64,000 nt of DNA from positions 45,029,986 to 45,093,985 of the forward strand of contig OZ024875.1 in the NCBI GenBank assembly GCA_964017185.1, in the 5' to 3' direction. The stretch is from Rugalucina vietnamica (lineage: Eukaryota > Mollusca > Bivalvia > Lucinida > Lucinidae). Positions 1 through 64,000 of the stretch are shown here, one piece after another (position 1 is the stretch's first letter; every line of letters begins with the position of its first letter). The notes beneath the pieces are model-generated. The model ran no database searches and was not told where the DNA came from. It was given only the letters and a program-made list of their open reading frames with translations. A program made the translations under genes and the position numbers.

Positions 1-1851
1 TGCGCCTTTTCCTGATTTTTGCCTACTTGTGCCTTTTCATAGTAGTGTCAGCAAATGTAAATAACACTGTTGTTTTGAAAAATTACAGGCTTACATACTA
101 CAGTGACGTCGTCTACATGTCTAATATCGCCTTATTATCCAGTCAGCTGCGATCTGCTAACGTTTATTTCTGTGACAATGCTTTTCTAAATATAACAGAA
201 TTTATCACTTAAATGTTGAAGAAAATGTGACCGGTATTTATAAATATACACACTTGAAAGGCACAATATGAGGTTCATAATTTCAAGAAAACATGCCAGT
301 GGTCGCACCCCACGAGACTTTTAAGACTAATAATTTTATCTATTTACGTATTTTATTTTTTACATGATTTTTGTTATCATTACAAAGGTGAAATGTGTCT
401 ACTAAACGAGCTATTACACCTATGACAGAACTTTTTTTTACCCATCTTCGTAGGCAATGGTACTACATTTGCTCCAGTATTTTGTAAGACTTTGAGTGCA
501 CTGCCGAGTGTAACAACAACAACAACACGTATTATTTAAATAATAATAATCATGATGATAATGATATAAAAAAAATCCTTATTTTATATAGACATAGTCT
601 GTATTAGAAAATGCAGTACGATTTGTGCACGATACCATTCCATACGATCCGATACGATATATTCTATTAGAGTCTTTCTTTTGTACATTAAAATACATAC
701 AGTGTACAATATACACAATATACAGATAAAACGTGTACAAAACCACTCAATCAATGAGTTATGAGAGACTGGTATTCATATATATGCACATAAAACATTT
801 AAATTTACTTTTAAGAGTTTTAAAATGTGTTTATATATATGAATATAATTAAAATGTGTTTATATATGTGAAAAAAATGCTAACCTTAATACATTGTTGT
901 GAAATCTATTATAACTTGCAAGGGCAATCAGGCCTCCCCACCCTGGACCCATAGAATAAAATATCTGCACAGCTGCGTCCCGCCATACCTATAAATGAAG
1001 TGAAGTAAATGTCATTATTTAGAGAGGTAAGCTCGTTGACATTTGAGCCGCCCCATGGGAAAACCAACAATCTGCATAGGCGAAAACAAAGGCGCAGATA
1101 AGCTTCGCGGTAACCGCGAAGCTGATCAGCGCCTTTGTTTTCGCTACTCGGATAGTACAATTCCTCCTCTACTTAACTCCAAAATTGCAAGCTTCTAGCC
1201 TGCTTCTGTAGCTGTACATGCCAGTTTGTGTCGGACCTGGTCGGAAACCACATTGTTGGTTTTCCCACGAGGCGGCTCATTTCCAATCTTCCACAATGCC
1301 TTCTATAACTTTATTCAAAAAGCACATCTATACAATGATACATTCACAATTCAATAAAAAATATTGCGAGAGTACGCAATGAAAATAGATGTGATTTCAA
1401 CAATGCATTTTCGGTTGACAAAATGTTATACAGTCAGTTTTAAATGTACTTGAAAAAGCCGGTAGCGTTCGATGTTAAAATGTGCACTGTAGATAGCGTG
1501 ATAAAGGGGCTGAGACAAACAATGTCAAATTAGTGAAAACATCTTAAAATTGTCCTATTAATTAATGACATCCAGAATCAACAGGATCCAGAATATCAAG
1601 ACTTAAACAAATGAGTGTGGACAGGCCTGACCGAACGGTGACCCCACGATTAGCAATTTATTAAAAGCTAATTCTGGGCAACATGCAACAAATGCACGCC
1701 ATCTACGGTTCTGGAACTCTTGGGGCATTTTTTCTAATCTTACAGTGGATTTTATTTTATCTAGAATTAAATCAGTTTAAATGTTTCAATTTAAAATCAA
1801 TTAATCAATTACTGTATAGTTCCTAAAAGAAAAAAAGAAGTTGCGGTTCAC
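1..1851. other. Left edge, gene A intron or beyond
   Basis: The first 36 bases are the 3' end of the retroelement tail family. Apart from the hairpin MITE at 1044-1279, AT-rich unassigned sequence. The next gene A exon (TM6) was looked for on the minus strand and not found. Confidence 0.6.
1044..1279. mobile_element. Hairpin MITE, GAGCCGC family, copy 1
   Basis: It is about 236 bp, bounded by TGAGCCGCC and its inverse. The interior holds a long near-perfect palindrome around GCGGTAACCGC with arms reading GCGAAAACAAAGGCGC. Other copies are at 5521-5755, 6014-6250, 17930-18166 and 22373-22607. Confidence 0.85.
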
Positions 1852-1986
1852 CTTTGCGTTGGCCAATTTTTCAAACTGTGGAAGGATATAGAACTTGATT
1901 CCCTCCCCTGCATTTTCTAGAGTGACACCTCGGAAGAATAAGATCAGCAACACAATATACGGAAATGTTGCAGTGAAGTACACCAC
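1852..1986 (-). CDS. Gene A exon 7 (TM5), last exon in window
   Basis: The exon is 135 bp, 45 codons, phase 0 at both ends, with TTTTTTCAG acceptor and GTGAAC donor. It encodes [20 protein letters not shown] and [17 protein letters not shown]. It is almost identical in protein to gene B exon 8. The TM6 exon expected next was not found between 1 and 1851. Confidence 0.93.
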
Positions 1987-3295
1987 CTGAAAAAAGAAAA
2001 CAGAGATCAGCACCACTAAAATGTCAGCAATATGATTTTGTATCCAGAAAAAGAGAGGTATAGGCCCTTAGATACCATTAACATATCCGAGATAGTTACA
2101 AGTGTAGGTGTAACAGACAAAACGGTAATCAAAATTCATATTCAGTGACTATTCCAAGTACTGAAACAGCTGATGTCAATCTAAAGGAGATAAATGATAT
2201 GTCAGCACAACTATATGATACCAGACAATACCTTAATACCTTAATAGTTCATAAAATTGAAAATGATTGAACATAAAAACTTTATTAAATGTCAAGAGTT
2301 TAACGTTGTGGGAGGTTAAATTTTAGCATTCAAGACACAATCGGTTACAAATTGCCATTTCTAGACGATGGACTCATGTGACCAATGTTGTTTTGTGAAA
2401 ACCATCAGACGCCCTATAATCAAGCAAGTACAAACCACATAACATCGAAAAATCATTTATTATATTTTATGTCATGAAATATAGAAACTATTCCTCAAAT
2501 ATTATATATATTTACTATATATATACTATATATAGTAAATAAAAAGTTGTTTAGAATGCACATTTTTTTTATTTCGTATGGCTGACCGGTTTCATGATAA
2601 ATATCAATTTTCAAAGCCTTTTAAAACACATGATCGTAATGAAATTAAATGGCGTCCTGTTGTCAAGCGACACGACGTAACGTAACGCCAAATACTTCCT
2701 TCCGTTAAATACATTGCATGTAAGGAATTGTTTGTTTGAAAACGTCGTAAATACAATGTACGTCATATGTCTTAAAACTATACACAAAAATATTAAATAT
2801 CAATGTAAAGAGTTCAGTTTAGGTGAAAATGTTCGAATGAAATACTTCTCCTTTTCTTTTCGTTTTATAATTCTTTCTGTTTTCATTTGATAAAAGGGGA
2901 ATATAAAGTATTTTGGGTCCTGGTCAGAGCACTCAGCAATGTGTTGGCTCACAGGTATTTCCCTTAATGCCGCGTGTTTTATATGTTGATTATGAAGTGT
3001 TACGCGGTTTCTCAAATTTACTGTTTCGCCTATATACTGTTCATTGCAGCCTCTGCACTGTATTACGTAAATGACATTTTTTGCCTTACAAGACATGTTG
3101 TCCTTTACTGTGAAAACTTTATCTTTAAAATATGATGATGATCCTTCTGTTATAAATTTACAAAGACCGCATCGCGGCTCCTTACATTTTGTTACATGTA
3201 CTTGGCATTGATAACCGTTGTCAATATTATTTGTAAATTTAGCCTTTGTTAAAAGACGTTTTAAGTTTGGTGGCTGCCGTTTGCTTTTAAGAAAA

Positions 3296-3340
<45 letters not shown>

Positions 3341-6300
3341 GCCTTTTCCATTATCTAAATACACACCACTTCAGAATTTCAAACACCTAAAACGAAAACA
3401 TTAAGTGTGTGTATTCATTTTCTTAGAACATAAGGAATATTTTGGTACCAAAATCAAATATTTGTCTTCACCACCTCCCCCCTATGTATGTTACGAGACA
3501 TATGATCATCATACTTGTAACGACGTCACTGTTGTATTATTGAAATTAGTGATTCAAGTAAGTTTACTACCATTCTGAATGTTAAATCATGATGTTAGCA
3601 AGCTTGAAAAGTGTACCATCTGCGTATCTTCTTTCCCGCAAGGTTGTACATGTATAAAATTAACTAATGCATATGATAAAAGGAACATTCATATGTTTCT
3701 GTTAAATATGGCTTAAGGATATTCGCTGCTAACATTTGACATTTCGGAATTTCCGGTTTTACTTTTGTTGAATATCTCGTAAACGGTTGAATATATTTTC
3801 CTAATAGTTTATACTTGGATACATACTTGAGCCATGAAAATTGCCAATCTAAGGAACTTCATTTTTTCACCCAATTTTCTGCAACTTTTTAGAAAATTTT
3901 AGTTGTCAGCACAATTAAGGGGGTAGGATAGATTAAACTTGAATATTACACACCTTCAAATAAATTGCACCAGTTCGATGTTTGTTTTAGAAGCAGTATA
4001 TGCGCACATGGTCTTCTAAGTCGGTCTTTCTGCCTTTGGTGTGTTAGTTTTTAAATTTTGGGTGGTTTTATGAAATGGGGTTTAAGAAACAAAAAAGCCG
4101 AAAAAGGCGTAAAATTGCGATTTTCAAGCTGTTGGTTCTCTCTTATACACTACCATATATATTTCTTTCTTGTATTCGAACAATATTACCAAGTTCTATG
4201 TTATGTGAAAATACAAGAAAAAGTTTGAATCTACAAGTATGGGTTTTGTCTACTTCAAAATATTGAATTTTTACGACTTTTCAAGTATGGGGATAGGGTT
4301 GTAAAACGAATTGTAAAATTTTGTCATCCACTTCAAGTTGCAAATTTTTCTGTGCTTTTGATCCACAATAGTCTGCAATACGTAAATATTTTAGAAAGTA
4401 TTCTAGGTGTAGTTTTGTTACAGAGAGGCATATTTCAAAGAATAAAAAATTAAATTAGTTTTACTAAATTCAAAACATGGTGTTCAGAGGTCTCATTCAA
4501 AGGCCTGTAGCTTGAAAAAATGCACACTATCCTATACTAATTATGTTTTCAAATATCTTGTGTGGTATTTTGGAATCAAAAGAGTCGTTAGAAAAAAAGT
4601 TTGAATACTTTTTCATTGGCAGCGAACATCCTTAAATAGTTTTTTTTTTTTCCAATTGTGAAGTGAAATACGGTATGTATATTTCACCTCATTCGTGAAA
4701 AAAAATTATTTCTAACAGAAACATTTGAAAATTTCCTATTGATAATATATATTCATCTTTCAACGTCATTATATGTGACAGTGTCTGACATCTTAGGTCT
4801 TGTGGAGTCAAAGTCAGAAATTTAGTTTTTTAACATTTGTACAAGTTTTATTATGTTATTAATAATTTATGTACAAAAGCTTTAATAAATAGTGCTAACG
4901 ATTAATGAGAAAAACAGTGAAAAAATATGCACCACCCACAGTTTGCATCTTATGGTTTTTAATTATTATATTGTCTGTGATACACTACATAAATGGTTGA
5001 AATAAGGGATCCCAACCGATTGTAAGCATGTAATACCCTGATATGCAAAAAGTCAGGGGAAACATTAGTCACCAACATGACTGGCAATTCCCAGTGCTAG
5101 CCTCTATAATGCTGATAGCCAAGCAATGTAGCCAAATGATACCATTTTAACACCTTTGGTTTAAAAAAAAAAACACATATATCCAAGTTCCTGAATAATA
5201 TATATAAAGAAATCAGAAAAACGTACAGACCTAAACTAGACAAAAATGATTAGTAAATGTCGCCTGAAGACGCGTCTGGTGATATTTCAATATAAAAAGT
5301 TACACGTAGGCAATATAAGTATATATAGATATTTTAATATAAGTTCATTTTACCTAATTTAAACAAAATTTATTCAACAAAAATATAAGACAAGTAAAAA
5401 AATGTTATGGAATCACCAAAGAAATAACGTTACTTGTGTTTCAAAGTTTGAAGGAAATTGTTTTTACTGTCAAAGCGACAATAAGAAAGACGCAAATTTG
5501 CTTTTGTTTCCATCATGTATTGAGCCGCGACGTGAAGAAACTAGTCTTCGGGGTTTCCGACCAGGTCAAATACTTATCTGCCTGTACAGCCAAAGACGAA
5601 AGCTAGAATCTTGAAACTTAAAGTATATGTAGAGGAGGAATCGTACCATCCGTGTAGCGAAAATACTGGCGCTGATCAGCTGTGCAGTTGCTGCACAGCT
5701 GATCTGCGGCTTTGTTTTCGCACAAGCGAAATCCGGTTTTCTCATGACGCGGCTCTTTTCAGACAGAAATGTATCTTTGTTTAAAGTACATTTTTATTTA
5801 TAATCTGTAGTCACTGAACAGATTGTCGAACAATATATAGTGTTCCGTTGATCCGTTATGAGACGGAAAAGCACTGATATCTTTGTTTAAAGTACTTTTT
5901 TATAATTTGTTGTCACTGAACAGTTTGTCCAACCATCTATTATAGTGTTCCTTGAATATGTCTTAGCTTTTGCTTGTGACAGTTCCTAGTTATTGTTTAT
6001 TTCTATTTGCATTTGAGCCGCGACGCGAGAAAACCGGTCTTCGGGGTTTCCGACCAGGTCCAACACAAACCGGCCTGTACAAGCTCAGAAAAGAGCTAGA
6101 AGCTTGAAATTTCTGATTTAAGTAGAAGAGGAATTGTACTATCCGAGTAGCGAAACCAAAGGCGCTGATCAGCTTCGCGGTTACCGCGAAGCTGATCTGC
6201 GCCTTTGTTTTCGCCTAGGCAAAAATCCGGTTTTCTCACGATGCGGCTCATTTGTTATGATTCATACAAACCTTGCCAGTAGTTTTAATGCCCTTCATGA

Positions 6301-9300
6301 GACAGAGGAAGCACTCTATCCAGGCTAGGAGGAGAACCAGTACGAGCTGCCATCTCGGAGATCCAGCTTCATCAACGCCAGAGCTGATGTCAAGGACGTA
6401 GTAGCTAAAAAGTAAAATTGCAATTGCGCCGGACTATAGGCTACATTAAACATTGGAAAAATTATGCAGAAATTAGGTAGTATTCTTCTAAATGCATAGT
6501 TTGGATTCACTATTGCGAAAATAGCTTTGAAAAATGCCCGATTTTGGTCGGCACTAATTCCGTTTGGAGAGTAGGAACAATGATGTTATAAGTAATTTGT
6601 CATAGAAGATCGGTCGTAACAATATACTTATTGGGCTAAACATACATTTGATGCCGTCAGGTCATTCCTTAATTTATCATCGCGGCAACAAGCCGTTTTT
6701 GTCTACCAAATTCGACTTAAAATCATTAAAATCATTAAAATCATTACTTAAAAATGATCTCCAGACATAAATATTGTTTTGTGACATCCCACAGCCTACT
6801 CAATGCCATTATATATACGCAAGTGAATTTTAAATGGCGCGGGATCAGGAATACATACTTGTATAACCATTAACTCATTTAAGCCTGGCTTCCCTTTTAT
6901 GGGACATAGGCAAACAGAATAGCCCCAGATGTGACGCCGCAGAACGCGGCGTCCCATCTGGGGCTATTCTGTTTGCTTAGAGGATTTTCATCAAAAATTT
7001 ATTTAAAAAATGAAAATCACTTCTGATGCCCCTAAAAATGAAAGTGGACTCGCCCAAATGATAAAGATGGGAAAATCCATTCGTCAAGTATGGGTTAATG
7101 TTCATCTTAAATGCCACAAGATATACTTTCGTAACCCATTTATGACAAATGGACTTGCCCATCATTAGCAATTGGGAACAATCGGGGTGATTTTACTCAG
7201 TTTTTTATAACATTCTTCAAGCAAATTCCTGTCAGAAAGCATAATAGCCCCAGCTGGGACGCCGCGTAATCTGGGACTAAACTGTTTGCCAATCCTGTGA
7301 AAGGACGCCAGTCTTATATGAGTTACAACGACAGCTATTATTGTTTTCAGAACATAATGCTGTTTACCAGATATCCACATGGGAATCTATTAATGCATTA
7401 TATGCGGTTAGGTGGTTTTAGATTAAATGGTAATGCTATTTAAGAGCAACCGATAACACTGTATTTAAAGGCTAGACGTGGCATTTAGCTTTATATCTGT
7501 TAAAATACTCGTAAACAAACGTAAACATGTCCCAAGATGAATGATGTTTTCAAATATCAATTGTCTTGTCGCAAATACCGCGACGTCGTAGTAATAAAGT
7601 GTTCATGCCAGGTCAAGCAACAAGAAGAGTTCCATATGTTGAAGAAAGGGAAATAGTTACATCTACAAAGACAATTAACCATGATAACCTGGCATGCTAA
7701 TTGCTATTTGCTAATTGCTATTTGCTATTTGCTAATTGCTTTTTGCTAAATGATATTTGCAAAATGATATTAGCAAAATGCTTATTGTCTTTTGCTAAAT
7801 GCAAATTGCTAATTGCAAATTGCAACATTTTAATTGCAAACTTGTGGTTAGCATGTTTTTGTTTAATTACGACAACAAAACAGGAGATGACAAAACACAA
7901 AAATAACACATTGATAAGTTTGTTTGAATTATAAATGATAACTGCTTTTTATTAAATACTATTCGCTAAATGCTATTTGCTGCTATTTGCTAATTGCTTT
8001 ATGCAGATAGCAAACTAGATTGACTATGTTTGTACATATAGACCAATATTGTTGTTTTTAGAGAACGAGGACTAGTATTTGCAAATGAATGTTGGTCATT
8101 TAACAGAAACGTGTTAGAGGTGGTTAACGACTTTAATTACCTAGGTGTTATATTTAACTATACCGGATCATTTAATCTTAATCAACAGACATTTTCAGGA
8201 AAAGCACTGAAGGCTATGAATATACTTTTACAGAATGTGCGTGGCTATGATTTTAGTCCAAGAACTTTATGTCAACTGTTTGATGCGTTTGTAGCATCTA
8301 TTTTAAATTACTGTTCAGAAGTGTGGGGATATACTTCATCTAAGGTGTTAAAACTGCGACTAGTAATGTTGGAGTTTATGGAGAGTTAGCGAGGTATCCA
8401 CTGTTCATTAACAGATATGTCCAGATACTTAAATATTGGTTCAAACTTAATATATGAAACTGACAATCGTGTTTTAAGAACAGTTCTGACACTTCCTGTA
8501 AATAATTGTAGTGCAGGAAAGTCCAACTGGATAAGCAATGTTTAGACTATGTTAACGACATGTGGCTTCGGGTACATATGGGATAATCCAAAATCAGTAT
8601 GTCCATCAGAGTTTTGTAAAATATTCAAGCAGCGGTTACTGGATATCTATACTCAAAAGTGGAGAGCTGAATTAGATGCAAATCACGTCCTAGATGTATA
8701 CAAACACTGCAAGGTTAATTTTCAGTATGAGATCTATTTGAATGTGTCATTACATAGAAAATATCGTTCTGCGATTACGAAGCTACGGTTAGCATCACAT
8801 CCACTTAGAATTGAAACGGGAAGACACGGACAGAATCGTGTAGATAGACAAGAAAGGATATGTCCGATCTGTGATAAGGGTGATATTGAAGACGAATTCC
8901 ATTTTGTCCTTGTGTGCACGGCTTACAACCATTTACGTTTACGGTACATTAATAGACATTATAGGCGAAATCCGTCTGTGTATAAGTTTATACAACTTAT
9001 GGGTTCTAAAGATACAACGACCATTAACAACCTGTCATACTATATATATAATGCCTTTGAAGTTCGTACATCACGGTTACAAAATATGTAACCATCATCA
9101 GCGTACAATTTATAAATTGTACATCTCTAGTTTACATCACATTGTTTTGACTACACAAATCATGATAACATGTATGTTGTAGATGAGGAACTGTATACAT
9201 GTAGTTCAAATCTAATAAAATTTTCTATGTTCTATAATTCTTTATATTGTTAATCAATCAAATATAGTGTATAATCATGAATATTCTCAATATCTTTTAT

Positions 9301-12300
9301 CGACCCTTTTCAAAATTCCTATTAAATAGTTACAATTTAACGTTTTGCAATAAGCATTTGGCAAATAGCATTTAGCAATTAGCATGTCACCCCGGCATTT
9401 CAAAGTCCATTACCTTGACCTCAATGACCCCAGAAACTACCTTTTTTTTTCAAAATCTCTCTTTTCATAAATAAAAGTTTTAAGACTGAAAAAAAAAAAA
9501 TAGATAGAGCTTTTTCCATTGTGAAATGTCAGCAACGGAAGTAACTATTTTCTCGAAAAAATCAAAATTGATTATTTTTCATTTAAAATGCATCAAAGCA
9601 AAGCAAAATTGTAAAGTATTCATAGCTGAGCGCAAAACACTTAAAACACACTTAAAAGTACCACAGATTTGCTAGATTTTCAAGGTGTTTGGATTACCCC
9701 CCCACACACACACACACCTTGTACACGCATACGGCCTATTTAAAATAATGTTGGGCATACAATTCTATTAGTCAACCGATTTAAAAAAAATGCGACACCT
9801 TTTAAGACAAGATGATATGTTCATATTTTCTTTAGGTGTTTCAGAAAAATGAGATTTTGAAAAAGGTATTCTCTGGACGATGGTACATGGACAGTAGATC
9901 AAATTTTATGCCCATGATAAGGAAATCTATAAAATAAAAATAAACTGTAAAATGGATGGTACAGCACTGAACTTCAGACCAATATCTAACAACTTACTGG
10001 TATTACATTGTAACTGATCGACTCATCCACACAAAACAAATAAATCCTGAACAGATGTACCAACTTAGTCAGTAAAATAAGAACTGTCGCAGGACAGCGG
10101 CGTAGCTCGCCTGACTTGTGCATTGTCACTAAATCTATCACAATCTATTACCCATGGCCTTGATCTCAAGGTCACTCAGATGGGTCGTTATGGTACAGCA
10201 TAAAACTTCAAACCAATACATGTATCTACCAACATGCAAAGTATCAACTTGGTACATTTACATGTTCAAGACATATAGACATAAAAAATAACCAAACCTT
10301 TAATTAACACAAAATTTCCATGTCCGTGACATTGACCTAAATGCATCCCAGGGTGGGTCATGATGGTACTGCAAACAACTTCAGACCAGTATCTACCAAC
10401 CTGCAAAGTTTCAACTTGATCCTTCAACATGTTCAAGAGATATAGACTTATAAAACCTTCAACACAAAATTTCTAAGTCCGTGACCTTGACCTCAAGATC
10501 ACCCAGGTTGAGTCATGGTGAAACTGCATAAAACGTCAGACCAATATCTACCAACTTGCCAAGTATCAACTTGACCCATTTACATGTTCAAGAGATATAG
10601 ACCTATAAAAACTTTAACCAAAAAGTTTATCATTTGAGCAACGAGTACGCGAAGGCGAACGCGAACGCCGACGCTGACGCCGGGGTAATTGCAATAGCTC
10701 TTCCTGTACATTCGTACAGGCGATCAAAAAACTGTTTTGTTGTCGCAAAAACAGTATAATGTCGAATGAAAATAAAAATCGAACAACTTTTCACTAAAAT
10801 ATTTCACTATCATTTATGAACGTAGTAAACGCCGTTTTGGAAAGAAAAACATGAAACTTATTTTTGTCGTTGATACGGAAAACATGACATCCCACTTTCC
10901 GAAGACAACGTAATCCGGCTATAGTGGCTTAATATGCAAATACTAGAGCACAGAGTTTCCGTACAGATGTTCAAATAAGATGAGTTTGTATTCGAAAAGG
11001 TTCCTTATGCCACATGTATATGTTAATAATCATGCTTCTCTTTCACGACAGTCAATATACACATGTACGATTTCATTGGCTGCTTTGCAAAGTATCGAAC
11101 GCACACGTGTGTGGCTGTTTTTGTGTCTTACATGTCGCATGTTTGCTAGTAAGTGCGAGCGCCGATACAAGTCTGTTGCCTCAGGCTGGTCGTTAAAGCG
11201 AAATGCATCTATTCTTATCAATGTAAGGCACATGGGAATGTCGAGGTGGCAATCAACTTATATACGGGCACCAAAACTGTTAATATTTTACAAACCAGTC
11301 CGAGTCTGATCTGCCCGAAAATTACTCTTTTTCGCGTTGTTTTTTTTTTCTGATCAATGCGGAAATGAGCAAATTCGAAAGTCGCGACCCATTCACTACT
11401 CTAAACATAATAGCAAACATGGTTTAATCTCATAAATGCGTCATACAGGATAATGAGTACATTCTTTTCCTTGTCTTAATGATATTAGTTCTAGGCAAAA
11501 CAACAATGGGAAGGGTCAATACAACTGCTTGTTGTAAAATGATAAACACATTAACATTGTTTAACCTTTTCCCCATGTACATGGACCATCCCATACTGAA
11601 CTTTACTTAGAACTTTTAATACTGATGGTTTATGAGTGTCCAAAGTGTGAAATTATTTTACACTTAGAGTTATTCGATTCTGGCCTACTATAATGAAACC
11701 GAGATTTATATACTCAACAAAAAAGTTAAGGAAAATGTGTCAGAGGGCCTGTGCCACAAGAACTGTTATATTTTATGAAATATTAACTCCATCTTATTAT
11801 GAAAAGGTACAAGTAGGCAAAGATCAGGAAAAGGCGCAATCAGAAAGAGATTCCCACTCCAAAAACCGAGGTGGGAAAAAACCAAACTAACAATCAGGCA
11901 CTTATACCATGAAACATATCGTAAGCCGAATGAGCAGCTATTTTCCCAATAGGTGGCCACTCAGTTACCTTAACTTAATTAAAAATATGAAAACATACAT
12001 AAGGCGCCATACATACATAAGTGTCTTTTCATCTTTCAAATGAAGGCTTATTTGAGATGATGGCACGCACTTTGAAGCTTTAAAAATCAATGTCAAAGTT
12101 GACTACCTCCATGTTTCACAAAATTGGCATATTGTTCGATTTGTGTATCAATTGTCGCTGGAGCTTTTTCACACAATAACCATGTCTGCATAGACACATT
12201 TTCTCATGAACAGCTGTACACTGAGGTGAGCAGACCTGCTGTATAGCATTTTCAGCACCAGTACCATTGTTGATACCAGGTGGACAATGTCAAATGAAAT

Positions 12301-15300
12301 CGCCCCAGTATCACCCAAGATTACCTACATGTACGTCGGAACAACGTTGAGGTCAAGGCCTTGGCAACCCACCCACCAGACATGCCTCCCGCTGAGCAAA
12401 TGTTACACATTCTAGGACAGCATGAGATGGTCTGGTGTTGAACACTGGCACCAAAACCTCTCCCGGCTCATGCTGTGGCGCCTCAGGATAAACTAGGCAA
12501 CTTTGACATTGTTGCTGATGCTACAAGTTCAAATGAGGCCTCATTGGAAGATAAAAAGACACTTTAAACATACTAAAAATTGAATTTCTAACTATTTACT
12601 AGATTTATTGAAATAAGCACTTGAACACATTTTCCTTTACTTTTTGTTGAGTATATGTTGCTTGAACAGCAGGACTATGACACTATTAGAGAAAGATAAG
12701 GTTCATGTCGGAAATAGATACAATTCAAAGACGCCAGCAGCACAAGACATGACAAAAACCATCCAGAAAACATGTCCATGAAACGTTTATCCCCTTTCAC
12801 CCCATCTATATATAGCAAAACTGGGGTATACAGGGGTATACCTAGTATACTCTGCACATAAGCAATAAAAGTCATAATTTGGAATATGGACGTAAGTGGT
12901 AACCTTTCGACAAGAACATTTCGAAAAAATAAAACCTTACGGCGATACTGACGTTACGTAAAAATTTTAAGACACATGATCAAACCCTGCAGATCTGCTC
13001 AAAGTGGAAAAATCAAAATCATGCTTAAGCAACTCTTTAGTCATCAAAACAAAGGAAAACGTTTAAAACGTTTGGAAGCAAAATTTTATCGCCGAGAAAT
13101 TAAGATCGTGAGTTTTTGGATTCGACATTTTTTTCTTTTGCTCCTACGTTATCGCCTTACAGTTACATTTCTAACTGGAACTTTTCAAAAATCGACAATG
13201 AGTTTAAATGTTTGATACATACCAATATGTTAAAATAAAGAGAGTTTGCCAAATTCCCTATCTTGGCTTTATAACGTGAGCCAAAAGTAGACATAGGCTT
13301 TTGCGTGAGCTTAAATTAAGAGTTTAACGTCAGCCTTATCTCACTAGCATGACGCGTTATGGCTATGAATCTTTCAAGTGCTACTGACCATGGTATTGGC
13401 TGCATTGTGCTTTGTTTGTCTTGTTTTGTTTTTATAAAATCAATGGAAACCAAGTTACCCAAAAGTTAGGCAATTTCGACCTATTGACGGCGCATTGACG
13501 TCGTTTTTTGGAAGGTAAAGTTTGTACCGAAAAAGCTCAATCTCACTTGTCACTTAATCAACAACGTCCATAAAGAGGGGTTAAAAAGAATGGGCCTAAT
13601 TGACTAAACAAAAGTCAGCTGTTTGCATTGTGTTCAGTGGTTGAGAATTTTGCATCCACACCCTTTCTGTATCTATTGGTTGTTTCAGAAGTCTTTTTAA
13701 AGGATGGCGTTTTTAAATTCATCCTATCATGTGCCTAAGACACTGTTCTTGTCATCTAAATTAAAGAAATGCCCAAAATTGCTCTAAGGTGATCAAAAAT
13801 AAATGTAACATCAAAAATTGCTAAATTTATTTTGCATAGTATATGTATACGCAATATGTATACACAGTAGGTGTGGCTGACGGTTTGGAAATGTTGAAAG
13901 GTGAAAAATACGTGATAGGAATTTGACTAAATGTCGTCTAGAACGATGTTGTTCTATTATGGAATCTGGACATGTACTCTTAAAGCACGCTTCGTCATTT
14001 GCTCACTTCTTACTAAAATAGCTTCTCATCGTATCAGTTGCCCTGTCTGACGAATTGACAGCCAAACATAATCCAATCTCTCAAATACGTCATTATAGAT
14101 TATGAGCACATCCGTTTTCTTGTCTTAACAACAATGACAATATTTTTTGCTACAAAAAGTAATCAAAGGAAGTATTCCTTTGAGAGGATTGCCACTATAA
14201 ATACAAAGCTTATTTTCAATTATCTACTATAGACTTGTAGGTGTCAAATTAAGTAGATACAAAAAGACACTCGTCCTAAAACGATGACTTGAACAAATTG
14301 AAATGGATGGTTTTTGAAAATTGGTTCAAGAAATATACACCACAATAGAAAGCAAATTAAAGGTGACCTAGACTTAGATCTCCAGCCTCATCCCCGGGCA
14401 TGGACCCTGGGGTCTAGGATCATGGCAACAAAGCAAATGCTATTGGGTACATATGGTCAAATATGCATGATTTCTGACAATTATTTCAAGAGATATACAC
14501 CACTGGAGAAACTTAAACCAAAACTTAGACGCAAACTCAATTGAACAAACAGATGTCTGCCTACTGCGCAACTATCTTTCTATTTATAAGTAAAACGGTA
14601 TAGCTCCCAAAATCAAGCTCGAACTGCAACGAAATTACTAATTATTCGTAACTTACAACTGCGAGTTTCATAATTAGATAGATGTTATTGTCAAGAGAGA
14701 GAAAATGACATATAAACCAAATAATAAACTGTAGTGAATTAATATTACAGTCCTTTGGGCAGCTCATATAAAAATAACATGATGCCTAATGGATGCGATT
14801 TCAAAATTTAATGACTTTTTGTAACCTTCTGGTTTGATGTTTCAAATAAACAAGTATTACACAAACAATAGAAAGGGCCAATGGTAAAAAGATAAACCAC
14901 AGAACCATTAAATTTTATAATCTTGTCGGCGTCACATATTGGCCTATACTGTTGTGAAAAGGACGCCAGGCCTATACTAGTTTAAAACGGCAGCTATTGT
15001 CGTTTTCAGACTATTAACTTGTTTACCAGATTCTTGCATGGGTACAGAATAAATGCATTATATGCGGTTAGTTGGTTGAAGGGAAAATGATAATGCTATT
15101 TAAGAGAAAGCGTTAACTCTGCCTTTAAAGGCTAGACGTGGCATTTGGCTCTATATCTGTTAAAATGCTCATAAACAAACGTGTACCAAGTTGACTGGTG
15201 TTTTGAAATATCAATGTCTAGTCGCAAGTACCGCGACGTACATGTAATATCTAAGTATCCACGCAAGGTCAAGCAACAAGTAGAGTTCCATACAGTATCT

Positions 15301-18300
15301 TGAAGCAAGTTAACAATTTTCGCACAGTGGAAAATAAGTACAAATACTAACGTACATAAGCAAGTACTATTAACCATTATGAACAAATTCAAACAGAGCT
15401 GAATGCTCGCTCAAAACAACAATGAGATACACAAAAGCAAAACCAGAGCTGTGGTAATACAGCGTAGCTCATCTGAATTGTGCTTTGCCTCTTAAATTGT
15501 TCAAATATCATGTCAACGTTCATAATCTTGACCTCAATGCAACTGGAATGTTTGGATGGTACAGAACAAAAATGCAGATAAATATCTAACAACAGGCCTA
15601 ATATCAACTAAAAAAAATGAAGAAAAGAATGTAACATAAAATTTCGTAGTCCGTATCTTTGACCTCATGTCACTCAGATGGGTTTGGATGGTACAGTACA
15701 GAACTTCAGACCAATATATAACAACCTGTCTGGTATTAATACATAAATAAGATTCATCCACATAAAATTAATAAAACCGGAACAGATGTACCAACTCTGA
15801 CTGGTCAGTAATTGTTCCGCAAGAACAAAATAATTTCGACTGGAAATAGAAATCGAACACAACTTTTCACTAAATATTTCACTACCATTTACGACCGTAG
15901 TAAATGCAGCTTTGGAGAAAAAACATGAGACTTATTTTTGTCGTTGATTCGGAAAACATGACACCCCACTTTCCGAAGACAACGTAATCCTGCTTTAGTG
16001 GCTTAATATGCAAATACTGGAGCAGCAAGCTTCCGTACAGATGTTCAAATAAGATGAGTTTGTATTCGGAATCGTTCCTTATGTTACATGTATATGTGGA
16101 TAATCACGCTTCTCTTTCACGACAGTCAATATACAAATGTATGATTTCATTGGCTGCTTTGCCAAGTACCGAACGCACATGTGTGTGACTGCTTTTGTGT
16201 CGTACATGTCGCATGCTTGCCCAGTACGTACGAGAGCCGATAAGAGTATTGCCACGGGATGATCGTAAAAGCGAAAGGTATCTATTCTTATTAATGTAAG
16301 GCACACATGGGAATGCCGAGGTGATAATCAAATTAGATACGGACACCAGACTGTTTATAGTATACAAACCAGTCCCAGTCTAATCTACTCGAAAATTACT
16401 CTTTTTTTCTGATCAATGGTGGAAATGAAGAAATTCGACCAATTCACTACTCGAATCATAACAGCAAACATGGTTAATGCGTCATACAGGATAATGGGTA
16501 CATTCTTTTCCTTGTCTTAATGATATTAAGTTTTCCTGATAAATAACCTTGACACCAGGGAAAGTTTTCCTGATAACTAACCTTGACGCCAGGGACAGGA
16601 ATGTCAACCGTGACGATATGGCATAAATTTAAACTCGTATGACAAGCAAGTCGGACTGCTATTTCCCAGCAAGGTAGGTCAAGCTACCTAGCCAGCATCA
16701 ACCAAAGCACAGATGGCGAGTACAGCAGAGGCAAGCAAAAAGCGGCAATGTAAAGATAAGCTATATTGTTTGTAAATATACTAACATCTGTATATAGGTG
16801 GGGGCGGAAGGTTTTGAACTGTTGAAACGTACACAATACCCATGGTACTTTGACTAAATGTCTTATAGAATCATGTTGTTGAACCTGAAAAGGAACTCAA
16901 AACACGTTTTGTCAGTTGCTCATTTCTTACTTCAAAATAGCTACACGCTGCACGAGTTGTACCGTCTGACAAACTGACAGCCAAACATAGTCCAATCTCT
17001 CAAATACGCCATTACAGATTATGAGCACATCCGTTTTCTAGTCTTAACAACAATGACAATATTTTCTGCTACAAAATGTAATCAAAGAAAGTGTGCCCTT
17101 TGAGAGGATTGTCTCTATAAATACAGAGCTTCTTTTCAATTATCGACTATAGACTTGTAGGTGTCAAATTAAGTAGATACAATACGACGCTCGTCATAAA
17201 ACGGTGACTTGAACAAACTGAAAAAAGATGACAGAAAAGAAAGAACATAATAATGTTTACTACTTTTAAAATAGTCTTACATATCAATGTTACATGTGCA
17301 TGTGTATCTTAAAGCTCTCACTTGAACGATTTCTTTACCATGGTATTAATCAAACCATTTGTAAAGACGTCTTTTTTATCTTTCACTCTAGATCTATCAT
17401 GCAAACTTAGCTTTGATTGGCACAGTGGTTATACAGAAAAAAGATGGTTGAACATTGTGAATAACAACGACACGACATCAACAACAATGACGGACAAGTC
17501 GATAAGCCTGTTTATACTATAAGCTCAACTATGGGCTTTCGGCCCAGGTGAGCTAAAAGGTATCTGTGTACTACAAAGCCTTCTGTGGCCAGTTGTTTAA
17601 AATTAACGGTGTCGTTAGTTAACAATTTCAAATGACAGTATTACGAATTCACTCTTTTTTTGTTGTTGAAAAAAAAAACACCACTGTATTTGCTTTTGAA
17701 GTCGATAAATAGTTTCTGTGAGAGCAGTATTACAAACTGAAGGCTTAACGACAGTGTTACGCTAACGAATTTTTGAACAACTGGGCCCTGCCTGTTATAT
17801 GTAATGCAGTGTCGCTCCCAAAAGCTAGATAGTAATGCCATGAAGCTACTAATTACAACTGCGAGGTTCATAATTAGATAGATGTTATTGCCAAGAGGGT
17901 CAAAACGGCAAATAAACCAGAATAAATAATGAGCCGCATCGTGAGAAAACCGGTTTTTTGCCTATGCGAAAACAAAGGCGCAGATCAGCTTCGCAGTAAC
18001 TGCGAAGCTGATCAGCGCCTTTGTTTTCGCTACTCGGATAGTACAATTGCTCTTCTTTCTAAATCCGAAATTTCAAGTTTCTAATCATCTTCTGAGACTG
18101 TACAGCCCGGTTTGTGTCGGACCAGGTCGGAAATCCCGAAGCCCGGTTTTCTCGCGTCGCGGCTCAGATAATAAACTGTAGAGAATTAATATTATGGTCC
18201 TTTGGGCAGCTCATATGAAACATAACGTGATGCCTGAATGGATACGATTTCAAAACTTAATGGCTTGCGGTTTCAAGTAAAGAGGTATTAAAAACAATGA

Positions 18301-21300
18301 AAAGGGCAAACGGTAAAAATATACCATTTGTCTGGTCGATTGGTCTCGGAATTAAATAGGTCATGGTCATCAAAGGGCCATGACGGGTGATTGGAGCCAA
18401 AAAGTATGACTTCAAGTTATGTTCCGGAGAAAGGTTTTACATTACTGATCATTCACTCAGACAGGTGAGCTAATAAACAGATAGATAATAAGCACATGAT
18501 TGCAGTTATGCACTACATAAAAACAATTTGACGTACTTCCAGTATTCTTCTGATGCTAGCACCCGTTTTCTCCCTGTGGCCTGTGTAAACACTGTCTCAT
18601 TCCAGAGCCCTGTGAACAGGTCCCCACTGTAGCAGGTACCGTTCTGATATCTCGTCCCGTCAGAACAGTCGGTAGAGGGTAGCTTTAAACGACAGTCTAG
18701 AAAATAAAGGCTAAGTATGTACTTTATTTTAAACGGATTTAAACTGGAAGCTTGATTCATAGATACATTTAATTAAGATCCGGTTAGCATAACAATAAAA
18801 CCTAGCAGCCAGATGTCATGAAGGTCCCCAATCGTCGAGATAAACATTGTCACTTCATCTTTAACATGTTTAGTTTTTGGTGGTAAGTAATTGTAAATCA
18901 AGCACAAAATGATTAGAAAGAGAATTTTAACGCCCGCTGACGATTGAATGAAAAATTTTGCGCGTATCTGCGCTTATGAAAACGTGTTCTAAAATTTCTG
19001 AAAATTTTCATTAGAAAAAGTTTGATATTTTTTTTTATATTTTTGCTCAAAACATTGATTGTGGGAACACGTTAGAACCGCCTCGTTGAGCTTCATTGTA
19101 TGAAATATTACATGGAAATGTGTGTTTTGTATTGAGGCTTAACGTCCCAGTTAACAATTTTTCAGTCATGTCGGGACGGAGCCAACTTTTCCTGCGTTTA
19201 ACCAGTACTGTAGAGAGTTAATGTGCCTTGCTCAAGGACACAACACGGTGACGCCTGTTGGGACGGAAATGTTATCCTGGTGGTATCTAGAATATGTATG
19301 CAAAGAATCGACATAAACAATTATTTTGTTTATAGTAGAATTCCATTCTACCTTGTGTATTCCAGTCCTCGTCACAGCTAGCCCAGGGAAGGGGACTTTG
19401 GAAGGAGGCGAAGAAGAAGAAATGGCACCAGGCAATAATCATATTGTAGTAGATTGAGGTTAAACCTGAACACATCAACATAGCTATACCAATACCTAGA
19501 AAAATCGAAATAAAAGATCAAAGTAAATGTGTATTTAAAGTAGAACGCAATATTCAATAACAATGCCCTTCAAACTAAAGAACTTGTCAAAGCAAACATT
19601 TTGGCTAAAATTTTGTTCAAATCGGTCAAAGAATATGTGTTATTGACATTTGAAATTTTGGAACGAAGTGACTTTTGGCGGCTATTTTGAATATTTTATT
19701 AGAAAACTGTAAAATTTTAAACTTATTCATAATAAAATTTATATTTCAAAACTAATGTAGTGAAATATGGCTAGAATTGATAGTAAATCAAAAGTAGAAA
19801 ATATTCAAACAAACAGAAACAGAAACATATTGATAGTGTTTCAGTAATATTGATTATGCATATTTAATTAGGGCTTAATGACGTCATTAAGCCTTATGAA
19901 TATCTAAGATGGCCGCCTCCATAAACAAACATTGATGAATATTCAAACAAACATAACTTTCTTAATTTGCATCCGATTTTCATACAACATGTACCATATT
20001 GTTAAGGCAAGCAAGTTCCTTCATCCAAGTTGCATTGTTTCAACCTTGCATTTCCCTTTAACTACACAAATTACACAAACGTACTCATTTGTCACTTTCG
20101 TAAAAAGTGCAAACCTATGTACAATTTGGCCTAATATTGTCTGCCAAAATTTATGTACAGAGAGTTGTATGCTCATTCTGTTTTGTCTCCAAATGAGACT
20201 TCCCTTTGTTTGCCATTTTGAGCCAACGGGAATTTTTTTCATTGCTCCAGACTTTACCAAATCATGATCATTATTACTTGGCTTAACCTTCCCATAAGAT
20301 TTAGGCATTGTGTATATGGAGTATTTTCTCTCCGAAACTTATCAAAGGGATGCTACAAAAATAAAGATTCTAAGCAAGCTTCTAACGAATAACTTGCCTT
20401 GAACAGAAATTTAAAGACGAATTTACTTTTATCAGCTTCTAAAGGGATGCTACAATAATAATTAAGATGTGAGCTACTGTTAAATAAGGCCTGGTTTCCA
20501 CGGACACTTTTTCGTTGACAAAGTAGGTTCGTCGCAGAAAAATATGCTCGTTTATGATAAGCGCGATGACTTTGATTTTGATGTAGTAAATTTTCCTTTT
20601 TTGGATGGTGACGTTCCTCGTCGTGCTTCTTATGGTGTATACATTTCGCAACTTATTAGGTTTGCTAGAGTCTGCAATCATGTTACAGACTTCAACGCTC
20701 GAAATAAATGTTTAACGGCAAAACGTCTCTAACAGGGCTATCGGTATCATAAACTTCGAAAAACTTTTTCTAAATTTTATCGCAGACACTATGAATCGAT
20801 TTCTAAATATAATGTTGGGTTAAAGACGCTTTTAAGTGAGGGCCTTTCGGAACCTGAATTTTATGGTGACTTGGTTTACAAATTTAAGAAACTTATAGGA
20901 ATTAAAGATTTTTTCTTTTCAATTCAGAAAAATCATAACACGTTACAGACGTATAGGTTACAACTTGAATGTTATGCGACAGTCTGCATGCTTAGTTTTT
21001 AACCCAATCATGCTGCCTTCTTTAATTGCACGCCGGTGGGTCGGGCGTCAGACTCTATGATGGCCCCGACTTAAAGCTATTCATTTTAGTTGGTTGGGGC
21101 CGGAGCTTCTTGTCTGTTGCTTGGCCCACCGGGGTCCAACTGGTGTTTTTCTTTTGCTCCGGAGTTAGTAGGTTATTCGGCGCCCAGGGATCTCCATCGT
21201 CGGGCAGCTTACTCAATCTGTGAGTCCTGGGTTTTGATTCATCAGGATGTTTATCTTGATTTATATGTTTGTTCTTGATGATTCATTGTCTAGTTAGAGA

Positions 21301-22250
21301 TTCACCACGAGGACCGAAGAACTAACTAAATGTTATGAACCACTGCAGAAGCTGAGGTTGAGGTTAGGCGCCTGTAAAACCGCTTTAAGCCCGCCAGTAA
21401 CTTTGTGTTACTGATCGTTCCAAGGCGATACTTCTGTGGTGGTTCTTTTTGTTTTATGTCTTGGTGTTTAAAATTTTTGTGCTGTTGGCGCCTTATGTGT
21501 GTTTTCATAGTTTTGGTTAAGTTAAGGTAACTGAGTGGGAAAATAGCTGCTCATTCGACTTACGATATGTTTCATGGTATAAGTACCTGATTGTTAGTTT
21601 GGTTTTTTCCCACCTCGGTTTTTGGAGTGGGAATCTTTTTCTGATTGCGCTTTTTCCTGATCTTTGCCTACTTGTACCTTCGTGTAAACACTATTCTGTG
21701 GCGAAGTTTCATTGTCAAATATCTGTGACAAAGGTGAGCGAGCTAAGTAATGTAAGTAATATTTGCTGTGTGTGAACCCAAACTCATTGCCAAAGTTTCT
21801 GTCGCAAATAATCTTCGTCAAAGAAACACTGTCCGTGGAAACCAGGGCTAACTGACCTTGAACAAGTGGCGCGAACTCCCAGCAAGTTGTAGGACCACAG
21901 CTAGTAAACTGGGCGATACATGACTCCATGAAGAATAGAGGGATACCAACAACAGACATAAATATGAGATATGGCACGAGAAAGGCACCGCCGCCATTAC
22001 GGTAGCACAAGTAAGGGAATCTCCAGATATTTCCAAGGCCGACAGCATATCTACAGAACAAAAATGCACTACTTTTAATTATATGATTGAATATTTGAAA
22101 TAAGGCAAAGTGGAATTAACCATTTATAATTTACATGTCACTGATAGGGTGCCTTAGACGGAATATTCCATCGGTGATCCGTAAGAACACGAAGTGCATA
22201 GGATTGCAGGATAGCCAGCTGATCTTAGAATACCTGTACACTTTTGACTT

Positions 22251-22286
<36 letters not shown>

Positions 22287-25200
22287 CCCTTCCAGATCGT
22301 AAGGTCCACGTGACTGTCATAAAGTGAATGAGTCCTATTATGAAGAGACATCCTATTCGGACGTACATGTAATGAGCCGCCCCGTGGGAAAACCAATAAT
22401 GTGGTTTCCGAACAGGTCTGACACAAACCGGACTGCACAGTCACAGAAGATGGCTAGAGGCTTGAAATTTCGGATTTAAGTAGAAGAGGAATTGTACTAT
22501 CCGAGTAGCGAAAACAAAGGCGCTGATCAGCTTCGCGGTTACCGCGAAGCTGATCTGCGTCTTTGTTTTCGCCTATGCAGATTGTTGGTTTTCCCACGAG
22601 GCGGCTCTAATATTGCTTAAATAATTGTTAGAATGCTTCTCATCTTCTTTTCAGGGCTCAGGACTTGAGTTTTATTGTGACTGCTCCATGGTCAGTACCT
22701 GGTCATGTTTTTGTTATAATTTCGGGCATTTCTAGATATTTATTCGCAAGTTTTGTTTGTTTGTATTGGTGTTTAACGTCCTTGTCAACAAATTTGCAGT
22801 CATGTCGGGACGGAGCAACCGCTTCCTGTAAATAAACCAGTACTCAGGGGAGTTAATGTATGCGCAAGTGACAATCGCGAAGCGTACCTACCCTAACATG
22901 GACAGAAGGAAGTCGAGCCTCCCGGTCCAGTTACCCCGAGCCTTGTTCTCATCAACACCAAATGTCTGGGATCTGTCTATAGACCTACCACTGGGCTGCT
23001 CGCTGTCTGTGGCCTGGGAACCCGTTACTATACTTATCTATATCACAAAAACATGCCCATGCAATAAACAGAGATTTCTTAGCTTTAAAATTTTGAAATT
23101 TTCAGCTGAAAAAATTTCGATATTTTCTTTATTTTTGCTCAAAACATAGATTGTGGGAACACGTTAGAACCGCCTCGCCGAGGTGGTTCTAACGAGTACC
23201 CACAATCTATGTTTTGAGCAAAAATAAAGAAAAATAGGTATACCCCTGCAAACCCCAGTTTTATTATATAAAAGTGGGGTACATGGGGGTATACATTTCA
23301 CGGGCATGTTTTCCTGATATATCACAAAAACGAAAATAAAACCGTTGAGATTCATACCTACGTACTTAAATCCGACCAATAATGAAACGCAACGATGAGA
23401 TGTCCTTAATATTTTATTTCTCATTGAGTCTGTTGTGGAATACTCAAATAATCGTATAAAATATCGACTTCACTGAAAATGATGAACACGTTTTTAACGC
23501 GGTTATTCAAAGATACCATAAGCACGGGATTCGAGTATGCGTTTCAAATTTAAGCAGTAATAACGATATTGTTTGCACTTTCACTACTGAGAATCTCGTG
23601 GTATTGAATACATATAAAAAAAATACAAAGCGATAAATGATCGGCGACACATATTGCAATTGATACCGAAGTTGAGGTTAGATCTTTTAGTTTTCTCCTA
23701 TGATAGTGACTGATAGATATGTGCAGTCAATGCAAAAATTCCCGGTTATTTCGTTTTTGCAAACACTTCAATGTTATTGTTTGTTTGTGTTGAGGCTTAA
23801 CGTCCCAGTCAACAATTTTTCAGTCATGTCGGGACAGAGCCAACGCTTCCTGGGATTAAAAAGTACTGTAGGGAGTTAATGTGCCTTGCTCAATGACACA
23901 ACACGGTGACGCCTGTGGGGATCGAACCCAGGACCTCTCGATTCGGAGTCCGACGCTCTACCACTACGCCACCGCGCTCATTATTTATTTTTTTTGAAGT
24001 GTTTGCGATAACGAAGTAACCTGGATTCCTGATTTTACTTTCATTCAATAAATGTTCAATTTCTGCACTGCCTGCACTTGTATATCAGTCAATCGAGTAA
24101 ACGCTATAGACGAAAACTCGAATTACTCACCACAACTTAGGCCAGAATTTCATTGTGCGTCACCCATTCCGTACCACGTGTTTCTCAGCTGTGATCTTGT
24201 AGTCCAGGACCCAAGACCCAAATCATCGAGCTACCCTACATCATGTTGAGGCAGTAATTTGAGTTTATTTTCATGTAGCACTATATCTCGGGCATATCAG
24301 GTCACCGTCTGAATTTTGATTTGAGCCGGCGAACATTGAGTTATCTGCCCTTGTTTGATGTGACCCATCCCTCTAATTTAACGATAAATTTATTGCACCT
24401 TTTGCGCCGAAATGTTTGCTAAAATTGTTTTTCCTCATTTTTAATGTTAGTATCTTATGATTTGCAAAGACCTGGGGCTCGTTTCACAAAGCGTTTTAAG
24501 ACAAATTTTATCCTAAGTTTGAACTTAGGACTAATTTCAGTATAAGATATGTCTCATCCTTAAGATGTCCTAACTTTAGTCCTAACAAAGGACACAACTT
24601 ATGATTGAACTTATTTTATAGTAAACTCAAAATGGCGGACGTTTTTATGTAAAGGGAAAACATGACAAAATATTACCAAGACCGGATTCGAACTCGGATC
24701 GCCTGGACAGAAGACAACATAGCTTACCACTGAGCCACCGAGTCATATTTATTTTAAATTGGTTCAGTACTGATAAAGGCCAAATTTTTATTTTAGTTTG
24801 TTTGTTTGAGTTAATGCTTAACGCCCCATTCAACAGCTATGTTCAAGCCGAAACGTTGCCTCCTATTCATGAGGCGTTCATACAAAATTAGGATGCCATG
24901 GCATCCAAAACGTGCTTCAAATATACTCAGTCAAACTTATAACGCAACAACGATTTATTTGCTATGTAATACAAATAAACTTTATTTCCACTGGATTAGA
25001 TTGCCGTGCGGTTGACACATCCAACAACATCTGGTTGTAACATTCTGTATTATGCGTCTCGAGAAATTAATCATTTTTCACGATCCAAAAGGAAGACTGA
25101 CTTCCAGAATCTCTCAGGAGTCGCATGCCACCAAAATAACCGCTTTGGCCAATCTCATTCGAGCTCAATGGTCCATACTCTGAAAGCCAAATTGTACCCT

Positions 25201-28200
25201 ATTAAATCATAGGCGATTGCTGAACAGCATATATACACATGGAAATGAGTTAGGGAACACCTGTAGTAATGTGACTACCAACCTTAGACTGTTAATATCC
25301 TTCTTTGTAAAAATTATGAAGAATGTTTTGACAATTTGTCAGAATCTCTAGTCTCCAAAGTTGCTTCTATGTGAAAATGGCTAGCATCAAACATAAACTG
25401 CGGCGGAGAGCGGCCATCTTTTATTCAGAAAATATTTGCTAAATTTAAGAAACGCACTGCTTGTCTTTGCGATAACTTCATTGTTTGAACTCACATTGTC
25501 GTTATTTTTCATAAGCATAAAGCTGAGACATAGCTTGTTGAACTTTGATCATAAATTCTTTATTTTCTGACTGACTGTCGGCGATAGGTCCATACTTTCC
25601 CGGGGGTAGGTTTCATGATCGCGTTTTGTTCTTTAGGTATACATTTTGCAGGTTGCAAATGTTGGGCCAGATATTCGATATGAGCCTTTAGGAATCTAAA
25701 CAAGCACGTTCTGGTTATAGTGTCCTAGCGGAATTATTCTTTTACGGCTTTATTTGCAAAATATCCAATACTTTTGCTTTCCATAGAAATCAATGCAAAC
25801 TTTAGATTTTGTATGATTCGTTGGTTTGGAGGTGAAGCATGAAGTTTTAGGTCCAAAGTCGTTTATTCATTCAGAACGATCAGATTCAACATTTTATTCC
25901 AATTTTGCTTTCAAAAATTGAGTTTTGCGGGGTACAGAAGCAAAAAGGCAAACTTGTATTCAGTAAAAGTTGAGTTTTTCACATATGGTATATTGAATCC
26001 TCCGTAGCACAACGACAAAACATTGTGAATTGCCGTAAATCGGTCTGTAGCTAGGCCAAAGTATGAAATATATGTGATAAAAATTTCAGTATCGCCAGAA
26101 AAAAAGAAAATGGATTTTTTCAAACTTTCCCCAAGGGCTAAAAGTGTTCCCTAACTTATTTCCATGTGTATATATGGTAGACTGTATTACATTTCATTGA
26201 AAAGCGAAAACATGCCATAATCGTGATGCGTTGTGTTTGGCTCAGTATAAAATACCAAAGTAAGGCTTATGTGTATGGATGGTTTTACCTAACCATGGTT
26301 TCTAGGCAGGCTCAGACATGAACGGTTCATCAGGAAAACGTGTCCGTGTAATTTTTACCCCCTTGAACCCCACTTTTTATAGCAAAACTTGGGTTTGCAG
26401 GGGTAAACCTTTTTTTCTTATTTTTGCTCCAAAACATAGATTGTGGGTACTCGTTAGAACCGCCTCGGCGAGGCGGTTCTAACGTGTACCCACAATCTAT
26501 GTTTTGAGCAAAAATAAGAAAAAAAAAAACAGATTTTCTACTGAAATCTTTCAATTTTTACAACTTAAAAAAATCCTTGTATATTGCATGGGCGTGTTTT
26601 CGTAAGGTAACCGGTAGCCTAATCAGATAGCACGTCAGTAGCGTATAAACTTTGCTTGGAGCGGTACAAGCAGCCCATGTATTATTTCTCAGGGCCCCAA
26701 TGGGTCATTTTTTAATTTTAACTGCAAACATCATGAACTGTATACATAATTGCTAGTATAACTAGACCTAAGTTCAATATGGCAAATTCCCCAAATGATA
26801 AACAGATCGGCCGCCAGATGCATCAGGTTTATCATACAGTGTATAAGGCAAACACTCGAGTTAAAGAGATTTGGTTTCGATTTGCAGACGAAATAGCCTA
26901 TAGCATTACAATGAAACAGTTGGTAGATCTAAGTGCATGTATTTTTATTGAAATAGAAAGAAAAAAAAGAAAAAAGAGAGAAAAACGGATTCGATCTCGG
27001 ATAGCCCGGTTCATATTATGGCAAAAATACTAATTAAATTACTTGCATAAATCCACTGAGCTATCACCAATATTAAATCAATTCTATTATTTAACTTACT
27101 TGAAACTAACTGTTTGTTGTGTTTGACCTCGAATTGAGATCAATCTTATGAGCAAGTCACATTTTCAATCATAAGACAAGTCTTACCGTTAAGATAGATC
27201 ACAAGTCACTCTCAGAGTAGTCTCGATCATAAGATAAGATATGTCATAAGAGAGCTTCGTGAAACGAGCTACTGATATAATTCTATAACATGGTGTATGA
27301 TAGCATTGGTTGGAGTCATTCTTGTTGAAAATTTATGCTGTTTAATTTTGAAAGAGCCCTGAAAATATTATTTTTTCTGAGAACTATTTCCAAAAGTTTC
27401 TTCTTGTATCTTTCTGAATAAATTATAATTTGTTATGGCACCAGGAATAAACAATTTTGGATTCCTATCGTACGTTTCAGAGTCTTCTATTCGAGTTTCA
27501 TGCAAAACGAAGGATAGAGCAGGCTTTATCGACATGTATTGTTACCCCACCCACTGAACTTATAATAGCAGTTTTCCAACTATCAAAAACAAATATGGGA
27601 CCAAACAAGAAGTTTGGTTCAAAGTTCTTTCATCAAACGAATTGCAACGTAAAGTTGAAAATGAATTTTAACCAAACAGTTAATTATGCAATTTTGGTTG
27701 CCATGGTAACCAATACTACGCTTGCTTTTAAACAGAAGACCACTGCTGCAAGTGTTTAAACTATATTTTGATCATAACTACTATTTTCGTTAACAATTTA
27801 GAAGTCAGGAAAGACTGAGCTTAACAGGCAGGAATAGGGGATATCAAATTTGATGCTTTTCTTTATACCACGCGGATGTGGAAATACACATTTCGTGTTT
27901 TGACCAGAATTGGTAAATGCGGTCGGTTTCAAAAATAAAGTAAATAACAAAAAATCTTAATTGACGAGCAGTCATACATAGCATTATGATAATAGATTGA
28001 GACTTGAAATAAAGCAAACAGGGTGTAGCATAAAAAAAAAACAACAACAACAACAACAACAACAGATTTTCAATACCATTGTGATTATGTCAGAAACATG
28101 CCACTTCTTTTTCTAACATTTTTGAGCTTATAACAATATAAAGTACTTCCGTTCGTTCTTTATTGTATTCCTTTTACACACATAACATATATGTAATACG

Positions 28201-31200
28201 AGAACTGATAGTATAAAATATTAAGATACTATGAACTTTCAAAAACTCAATGAAATGCATTACTAATTGTAATTTCTACTATTTGTTTTGCCACATTTTG
28301 TTTGAAACGTGAATGCCAAACATCTTCCATTATCTGATTATTTGGCTCACTTCCGTAACTATAGAGATACTAAGAAATGTTTAATTACCCCACCCACTCC
28401 AATACAGGTCAAGTGCCAAAATAGACATGAATCCATTTTCCTACTGGCGTAACTGATTCATATAAGCCACAACATTTTCCAAATCTGTTTCTTCTTGAAA
28501 TTTAATTCTTATACTGGTTTGTACAGCTTCTTTGCAATGGCAAGCAGCCTCACAGTCAACCCTTTCCTTTTGCAAAGGCAGTGTCTTGTACATCCCTTTA
28601 ACATTGACAAAATGAGGCTGTCCTTAAGTGATCTAGTATATTTGTCTTTGTCGCCAACAAAGGAGTTGTTCCACTAGCATCGTTCTTCTAACCAAAATAA
28701 AATGGTTCCAATATGGCTGGAACCGGTTGGACTGCTTCTAACCAGGTTCGTGTTTGATACAACGAACGTAGAACATGCTGTCTAAGAGCATCGTCTGTGG
28801 GCAGAAATGTTTCTAGAGATTTGCGTAGAGATAATACCGTAACGCATCAAGGTTTGCAAATGTCTCCCCACAATACATGGAAGTGACAACAACTGTAGCC
28901 AAATCAACTGTCCGTGAAATTACATATTCTCATATGGTTTCACTAACTTCCAGCCCTTAACATACTGATGTCATGGCGACTAACAGCATTATGCCAGGCT
29001 ATGAAGCGGCGCAGGTTTGAAATTACGGAATTATTACACAAATCAGTGTTTGTGATAAACATTTACGTGAATCCTCTCTATTTTCTCAGCGAATACTTTC
29101 TTATCTATTGTCTCCAAATAGACACGACGCAATGATACAATAACAAAGCGGTGATAATCGGCCCGATTATTATTATTATTATTATTATTATTAGAAGCAT
29201 GTCACATAGTCCTTGAGCATGTTCTGAATTTTTTAATGATGACATGCGAAAATTACAAATCGATGTGCAGGATTCAAAAGGTTTGCATATGCTTGGTCGA
29301 AAAACGCCACAAGACTGCCAAATATTTCGCACGAGAAAGGCAGCACGGAGAAAATATTTGTTACATGTATAAATGGTAAAGATGCATGTGGGATGAACAG
29401 CAAGCAGAAACTGACGTACAGTGTTTCATGGTTTAGAGAGAAAAAAAATATGTCTATGACGACGGCACAGGGTCGCAAGCGTGGCGTAGAGCCATGTGAA
29501 TTACGTATTTTGATCTGCTTTATACGCTATAAAAACTTTTAAAATAATAATTTGATCTGCGAAAAGCTGTGATAAAAACTGATAAGAAAGGAACACCTTC
29601 GTTTCCTTCATGTGAATTTATCAATAAAAGGGGGAAAATAAAAAACTTCATTCATTAAAATATAATAAATACGATGGTAGGCCTACTTAGCCGCATGGTA
29701 GTTTCAGTTTTCGTGGTATGCGTGTATTTCAGCTGAAACTTTATTTTCTCACAAGCTGTCAAGTTAATTGGAGTCTACCATTCACATCGTGCAACAAAAA
29801 TAACAATAGTTTTTATGGGGGCTGTTCAATAGTTTCCATCAATCTGAATCTGAATATGGGACTTATGCTTTATTCAAAATGTGTAGATGTCTTTAAAATG
29901 CTTCTAGTGTCACATCTGACAGTGAATTAATTTCAAAGTTGCTTATTTCACTTAAGATGCAATAAAATAATGAAACTTTAAAATGTGACCAGAATTTCTT
30001 AAGCATATAAATTGCCAGTCACTTTATGAATGACCCATGAATTCTGGTACAATACTTTTGATGACGTAAACGATCAATATGTCATTCAAAATTGTGTATA
30101 TTTAGGCCGCGTCTCCACGGACATTTTTTCTTTGATAAAGTAGGCTTGTCGCAGAAAAATATGCTCATGTAAATTCAATTCTGTGGCGAAGTTTCATTGT
30201 CAAATATCTGCGACAAAGATGTGCGAGCAATCTTTGCTATGTGTGATCACAAACCCATTGCCAAAGTTTCTGTGACAAATAATCTTCGTCAAAGAAAAAT
30301 TGTCCGTGGGAACGCGGCCTTAAGCAATAAACGGAATTGTCATGAAAAGGTAGGCTGGACATAAAGTGCCAAGACATTAAGATTATTATACATCATTCCA
30401 TTTTTATTGAAGGTCTGACCTGCTTCTATCATCCTTGAGTTGCCTATGAATTATTAGTACCACGAAAACTGGACCAACCATAATACATTATCGAAATATT
30501 TGTCAGAGTTTAATTGATGTAGTATACGGTAATTTAAAATGAACCGCTTAAGCAAGTTTTACAAGAATCTGCTAACCAAAAAGATGCAAGTAGGCAATGA
30601 TCAGGAAAAGGCGCAATCAGAAAGAAATTCCCACTCCAAACACCAAGGTCGGAAAAACTAAATTGACAATAGGTACTTATACTTATAAAACATATCGTAA
30701 GCCGAGTGAGCAGCTCTTTTCCAATAGGCGGCCTCTCAGTTACCTGAACTTAAATAAAAATATGAAAACATACATAAGGTTCAAACAGCACAAAAATGGA
30801 CTCAAAAACATAAAACGAATGGAACCACAACAGAAGTATCGCCTTGGAACGATCAGTAATATAAAATTACTGTGGGGCTTAAACCGGTTTTACAGGCGCC
30901 TAACCTCACCCTCATCTTCTGCAGTGGTTCACAACATTTATTTAGATGTTCGGTCCGCGTGGTAAATCTCTAACTAGTCAATGAATAATCAAGGACAAAA
31001 AGGCTATTATGACACTCAATATTAAAACACTCAATATTAGTATTACTATTATTTTTTTTTTGTTCCTCTTTGTTTCTTTTCTCGACAGACAGGCAATACT
31101 TATGAAAAATATACAACATGCATAGCACGAACATACTCATGTTATGAAAGGGTGCACCTACAATTCTGAAGAAGAAACAAATGGCAACAAACATTTTTTT

Positions 31201-33956
31201 TTTTAAGAATGATTTCATACAAGGCTGATCGCAAATAACAAGATATGTTCAAAGACAGTGCCGCACAGATCAAACTCTGTACTTGAAACAGAACCAATCA
31301 TAATCACAATTCCATTAACACATTTAGACTTTCCTTAGCTCAATAACGGACCATACATACGATCTGTCTTTAAGATAGGAGGCATCATCCATTAAGTCAA
31401 ATATAGCATATGCTGAGTTAACCCCTCCGTTTTATGCGAACTGGAAGTTTTCGCCTATGTGATGTTTCGATCGTGTGTCGTTTCAACCTGGGTCGTTAAG
31501 CCTGTGCGCCACATTGCCCTTCTTTGGTCGATCATTCCTCCCTCATTTTTTCTTAACACCATACGTCCATTGTTGGGCTTTGGACAAATTTGCAATACAT
31601 TTTTAAAGATGCCTGTTGATGTTGATGTTGATAGTTAATGTTTTTTCTGTATGGCTGTGACTGTGCTCGGCATAGTTGTTTTGGTGGATACTGCCGAAAT
31701 AGACAGCCATCTTGATCTTGTATTTCGACCTACAGCCATTATTTGAGGAAAAAGCAAGGTTTAAACATCATGTGATGCATCAACAAAACTCACAAAAAAT
31801 AAAAATAAGCTAAATCATGGTTACCATGGCAACTAAAATTTGAGTATTTCTTATTTTGAAAAAGAATGGAGACAGAATCGATGTTCTGTTATCTGCAAAA
31901 ATATGCATTATATATGAAGTTTGATCCGGATCAATTTTAAGACTTTATATTTCGTTTTGATAAATAAAATATGTGCTGTTGTAAGTTGAGTGGGTGTGAC
32001 AACCTTTTTGTTGGAAATGAACCTTTTCTGAACTGCGTTATGTATAAAATGTGCTGTAAAATACGGTACAGACAATCATAATATTATTGCTTAATAATAA
32101 TTCTATTGTAATACACAGGTTCTTTAAAAGTTATTATTTGTTGGTGAATCAGGTCATTAGTATAACTATTTTAACTATCGTGAAAAAGTGGGTGGGGTAA
32201 GTTGGGACGGATTTATCCCACTTCACCAGATGTGATATCCCTAAGCAGACATTGGTTTCATTATTTGCATGTTATTAATTTCATTTCAAGTCCTAAACTA
32301 TTGTCATAATTGTGTGTACATGAATGGATATTGGGCGACTTAGGTTTTTTGGCATTCAAAAAACTAACAAACAAACAAACAAAAAACGACCATATTCATA
32401 AACACTGTTAAATATAGGTCATAAGCCCATCCATATCAGCATGGTGTTAAGATAAACTCACCCAATTTCTGGAAATCTAAGTTTATGTGTTTGTTTTGAT
32501 ATATAATCTTATTAGTTCAGTGTTTGGACTTCTAACGACGATATAGTTTTAATCCATGTAGCTGGGATCTGTCATTCAAAATCATGCCTATTGTTGGTTA
32601 CCATGGTAACCAAAATTTTAAAAGAAGCTGTTTTGAATAATACTTTTTCATTTGTCTTCCACAGTTTGTATGATACACTAACTTTACACCAAGCTCCTCG
32701 TTTGAATTCATTTTTGTATATGCCTATTAATATAAATGCTATTGTAGGTTGAGTGGGTGGGGTAACCATGTATGAATATAAAAATTGTCCTATCGTTCAT
32801 CATACATAAATATCAAATTGTTTGCTGTTACATGTGTAAAACGTATTGTAGTAAACCATATCTGCTTATTCATGATGTCAGAATGAATAATAGGCTTCAT
32901 AATAAGTTATAAGAAGAAACGTTTGGAAATGATTCTCAGAAAAAAAATAATATTTTCAGTGCTCTTTCATAATCTAACTGCATAAATTTTCAACATGAAT
33001 GACTTAAACCAATGGTATCATACATCATTTTATAGGGTTTTATCAAGGCTTTGCAAATTGTAAGAAACAAACATTGAAAATAAGGTAAAACAATTTTCGG
33101 CAAGCATTTCGGTGCAAAAGGTGCTATAAATTTATTGTTAAACTAGAGGGGCGGGTCATATAAAACAAGGGCAGATAACTCAATGTTCGCCGGCTCAAAT
33201 CAATAGTCAGACGGTGACCTGATATGCCCGAGATATAGGTCATATAGTGCTACATGAAAATAAACTCAAATTACTGCCTCAACGTGATGTAGGGTAAATC
33301 GCTAAAACGACTGATTTCGGGTCTCTGCGTCCTGGACTATTGAAAGCTTGCAAAGTTGAATGGTTTTTATTTATTTATTTATTTTTTATTTTTCATTTTT
33401 TTAACACTAAAATTGACAGCTCATTTATGCATTTGCTTTGGGAATAACAACTTCGATGCGGTTTGCAGTTACTTTCGTAGCTAAAACGCCTCAAGTAGTT
33501 TTGTTTTATATGTCAGTTTGTTTTATCAACACATTATCATTTGTACCTTTTTGATACATGTGATAGGTGATGCTCTTGAAAATAAAATACAATGAAAAAA
33601 TGATTATTCAAAAATCACTTCATCCGCAACTTGGTCATTGTATGGCAAAACAGCAGCTGATTAAATCACAAAATATAGCAATTCAAGAAAGGTTATACTA
33701 TCATGTGACAAAAGACGGTTGATAGATATGCATTTATGACCAATCGTAGGTAGTGTAATTTACCGCGGTAGATCTGCCCACACTGGGCCAATCGCTGGCA
33801 ACGTTACAACTACTGGTCTCTGTCCAAGATGAACTGACTAGTGACATGACACCCTTCACCTACCTGCGATGCTGACTTGGGTGTGTACGCTACCGATAGT
33901 CCGCCGTTAGTGTGCCACACTGGTCGCGCCGTCGCCTCACCGTCGTCATTGTTCAT
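1852..33956 (-). CDS. Gene A: SLC6 glycine-transporter-like gene, 5' half (7 exons, continues off left edge)
   Basis: This gene encodes a Na+/Cl- dependent plasma-membrane amino-acid transporter of the SLC6 family. Seven exons (33864-33956, 22892-23013, 21857-22050, 19352-19495, 18537-18696, 6272-6404, 1852-1986) join in frame to 327 codons with GT-AG junctions. They cover the cytoplasmic N-terminus, the RGNWTGR motif, TM1 ([18 protein letters not shown]), TM2, TM3, the large second extracellular loop with NGT and NET sequons, TM4 and TM5 ([12 protein letters not shown]). TM6 to the C-terminus must lie left of the window. The TM1, TM5 and RGVTLENAG segments resemble glycine transporters more than GABA or monoamine transporters; that family placement is from memory. 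The paralogue gene B lies head to head. Introns reach about 12 kb and are full of transposons. A further small exon between the first two could have been missed, because gene B has one there. Confidence 0.88.
1987..2799. other. Gene A intron, nothing recognised
   Basis: AT-rich sequence with a TATATATAC-type inverted stretch near 2500-2540. The part nearest 2800 may be the 3' untranslated end of the Penelope-like fragment. Confidence 0.5.
2800..3300 (-). mobile_element. Penelope-like element fragment: GIY-YIG endonuclease end
   Basis: On the minus strand an open frame of about 165 codons encodes a cysteine cluster ([12 protein letters not shown]), then [31 protein letters not shown] and PVSQHIAEC, closing with [15 protein letters not shown] and a stop near 2800. 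VIY, YIG and the Arg/His spacing are the GIY-YIG nuclease signature found at the C-terminus of Penelope-like reverse transcriptases of the Neptune/Poseidon kind. The reverse transcriptase part is missing: the frame runs into a (TA)n microsatellite at 3300-3339. The nuclease frame itself shows no break. Confidence 0.85.
3300..3339. repeat. (TA)n microsatellite
   Basis: About 20 TA units lie exactly at the 5' limit of the Penelope-like fragment. They translate as alternating Ile-Tyr and are not part of the protein. Confidence 0.95.
3713..4635. mobile_element. TTAA-flanked inverted-repeat element
   Basis: It begins TTAAGGATATTCGCTGC and ends with the inverse of TTAAGGATGTTCGCTGC, so both ends carry TTAA plus a short inverted repeat. 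TTAA targets suggest piggyBac-type mobilisation. About 0.92 kb, with no transposase frame. Confidence 0.7.
4636..5520. other. Gene A intron, nothing recognised
   Basis: AT-rich, without a conserved frame or a clear repeat on reading. Confidence 0.5.
5521..5755. mobile_element. Hairpin MITE, GAGCCGC family, copy 2
   Basis: It has the same ends as copy 1. Its palindrome core reads CTGTGCAGTTGCTGCACAG in place of the usual CTTCGCGGTTACCGCGAAG, so both arms changed together. Confidence 0.85.
6014..6250. mobile_element. Hairpin MITE, GAGCCGC family, copy 3
   Basis: The copy runs from TGAGCCGCG to GCGGCTCA with the core CTTCGCGGTTACCGCGAAG. It ends about 20 bp from the splice donor of gene A exon 6. 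Confidence 0.88.
6272..6404 (-). CDS. Gene A exon 6 (TM4)
   Basis: The exon is 133 bp, exactly the length of gene B exon 7, between a TTTTTAG acceptor and a GTTTGT donor. It encodes [15 protein letters not shown], then TM4 ([18 protein letters not shown]) and MKGIKTTGK. It lies alone, about 12 kb from the previous exon. A hairpin MITE ends about 20 bp beyond its donor. Confidence 0.9.
6875..7150. mobile_element. Palindromic element, GCCCCAGATG family
   Basis: A hairpin at about 6910-6975 pairs AATAGCCCCAGATGTGACGC with its inverse around GCAGAACGC, followed by CCCCTAAAAATGAAAGTGG. A second copy with the same hairpin and right flank is at 58062-58275, and a degenerate one near 7240-7290. Confidence 0.65.
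7691..9386. mobile_element. Inverted-repeat element with TTTGCTA-type subterminal repeats, split by a LINE
   Basis: The left end starts CATGCTAATTGCTATTTGC, followed by about ten imperfect TTTGCTA/GCTAATTGC motifs. The right end (9338-9386) is the inverse, ending TTTAGCAATTAGCATG. The LINE remnant 8056-9240 lies between. Ends rich in short subterminal motifs suggest a hAT- or similar DNA element; no transposase was seen. Confidence 0.6.
8056..9240 (+). mobile_element. LINE remnant: C-terminal end of the reverse-transcriptase ORF
   Basis: One frame encodes [15 protein letters not shown], then [18 protein letters not shown], and ends with [20 protein letters not shown], a Cys/His cluster, before a stop near 9091. 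These are the post-catalytic motifs of non-LTR retrotransposon ORF2 proteins related to jockey-type LINEs. The palm domain and endonuclease are absent (5' truncation). Two in-frame stops, at 8387-8389 and 8543-8545, break the frame. It is a dead copy; the family is not assigned beyond LINE. Confidence 0.8.
10084..10720. repeat. Short tandem array within a repeat element
   Basis: Three to four units of roughly 140-180 bp share ACCAACNTGC, CAACTTGA, ACATGTTCAAGA and GACCTTGACCTCAAG-like blocks. The array is flanked by AGCGGCGTAGCTCGCCTGAC on one side and CGACGCTGACGCCGGGG on the other. A shorter version is at 15440-15770. Confidence 0.6.
11711..12653. mobile_element. Mariner/Tc1-like non-autonomous element, interrupted
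   Basis: The ends read TACTCAACAAAAAAGTTAAG and its inverse (CTTTTTGTTGAGTA) with TA at both edges, as expected of Tc1/mariner insertions. A reverse-oriented retroelement tail (11803-12010) is inserted in it. No complete transposase frame was seen. Confidence 0.7.
11803..12010 (-). mobile_element. Retroelement 3' tail, 5'-truncated copy
   Basis: On the minus strand it ends in TTTGCCTACTTGTACCTT, the common 3' terminus of a family also seen at 1-36, 20552-21680, 30581-30993, 50456-51039, 52496-52690, 57632-57840 and 60906-61277. Copies differ at the 5' end and agree at the 3' end. Confidence 0.7.
12660..13900. other. Gene A intron, unit 1 specific sequence
   Basis: A MITE fragment (12763-12850), then no recognised feature. 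It has no counterpart in the second duplication unit. Confidence 0.5.
12763..12850. mobile_element. End fragment of the palindromic GAGGCGGTTC MITE
   Basis: It matches the outer CATCCAGAAAACATGTCC and AACTGGGGTATACAGGGG part of full copies and stops before the palindrome. Confidence 0.6.
17585..17795. mobile_element. Worn GGGCCCA MITE
   Basis: ATTAACGGTGTCGTTAGTTA and the right end TTGAACAACTGGGCCC match the family at 44985 and 57272. The central palindrome is decayed. Confidence 0.55.
17930..18166. mobile_element. Hairpin MITE, GAGCCGC family, copy 4
   Basis: It has the same ends, with core CTTCGCAGTAACTGCGAAG. It interrupts the second unit of the tandem duplication. The matching sequence near 14690-14720 in the first unit lacks it and shows the empty site. 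Confidence 0.88.
18537..18696 (-). CDS. Gene A exon 5 (second extracellular loop)
   Basis: The exon is 160 bp with TTTTCTAG acceptor and GTACGT donor. It encodes the glycosylated loop: conserved cysteines (DCRLKL, TDCSDG, NGTCYSG), N-glycosylation sequons NGT and NET, and the terminal SEEYWK motif. Length and phase agree with gene B exon 6. Confidence 0.9.
19022..19095. mobile_element. Fragment of the palindromic GAGGCGGTTC MITE
   Basis: One arm only (GCTCAAAACATTGATTGTGG then TAGAACCGCCTCG), in the gene A intron between exons 4 and 5. Confidence 0.65.
19121..19268 (-). mobile_element. SINE copy lacking its tRNA head
   Basis: It shares body and tail with the SINE at 23776-23980 (TGAGGCTTAACGTCCCAGT on the plus strand) but begins inside the head. 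It lies in the gene A intron next to exon 4. Confidence 0.75.
19352..19495 (-). CDS. Gene A exon 4 (TM3)
   Basis: The exon is 144 bp from a TTTCTAG acceptor to a GTAGAA donor. It encodes [20 protein letters not shown], the TM3 helix with the conserved IYYN motif, then [14 protein letters not shown] leading into the second extracellular loop. It matches the second copy of the duplicated exon 5 in gene B. Confidence 0.9.
20488..21848. mobile_element. GGCCTGGTTTCCACGG MITE interrupted by a retroelement
   Basis: The left end GGCCTGGTTTCCACGGACA is matched by the inverse at 21816-21848. The outer parts are homologous to the uninterrupted copy at 30105-30319. The insert 20552-21680 is flanked by CGT on both sides, and removing it recreates the intact arrangement. 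Its right end lies about 8 bp from the donor of gene A exon 3. Confidence 0.85.
20552..21680 (+). mobile_element. Retroelement fragment: reverse-transcriptase C-terminal region plus long 3' tail
   Basis: The 5' part encodes [18 protein letters not shown] and [20 protein letters not shown], a C-terminal reverse-transcriptase segment I recall as multicopy in marine invertebrates. The 3' part is the about 0.6 kb tail seen alone elsewhere in the window. It is 5'-truncated and broken, with several interruptions. The lineage is uncertain; the constant 3' end with variable 5' ends is non-LTR-like. The probable target duplication is 3 bp. Confidence 0.7.
21857..22050 (-). CDS. Gene A exon 3 (TM1 and TM2)
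   Basis: The exon is 194 bp with TGTAG acceptor and GTCAGT donor. It encodes [28 protein letters not shown] and the TM2 segment ending in CWEFAPLVQ. The unwound AVGLGN stretch and WRFPY are the Na+ and substrate-site signature of SLC6 proteins. A MITE terminus begins only about 8 bp beyond the donor. Confidence 0.93.
22253..22284. repeat. (TG)n microsatellite
   Basis: About 16 TG units in a gene A intron. Confidence 0.95.
22373..22607. mobile_element. Hairpin MITE, GAGCCGC family, copy 5
   Basis: It has the same ends and core as copy 3. It lies in the gene A intron between exons 2 and 3, just after a (TG)n run at 22253-22284. Confidence 0.87.
22750..22860 (-). mobile_element. SINE tail fragment beside gene A exon 2
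   Basis: It carries the same tail (TGTTTAACGTCC, CAGTCATGTCGGGACGGAGC). It stops about 31 bp from the splice donor of gene A exon 2. Confidence 0.7.
22892..23013 (-). CDS. Gene A exon 2 (pre-TM1 region)
   Basis: The exon is 122 bp between a CCCAG acceptor and a GTAGGT donor. It encodes [11 protein letters not shown]... and then [18 protein letters not shown], the conserved run-up to TM1, and aligns residue for residue with gene B exon 3. The acceptor has a weak pyrimidine tract. Gene A splits the following Gly codon, where gene B continues without an intron. Confidence 0.85.
23047..23316. mobile_element. Palindromic GAGGCGGTTCTAACG MITE, full copy beside gene A exon 2
   Basis: Terminal repeats AAAACATGCCCATG and CGGGCATGTTTT flank a central palindrome GAACCGCCTCGCCGAGGTGG with arms through AACATAGATTGTGGG. 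A flanking repeat (ATATCACAAA) occurs on both sides. It begins about 33 bp upstream of the exon 2 acceptor. Confidence 0.85.
23776..23980 (-). mobile_element. tRNA-derived SINE, near full length
   Basis: Read on the minus strand, a tRNA-like head with A-box (TGGCGTAGTGG) and B-box (GGTTCGATCCC) is followed by a body containing TTGAGCAAGGCACATTAACT and a tail that ends near GACGTTAAGCCTCAACACAA. Headless copies of the same body and tail occur at 19121-19268, 22750-22860 and as a fragment at 55340-55425. The layout is that of the tRNA-headed SINEs known in molluscs. Confidence 0.8.
24675..24745 (-). mobile_element. tRNA-like SINE head of a different type
   Basis: It has A-box (TGGCTCAGTGG) and B-box (GAGTTCGAATCC), but the acceptor arm does not pair, so a working tRNA is unlikely. 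A SINE-like tail fragment (about 24790-24860) lies next to it. It sits inside the inserted element 24474-27271. Confidence 0.55.
26328..26605. mobile_element. Palindromic GAGGCGGTTCTAACG MITE, full copy
   Basis: GGAAAACGTGTCCGTG and GGGCGTGTTTTCG ends, central palindrome GAACCGCCTCGGCGAGGCGG and the CCCCAC/GGGT-type asymmetric arm. It lies inside the inserted element 24474-27271. Confidence 0.85.
28036..28063. repeat. (CAA)n microsatellite
   Basis: About eight CAA units after an A-run. Confidence 0.9.
28440..28990 (-). pseudogene. Remnant of a multicopy cysteine-rich gene carried by the large element
   Basis: On the minus strand, reading frames interrupted by shifts spell [20 protein letters not shown] (about 28855-28915), [20 protein letters not shown] (28748-28807), then [12 protein letters not shown] and [11 protein letters not shown]. 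This order (an LPPT-like helix, xxYQxxxWLxAxxP, then a CxC...GLxCxxxC cluster) is the C-terminal part of a protein family I recall as very abundant and unnamed in cnidarians and bivalves, usually preceded by a GEDTDLLVLL-type PIN-like nuclease region. The nuclease part was not found. At least two frame changes separate the pieces. Family identity is from memory and function is unknown. Confidence 0.5.
29166..29192. repeat. (TTA)n microsatellite
   Basis: About nine TTA units. Confidence 0.9.
30105..30319. mobile_element. Intact copy of the GGCC...CCACGG MITE
   Basis: About 215 bp between GGCCGCGTCTCCACGGACA and its inverse (TGTCCGTGGGAACGCGGCC). It is the uninterrupted counterpart of 20488-21848. 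Confidence 0.85.
30581..30993 (-). mobile_element. Retroelement 3' tail, 5'-truncated copy
   Basis: It is the reverse-oriented homologue of 21290-21680, including ACCACTGCAGAAGCTGAGG-like and GGCGCC blocks, with the shared 3' terminus at about 30581. It lies inside the large inverted-arm element. Confidence 0.75.
33864..33956 (-). CDS. Gene A exon 1 (start codon and N-terminus)
   Basis: The exon has an ATG at 33956-33954 followed by 31 open codons ([17 protein letters not shown]...), ending in CAG before a GTAGGT donor, phase 0. It encodes a polar cytoplasmic N-terminal tail. The phase matches the next exon exactly. No earlier in-frame ATG was seen; the two AATG-type triplets close by are out of frame or internal. 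Confidence 0.7.
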
Positions 33957-34276
33957 TGTCAAACTCAGGCGGTCTGCAGCTTTGGCCTGATTTTAAAATA
34001 TTTATAACAATGTATGTTACATGTATTTATAAACGTTCTAGGACATGTATAAAAGACAGTTACTAAATCTAAATTCAGTTTTAAGCCCCTTTAAATGTTA
34101 TTTCAGCTCAAGGGGGAAAGTAATTACAAGTGTTCCTAACACAGGAAATGACGTTGAAAAAAGCGTTATTCTGCCTCACTATGACATGTATATATTTACC
34201 CATGTACTTTATACGAAATAGATATTGTTTAAACCAATATACAATACTAGACGTAACAAAAATTTAAAACCACACG

Positions 34277-34341
34277 GGGCGCCCGGATGGCTCAGTCGGT
34301 AGCGTCTTTGGTTTCAAGTTCGAATCCTGCTGGCGACGCCA
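34277..34341 (+). pseudogene. Degenerate tRNA-like sequence (tRNA pseudogene or SINE head)
   Basis: An A-box (TGGCTCAGTCGG) and B-box (AGTTCGAATCC) are present, with complementary ends, but the interval between them is too short for a full anticodon arm. It lies between the two transporter start codons, just upstream of a palindromic MITE. It is probably a tRNA relic. Confidence 0.55.
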
Positions 34342-34364
34342 GTAAAATATCGATTATTTAAAAA

Positions 34365-34650
34365 CATCAAGAAAACATGTCCGTGAAATGCGTACCCCCT
34401 AAAACCCCACTTTTATATAGAAAAACTGGGATGTGCAGGGGTATACCTATTTTTTTTCTTATTTTTGCTCCAAAACATACATGTAGATTGTGGGTACTCG
34501 TTAGAACCGCCTCAACTAGGCGGTTCTAACGTGTATCCACAATCTATGTTTTGAGCAAAAATAAGAAAAATATCTTCTTTTTTCTTTTCTTTCTTTCTCT
34601 TTTTTCAGCTGAACTTTTTTCAATTTTTAAAGCTCAAAAATCAAATTGTT
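34365..34650. mobile_element. Palindromic GAGGCGGTTCTAACG MITE, 3' end worn
   Basis: It starts GAAAACATGTCCGTG. The palindrome core reads CCGCCTCAACTAGGCGG. The 3' end fades into T-rich sequence. It lies between the two transporter start codons. Confidence 0.8.
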
Positions 34651-35486
34651 AATATGGTTTGACTGTCACCTTTCGGGTGCCTAGCCTTAAGTCTATCTCC
34701 TGTAAATTAGATTAACACTGAGGAATAGCAAGATGCAAAGCTCTTTCCAGCGTGGTAGCCATTCGGCTAAGCATCCAGCAGAACAAAGATGAAGAGGACA
34801 ACCAAATAAACAGGCAACAAATATATCACAGCAACGTAACCAAAATGGTGTAAGGTGGCCCATGTATGCTGGTTGTCCATGTAAGATCATGTAACCATGG
34901 CAATGTCATACTGAATACAAATATAGATTATATTGTCAAAACCGATGTATCTTGTACATAATCGATAGTTATCACTGGGGTCCCTTAATCTGTTAAGAAC
35001 TCAACAGATGCTATTGAGTTTAATAAACACAATGTGTTCAAGGTGTTTTAAATCGATAGCCTTACCATGTTTTAGGTTTTTTACGTCCCTTCAACACTAT
35101 CTCAGATGCATGAATGTTCCATTATGCCATTTTCTCACACAATATTGTATCGATAGTTTGTTTATTATGTTTTCTTGTGTTAATAATATAGGCTATTCGT
35201 TACGGATGGCTAGTTAATTATGCGTCACTATTTAGAAAATTCAATACTGGTACACCTGAACAAATGATTTTACCTGTTAAACATGTTAAGAGTCGGCGAA
35301 CATGGCGGAAGTTTTTATTGGACGAAATTTGTCATTCATTAGCAATGTTTATTACATTTTATATTAATAGACAGACGGGAGAGTTTAGCGTTTATATATG
35401 TATTTGATAATCACAACTTTAATTCAATCAATCCTTAAAATGCATTGACTTAAGTTACTTAAAAAAGTTTTAATATATTGGATACG

Positions 35487-35507
35487 ATGCCTGGACTTAA
35501 AGGGGGA
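35487..35507 (+). CDS. Gene B exon 1 (proposed start, 7 codons)
   Basis: The short open run MPGLKGG begins with the ATG at 35487 and ends in GGA before a strong GTAAGT donor, phase 0, matching the phase of exon 2. No other ATG upstream of exon 2 gave a compatible donor on reading. The exon is too short to be certain without transcripts; an alternative first exon is possible. Confidence 0.45.
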
Positions 35508-38500
35508 GTAAGTGTCTTTATAATATTGTTCCGTTCCATACTGTTACAATATCTAATAACTACTCTGTTTAAACCATACCTTTGAAAACTACAGTACATT
35601 TTAACTTGATCATATAGCTATATAAAATGCCCCGGGGTCAATGTACTGTTATATTCCCGGAAGTTTATATGCTGATTAATCAGGAACGTAATAAAACTAT
35701 GTGGTCTGCCAAAAGGAACAACCATTAGCCTTAAAACAATTAGTTTAAAAAAACAAAAACTTAAACAAAAATAAAGAAACACGAAAAGAAACATAAATTT
35801 AAGTGTTTACTAAATATTTATTTTACACATTACGCTTAGTACGAGTACATGTATCAATAGTTTCGAGCAAAACATGAAAACATTTAGATCAATGCAAAGT
35901 TTTAATATTCTGATATTTTGTTCATATTATATCATGCTGCATCTTATCTACATGTAATAACGGCGTTCATTTTTTATCGTATCGTGCTTGAATCTGCACT
36001 TAATCGTTGGTCCACGATTAAGACCACGATACCAATCGTGGTCGACTACGATCAGAGCGTCTTCTGAACGTTTCGCCATAAAACGTCACAGACATAAAAT
36101 AGAACACCTAATAATAAATTTTGCCTTTCACTTCTAACGTTAACGGATTCGATTGGCATCCCACTGATATTACGCCAACAAACAAATGGAAATATGTGCA
36201 TTTTGCCATGTATAAATGCACGCGGTCTTGATATGGAGTGTTGTTTGCACTCGATAACGAAACCGCATGAAACCAGATACCGGATACGAAAATAATACAC
36301 TGTAAAAGTACACTCTCTGTCTGATCCGCATAACTACAATGTCTAAATAAAACTGAATACCGAAAAAGTACCCGAACTGGTTTACTATGGTTGTCATCAG
36401 TTTAATTGTTGTTAAAAAAATCTTTTTTAGAAGTTTATGTTCTGGTTCTGGTTTTCACGGTAATCGTAAAATATTGATATACATGTAAGCAACCAGTTTA
36501 AATTAACAGAAAAGACAAGAAGTAATTGTAGAAATAATAATAACTAGAAGTACAAATAGTTAGGGGACATGATACTTAAAGAAAGGAAAAAATCTTAGAT
36601 GCATTTAATCATACAGGGTTCGTTAAATGTTCGATCAAAAGAAATGTTTCGTCGCCTGCGTTCTTCAATACAAAAGCATTAAACACACATGACTAACAAG
36701 TTGAAATCGAAATCATTGTCGGACTGTCCCATGTTCTTATATTTCTCAGTCGAAGACCATTTTTATTTTATATCATTTTATTGTTTTATTCCTTTAATCA
36801 TTTTCAAAGGCACTCTCAAAAACTAGAACAGTTACTGTGATTTTGACCAGGGTAATGTGATGCGGCAACTTGTATGCTAAAATATTAAAACAATCAGATT
36901 TAACATGTTTGAGACCCACTTCGTTGCATGCTGATATATTCTACAGGCTCGGGAATACATCGGTGAGAAGTCGCCCATAGATTCGAATGGTTCCCTGGAT
37001 TTCTACGATGGTCCTGTTTCCCGGTCAACTACAGGCGGATACGACAATGAAGGGTTCCAGCCATCTACTACTGCCTCATTGGTAAATGTGACCTACTTTA
37101 TAACCTATAATATGGCATTTTCAACATCTTTTATTCTATTGACACAAACGAAGATTTTCTGCATTCTACTGCTTGCCCATTGATAAGCTAATACATGTAG
37201 TTTACAGGTGCATTCGGTTATTAATATACCACTGCGATATTCAGAAATAAATTGACAACAGTTCTTGTTTTTGAACCATCGTCACTGGCAAGAAATGGAC
37301 AACTGGATGAATTTGTTTATAAAATGTGTTACGAATGTCTATAAATATTTACTCTGTATATAAAACTTCCAGATCTTGTGATGTCGTACATGTATGCCTA
37401 AACTGATTACATAACATAAGGAGCCAAATTATTTACAAAACAAAATCGCTGATATTCGAGTTTCAAAGATTCCACAAGAAACCAAGGTTAATGATTTGTA
37501 ATTTTATTTGTACATTATGAAAGATTAACTATTTTTGTAGTACGGCTGAAAATTTGGTGTCTTTATTACCACTATTTACAAAGTTACACCATGATTTTTA
37601 TTCATTGTGCAATGTAGAATTTCATGGTAAAACGGTTGTTACAATATAAAACTAGGCATATCAGTGATATTTTGCAAGAAAATTAATATTCTACTAGGAC
37701 GGTTTTACGACCAAAGTTTGCTAGTGGGTTCCTTCATAAGGTAAGCTGTGGAGTCGCCCATGACTTTGTATTCTGCCAGAACGTGGGTTGACATTTCATC
37801 ATATAGTTTCATGATTTTTTCTAAGTGGGCTAAATTCATTGTAAGGCAATGACTCACACCTCCCCTTTGTGATATTCCAAACCTATAGTGTTTAAGTCAT
37901 GGAAATTAACATGTCAATACAGGACGCAAAAAAAGTATTTATGCAAGGCAATGTTCTTTGTATTTATCCTTAATCCGCAAAATACATCAATGATATAAGA
38001 GGAATGTCTGTCTTTGAATGTCCTGGTGATTCCATTGACTTAAAGCCTATACAAGAGGATTTGAATATCAAGAAAAAGAGCTGTGAGAGATAGCCTAACA
38101 GAAAAAAGTTTCCTCTTTGAAACTCCCAGTCCCCTATGGTATTCTGTGCCGAGAGAACAAACCAAGAATTGTATGATTAAATGCCAACCCATGGTTTGGC
38201 AGAATAAAAAGCCGTTGATAACTCCACTGTGTTTTAAGGCATGCGCACCTCATGAAGGAACCCACTAGCAAGCTATGTTCGTAAAACCGTTCTGGTAGAA
38301 TATTAGTTTTCTTACAAAATAACACTGACATGCTTAGTTTTATATTGTAACAACCGTTTTACCATGAAATTCTAAATTGTACAATGAATGAAAATCATGG
38401 TGTAACTTTGTAAAAAATAAAGGTAATAAAGACACCAAATTTTCAGCCGTACTACAAAAATTGGCTATTCTTTCATAATTTACAAATAAAATTACAAATC

Positions 38501-41500
38501 ATGAACCATGGGTTCCTTATGGAATCTTTGAAACTCGAATATCAGCGAAAGTTTTGTTAACATTTTGGCTCCATATGTTATGTATTCAATTCAGGCATAC
38601 ACTGTATATCATCGCAAGATCTGGAAGTTTTATACACAGAGTAAATATTTACAGACATACTTAACTCATTATATAAACACATTCATCCAGTTGTCCATTT
38701 CTTGCCAGTGACGATGGTTCAAAAACAAGAACTGTTGTCAATTTATTTCTGAATATCGTAGCGGTATATTAATAACCGAACGCACCTTGTGGCGTCTTCG
38801 AGTTACCAGTGTAACGAATTCAATAAACTTTCATGAATCCTTTAAAGAAAAGCAAAACTTTAACTTGAGAAGAATGGTCAGATCTGAACAAATGTTTAAA
38901 TACATGTGATACATAGAAGATTTTCCATGAAACTGTTTCTTTATTATGATTTCCACTTTAGTCAAACCGTATAAAATGGTATAGCGATAAGAGGCAATGT
39001 TTAGGACGTAAAATTGTTTGCAAGACAACATACTGTAATCGAATGTTTCAAACGTTTATGTATATCAGGCCACTCTGGACACTCAGCAATCGGCGGACAG
39101 CCGTAAACAGCTGTACGGGGTAGACGAAAACGAGGACCGCGGTAACTGGACGGGGAGGTTTGACTTTCTGTTGTCGTTGCTAGGTTACGCTGTCGGCCTT
39201 GGCAACGTCTGGAGATTTCCGTATTTATGCTACAGGTATACGCTTCATCACAATACATCTTTGGTGTTACGTACAGGAAGTTGTATAAAATGTAGGAACA
39301 GCCCGCTGTACTTGATACCATTCCTGATCGCATGATTTGATACGTACAACTAACCTATATATTTTTCCCGCCACGAAAGTCTGCAATCACATGTTTGTGA
39401 CAAACTATTGCTTAAACTATCGAACATAGGATCTGCATTCGTTACACCAACCACTAACATCCAAACTGACAAAAACTTTTCTTCAGCAAATGTACCACCT
39501 CCAGCCCATTCCAAAAGTATAAAAATGTAAGATTTTCTACTTACATGTTTGAGCAGCCATTGCAAAACCAAAGGCGCAGATCAAGACACCAAAGACGGAT
39601 ACAATTCTTCTTCCGCTTAAAACATGGGCCGAAATTCCAAGATTTTAGCTCACCTGAGCCGAAGGCTCACAGGTGAGCTTATAGTATAACCATGCTCCGT
39701 CGTCCGTCCGTCGTTCACAATTTCAAAGATCTTCTCCTCTAAATCCGCTTGGCCAATCAAAGCTAAACTTCATGTGGAGCATCTTTAGGAAGGGGGAACG
39801 AAAGTTAATATTAATGGTCTAGGTCACATGACCAAGATGGCCACCATGTCTATAAATAGCAAAAACCTTTAAAAATCTTCTTCTCCAGAACCAGTGGGCC
39901 GATTTCCACAAAACTTGGTATGTAGCATCGGGGACGCAGGCCCATTTTATATAAATCATGACCCTAGGATGACCTTGACCTATTTCACGGCAAAGTTAAC
40001 TTAGGTCGCCAATGCATTTGAATGGGAAAAAATGGTAAAATGCTATTTAATGGGTAAAACTTACTGGGAATAGGCAAATGGACAGAAGATTAATGTTAAT
40101 GGAAAATTTTAGCCCCTGGAGGTTTGTTTGCCCCTGCCCCGGGGCTATATAAATGTATACTGAACAAAAAAAAGAAACGCAACAATAGGCCACCGAGGAT
40201 TTTCTAGTTTAAGGGTAAAACGGTAATTTAAGGTCTGTTGCTGTATGATTCCCATTCATGGTATATTAGGGTATATCATGCAAAAAAAAACTGATTTTCA
40301 TTTCGATAAAAAATGAATGAGAAGTTTTTGTCGTCTTAAATAATGCAAATTGGGAAAATTTTGCTCAGCGCATGCGCACACTTTTGAAACTCCAAATCAC
40401 CAAGAAACAATGTCAGCTGCTCCCTAAGTAAAATTCATGAAAAAGAAATAAAGTTCAACGACGCACAAGCTGGTAATTAAAACCATCAAATCCCTATATG
40501 TTTAATTGAAAGGGGGATAATTTCAATTTTATTCAGTTTATTTCTTAAACGCGTGAGTTATCTGCTGAATGGTACATTGTGGTTTTGAATGAGAGTTTAT
40601 AGCGGATTTGAATCGTATCATTATTTTAATGCTCACGCATGCGCACTGTGTGGGTTACTACTTTCAGCATGCACATGGTCGGCATCGAATAACTCCATAA
40701 ATACACATCAAAATGAAACTCAGTTTCTTGCATTCGGAAGCCTGATATCTTATGCAGAAGTAGAAAATGCAATGATTTCTGATTGTATCATAGTTTGCTA
40801 AAAATTTAGTGAAATATAATTATTGCGTTTCTTGTTTTGTTAAGTATGTATTTCCATAATAATGAAACATCTTCTCCCCTGAAACCGCTTGGCCAATCAA
40901 AGCCAAACTTCATATGGAGCATCCTTGGGAAGGGGGAAAGAAAGGTTATATAAATGGTCAAGGTCACATGACCAATATGGCCGCCATGGCTATAAATAAA
41001 AAAAAACCTTTAAAAATCTTCTTCTCCAGAACCAGAAAGCCAATGATTTTGAAACTTGGTGTTAAGCATCAGCGACTAGAGCTCTACAAAGTTTCTATAA
41101 ATCATGACCCTGGGATGACCTTAACCTATTTTACGGCAAGGTCAACATAGGTCGCTCATGCATTTGAATGGAGAAACGTAATTAAATGTTATTTGTAGGG
41201 AAAAACTTGCAGGAAATGGGCAAATGGACTTAAGATTGATGATTCTGAAAAAATTTGGACCCCAGGCACCCCGGGACAATATACATGTATATACCAGTGA
41301 TATTCAAAGATCTTCTTCTCTGAAACTGCTTGGCCAATCAAAGCCAATTTTATGTGGAGGATCGTTAAGAAGGGGCAATGAAAATTTATATAAATGGTCA
41401 TGGTCACATGACCAAGATGGCTGCCATGGCTAAATATAGCAAAAGCCTTTAAAAATCTTTTTCTCCAGAACAGAAGGCCCATGATTTTGAAACTTGGCAT

Positions 41501-44500
41501 GAAACATCAGGCAATGGAGCTCTACAAAGTTTATATAAATTGTGACCCTTGGATGACCTTGACCTATGTTACGGCAAGGTCAGTTCAGGTCGCCCATGCA
41601 TTTGAATGGGGAAAATTGTTAGAATGTCATTCGAAGGGCCAAACTTGCAGTAAATTTGCAAATGGACTAAAGTTTTATGATTTGAATAAGAAATTGACTC
41701 CAGGGTTTGCTCTCACCCGGCCCTGGGGTTATATACATGTATATTACCATTCTAGTCAAACAGGTTTATTGGTATATATCTCAGGTTTCAGGTGAGCGTT
41801 TACAGGACCATTGGTCCTCTGGTTAGTCTTTGCCTGTGCCTGTACATGCCGGTTTGTGTAGGACCTGGTCGGAATTTTAACGATGCACCATACTGTCACT
41901 TTTCGATAATGTTATATGTAATTCATCTGCAGGAATGGTGGTGGAGCCTTTTTGATTCCATTCGCCATAATGATGGTGATTGTGGGCGTTCCTCTGTTTT
42001 ATATGGAAGCTTCGATAGGACAGTTTACCAGCAGTGGCCCAATGACATGTTGGAAGTTTGCCCCGCTTTTCAAAGGTATACTTGTCAACTCATACTAATC
42101 ACATATTTACGTATATTTAGCTTCACAAAGCAAAATAGTCAAGATATTTTAAGACGCAAAGCCTTCAAACAAGCGGTTCCTGGAAAATATTCTGTACTTT
42201 CTTACAAACTGGATAATTGAAATAAACTGAGATCCCTTAAGAGCAGTGAGCATATTAATTAGAAAAGGGATTGGCCATACTTAAGTCTCTTCAGTGACCC
42301 TGTAGATTTGGCAAAATGGAGCCAAAGAAGAATACTGGAATTTTGCAACTTTTAACAGAATAGTCGATGCAAAGACCAGTATTATCCAAACAGAGCCAAA
42401 TAGTCATCCGCACACATTGCTTCTTTAATCCGTTTTGTGACATATTGTTTCAGATCTCACTTGAAAAGACGTTGTAATGGGCTGTCTGCTATTTCGTTAC
42501 CGTATCAAAAACTATTTTGAATAGCAGTTACACTGTTTTTGTTATAAGTATTACAATTTACAAGTATAAAATCGTTCCAGTTTCTTTTCTAGGTGTCGGT
42601 ATATCCATGGTTATGGTATCAGCTATGACGGCTATCTACTATAACACTGTCCTGGCATGGTCATTCTACTATATGATTGTGTCCTTCGCCAGTGACTTGC
42701 CATGGAGTAATTGTTATAATATTCTGATTACAGGTGTCGGTATATCCATGGTAATGGTATCAGCAATGACAGCTATCTACTATAACACAGTTCTGGCTTG
42801 GTCGTTCTACTTTATGTTTGCCTCCTTTACCAGTGACCTGCCCTGGAGTAATTGTAACAATGACTGGAACGGGGATTGTAAGTTTTTGTCCCCTTATGGA
42901 TAAATCAAGCCGAGGCGGTTCTAACGAGTACCCCGAATCTATGTTTTGAAGCAAAAATAAGAAAAATAGGTATATCCCTGCATACCCCAGTTTTTTCTAT
43001 ATGAAGGTGGGGTTTATTGCACGGACATACTTTCCTGATGTAACTTATGTGACCAAATTCGTCAGTGTTCGCTTTGTTTCAAGACATTGACAATTGTAAA
43101 CTGTTGCTGTTTGCAGTATAATTATTTTAGGCTAAACTTTTTGTCAGTACACCCGACAAATTCACGAAAATCAACTTTTGCATTACCGTTCTGTTTCTTG
43201 TGAGAGAATAAAAATCATTTTCATGATGATTTAGATTGCCGGGACAAGTTACCACTAATGGAGTGCACTGATGGCGCACAGACAAAGAACCCCAACGGGA
43301 CGTGTTACTCTGAGGGCCAGCTGATCGGGGTCTGGAATGATACCGTGTTTGAAAATAAGACAGGGATCAGCAGGGTCTCCCCGGCGGAGGAGTATTGGAA
43401 GTGAGTGTTGACAATATGTGTTAACATGAGCAAAATTTTGGCCTGGCTATACTCTATCAGTAGAGAACTATTGGAATATTACACGTATAGATCCTGAAAA
43501 GTTTTATGGAAACCATTATGAACAAAAAGAATATACTCATCAGCGGTTTAGAATTTAATAGTATTACGCATTGACTATTTTGCTTATTTCAATGAGAAAT
43601 GCTTTCCCACATGCTAGAATGCGTCGGTACGGATTGAATTTATTTACCGTTATTTACTGTCCGTGCGAAAAGTGGTATAACCTTATTACCGTGCATCTTT
43701 GAATTATCTGTTATCATATCATACCCATGCCAAATGAATGACTGACACTGCACACTTAAAGACCTATTCCCATGTCTATTGAGGGTCATTAGATAAGGGC
43801 CAGGGCATTAGAAAACCCAGTGCCCAGACAATGACTCAGAATACAGGTAGGGGCAAAACAGGAAAAATCAATATTGATTGCAGAGGGAGGCAGTTTTATT
43901 GCACAGGTTATCAGGGACCATAAAATCAACAAACATTGCAACTACATGTATCATCCTTTAGGGGCCTCTTTATGACCCCCTGCAGAGATGTGATAATCAC
44001 CTCATTATGACAGTCCTTTGATCTAAGGACCATATTGCACCATTAGGGTTCATTAACTGAATAAACAGTGGTACCACTTCTAGCTTCTTCAGAAGTAGGT
44101 CTTTAAAACATTATCAATTTCAATTTCAAATAAATTAACAAATAATGTAAAATGTCATTTATACCGATTGGCTACATTCTCCGATGGCCCCGTACATTCC
44201 AGGAAAAGATCTGAATATGGAAACTGGAAAATATCTGAGCCAAATACAATACTAATTTTGGTGGCACAATGCACGCACGTAGTAGCTTCTCAGTTTACTT
44301 ATGACTTGAATCTTTGCTTCTTCCAGTAATGAAGCGTTGAAGATGAGTTCTGGTATAGATGTCTACGGTCAGCCTATCTGGTACCTTGTCATGTGTCTAA
44401 TGTTGGCCTGGATTGTGGTCTTCTTTTGTCTTATCAAGGGAATCAAGTCAACTGGAAAGGTAGAACATATTCATTTTACTTTAGTGCTTGTGCATGTAGA

Positions 44501-47500
44501 TCTTTCACATAGCTTATATTGCAGTTTTTGAATAGCTCGTGGTACACACCTCAAAACGCATACGATACATTCGAAACAACAAAGACATCCAGAAGACCTT
44601 CTCGGTTGTCCAACTGTCCTTGTGCTGTAGTACAATGCTATAGCAGAAACATATTTTATACTTCCAAACGAAGACGCATTTTTCTTTAAGTCATTGGTCC
44701 TTTCTGTGTGTTATTCACTAGATTTGTTTCGTGGAACCCTATAAGAGCAAAACCTACATGTAACTAGAAACATGTATACCTTCCAATTTTCAGGTGGTCT
44801 ATTTTACAGCAATATTTCCCTACATAGTCCTAGTGATCCTGTTTTTCCGTGGAGTAACGTTAGAGAATGCTGGCGAGGGAATCAAGTTCTTTATTATACC
44901 GAGATGGGAACGGCTAGGAGATGCCAGGGTATGTTCGGCTGTCTTATTAGGAAAAAAGTGCTTCAAATACAACCACCAAATTAAGCCAATAAGGGCCCAC
45001 ATTAGCTTGACGGTGTCGTTAAGCCCTCAATTTGTTAACTGGATATGGACTTCAAAAGCAAATACACTGTTATTTTTTTGGTGATAAAATGTGAGAATCC
45101 TTTGCATTGCAAAAGATTCTCATAATGCAAAGGATTCTCATTTTATCAACAAAAAATAAGAGTGTATTTGAAATATTCATGTTTGAAATTTTAACAAATC
45201 GTTAACTAACGACATCTCGTTAATTTTTAACAATTGGGCCAAAGTTTATAATTTTTAACATTTGGGCCTGCCCAAAGTTTATACACGTATATGTAAGGAT
45301 CGTTTGGCTTGAACTTCTTTTCCTAGGCAGACTCAGACCAGAGCGGTTAACCAGTAAACCAGGTGGTCAGTCAGAAGTGTATAAGCTTTGCCTGGAGGCA
45401 CATGCAGCCCATCTATTTGCTAAGGCTTCAATGAGCAGGGTCCCCGAAACATGTTTTAATGAAAATGTGCTCATTAGTGCGGATATGTCTACTTACAATA
45501 TGATAAACGCATGTTTTGGCTATCAACAAAGATTAATAGTATGCGGAGTCGAATGATGGTGTATCGGAGACAGCAAAAGATCTTGTTACATTTCATTTTG
45601 TCCTGTCGAAAAGTATTCGCCTTGACCAAAAGGTTTCTACGATCCCGGCAGGATTCGAACCTGCAATCTCCTGATCCGTAGTCAGGCGCCTTATCCATTG
45701 GGCCACGGGACCAGATGGAAATGAAGAAATTTAATTTTGCATTTGTGTGATTAGGGGCATTGAGAGGTCAATGGATGCATGTCATTGTATAGACAAAAAT
45801 CAATTTCGAACTGAAATTCAACAGTCATTTCATAGCGCTTAATAAAAAGAGAGCTTCAAAAGTGGTCATTTATAACTTTGTTTCGGTTTTTCATTTATAA
45901 TTGATAACAACATATGAAGAGTATACACATATCTATGTTTACATTGACATATAGAAACGCATTAAAATGGAATGGTTTTAACAACATTTAGGTATGGAAG
46001 GACGCTGCAGTGCAGATATTTTTCTCCATGTCTATTGCCGGTGGAGGATTGATAACACTCTCCAGTTACAACAGATTTCACAACAATATTCTCAAGTATG
46101 TTATTAGCGGATGCTAACCTGTTCAGTGTTGCCACCCATTTTATCGGCCTCTCGACATTTTCAGCGCTCTGACGTTTTCTTTACTACAATTAAAGTGCGG
46201 TGCGGCGTTTACATAAGCTGAAAAAAATCTTAAGTTTCAGACTTTCCTTCTGAATTAGGTAGTACATTATATTCACCATTGCTATAATTTCACTTTCCCA
46301 TAACACATGTATGAAAGGTATTTCATGAAAAAAGCAACAACACAAAACAGGGCAGTTTCTCGTGGGCAATCAATTCAATTTCCATTGAAATTGGCACTGT
46401 GACTGCGGTGCGTATTAAAAAGCCTTGTGTTTTCAGAGACACGGTGATAGTATGTCTAGGTGATTTCTTCACATGTATATTCGCTGGTTTTGTCATCTTC
46501 TCCTACCTGGGATTTATGGCGGGAAAACAATCGACAACCGTTGATAAAGTTGCACAAGATGGTATTACTATATAAATGTTTTATTTACTTATTATTATTT
46601 AATCTAACTCCCTAGCTCTTTAATATGTTTTTGTTTGTTTCACTTTTCACTGTGAAAACATCTTCTGTTAGACAATTATTCAAGATATGGTCATAAACAT
46701 ACAACCCCACTTGGTGGCACAGTAAAAACTCTTGATTAGTTACAATAAACATTCGTGTGTCATCCATTTTTAATTAAATAGTACGTTTGTGTCAATAAGG
46801 GCTGCTAAGGTCATATGGAACGCATGATGGCCACAAATCACGGTTCTTGTTAATTTTATTGGAGTGTTTTGTGATACATGTACCATGGCCAGTGATGACT
46901 CTTTTTATGTCTCCCCCCGACAGGGTCGGGAGACATATTGTTTTTCCCCGTGCGTCTGTCTGTCCGTCTGTCTGTCCGTCCGTCTGTCCGTCTCAAATCG
47001 TGTCCGCTCTATAACTTGAAAACCGTTAAAGATTTTTCAACGAAACTTGGTACACTTGTAAACCATGACGAGACGATGTGTCATGCACAAGAACCATAAC
47101 TCTAGCTTGAATATTTTTGGAGTTATTTCCCTTTGATTATTTTCGATACAATTTCGTGTCCGCTGTATAACTTGAAAACCGTTAAAGATTTTTCAATGAA
47201 ACTCGGTACACATGTAAACAACGACGAGACAATGTGTCATGCACAAGAACCATAACTGTAGCTTGAGTATTTTTGGAGTTATTTCCCTTTGATTATTTTC
47301 GATACAATTTCGTGTCCGCTGTATAACTTGAAAACCGTTAAAGATTTTTCAATAAACCTTGGTACATTTATTAAGCATGATAAGACGATGTGTCACGCAC
47401 AAGAACCATAACTCTGGCTTGAGTATTTTATGAGTTATTTCCCTTTGATTATTTTCCATACAATTTCGTGTCCGCTTTATAACTCGAAAACCGTAAGAGT

Positions 47501-50500
47501 TATTTCAATGAAACTTGGTACACTGATAAAGCACGATGAGATAATGTGTCGTGCTAAAGAACCATAACTCTTGATTGCATATCTTTGGAGTAATTCCCCT
47601 TTGATTGTTTTCCATACAATTTCGTGTCCACCCTATAACTTGAAAACCGTAAGAGAAATTTCATTGAAACTTGGTACACTTATAAAGCACGATGAGACGA
47701 TGTGTCATGCACAAGAATTATAACTCTTGCTTTCATATCTTTGGAGTTATTTCCCTTTGATTATTTTTCCATACAATTTCATGTCCACTCTATAACTTGA
47801 AAACCATAAGAAATATTTCAATGAAACTTGGTACACTTATAAAGCATGATGAGATGATGTGTCATGCTAAAGAACCATAACTCTTGCTTGCATATCTTTG
47901 GAGTTATTTCCCTTTGATTATTTTTCATACAATTTTGTGTCTGCTCTTTAACTCAAAAACCATTAGAGATTTTTCAATGAAACATGGTACACTTATAAAG
48001 CATGATGAGACGATGTGTCATGCTCAAGAATCATTACTCTTGCTTTCATATCTTTGGAGTTATTTCCCTTTGATTATTTTCCATACAGTTTCGTGCCCGC
48101 TATATAACTTGAAAACCGTAAGAGATATTTCAATGAAACTTGGTACACTTATAAAACAGAATGACAGGATATGTGATGCACAAGAACTATAACTCTTGCT
48201 TGTATATTTTGGACATGCATGTAGAAAGGGGGGAGACATCAGTTTTCACATAGAAAACAAATTCTAGTATGAAAATTGGCTTCCTTTTACATGCCAAACT
48301 ATGGTAGGCTAAATACATTCCACCCCTCATCAGGGAAACATGTCCGTAAAATATATACCCCCTTAAACCCCACTTTTATAAAGCAAAACTGGGGTATGCA
48401 GGGGTATACCTATTTTTCTTATTTTTGCTCAAAAACATAGATTATGGGTACTCGTTAGAACCGCCTCGGCGAGGCGGTTCTAACGTGTACCCTCAATCTA
48501 TGTTTTGAGCAAACATAAGAAAAATATCATTTTTTTTTCAACTGAAAATTTTTAATTTTTAAAAATCAAAAAATCTCTGTTTATTGCACGGGTAAGTTTT
48601 CGTAATTTTATTCCAGGTGCTGGTCTTGCATTTGTGGTGTATCCAGAAGCAGTGACAAATCTTCCAGGACCGCCACTGTGGTCAATACTATTCTTCTTCA
48701 TGTTAATAACATTAGGACTTGACAGTCAGGTAGGAAAAAATCAAGGATTTAATACATTGCGAAAACATGCCCATATATTATTATTATCATTATACATTAT
48801 TTTTCTCAGCTCGAAAACCAAAAAAAATAAAATAAAAAAAGAAATAAATAAAATAAATAAATAAATAAAAATAAATAAATAAATTAAAGCTGAAAAAATG
48901 ATATTTTTTTCTTATTTTGGCTCAAAAAATATGATTATGGTTACACGTTAGGTTCTAACGAGTACCCAGTATCTATGCTTTGGAGCAAAAATAAGAAAAA
49001 TAGGTATACCCCTGCATATCCCTGTTTTACTATACTCCTCAAAAGAAGTTTAGCACCATTTAGATTTTTTCATATTTTTAAGTGACATTTTGACTTAATT
49101 ATTTTAAACCTACCTTTTTGAATTTACACAGTCTGAAAGAGTTTGATAAAGTGTATGATAAGACAAAAACGATTTTAAGAAAATTTGAAAATTCCCTTTT
49201 TTTGTAAATACTGAAAATTTGAACATCGAAAAAATTCCACCTCAAACGTCACAGTGTTCAGAACACATTTTTGTTTCCAAATTCACAAACAAGAGCTCCA
49301 AAGCAAATGATTGAGCCAAAAAAAAACAATTGAAAGAATCTCAAACTTTGGGTAAAAATGCATTTTTTGACAAAATTGCATTTTTTGACAAAAAATCATA
49401 AATATTGGAGAAAATGAGTAAAATCAATAGCCCTATTTTGGATCAATATGGGATGTTTTGAAACCAAAACATACCACCTCTTTTCTTGCTCTTAAAGGTG
49501 ATCTCATGTCAAAGATACAGCATAAGCACTTTTTGAAATGCAGCTTTTTAAAAAGTCTGAATTTGGACGGGTTGAAAAGCAGTACCTAAGTTTAGCAGTC
49601 AGGGGCGCTGCATGCTGTGTTTGATGCTAAATCAACCCATTTTGTTGGAGAGATGAGTGATTAAGCTTTATCTGAGAATTTAAACAAAGTCTCAAAAATC
49701 GTTATTTTTGGTCAAAAATGGCATTTTTGTCCTGAAAATTCAATTTTTATTTTTTTTTTTTGCTTTAAATGATTGCTTTCATTGTCTCGAGTGAGGATGT
49801 GAAATGAATTCAGGTTTGGATGCCCAGAAATAGAGGTGTGGGCTTTTTGCTGCATCCCAAATTCTGGTGTTTTCAAAAACATGCATTTTTGCACTTTTTT
49901 ACTTAATCTTTTCAAGACAAATTATTGCTTTGTTGTTCACAAAAACCAACCCTTTAGGATAGTATCAATTATTAAAAGTTCTTTGAAAAAAAAAATGTAT
50001 ACTAAACATTGTTTTAAAATGAGAAAAATATTAAGTGGTGCTAAACTTCTTTAGATGAGTATATATAAAAGTGGGGTTTAAGAAGTATTCATTTCATGGA
50101 CATGTTTTCTTGATGATCTACTTGTGTCTACTCGTGTATCTTCTCGTTGTAGGAACCAGATACTTTGCTGGCTGTTTGCTTTTTCATTACTGCACATGTC
50201 ATGGTAGCATACTGTATTGCGTATGTACCATATTATGTGTGTTTCTGTAAAGACGAAAACACCATATTGAACTGCCACTCGTCGATGTATAGAGGATATT
50301 TGCTTTTTTTTCGGTGAATACCAAATTTATTTCATCGAGTGAGTTGAAAACATCAGAATTTTCACGAGTGCGCAGCACGAGTGAAAATTTTTATGTTTTC
50401 AACTCACGAGATAAAATATATTTGGTATTCACCAAATAAAGCAAATTGGTTGGGGCCGGAGCTTCTTGTCTGTTGCTTGGCCCACCGGGGTCTAACTGAT

Positions 50501-53500
50501 GTTTTTCTTTTGCTCCGGAGTTAGTAAGTTATTCGGCGCCCAGGGATCTCCATCGTCGGGCAGCTTACTGAATCTGTGAGTCCTGGTTTTTGATTCATCA
50601 GGATGTTTATCTTGATTTATTTGTTTGTTCTTGATGATTCATTGACTAGTTAGAGATTCACCACGAGGACCGAAGAACTAACTAAATGTTATGAACCACT
50701 GCAGAAGCTGAGGGTGAGGTTATGACCATGTAAAATCGATTTAAACCCGCCAGTAACTTTGTGTGACTGAGTCGATACTTCTGTGGTGGTTCTTTTCGTT
50801 TTATGTCTTGGTGTTTAAAATATTTTTGTGCTGTTGGCGCCTTATGTATGTTTTCATATTTTTAGTTAAGGTAACTGAGTGGCCACCTATTGGGAAAATA
50901 GCTGCTCATTCGGCTTACGAAATGTTTTCATGGTATAAGTGCCTGATTGTTGGTTTGGTTTTTTCCCACCTCGGTTTTTGGAGTGGGAATCTTTTTCTGA
51001 TTGCGCCTTTTCCTGATCTTTGCCTACTTGTACCTTTTTCTTTTTATTTTATACAATACACGGGCATTTTCCAATTCACAAGGCAGGCGGTGAAAATGCA
51101 AAACCCAAACATTTTTGAAAACACAAATAATTTTGGTACCACATTGTTCCTTACGTTCTAACTAAGAAAATAAATACACACACTTTATGTTTTCGTTCAT
51201 AAATACGGAGTTATAGGCGTTTGAATTTCTGAAGTGAGACACATTTAATGACGTCAACTAAATGGAAACGTCAGAAGAAATCCAAAGTCAACAGTGAAGA
51301 TATAGGCTGATATCAGTCACTAGTGACTTTTGATATCAGTGAGATTTGATATCAGTGAAATTTCACATTCAATGAAAATACCAATTTCATCAAGTTTTGA
51401 TATACATTGGTTTTTAGACTATACTGGTGAAAATTCTTGAAATTGCAGCAATCATGAATGTCTGGCTTTCGCTGCCAGTTTTGTAAAGGGTCATTACCCG
51501 AAATTGTACAATATGGCCCAACTCTCTTTGAAAGTTTTTACTGCTTCCAAAGGATCTAACAATTATATTTTATTTGCTATTACTGCAGCTGGTGTTGTGC
51601 CGTGTGGCGGCCCTAAAAAGTCTCCCCGTACATCATCCATAGTGCAGATTATATTTTTATTTTGATCCTTTGAGATCAGTGAAGATATTTGGAGTATTTC
51701 AAATATACTGTACGTTAAGGATCATCATCTTAGCAGAATTGTGCATATTTGGCCCCTTTGGGAATATAAGTCTTTGATTTAGACTAAACTGTTGAAAATT
51801 CTTGAAATTGCAGCAATCATGAATGTCTGGCTTTCGCTGCCAGTTTTGTAAAGGGTCACTGATGAAGGTTCATTACCCGAAATTGTACCATATGGCCCAT
51901 CTCTCTTTGAATGTTTTTACTGCTTCCAAAGGATCTAACAATTATATTTTATTTGCTATTACTGCAGCTGGTGTTGTGCCGTGTGGCGGCCCTAAAAAGT
52001 CTCCCCGTACATCATCCATAGTGCAGATTATACTTTTATTTTGATCCTTTGAGATCAGTGAAGATATTTGGAGTATTTCAAATATACTGTACGTTAAGGA
52101 TCATCATCTTAACAGAATTGTGCATATTTGGCCCCTTTTGGAATATAAGTCTTTGATTTAGACTATACTGGTGAAAATTCTTGAAATTGCAGCAATCATG
52201 AATGTCTGGCTTTCGCTGCCAGTTTTGTAAAGGGTCACTGATGAAGGTTCATTACCCGAAATTGTACAATATGGCCCACCTCTCTTTGAATGTTTTTACT
52301 GCTTCCAAAGGATCTAACAATTATATTTTATTTACTGTAAAGTATAAAATAAACATGTATCTTTATTTGAAATATACATGTAACTAAACAGACATTTATT
52401 TTTGAAACTAAATACTCTGATCAAACATTTTTGTTAGTGCCTTTGTAGAAATGCAATTATTTAAATCAGTTATTTAACTTGACCAAGTGGTTGCAAGGTG
52501 AAAGTAGGCAATGATCAGGGAATAGTGCAATCAGTAAGAAATTCCCACTCCAAAAACCGAGTTGGGGAAAAACAGATTTTCATACTAAGGGAACATATTG
52601 TGAGCTGAGTGAGACCACTCAGTTACTCGAACTTAACTAAAAGTATCAAATCGTAAATAATCTGCAAACAGCACAAAAATTCAACACCAAAAAATAACCA
52701 GAGGACCAATGGTCCTGTAAACGCTCACCTGAGATCTGCTTCAAATACCAATAAACATATTTGAATATTATGGTATTTAACCCCAGTGCAGGGGCAGATA
52801 TTTTTTCAGAATAATCAATATTCTGTCCATTTGCCAATTTCCTGCTGATTTTCCCCTTCAAATAACATTTTAAAAGCAGATGAGCCCCTGGGGTCCATTG
52901 TTTTTCAGAATCATTTAATTTCAGTCCTACTGCCCATTTCCTGCAAGACTTTCACTTAAAATGACATTTTAAAAGATTTCCCCATTCATATGCACTGACA
53001 ACCTATGTTGACCTTGCCATAAAATAGGTCAAGGTCAATACAGGGTCATGTTTTATATATTCATTGTAGTACTTGAGTCATCCATACTTCATGCAAAGTT
53101 TCGTTGAAATCGGTTCACCGGTTCTGGAGAAGAAGATATTTTAAGGGTTTTTACCATTATATGGGCATGGCTGCCATCTTTGTCATGTGACCTGGATTAT
53201 TTATATATACATTGGTTCCCACTTCCTATAGATGCTTCATATAAAATTTGGCTTTGATTGGCCAAGTGGTTTCAGAGAAAAAAATCTTTGAAAAGTGTGT
53301 ATGGACGACAGACCGGAAACCTTGACCTAAATTCATATACCTTCATCTAATCCATAAGTTGTTTGCATCTACCACTTTTCAGATCTCAGGCTGCAATAGT
53401 TTTCAAAAAATAGCGTATTTCCACTTTTCCCATTATAAGTCTATGGAAACTTAAAGTTACCACAGCAACCAGAGTTCTTATCTGACTGAAATAAAAAACA

Positions 53501-56500
53501 CAAATTATGTAGAGGCTACTGTCAGGAACATGTATACAAAGTACAGGATTCATCCACTTGACAGTTTCTGAGGAAAAGATTTTTTAATGTTTTTTTTTTT
53601 TTTTTTTTTTTTCAAAATTTTGCCCTTTATGGGGCCCCAGCAATCAATCAAAATAAAGGATTAGGACAAAACCCGCAAGAAACGTCAAACACTACTCAAT
53701 AAACATTTCTGCAAAAACAAAATTCAAATGTCTGCAATTTTAGCGGAAAAAAGCTGATTTCCACTTTTCCCATTATAAGTCTATGGAAACTTTAAGTTGC
53801 CATAGCAACCAGAGTTCTTATCCGCCTGGAATAAAAAACACAAATTATGAAGAGGCTACTGTCAGGAACATGTATACAAAGTATAGGCTTCATCCCCTTA
53901 ACAGTTTCTGAGAAGAAGATTTTTGAATGTTTTTCGAAATTTTGCCCTATATCGGGCCCCTGCAACCAATCAAAATGAAGGATTAGGACAAAAATCACAC
54001 GAAACGTAGAGGACTACTCAATAAACATTTCTGCAAAAACAAAATTCAAATATCCCCAACAAGACAGCAAAAACAGGCAATTTTCACTTATTTCCATTAT
54101 AAGTCTATGTGGTTTCAGAGAAGAAGATCTTTGAAATTGTGGACGACGGACGACGGACGGACGGACGGACGCCGGAGCATGGGTATACTATAAGCTCACC
54201 TATGAGCCTTCGGCTCAGGTGAGCTAAAAATAAAACAAATGTTCTATGAACGCTTTTGTCAAGAACTCCTTCAATCTATTGTAGTTTGCCATGGTAGAAA
54301 CAGTCCTGACTGGCTGTATGGATCAGATGCCTCACCTGAGAAAGTATAAAACATTCGTTATAGCTGTGATATGTTGTATATTCTTTATCCTTGGACTACC
54401 ATTAACATGTCCCGTAAGTATATTATCCCGTCTTAAGTTTGCATCCGTGAAGCTTGACATTAGAAAAACATATTCATGCTAACATAATTCTTACTTGTTT
54501 CTCCGAAATGTACAATTAGTTTAAAGTCCCATCAAGCTCTACTCAAGTTGCTCAGACCATTAACATATTAAATGTACAATTAGTGTAAAGTCCCATCAAG
54601 CTCAACTCAAGTTGCTCAGACCATTAACATATTAAATGTACGCTTTGGTCACCGCTTTGACATTGAAACTTGGACCCTCCCAGGCTCCTTCCAGGGCCTC
54701 AGTATTAGCTTCATCTCTTATTTTAACGATAACAAACCTGCCTTCTGGGGGAGAAAACAGCGGTTGCACATGTATTATGCCAAAACAACATGCTTAATGG
54801 TAAAATTTCATGTTGATGGTTTCTTTTCTACAGGGTGGTATGTACCTACTTCAGCTTATGGACAACTATGTCGGCGGTTGGACATTGCTGATGATTGGCT
54901 TTGCTGAAAATATGGCCATAGCCTTCTGTTACGGTAATCAAAATAAGAACTTATATCTGACTCTTAACTCAGATGTGACAAAATACATATAGTATGATCC
55001 AAGCTTTGATTGGGAAGTTACTCAGTATGATTAGTTTATCTCTCATAGCTTATAAACCGTTGTGAAATTATTAGAATTAAATAGACAGGGAATATCTTTC
55101 ATGTGAGTTCTGACGATGGGCACACACAATTTATTGAAGACTCGTTATAGTACTATTTATTATATAACTATAAATAGACAGCATTTCAGACAATGCTTTC
55201 AGTCCATTGCATATTTTGTCATATTCTATGACCTGGGGTTTTTCCCATTGAATATATGTTACTAAATTTAGAACTCTCTCTGTCATTAGAAATGTACATT
55301 GATTACTGTCAAGCAGTAATGCCGATGAAGTACAAATGATGTTTATTGTTGTTTAGTTTATTTGAATTTAGACTTTATGTCCCAATGAACATTTTTTCAG
55401 TCATGCTGGGACTATATGTAAACTATATGTATACACTAATTCATCTACAGATAAAAAATAGTTATTTTAAAATTATTTTATCATGCTTGTATAAAAAGGG
55501 TGTTATATAATAAAACAATTGTTGACTATTGAGTCATTGAATATGATGTGATATCCAACAGAGACTACCAATATTGACCTCGGCTTCGCCTCGGTCAATA
55601 TTGGTAGTCTCTGTTGGATATCACATCATATTCAATGACTCAATAGTCAATAATTGTATAATATTTACAGACATCACGTTAAATACATTATCTTTCCAGT
55701 GACCCTGCTAGTAAACAAAACTCTTGCCTTCTTTCAAATTGTTTCCAAATACTGTAATTTGAATGAAACTTATTCTTCTCCAGGTTTAACTCGGTTCTAC
55801 AAGGACCTAGAGGTAATGCTGGGTTGGCCCCAGTCTATCTGGTGGAAAATCTGTTGGTATGGACTAAGTCCTGTTGCAGTTATGGTAAGAGTTTAAACGC
55901 TTAGAAACGTACATGGCATGCATGACGAAAACTTGCACATGCGATATACAGAGACTTCTTCAGCGTAAAAATTGAAAATTTCATTTGAAAAAAATTGATA
56001 TTTCTTATATTTTCGCTAAAAACGTAGATTTTGGGTACACCTTAGAACTGTCTCGCTGAGGCGGTTCTTATAGTTAGGCTGCTTTACGAGTATCCACAAT
56101 CTACGTGTTGATGAAAAATAAGAAAATTGTATATCCCTTCACATCCTAGTTTTACTTTATGAAATACAGGAGGGTGTGCAGGGATATACTTTTATTATAT
56201 GGCAAGTGATGAAATATAGAGAAATATGTATTAAATATAACCCATATTTGAAAAAGTTATATTTTCACATGTGAAAATATAAAAAAGTTATATTTTCACA
56301 TGTGAAAATATAAGATTTGGGAATACGCAAATTACGATTCCACCGTTTCATTTCTAATTTATACATAACTAAATTTTATAATCTATGCTATTGTTGACGC
56401 AATGAACGTTCACACACAATAGCGACCTAATGACGTGACGTAATGACGTCATTTAAGATTTTGACGTCATATGCTTTAGCGAGCAACGTTACAATGACTA

Positions 56501-59011
56501 CATGCAATATAATAAAAAGAAAATTCAAATTTTTGGAGTGAATATGAGTTTTATTTCATCTCGTGAAGTGAAAAATTATATATTTCATTCGTGCCTTCGG
56601 CACTCATGAAATATAAAATTTTTTCACTTCACTCAATGAAATAAAACTCATATTCACTCCAAAAACTTGAATATCCTCTATTTAATGGACATGTTATCCT
56701 GGTGCGATAAAAACACATTTTTGCTGCATTTTGATCTTGTGATGGACGGAATCAAAAACACGCGGCCTATGCAGTAACTAGTAAAGTGTATAAAGATTAT
56801 GTTTCAAGATTGCATGTAGCCAAGTCATACATGTATGTATACAGAACTCATTCCAGATTGTATGTTCTTATTTATTTGCTTGATTTAGTTGACTATATTT
56901 TTTATTTTGTATAATACATTTTACGATTTACTTAGAATGGTTCGATACCTGCTAACTGTTGTACGTATTGTCTGTTGCAGTTTATATTTGTGTTTACATT
57001 TGTTGATTACACACCGTCGACCTACGGAAAGTACCAGTACCCAGGCTGGGCTGATGCTATAGGCTGGATCCTAGCCTGTGTAGTTATAGCTCCTATATTT
57101 ATTGGTATGGGGTACCGGTTGTATGAGGAGGAAGATTACCATAGTCCGCTTGAGGTGAGAAAAGCCAATGACAAAATGGCGCTGTAAAATCTATTTCCAC
57201 CTCAGATATTTTATTCCTGTTAGAATTTTGCATTTTGTGTGTGAAAATATGTATTTGGATCATGTAAATCTGGACCCAGTTCTTCAAAGCATCGTTAGCT
57301 TAACGATATCGTTAAGACATAAATTTGTTAAGCAAATATCAGCTAAAGTAACATATACACTGTTATTTTTTGTTGAAAAAAATGTGAGAATCCTTTGCAT
57401 TTTTTGTTGAAAAAAATGTGAGAATCCTTTGCACTGGAAAGGATTCTCACATTTTTTCAACAAAAAATAACAGTGTATTTGTAATATTAACGTTTGAAAT
57501 TTTAACGAAACGTTAACTAACGACGTCGTTAATTTTGAACAACTGGGCCCTGGTTGAAGCCTTCATGCATCCAATGCAATACTTTTGACACGGTTCAATT
57601 TGTTTTACGTTTTTGTGTCGAATATGTATGCTATTTGTGCCTTGTATGTTCGTATTTATACTTAATTAAGTTCGGGCAACTGAGTATTCACCTCTAAGGA
57701 AAACAGCTGTTCGCTAAGCTGACGAAATGTTTTCTGCGTATCAGTGCCTGATTGTCAGTTTTTTTCCAGCACGGTATTCTAGTTTGGTATTCTAGTATTC
57801 TAGTTTGGTTTTGATTCCTGATCATTGCTTACTTTTACCATTTCAATATCAATTTCTGGTCCATCGATTTTTACTTTATAGTCATTCTGTGTACAGTTTT
57901 TGCTATCAAATTAAATGTTATTTCAATTGTTTTTATTTTGTTATTTTGCTTTTGAGTGTTTATATCGGTTTAAAACGTATCATACAGTGATATGTACAGA
58001 TATTAACTGTGTATTCGGTTTAGCTACATTTGTTTCTTTACCTACATCAATTACATGTAACTCTTTTATGCCTGGCGTACCTTTTATGGAACATAGGCAA
58101 ACAGCATAGCCCCAGATGTGACGCCACAGACAGAACGCGACGTCCCATATGGGGCTATTCTGTTTGCTTGGAGGAATTTCATCGGAAAATGAAAAAAAAA
58201 ATAAAACTCACTCCTAACACCCCTAAAAATAAAAGTGGACTCACACAAATGATTACGATCGTAAAATATGGGTTTATTTGAATGTCCCTTGCTCTTTTAA
58301 CCACGTTCAACCGCTGTTTGACATTTTCCTTCTTCAGAAGTTAAAGTATTTAATCACCCCTACCCGAGACTGGGGTCCCGCCTTACCAAAACACAGAAAA
58401 CTTATCGACTATGTAGAAGGCTGGGTGGTCGACCCCATGGCGGAGAAGATGGCACATGTCTATAGCAACAGAGGATTTAGCAGTAAAGCGGATCTACAGG
58501 TAACCGATATACGAATAGGAATTGGAATTGCGGACGGCGTGTATTTATCTACATGTATCTCTTTATACTGCCACTCGCCCTCACGGAAATTCTATGCAGG
58601 CCAGGGTGCCACAGTTGGCATTTTGAAATAGCCTTAAATTAAGTTTATTTCTTCAAAAAGTTTGCATGTGATTTAACTCGGTTGTTTTCACTTGGCTCTT
58701 TCTATTTTTAACCCATTTATGACTTATCATTATCATTTATTTAATTATTTATGACGTTATATTTGTTTATCGTTCGCATATAACAATATCGTTGTCTTCA
58801 TCATTTTCAGAGTATGGACAGCAAGTCATCTTCAATGGACATCCAGCATAAACTCGATAAAATTTACACAATCGACGATAATCTAGGCACCCCGTCTATT
58901 CCATCTATAGCTTCGTCAACTGTAAACCTATCAAGCATTCAGAGCACACCGTCATCTGTTGGGGGAATATCAAGAACAGCTTCACATGTGACGTTGGAAT
59001 CTCAAGTTTAG
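35487..59011 (+). CDS. Gene B: complete SLC6 glycine-transporter-like gene (17 exons)
   Basis: This gene encodes a 12-TM Na+/Cl- coupled plasma-membrane transporter. The exons join in frame to 751 codons including stop, giving 750 residues with the short form of exon 5 or 797 with the long form. TM1 ([15 protein letters not shown]) is near residues 91-105, TM3 about 157-180, the glycosylated loop about 185-258, TM6 about 356-378 ([20 protein letters not shown]), TM8 with LGLDSQF near 457-463, and TM12 ends before [20 protein letters not shown] in the tail, CYRNGGGAF and VWKDAA resemble GlyT1/GlyT2. At TM6 a Ser (about 362) sits where GlyT2 has Ser and GlyT1 has Gly. The Trp usual three residues later in glycine transporters is Gly (about 365). 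The C-terminus ESQV fits a class I PDZ ligand. Substrate is therefore inferred only as glycine or a small neutral amino acid. Confidence 0.92.
35508..36946. other. Gene B intron 1, nothing recognised
   Basis: AT-rich, with no element ends or conserved frame seen. Confidence 0.5.
36947..37081 (+). CDS. Gene B exon 2 (cytoplasmic N-terminus)
   Basis: The exon is 135 bp, phase 0, from a TTCTACAG acceptor to a GTAAAT donor. It encodes [15 protein letters not shown]... with two Tyr-containing acidic stretches ([14 protein letters not shown]). The segment is polar and probably cytoplasmic. Gene A has no recognised counterpart. Confidence 0.75.
37206..38792. repeat. Long inverted repeat in gene B intron 2
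   Basis: The left arm from AGGTGCATTCGGTTATTAAT (37206) to about 37820 is the inverse of the right arm from about 38150 to 38792. The arms are roughly 600 bp and look 85-90% identical by eye, with a 330 bp spacer. Transcribed as part of the pre-mRNA, they would form a long hairpin. It may be a foldback transposon; no target duplication was clear. Confidence 0.8.
39069..39235 (+). CDS. Gene B exon 3 (pre-TM1 and TM1)
   Basis: The exon is 167 bp with TATATCAG acceptor and GTATAC donor. It encodes [11 protein letters not shown]..., [18 protein letters not shown] and TM1 through WRFPYLCY, ending inside an Arg codon. Gene A carries the same residues in two exons split at Gly-Tyr. Confidence 0.95.
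39643..41825 (+). mobile_element. Pearl-like element with internal tandem units, copy 1
   Basis: The left end is a hairpin (TTTAGCTCACCTGAGCC with GGCTCACAGGTGAGC), followed by CCGTCGTCCGTCCGTCG. Three tandem units of roughly 420 bp then start near AAGATCTTCTCCTCTAAATC and contain ATGACCTTGACCTATTT. The right end reads CAGGTGAGCGTTTACAGGAC. This layout fits the pearl-type non-autonomous elements described in bivalves. A second copy in reverse is at 52697-54226. Confidence 0.75.
40158..40846. mobile_element. Mariner/Tc1-like non-autonomous element nested in the pearl-like copy
   Basis: The ends TACTGAACAAAAAAAAGAAA and the inverse of TACTTAACAAAACAAGAAAC, with TA at both borders. About 689 bp, inside the first tandem unit of 39643-41825. 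Confidence 0.78.
41933..42075 (+). CDS. Gene B exon 4 (TM2)
   Basis: The exon is 143 bp with CATCTGCAG acceptor and GTATAC donor. It encodes [18 protein letters not shown], then [16 protein letters not shown] and CWKFAPLFK. The GQF and FAP motifs are typical of the TM2-TM3 junction of SLC6 proteins. Confidence 0.95.
42593..42877 (+). CDS. Gene B exon 5 (TM3), with a tandem in-frame duplication
   Basis: Two AG acceptors, at 42591-42592 and 42732-42733, lead into near-identical TM3 segments ([17 protein letters not shown]), 141 bp (47 codons) apart. The reading frame stays open through both. Only the second copy has a proper end (NNDWNGD then GTAAGT at 42878). Using the second acceptor (42734) gives a normal 144 bp exon equal to gene A exon 4. 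Using the first gives a protein with TM3 and part of the next loop repeated. Confidence 0.88.
42906..43041. mobile_element. Half copy of the palindromic GAGGCGGTTC MITE
   Basis: Only one arm is present, from the centre (GAGGCGGTTCTAACG) to the end CACGGACATACTTTCC. It begins about 28 bp past the donor of gene B exon 5. Confidence 0.75.
43235..43400 (+). CDS. Gene B exon 6 (second extracellular loop)
   Basis: The exon is 166 bp with GATTTAG acceptor and GTGAGT donor. It encodes [15 protein letters not shown] and NGTCYSEG with three N-glycosylation sequons (NGT, NDT, NKT), ending PAEEYWK. It is the extracellular, disulphide-bearing loop. Confidence 0.95.
43401..44326. other. Gene B intron 6, nothing recognised
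   Basis: No repeat termini or conserved frame were seen. Confidence 0.5.
44327..44459 (+). CDS. Gene B exon 7 (TM4)
   Basis: The exon is 133 bp with CTTCCAG acceptor and GTAGAA donor. It encodes [18 protein letters not shown]4 ([18 protein letters not shown]) and IKGIKSTGK. Length and phase equal gene A exon 6. Confidence 0.95.
44794..44928 (+). CDS. Gene B exon 8 (TM5)
   Basis: The exon is 135 bp, phase 0, with TTTTCAG acceptor and GTATGT donor. It encodes [20 protein letters not shown] and [17 protein letters not shown]. It is the closest match to gene A exon 7. Confidence 0.96.
44985..45238. mobile_element. Palindromic GGGCCCA MITE, copy 1
   Basis: It has ends GGGCCCACATTAGC and AACAATTGGGCC. 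The central arms ATGTGAGAATCCTTTGCATT and its inverse meet at about 45110. Related copies are at 57272-57552 and, worn, at 17585-17795. Confidence 0.75.
45640..45712 (-). tRNA. tRNA-Arg (anticodon ACG)
   Basis: The 73-nt sequence folds as a full cloverleaf. The acceptor GGTCCCG pairs with CGGGATC (one G-U), the D stem is GCC/GGC, the anticodon stem CCTGA/TCAGG holds the loop CTACGGA, and the T arm carries GGTTCGAATCC. The anticodon ACG reads Arg CGU. A-box (TGGCCCAATGG) and B-box promoters are intact and a TTTT run follows about 8 nt past the end. It lies antisense in the gene B intron between exons 8 and 9 and has no encoded intron. Confidence 0.93.
45992..46095 (+). CDS. Gene B exon 9 (TM6, substrate and chloride site)
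   Basis: The exon is 104 bp with ACATTTAG acceptor and GTATGT donor. It encodes [19 protein letters not shown], then [18 protein letters not shown]6 forms the unwound substrate-binding helix. The residue usually Trp in glycine transporters (SxxWGGL) is Gly here. Confidence 0.95.
46437..46561 (+). CDS. Gene B exon 10 (TM7)
   Basis: The exon is 125 bp with TTTTCAG acceptor and GTATTA donor. It encodes [19 protein letters not shown], then [13 protein letters not shown], matching the [13 protein letters not shown] signature of TM7. Confidence 0.95.
46908..48241 (+). mobile_element. Pearl-like element with an 8 x 156 bp core array
   Basis: The ends TGTCTCCCCCCGACAGG and GGGGGGAGACA are inverted. 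A TCTGTCCG microsatellite (46966-46993) precedes eight tandem units whose AACTTGAAAACC landmark falls at 47013, 47169, 47325, 47481, 47637, 47794, 47950 and 48106. A core of about 160 bp next to an ACGG-type microsatellite is the described layout of pearl elements. It lies in gene B between exons 10 and 11. Confidence 0.82.
48328..48605. mobile_element. Palindromic GAGGCGGTTC MITE ending at the acceptor of gene B exon 11
   Basis: A full copy with core GAACCGCCTCGGCGAGGCGG. Its terminus (GGTAAGTTTTCGTA) is followed by only about 11 bp before exon 11, so the element probably supplies part of the polypyrimidine and branch region. Confidence 0.85.
48617..48729 (+). CDS. Gene B exon 11 (TM8 start)
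   Basis: The exon is 113 bp with ATTCCAG acceptor and GTAGGA donor. It encodes [18 protein letters not shown] and [18 protein letters not shown]. The Asp-Ser of LGLDSQF belongs to the Na2 site region. A palindromic MITE ends about 12 bp before the exon and another begins about 30 bp after it. Confidence 0.95.
48761..50113. mobile_element. Palindromic MITE interrupted by a mariner-like element
   Basis: It has ends GAAAACATGCCCAT and GGACATGTTTTC. Its right half is split at TATA by the 1 kb insert 49033-50061. An (AAAT)n tract lies at about 48825-48885. It starts about 30 bp after exon 11. Confidence 0.82.
49033..50061. mobile_element. Mariner/Tc1-like non-autonomous element
   Basis: The terminal repeats CTCCTCAAAAGAAGTTTAGC and the inverse of CTCATCTAAAGAAGTTTAGC are flanked by TA. 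The insertion interrupts a MITE at a TATA site. The AT-rich interior has no transposase frame. Confidence 0.82.
50297..50455. mobile_element. Palindromic MITE (TTTGGTATTCACC arms)
   Basis: The arms GGTGAATACCAAATTTATTT and the inverse meet at GAGTGCGCAGCACGAGTG. The body is almost entirely palindromic. Confidence 0.78.
50456..51039 (+). mobile_element. Retroelement 3' tail, 5'-truncated copy
   Basis: It is co-linear with 21087-21680, from TTGGTTGGGGCCGGAGCTTC to TTTGCCTACTTGTACCTT, at high identity. No reverse-transcriptase part is present. Confidence 0.85.
51414..52335 (+). repeat. Tandem repeat, about 2.5 units of 365-379 bp
   Basis: Units start at 51414, 51779 and 52158 with TTAGACTAWACTG. 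Unit 1 lacks 14 bp present in the others. Units 2 and 3 contain the start of the same open frame ([20 protein letters not shown]). An AG-ending tract (TTGAAATTGCAG) precedes it in each unit. It lies in the gene B intron between exons 11 and 12. No known family was recognised. Confidence 0.8.
52496..52690 (-). mobile_element. Retroelement 3' tail, truncated copy
   Basis: The reverse-oriented 3' tail (AGTAGGCAATGATCAGGGAA, AAATTCCCACTCCAAAAACC) ends where the pearl-like element at 52697 begins. Confidence 0.65.
52697..54226 (-). mobile_element. Pearl-like element, copy 2, reverse orientation
   Basis: The left edge AACCAGAGGACCAATGGTCC and right edge CCTTCGGCTCAGGTGAGCTA are the inverse of 39643-41825. 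It has an ACGG microsatellite (54148-54172) and internal units of about 345 bp marked by CCCATTATAAGTCTATGG at about 53429, 53769 and 54097. It ends about 60 bp before gene B exon 12. A T-run lies at 53588-53612. Confidence 0.75.
54285..54413 (+). CDS. Gene B exon 12 (TM8 end and TM9)
   Basis: The exon is 129 bp, 43 codons, with TTGTAG acceptor and GTAAGT donor. It encodes [20 protein letters not shown] and TM9 ending GLPLTCP. Confidence 0.94.
54834..54933 (+). CDS. Gene B exon 13 (TM10)
   Basis: The exon is 100 bp with TTTCTACAG acceptor and GTAATC donor. It encodes [16 protein letters not shown] and [12 protein letters not shown]. The GGxYxxxLMDNY motif is characteristic of TM10. Confidence 0.94.
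54934..55515. other. Gene B intron 13
   Basis: Contains a SINE-tail fragment at about 55340-55425 (ACTTTATGTCCCAATGAAC). The intron upstream (54414-54833) holds a short direct duplication of a roughly 65 bp block (AAAGTCCCATCAAGCTC, at about 54522 and 54587). Confidence 0.55.
55516..55660. mobile_element. Near-perfect palindrome MITE
   Basis: The arms TTGACTATTGAGTCATTGAA and CAGAGACTACCAATATTGAC are repeated inversely with a short centre (CTCGGCTTCGCCTCG). About 145 bp, with arms about 65 bp and almost no mismatches, so it is recent or homogenised. Confidence 0.85.
55784..55884 (+). CDS. Gene B exon 14 (TM10-TM11 link)
   Basis: The exon is 101 bp with TTCTCCAG acceptor and GTAAGA donor. 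It encodes [17 protein letters not shown] and [16 protein letters not shown]. Confidence 0.94.
55919..56190. mobile_element. Diverged palindromic GAGGCGGTTC MITE
   Basis: An older copy with weakened palindrome (GTCTCGCTGAGGCGGTTC) and an extra segment in the centre. It follows gene B exon 14 by about 35 bp. Confidence 0.65.
56516..56684. mobile_element. Palindromic MITE (GGAGTGAATATGAGTTTTAT arms)
   Basis: GGAGTGAATATGAGTTTTAT on the left is inverted on the right (ATAAAACTCATATTCACTCC) about a GTGCCTTCGGCACTC centre. Confidence 0.82.
56981..57154 (+). CDS. Gene B exon 15 (TM11-TM12)
   Basis: The exon is 174 bp, 58 codons, with CTGTTGCAG acceptor and GTGAGA donor. It encodes [35 protein letters not shown] and [11 protein letters not shown]. 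The YPGWA motif is a conserved element preceding TM12. Confidence 0.95.
57272..57552. mobile_element. Palindromic GGGCCCA MITE, copy 2
   Basis: It has ends GGACCCAGTTCTTCAAAGC and GAACAACTGGGCCC. A 42-bp segment (TTTTTTGTTGAAAAAAATG region) is repeated in tandem on the left arm only, so the hairpin has a slipped duplicate. Confidence 0.75.
57632..57840 (+). mobile_element. Diverged retroelement 3' tail
   Basis: AACTGAGTATTCACCTC, ACGAAATGTTTTC and CAGTGCCTGATTGTCAGTTT align with the tail family at 50880-51039. It is more worn than the other copies. Confidence 0.65.
58062..58275. mobile_element. Palindromic element, GCCCCAGATG family, second copy
   Basis: It shares the flank CTTTTATGG, the hairpin (ATAGCCCCAGATGTGACGCC) and CCCCTAAAAATAAAAGTGG with 6875-7150. 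It lies just upstream of gene B exon 16. Confidence 0.65.
58338..58499 (+). CDS. Gene B exon 16 (cytoplasmic C-terminus)
   Basis: The exon is 162 bp, 54 codons, with TTCTTCAG acceptor and GTAACC donor. It encodes [20 protein letters not shown] and a charged tail. The RDWGPAL motif is shared with vertebrate glycine transporters as remembered. Confidence 0.93.
58811..59011 (+). CDS. Gene B exon 17 (C-terminal tail and stop)
   Basis: The exon has a CATTTTCAG acceptor at 58810 and 66 codons to TAG at 59009-59011. It is a Ser/Thr-rich low-complexity tail ending ESQV, which fits a class I PDZ-binding motif (S at -2, V at 0). No AATAAA signal was seen before the MITE that begins about 80 bp downstream. 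Confidence 0.9.
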   Translation, partial: SMDSKSSSMDIQHKLDKIYTIDDNLGTPSIPSIASSTVNLSSIQSTPSSVGGISRTASHVTLESQV

Positions 59012-59089
59012 CTCATATCAAATGAACATATCAGTGCTCGTTAAGTTTTAATTTTGTATATATATACCAATTTTGAGATTTTACTATAG

Positions 59090-59343
59090 CATCACGATAA
59101 CATGCCCATGTAATGTATACCCCCCTTGAGCCCCACTTTTATATACTAAAACTGGGGTGTGCAGGGGTTTACCTATTTTTGTTATTTTTGCTCCAAAACA
59201 GATTGTGGGCACTCGTAAGAACCTCCTCCGCGAGGCGATTCTGGCGTGTACCCATGTTTTGGGCAAAAATAAGTATAAAAAAAATTCAGCTGAAAATTTT
59301 CAGTTATTAAATATCTGTTTATTGCATGGGCAAGTTTTCGTAA
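59090..59343. mobile_element. Palindromic MITE just downstream of the gene B stop codon
   Basis: It has ends CGATAACATGCCCATG and ATGGGCAAGTTTTCG and a worn core CCTCCTCCGCGAGGCG. It starts about 80 bp after the stop and so may lie in the 3' UTR. Confidence 0.8.
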
Positions 59344-60447
59344 TGGGTATTACATATGACATTTCAAATTGCAGGTTTAGAACGCAAAAGCCTGTAATTT
59401 ATCCTGCTGATAAATGTTAAAATGCCAACAATTTTTGCCACTTTAAAATTTATGAGCAGGATAAATTTTAGTCTGGGCAAAATGTTTTATTATACAATGA
59501 AAGGGCATTGGACACATAGTAGATTGGTATGAGGATTAATTATGTGCCCCCAAAAAGGTACCGAAAAATATTGCATAGATACTAGGTCTTGAATTTTGAG
59601 TATGTTTTATCGACGAACTTTGCCAAAAACATGAACACGTCTATACAAATCTACATAATCCAACCATATTTTGGTAAATATTGTACAATGATTGGGTATT
59701 GCAGAATTATGGAGATTTTTGTGTAGCGTAGTCGATTAATGAGTTATGTGCCCTTGAATGCCAGAATCTGACATGAAAATGTAAAAATGTGTAAGTTTTT
59801 GGTTAAAGTTTCACTAGTTGTGTATATCTTATGAATCAACCATCACAAACCATTCATGTTAGGACCATAGGTACCCTAAAGGGTTTGCTTTCTTTCCTTG
59901 AGTTCGTACCCCAGGGTCCATGCCCGGGGATAGGGCAAAAGGTCAAAATCTAGGTCACCGTTTAAATGTGTTGTTTACAATGTTAATGTTTCATCTCTAA
60001 CTCCATATCTTAAAAACAATTATAGAAATATGTTCTTTTTATATCACATTTTATTGCATGGCACCATATCCTAGTTACCATCTCTAGGGTGGGGCTACAG
60101 GTCAAAATCTAGGGTACCTTTATAATATATACAGTGTAAGTATCATGAACAATTTTCTGTAAGTCTATATCATGACATCCACAGTCTAGTCAAAGACAAT
60201 TCATACTTAAACTATAGATACCCTGTAAAGTTCGGACTCGAGGGTCTATGAGGATGGGGCTAGAGGTCAAAATCTAGAACTTCTTAAAAATTGTATTTTC
60301 TTTACTTTTCTTTACAACCACGTTCAGAAATCATTTATACTTGGACCATATGTACTCCACTAGGTTTGCTTTGTTACTATGAAATCAGACTCTAGGATCC
60401 ATGCCCAGTGTAGGGCTATAGGTCAAGATCTAGGGCATCTTATCTTA

Positions 60448-60484
<37 letters not shown>

Positions 60485-60485
60485 C
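60448..60485. repeat. (TTA)n microsatellite
   Basis: About twelve TTA/ATT units inside the foldback element. Confidence 0.95.
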
Positions 60486-60905
60486 GGAGAATGGCATTCT
60501 ATTTTCATTTTCCATCTAGGACCAAGAACCTGACCCTCAAGTCCTAGAATGAGTATACAAGATATCTCTGTATACTGCTCTAAAATGGATCTGTCATTCT
60601 ACCACACTCCCCCATGGTTGTAGGCAAAGTGCTAATGGCAAATGTACATTTCTAAAATGTACTTGTTGAGGGTTCTCTCTTTGATTTGGGAATTGAGTTT
60701 TAGTGTGTCAGGGGTGAACATGTCTGGAAGAGATCAGGGATGGGGGGAGGGCCTCGAGCCGGGGTTATACGTGCCTCTCAAGGCAATTTGTGCCTCTAAA
60801 GATACTTTTTTCTAGTTCATTGACATGAGTGTTAAATAATCATTTTGCTTGAAATGCTGAGTTAGGAAAAGGATTATCTATAGCCAAACACATAAAGCAG
60901 GTTCT

Positions 60906-61277
60906 TAATGTTGTGAACCACTGCAGAAGCTGAGGGTGAGGTTAGATACCTGTAAAATCGATTTACGCCCGCCAGGAATTTTATATTACTGAACGTTCCA
61001 AGGCGATACTTCAGTGTTGGTTCTTATTGTCTTATGTCTTGGTGTTAAAACTTTTTGTGCTGTTTACGCCTTATGTATGTTTTCATATTTTTAGTTGAGG
61101 TTAGGTAACTGAGTGGCCACCTATTGGGAAAATAGCCTAATTCGGCTTACGATATGTTTGCATGGTACATGTATAAGGGCCTCGTTGTTGATATTCCCCC
61201 CCCCCCCCACTTCGGTTTCTTAAGAGGGATTCTCTTTATGATTGCGCATTTTCCTGATTGTTGCCTACTTGTACCTT
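60906..61277 (+). mobile_element. Retroelement 3' tail, 5'-truncated copy
   Basis: From TTGTGAACCACTGCAGAAGC to TTGCCTACTTGTACCTT, matching 21330-21680. It is inserted in the spacer of the foldback element. Confidence 0.75.
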
Positions 61278-62695
61278 TTTCTTAACATTGCTCAGAGTAT
61301 GCATGTTATTCCATGCACTTTCGTCAAACTTAGTCACCCAATAAGCTGCAACAAAAAGTCACAGGCAATAAGTCGGACAAACGACGCACATTTGACAACT
61401 GATTCATCTGCAATATGCCAGTCTTCCGTCGATCAGCTGAATGAACATGAGCAAATAGATCTGACTATGGGCTTATCATCAAATTCTACAGGCCAAGTTC
61501 TATATTAAAGGAGCATTAAACCAAGGATCTGAAGACCTATCTGTTTGGAAAAGTATAAAAATACATAGTTGAGAAGTTCTAGATTTTGATCTCTAGCCCC
61601 ATCCCCACACATGGACCCTCGAGTCCGAACTTTGCAAGGTATCTATGGTCTACGTATAAATTCTTTTTGACTAGACTGTGGCTGTCATGTTATAGACTTA
61701 CAAAAATTGTTCGTGTCCTAGATTTTGACCTGTAGCCCCATCCCTGGAGATGATACCTAGATTATGGTGCCATGCAATGAAAGCAAACCCTACAGGGCAT
61801 ATATGATCCAAATAAGAGCACATTCCTATGATTGGTTTTAGAATATGGAGTTAGAGAAGAAACATTAACATTGAAAACAACACATTTTAAAGGTGACCTA
61901 GATTTTGACCTTTAGCCCAATCCCCAGGCACGGACCCTGGGGTCCGCACTCATGGAAAGAAAGCAAACCATTTAGCGTACCTATGGTCCTAACATGAATG
62001 GTTTGTGATGTTTGATTCATGAGATATACACAACTAGTGAAACTTTAACCAAAAACTTATTTACATTTTCATGTCAGATTCTGGCATTCAAGGCCACATA
62101 ACTCATTAAGTAACTAAGCTACACAAAAATCCCCATAATTCTGCAATACACAAGCATTGTACAATAGTTCCTCAAAATATGGTTGGATTATGTAGCTTTG
62201 TAGAGACGTGTTCATGTTTTTGGCAAAGTTGATCGATAAAAAATACTCAAAATTCAAGACGTGGTATCAATGTAATATTTGTCGGAGGTTTTTAGGGGCA
62301 CATAATTAATTCTCATACCAATCTACTATGTAACCAATGCCCTTTTATTGTATGATAAAACTTTGTGCCCACACTTTATAAAGATAATGAAAATTGATGA
62401 TTTTCTCCTTCAGGTAAAACAGGTATGGAATTACCACTACCAAACCAAAAGCCCGTTCAACGCAAACTTTCCACCAGTGCAAGTCCTCTTTATGTGGCTA
62501 TATGTAACCAAAATATTATTCAAATATTCAGGTACCACCAAAACCCCTTATGGAGACTGGTCCTTTCAAGATAACATACTTACTATATACTAGCTGTGAT
62601 TATAAACATGAAAGCGACATTTGCCATTGCCCCGATACATGTAGCTCTGCAATTAGGTCATTTACATCATTGTCACCATTATTTCAATTTATTTA

Positions 62696-62844
62696 GCTCA
62701 AGCAGTGAATTGTTGAGTAATAATTCACTGTTTGGAGGTCAGTTGTAAAGAAGATCAAATCACGAGCGCGTAGCGCGAGTGATTTATCTTCTTACAACTG
62801 ACCGACAAACGGTGAATTATTACTCAGCAATTCACGCACTTGAG
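62696..62844. mobile_element. Palindromic MITE (AGCTCAAG ends)
   Basis: The arms AGCTCAAGCAGTGAATTGTT and GTCAGTTGTAAAGAAGATCA are inverted around GAGCGCGTAGCGCGAGTG. The outer CAGTGAATTGTTGAGTAATA is closely matched on the right side. Confidence 0.82.
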
Positions 62845-62979
62845 CTGATCTATTTCGGTTCTAACACACAATAAACGGAATAAATGTTGCTGAAACCGTC
62901 GATATCGTTCAGCTTTCCGCCATTGCATTGCAGATATCCCGCCAAATATTTGACTGTAATGCTGGTATTTACAAACACT

Positions 62980-63924
62980 TACGAGGATGATCCAATAATG
63001 ATTGAGACTTTTCTCTTGTTTTATAAACCTTGTTGACTGGCTCAAGTTAACTAATTTCGTTCACTAGATACACATTCGATCTTTCTGCGGAGCGTGTTTT
63101 ATCAAATTTGCTCATCAACTTTGGTTGCTATGGTTATTTAAGAACCACTCGTGCAGTATCTATGGCCACCATTTGCCCATTCGAACAAACATAGTCTATA
63201 TAAATCTAGCTATGTCACAAACTTTAAAAACGGTATCTTATAATAATTGAGTATTGCCTGTGCTAACATTCATCTCTGAAATAATTTGCTTCGGTCAATT
63301 CGAGTTTTGCTCTAGTGCTCGAGACGTGGTTGCCTAGCAACCATTTTCCTCTATGAGTTCTGGCTTATAGCATTTTCCAATTTCTATCGTTGCTAGGCAA
63401 CATAAAACAAAAGGGCTAAGTGTCCCTTTTGAAATTCAAGTGAAATATTTATCCCATAATTGATCAGTTCTAGGTTAAAATCAATTAATTGTGTCATGTC
63501 TTCTCAGGTTATAAGATATTTCTCTCCCCTACCCCCGAAATCATTGATTTTTTTGGCAACTAAAACACAGCTTTTTTCGCAAAAATCCTCAACCTACTTG
63601 AATTATCAGCTGTATATAAATGATATTTGCAGAGCATAAAGGTATTTATAAACGCTATAAATAACAGTGTGCCATGATTGGAATTTTTATCACCAGTTAC
63701 CATGGCAACCCATTTTATAAGCATTGGTACCACGTGGCCAAGGACAGTTGACTCGCATTCTCTCGTTGCTAAGCAACAGAAGGCATTTGTCTTAGTGTGA
63801 ATTTTAACCAGTGTCTCGTGTGCACAATACATTGAGCAATGCTAACAAGATATTCACAATAAGCCAAGTTTATTTACATAGGAATAATTCAAAAAGTCTC
63901 AATCATTATTGGATCATCCTCGTA
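62980..63924. mobile_element. Mariner-like non-autonomous element with X-box-like motifs
   Basis: The ends TACGAGGATGATCCAATAAT and the inverse at 63888-63924 are flanked by TA, typical of mariner. The 0.95 kb interior has no transposase frame but holds five GTTRCY...RGYAAC-type motifs (see the regulatory entry). Confidence 0.75.
63124..63777. promoter_or_regulatory. Cluster of five RFX X-box-like sites
   Basis: GTTGCTATGGTTA (63124), GGTTGCCTAGCAACC (63328), GTTGCTAGGCAAC (63389), GTTACCATGGCAAC (63696) and GTTGCTAAGCAAC (63765) fit the imperfect-palindrome consensus bound by RFX factors, which drive ciliary and some immune genes. Four of the five have both half-sites intact. No gene is visible beside them. 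Confidence 0.5.
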
Positions 63925-64000
63925 TTACGTTTGCGATGCGCTAAAACGACGTTTCACCGTCTAACGCTGATTTGTGGGATAGCTGACGTCACAAATGCCG

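Follow-up and report, generated by a model that had tools for sequence, protein, structure and literature searches.

A tandem copy of the TM3 exon fused to its neighbor in a glycine transporter-like SLC6 gene of Rugalucina vietnamica: a possible remnant of an alternative exon

Swaps between tandemly duplicated exons are old and rare, entail mostly conservative changes and recur in ion transport, according to the available part of one account (PMC9741552), and approximately 10% of animal genes are reported to carry tandemly duplicated exons in the available part of another (PMC9013439). Two further systems involve the short motif AGGT. The units of polyubiquitin genes are divided by dual-specific AGGT sites, described in the portion of the source at hand as weaker than sites with a single use (PMC10809524). 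Duplication of an AGGT-containing segment can also create introns, a process that the accessible portion of a further paper links to the Rogers model, to ATP2A1 (Hellsten 2011) and to a potato RdRp (PMC4974935). Among the matches listed, titles and abstract openings on SLC6, on bivalve glycine transporters and on exon duplication contain no doubled TM3 exon, which does not prove its absence.

Here we describe such a doubled exon in a window of 64,000 nucleotides (the whole stretch of DNA that was analyzed) from the lucinid bivalve Rugalucina vietnamica. It lies in a gene that we designate gene B, and it resembles each of the described systems in part. Like the mutually exclusive tandem exons outlined in the available text of PMC9741552 and PMC9013439, the two copies are homologous neighbors of equal phase with mostly conservative differences, in a gene for membrane transport; unlike them, the copies have no intron between them, copy 1 lacks a good donor, and gene B is known from its sequence alone. 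With UBC, as far as the partial text of PMC10809524 describes it, gene B shares head-to-tail coding repeats, a unit length divisible by three and an AG/GT at the boundary (the slash marks the potential splice position). In gene B, however, the junction makes a very poor donor, and a product that retained both units would be a disrupted membrane protein, whereas in UBC a monomer is added. As in intron gain through AGGT duplication (PMC4974935, in the part available), a duplicated coding stretch could be removed as if it were intronic; in contrast to that process, the stretch in gene B adjoins an existing intron, which it would extend without requiring a new donor. Glycine transporter 2 chains are the best solved match to TM3-TM7 of gene B (E 5.7e-83 over 270 residues). 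The match runs end to end and includes the TM3 motif and the loop cysteines, but the aligned chains have one TM3 segment at this place.

The stretch of gene B from its TM1 exon, which begins at 39144, to TM7 is recognized as the Pfam SNF family (PF00209; E 8.5e-133, 348 residues, 444.3 bits against a cut-off of 27). When the exons for TM1-TM12 are joined with copy 2 as the TM3 exon, they yield 553 codons without a stop, and two further exons after TM12 reach the stop codon (Table 1). Open frames, inspected by eye, and a partial Pfam match guided the placement of the TM8-TM12 exons, a Pfam scan of 46500-56000 having recovered only part of the later exons. Gene B is an intact GlyT-like SLC6 neurotransmitter:sodium symporter, and the match to GlyT2 makes glycine a candidate substrate.

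A paralogue, gene A, lies on the minus strand with exons from 22932 down to 885 and later exons beyond the window. The two GlyT-like SLC6 genes (gene A 885-22932, minus; gene B 39144-59011, plus) are arranged head to head. The TM3 exon of gene A is single and served as a control; AGGTA occurs at both of its ends, a microhomology that could permit exact exon duplication. An intron of gene A also contains an open frame on the minus strand (2803-3354) with a GIY-YIG endonuclease domain (E 9.7e-8), which we take to be perhaps derived from a Penelope-like element. An open frame of 181 residues at 8546-9088 (plus strand), with a cysteine-rich stretch and without a Pfam match at 0.001, presumably resembles the end of a reverse-transcriptase element. 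Within gene B, the TM5-TM6 intron carries a tRNA-Arg (ACG) on the opposite strand (45639-45713, minus; Rfam 63.5 bits), the intron after the TM7 exon a satellite-like array with a 156-bp unit (46998-48213, plus; 7.8 copies, 87% matches), and the TM8-TM9 intron a 379-bp tandem repeat (51413-52333, plus; 2.5 copies at 95%). The repeats in these introns have a bivalve-like appearance.

The duplication in gene B was detected by two programs. One aligned 42591-42720 with 42732-42861 as a direct repeat at a spacing of 141 (130 nt, 87% identity, 17 of 130 bases differing); the other returned a tandem repeat at 42591-42855 with a period of 141, two copies and a score of 425. By tblastn, copy 1 matches copy 2 with an E of 4.7e-24, a likeness far beyond chance. 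The TM2 exon ends in AAA G, which sets phase 1 for both TM3 copies, and a single frame runs through the pair for 95 residues without a stop, 47 from copy 1 and 48 from copy 2. The preliminary description of this DNA had likewise reported a repeated 141-bp unit with a frame open throughout. It had taken that unit to comprise both acceptor and TM3, and here only the TM3 part holds: the copies share no more than the AG upstream of the exon start, homology begins at this AG, and the 11 bases that precede it align like shuffled sequence. The acceptor itself is therefore not repeated. Homology ends at codon 43, beyond which codons 44-47 of copy 1 (ILIT) are unlike the DWNGD of copy 2.

Table 1. Positions of the TM3 copies and associated features in the window
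Feature	Position	Strand	Remarks
Copy 1 of TM3 exon, 141 bp	42593..42733	+	Acceptor 8.98; no good in-phase donor near end
Copy 2 of TM3 exon, 144 bp	42734..42877	+	Conserved FASF...CNNDWNGD end; donor ATT/gtaagt
Non-repeated 11 bases and AG	42721..42733	+	Tail of copy 1 (I-L-I-T), also 3' splice-site region of copy 2
Junction AG/GT	42732..42735	+	Copy 2 acceptor 8.59; formally an in-phase copy 1 donor, 2.49
Gene B, GlyT-like SLC6 transporter	39144..59011	+	Stop codon 59009-59011; coding resolved from 39144 on
Gene B TM2 exon, upstream neighbor of copy 1	41933..42075	+	Donor AAG/gtatac; from tblastn and frame
Intron before copy 1, 517 bp	42076..42592	+	Ends ttcttttctag; yTnAy branch-point candidate TTTAC at -33
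Gene B exon for extracellular loop 2	43235..43400	+	Starts with second loop cysteine; phase suits both copies
Gene A TM3 exon, single, 144 bp (control)	19352..19495	-	From tblastn and exon model

At the protein level the copies differ at Y/F27, I/F29, V/A30, A/T33 and Y/N42 (copy 1/copy 2), in addition to the ILIT tail in place of DWNGD. Copy 1 retains AIYYN and LPWSNC, and its changes affect the outer end of TM3 and the loop. At positions 29 and 30 gene A and GlyT2 share the residues of copy 2 (FASF, against IVSF in copy 1), from which it follows that copy 1 is the one that changed there; at position 27 GlyT2 has the residue of copy 1 and gene A that of copy 2. Scored with its junction against the family profile, copy 1 reaches 45.7 bits against 57.8 bits for copy 2. 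A tblastn search with pieces of gene B TM1-TM7 found no third TM3 copy in the window, returning the single exon of gene A and weak TM3 matches with E of at least 0.13, which were set aside. Direct repeats of at least 25 bases are absent from 18500-20500 around the gene A TM3 exon and from the two introns that flank the copy pair. The search for relatives of the arrangement gave none in viral_contigs and, in genome_contigs, 15 pattern matches with 0 confirmed.

The pattern of substitution suggests that copy 1 has not always been a passive passenger. Fourteen of codons 1-41 differ between the copies, ten synonymously and four non-synonymously (dS 0.617, dN 0.042, dN/dS 0.069). All seven differences in codons 1-26 are synonymous, the last of them at 42663, although this stretch was picked post hoc for its lack of amino-acid change. 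An initial count of approximately six differences in the first 55 bases was too high, since 42593-42647 contains three; their exclusively synonymous nature was correctly noted, as was the change of a few residues further on. We compared the observed values with a neutral simulation in which copy 2 took synonymous changes only and copy 1 was free for a set share of the time, under three transition biases and from two ancestors. Runs matched on 13-15 differing codons are preferred, because a first simulation without this matching, when run with full neutrality, fell short of the synonymous count that was observed, and thereby overstated the rejection. With copy 1 always free, four or fewer amino-acid changes arose in 0.13-0.67% of matched runs and 1.7-2.8% of all runs; with copy 1 free for half its life, in 4.4-10.6% and 9.4-19.4%, respectively; and with copy 1 free for a third of its life, in 16-28% of runs. 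That copy 1 was free of constraint throughout is unlikely, and freedom for half its life is borderline. Protein-level selection acted on copy 1 for some large part of its history, and a recent release is quite possible. The proposal that the synonymous bias reflects constraint on both copies is thus borne out by the dN/dS of 0.069 and by the simulations for at least part of that history. This constraint may stem from an earlier state of copy 1 as a separate, mutually exclusive exon, an option that the preliminary description did not include.

The matrix used to score splice sites drew on genes A and B as modeled in this analysis (19 acceptors, 21 donors), with both candidate acceptors excluded. 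In an earlier matrix one acceptor was wrong (58340 instead of 58338), and the scores given below for the early GTs of copy 1 and for TAG/GTGTCG stem from that matrix. Both AGs score like real acceptors, as had been supposed: 8.98 for copy 1 and 8.59, a mid-range value, for copy 2, compared with 3.4-15.5 for the 19 real acceptors, each left out in turn. Counting both strands, the window has 6459 AGs, of which 0.9% score at least as high as the copy 1 acceptor and 1.0% at least as high as that of copy 2. The locus therefore has two credible tandem acceptors, in the same phase and 141 nt apart, before one donor. Copy 1 is preceded by a strict yTnAy branch-point match at -33. For copy 2 the single strict match is found at -7, and relaxed matches occur between -15 and -58. 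Given this difference, acceptor 42592 may be stronger in the cell than acceptor 42733, which would favor the doubled transcript and speaks against copy 1 being a relic.

Copy 1 has an entrance, then, but no credible exit near its end. Three in-phase GTs in that region score 2.45 (42706), -0.34 (42712) and 2.49 (42733, the junction CAG/GTGTCG). All three lie below the 21 real donors, whose scores span 3.0-8.7, and 28% of 7270 GTs across the window score as high as the junction. Hidden donors at 42706 and 42712 were rejected on these values; with the earlier matrix the former had equaled the weakest real donor, and the GGA/GTAATT at the end of copy 1 occurs in copy 2 as well. Early in copy 1, however, GTs at 42615 (5.0) and 42659 (3.6), both out of phase, and at 42598 (2.5, in phase) fall within the range of real donors in the earlier matrix; their use would cut TM3 away. 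The statement that only copy 2 has a donor accordingly applies to GTs near the end of copy 1. The donor of copy 2 is itself middling to weak, scoring 5.37 with itself in the training set and 3.34 when left out in the earlier matrix, where it is among the weaker of the 21. In a mutually exclusive pair each copy would have its own acceptor and its own donor, and copy 1 presents the acceptor without a good in-phase donor near its end. Recursive splicing at 42592 was also considered and rejected (donor score -2.2 for TAG/GTGTCG).

Compared with shuffles, the 11 bases at 42721-42731 resemble neither the end of the copy 2 exon (P 0.66, or 0.95 with a longer end) nor the end of the upstream intron (P 0.58), as would be expected if they were the remnant of a lost intron. 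Their most plausible origin is the 3' end of an intron that may once have parted the copies. Indeed, when the 20 upstream bases alone are scored, just 2 of the 94 AGs that lie within coding exons of gene B reach the value of the copy 2 acceptor, and so small a number argues that the tail of copy 1 resembles an intron end. Two observations count against this. The T content of the tail is 9/20, compared with 7-13 in real acceptors and a mean of 5.9 in coding 20-mers, and 16% of the latter reach 9. The 11 bases also bear a weak likeness to the end of the gene A exon (P 0.058 when the first 11 bases are used, 0.42 with a longer end), which would fit an exact exon duplication. Such a duplication, by slippage between the AGGT at exon start and exon end and followed by decay of the tail, is possible; we keep it as a minor option, the tail fitting the copy 2 end no better than shuffles and the gene A end weakly. 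Recent gene conversion between the copies was rejected, the differences being spread out with no long identical tract.

The account that we favor, while putting it at somewhat short of an even chance, is that copy 1 is an old alternative TM3 exon that became fused to copy 2 by loss of its donor and of an intron, and that copy 2 is the working exon. The TM3 exon of gene B would have been duplicated in tandem long ago, and copy 1 would have served for much of its life as an alternative, most likely as one member of a mutually exclusive pair whose copies were separated by an intron. A later deletion would then have removed the last part of copy 1 together with its donor and almost the whole of the intervening intron, sparing 11 bases and the AG of the intron's 3' end. 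Copy 1 would thereby have been joined directly to copy 2, leaving two acceptors in competition 141 nt apart. Use of acceptor 42733 would give the canonical transporter; use of acceptor 42592 would give a protein with 47 additional residues and two consecutive TM3 helices. Because TM3 crosses the membrane once, either TM4-TM12 would be inverted or an extra helix would be left over, and the doubled-TM3 protein is therefore expected to be non-functional as a transporter. Copy 1 today would be a formerly functional exon, either in decay or in residual use.

It is tempting to speculate that the upstream acceptor is instead still part of a living switch, with 42592 used in some cells and the doubled-TM3 protein fulfilling a role of its own, for example by trapping or limiting the normal transporter as its inactive partner. 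The similarity of the two acceptors (8.98 and 8.59), the position of copy 1 as the first in order with a strict branch-point at -33 where copy 2 has its only strict match at -7, the open frame of a length divisible by three and the past constraint on copy 1 all agree with this. Nevertheless, a regulatory role alone does not require codons 1-26 of copy 1 to be conserved as a working TM3, and two consecutive TM3s would disrupt the topology; we regard such a switch as unlikely. A plainer origin would be a duplication of 141 bp in one step, with ends approximately 11 bases into the intron and at codon 43, so that copy 1 would be a passenger, open by chance and intronic in most transcripts. This is the simplest geometry; a length divisible by three has a one-in-three chance, and the inclusion of one intron end yields this layout without requiring an intron to have been lost, a point that weighs against the account we favor. 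However, the divergence is old (dS approximately 0.6) and biased to synonymous changes, and the 11 bases match the end of the upstream intron no better than shuffles do, which makes a single-step origin rather improbable in our judgment.

The junction itself could formally act as a donor as well as an acceptor, an option absent from the preliminary description. If AG/GT at 42732-42735 were dual-specific, the two TM3 helices could be mutually exclusive without an intron between the alternatives. Spliced on its own to the exon at 43235, copy 1 stays in frame and gives C-YNILITD-C where copy 2 gives a stretch of 10 residues, and the hypothetical copy-1-only product still scores as SNF (191.3 against 202.0 bits). 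Dual AGGT sites between tandem repeats are also known in UBC, where they tend to be weak according to the available part of the source (PMC10809524). Yet the donor score of 2.49 lies below those of all 21 real donors and is equaled by 28% of 7270 GTs, and the product would be without the loop tryptophan. Of the 19 real acceptors, 7 have GT directly after their AG, so the motif as such carries no information here. We hold a dual-specific junction to be improbable. More doubtful again is the capture of copy 1 in recent times from a close paralogue at another genomic locus, where the constraint would have been exerted. Capture would account for an intact frame in the absence of a present function and accords with IVSF in copy 1 where copy 2, gene A and GlyT2 have FASF. 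Against it, the window contains no such paralogue, the gene A exon being 57% identical in protein over 46 residues, and a precise insertion at the exon start would be demanded. Least probable of all is a false join of alleles or paralogues in the assembly, which the preliminary description had raised in the form of diverged haplotypes. With 17 of 130 bases differing, the dS of approximately 0.6 far exceeds allelic divergence; the join falls exactly at AG/GT and in frame, and reads a few hundred bases long would suffice to span the copy pair.

Mutually exclusive isoforms arise from tandem exon duplications, events that are rare, old and recurrent in ion-transport genes, as the available part of PMC9741552 relates. 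A pair fused without an intron, in which the donor-poor copy was under constraint in the past, would be an intermediate caught in the act, either in the decay of such a pair or in its conversion to competing acceptors. Should copy 1 still be in use, a transporter with an altered outer end of TM3 and altered spacing of the loop cysteines, or a form with a doubled helix, would be of interest to transporter biologists.
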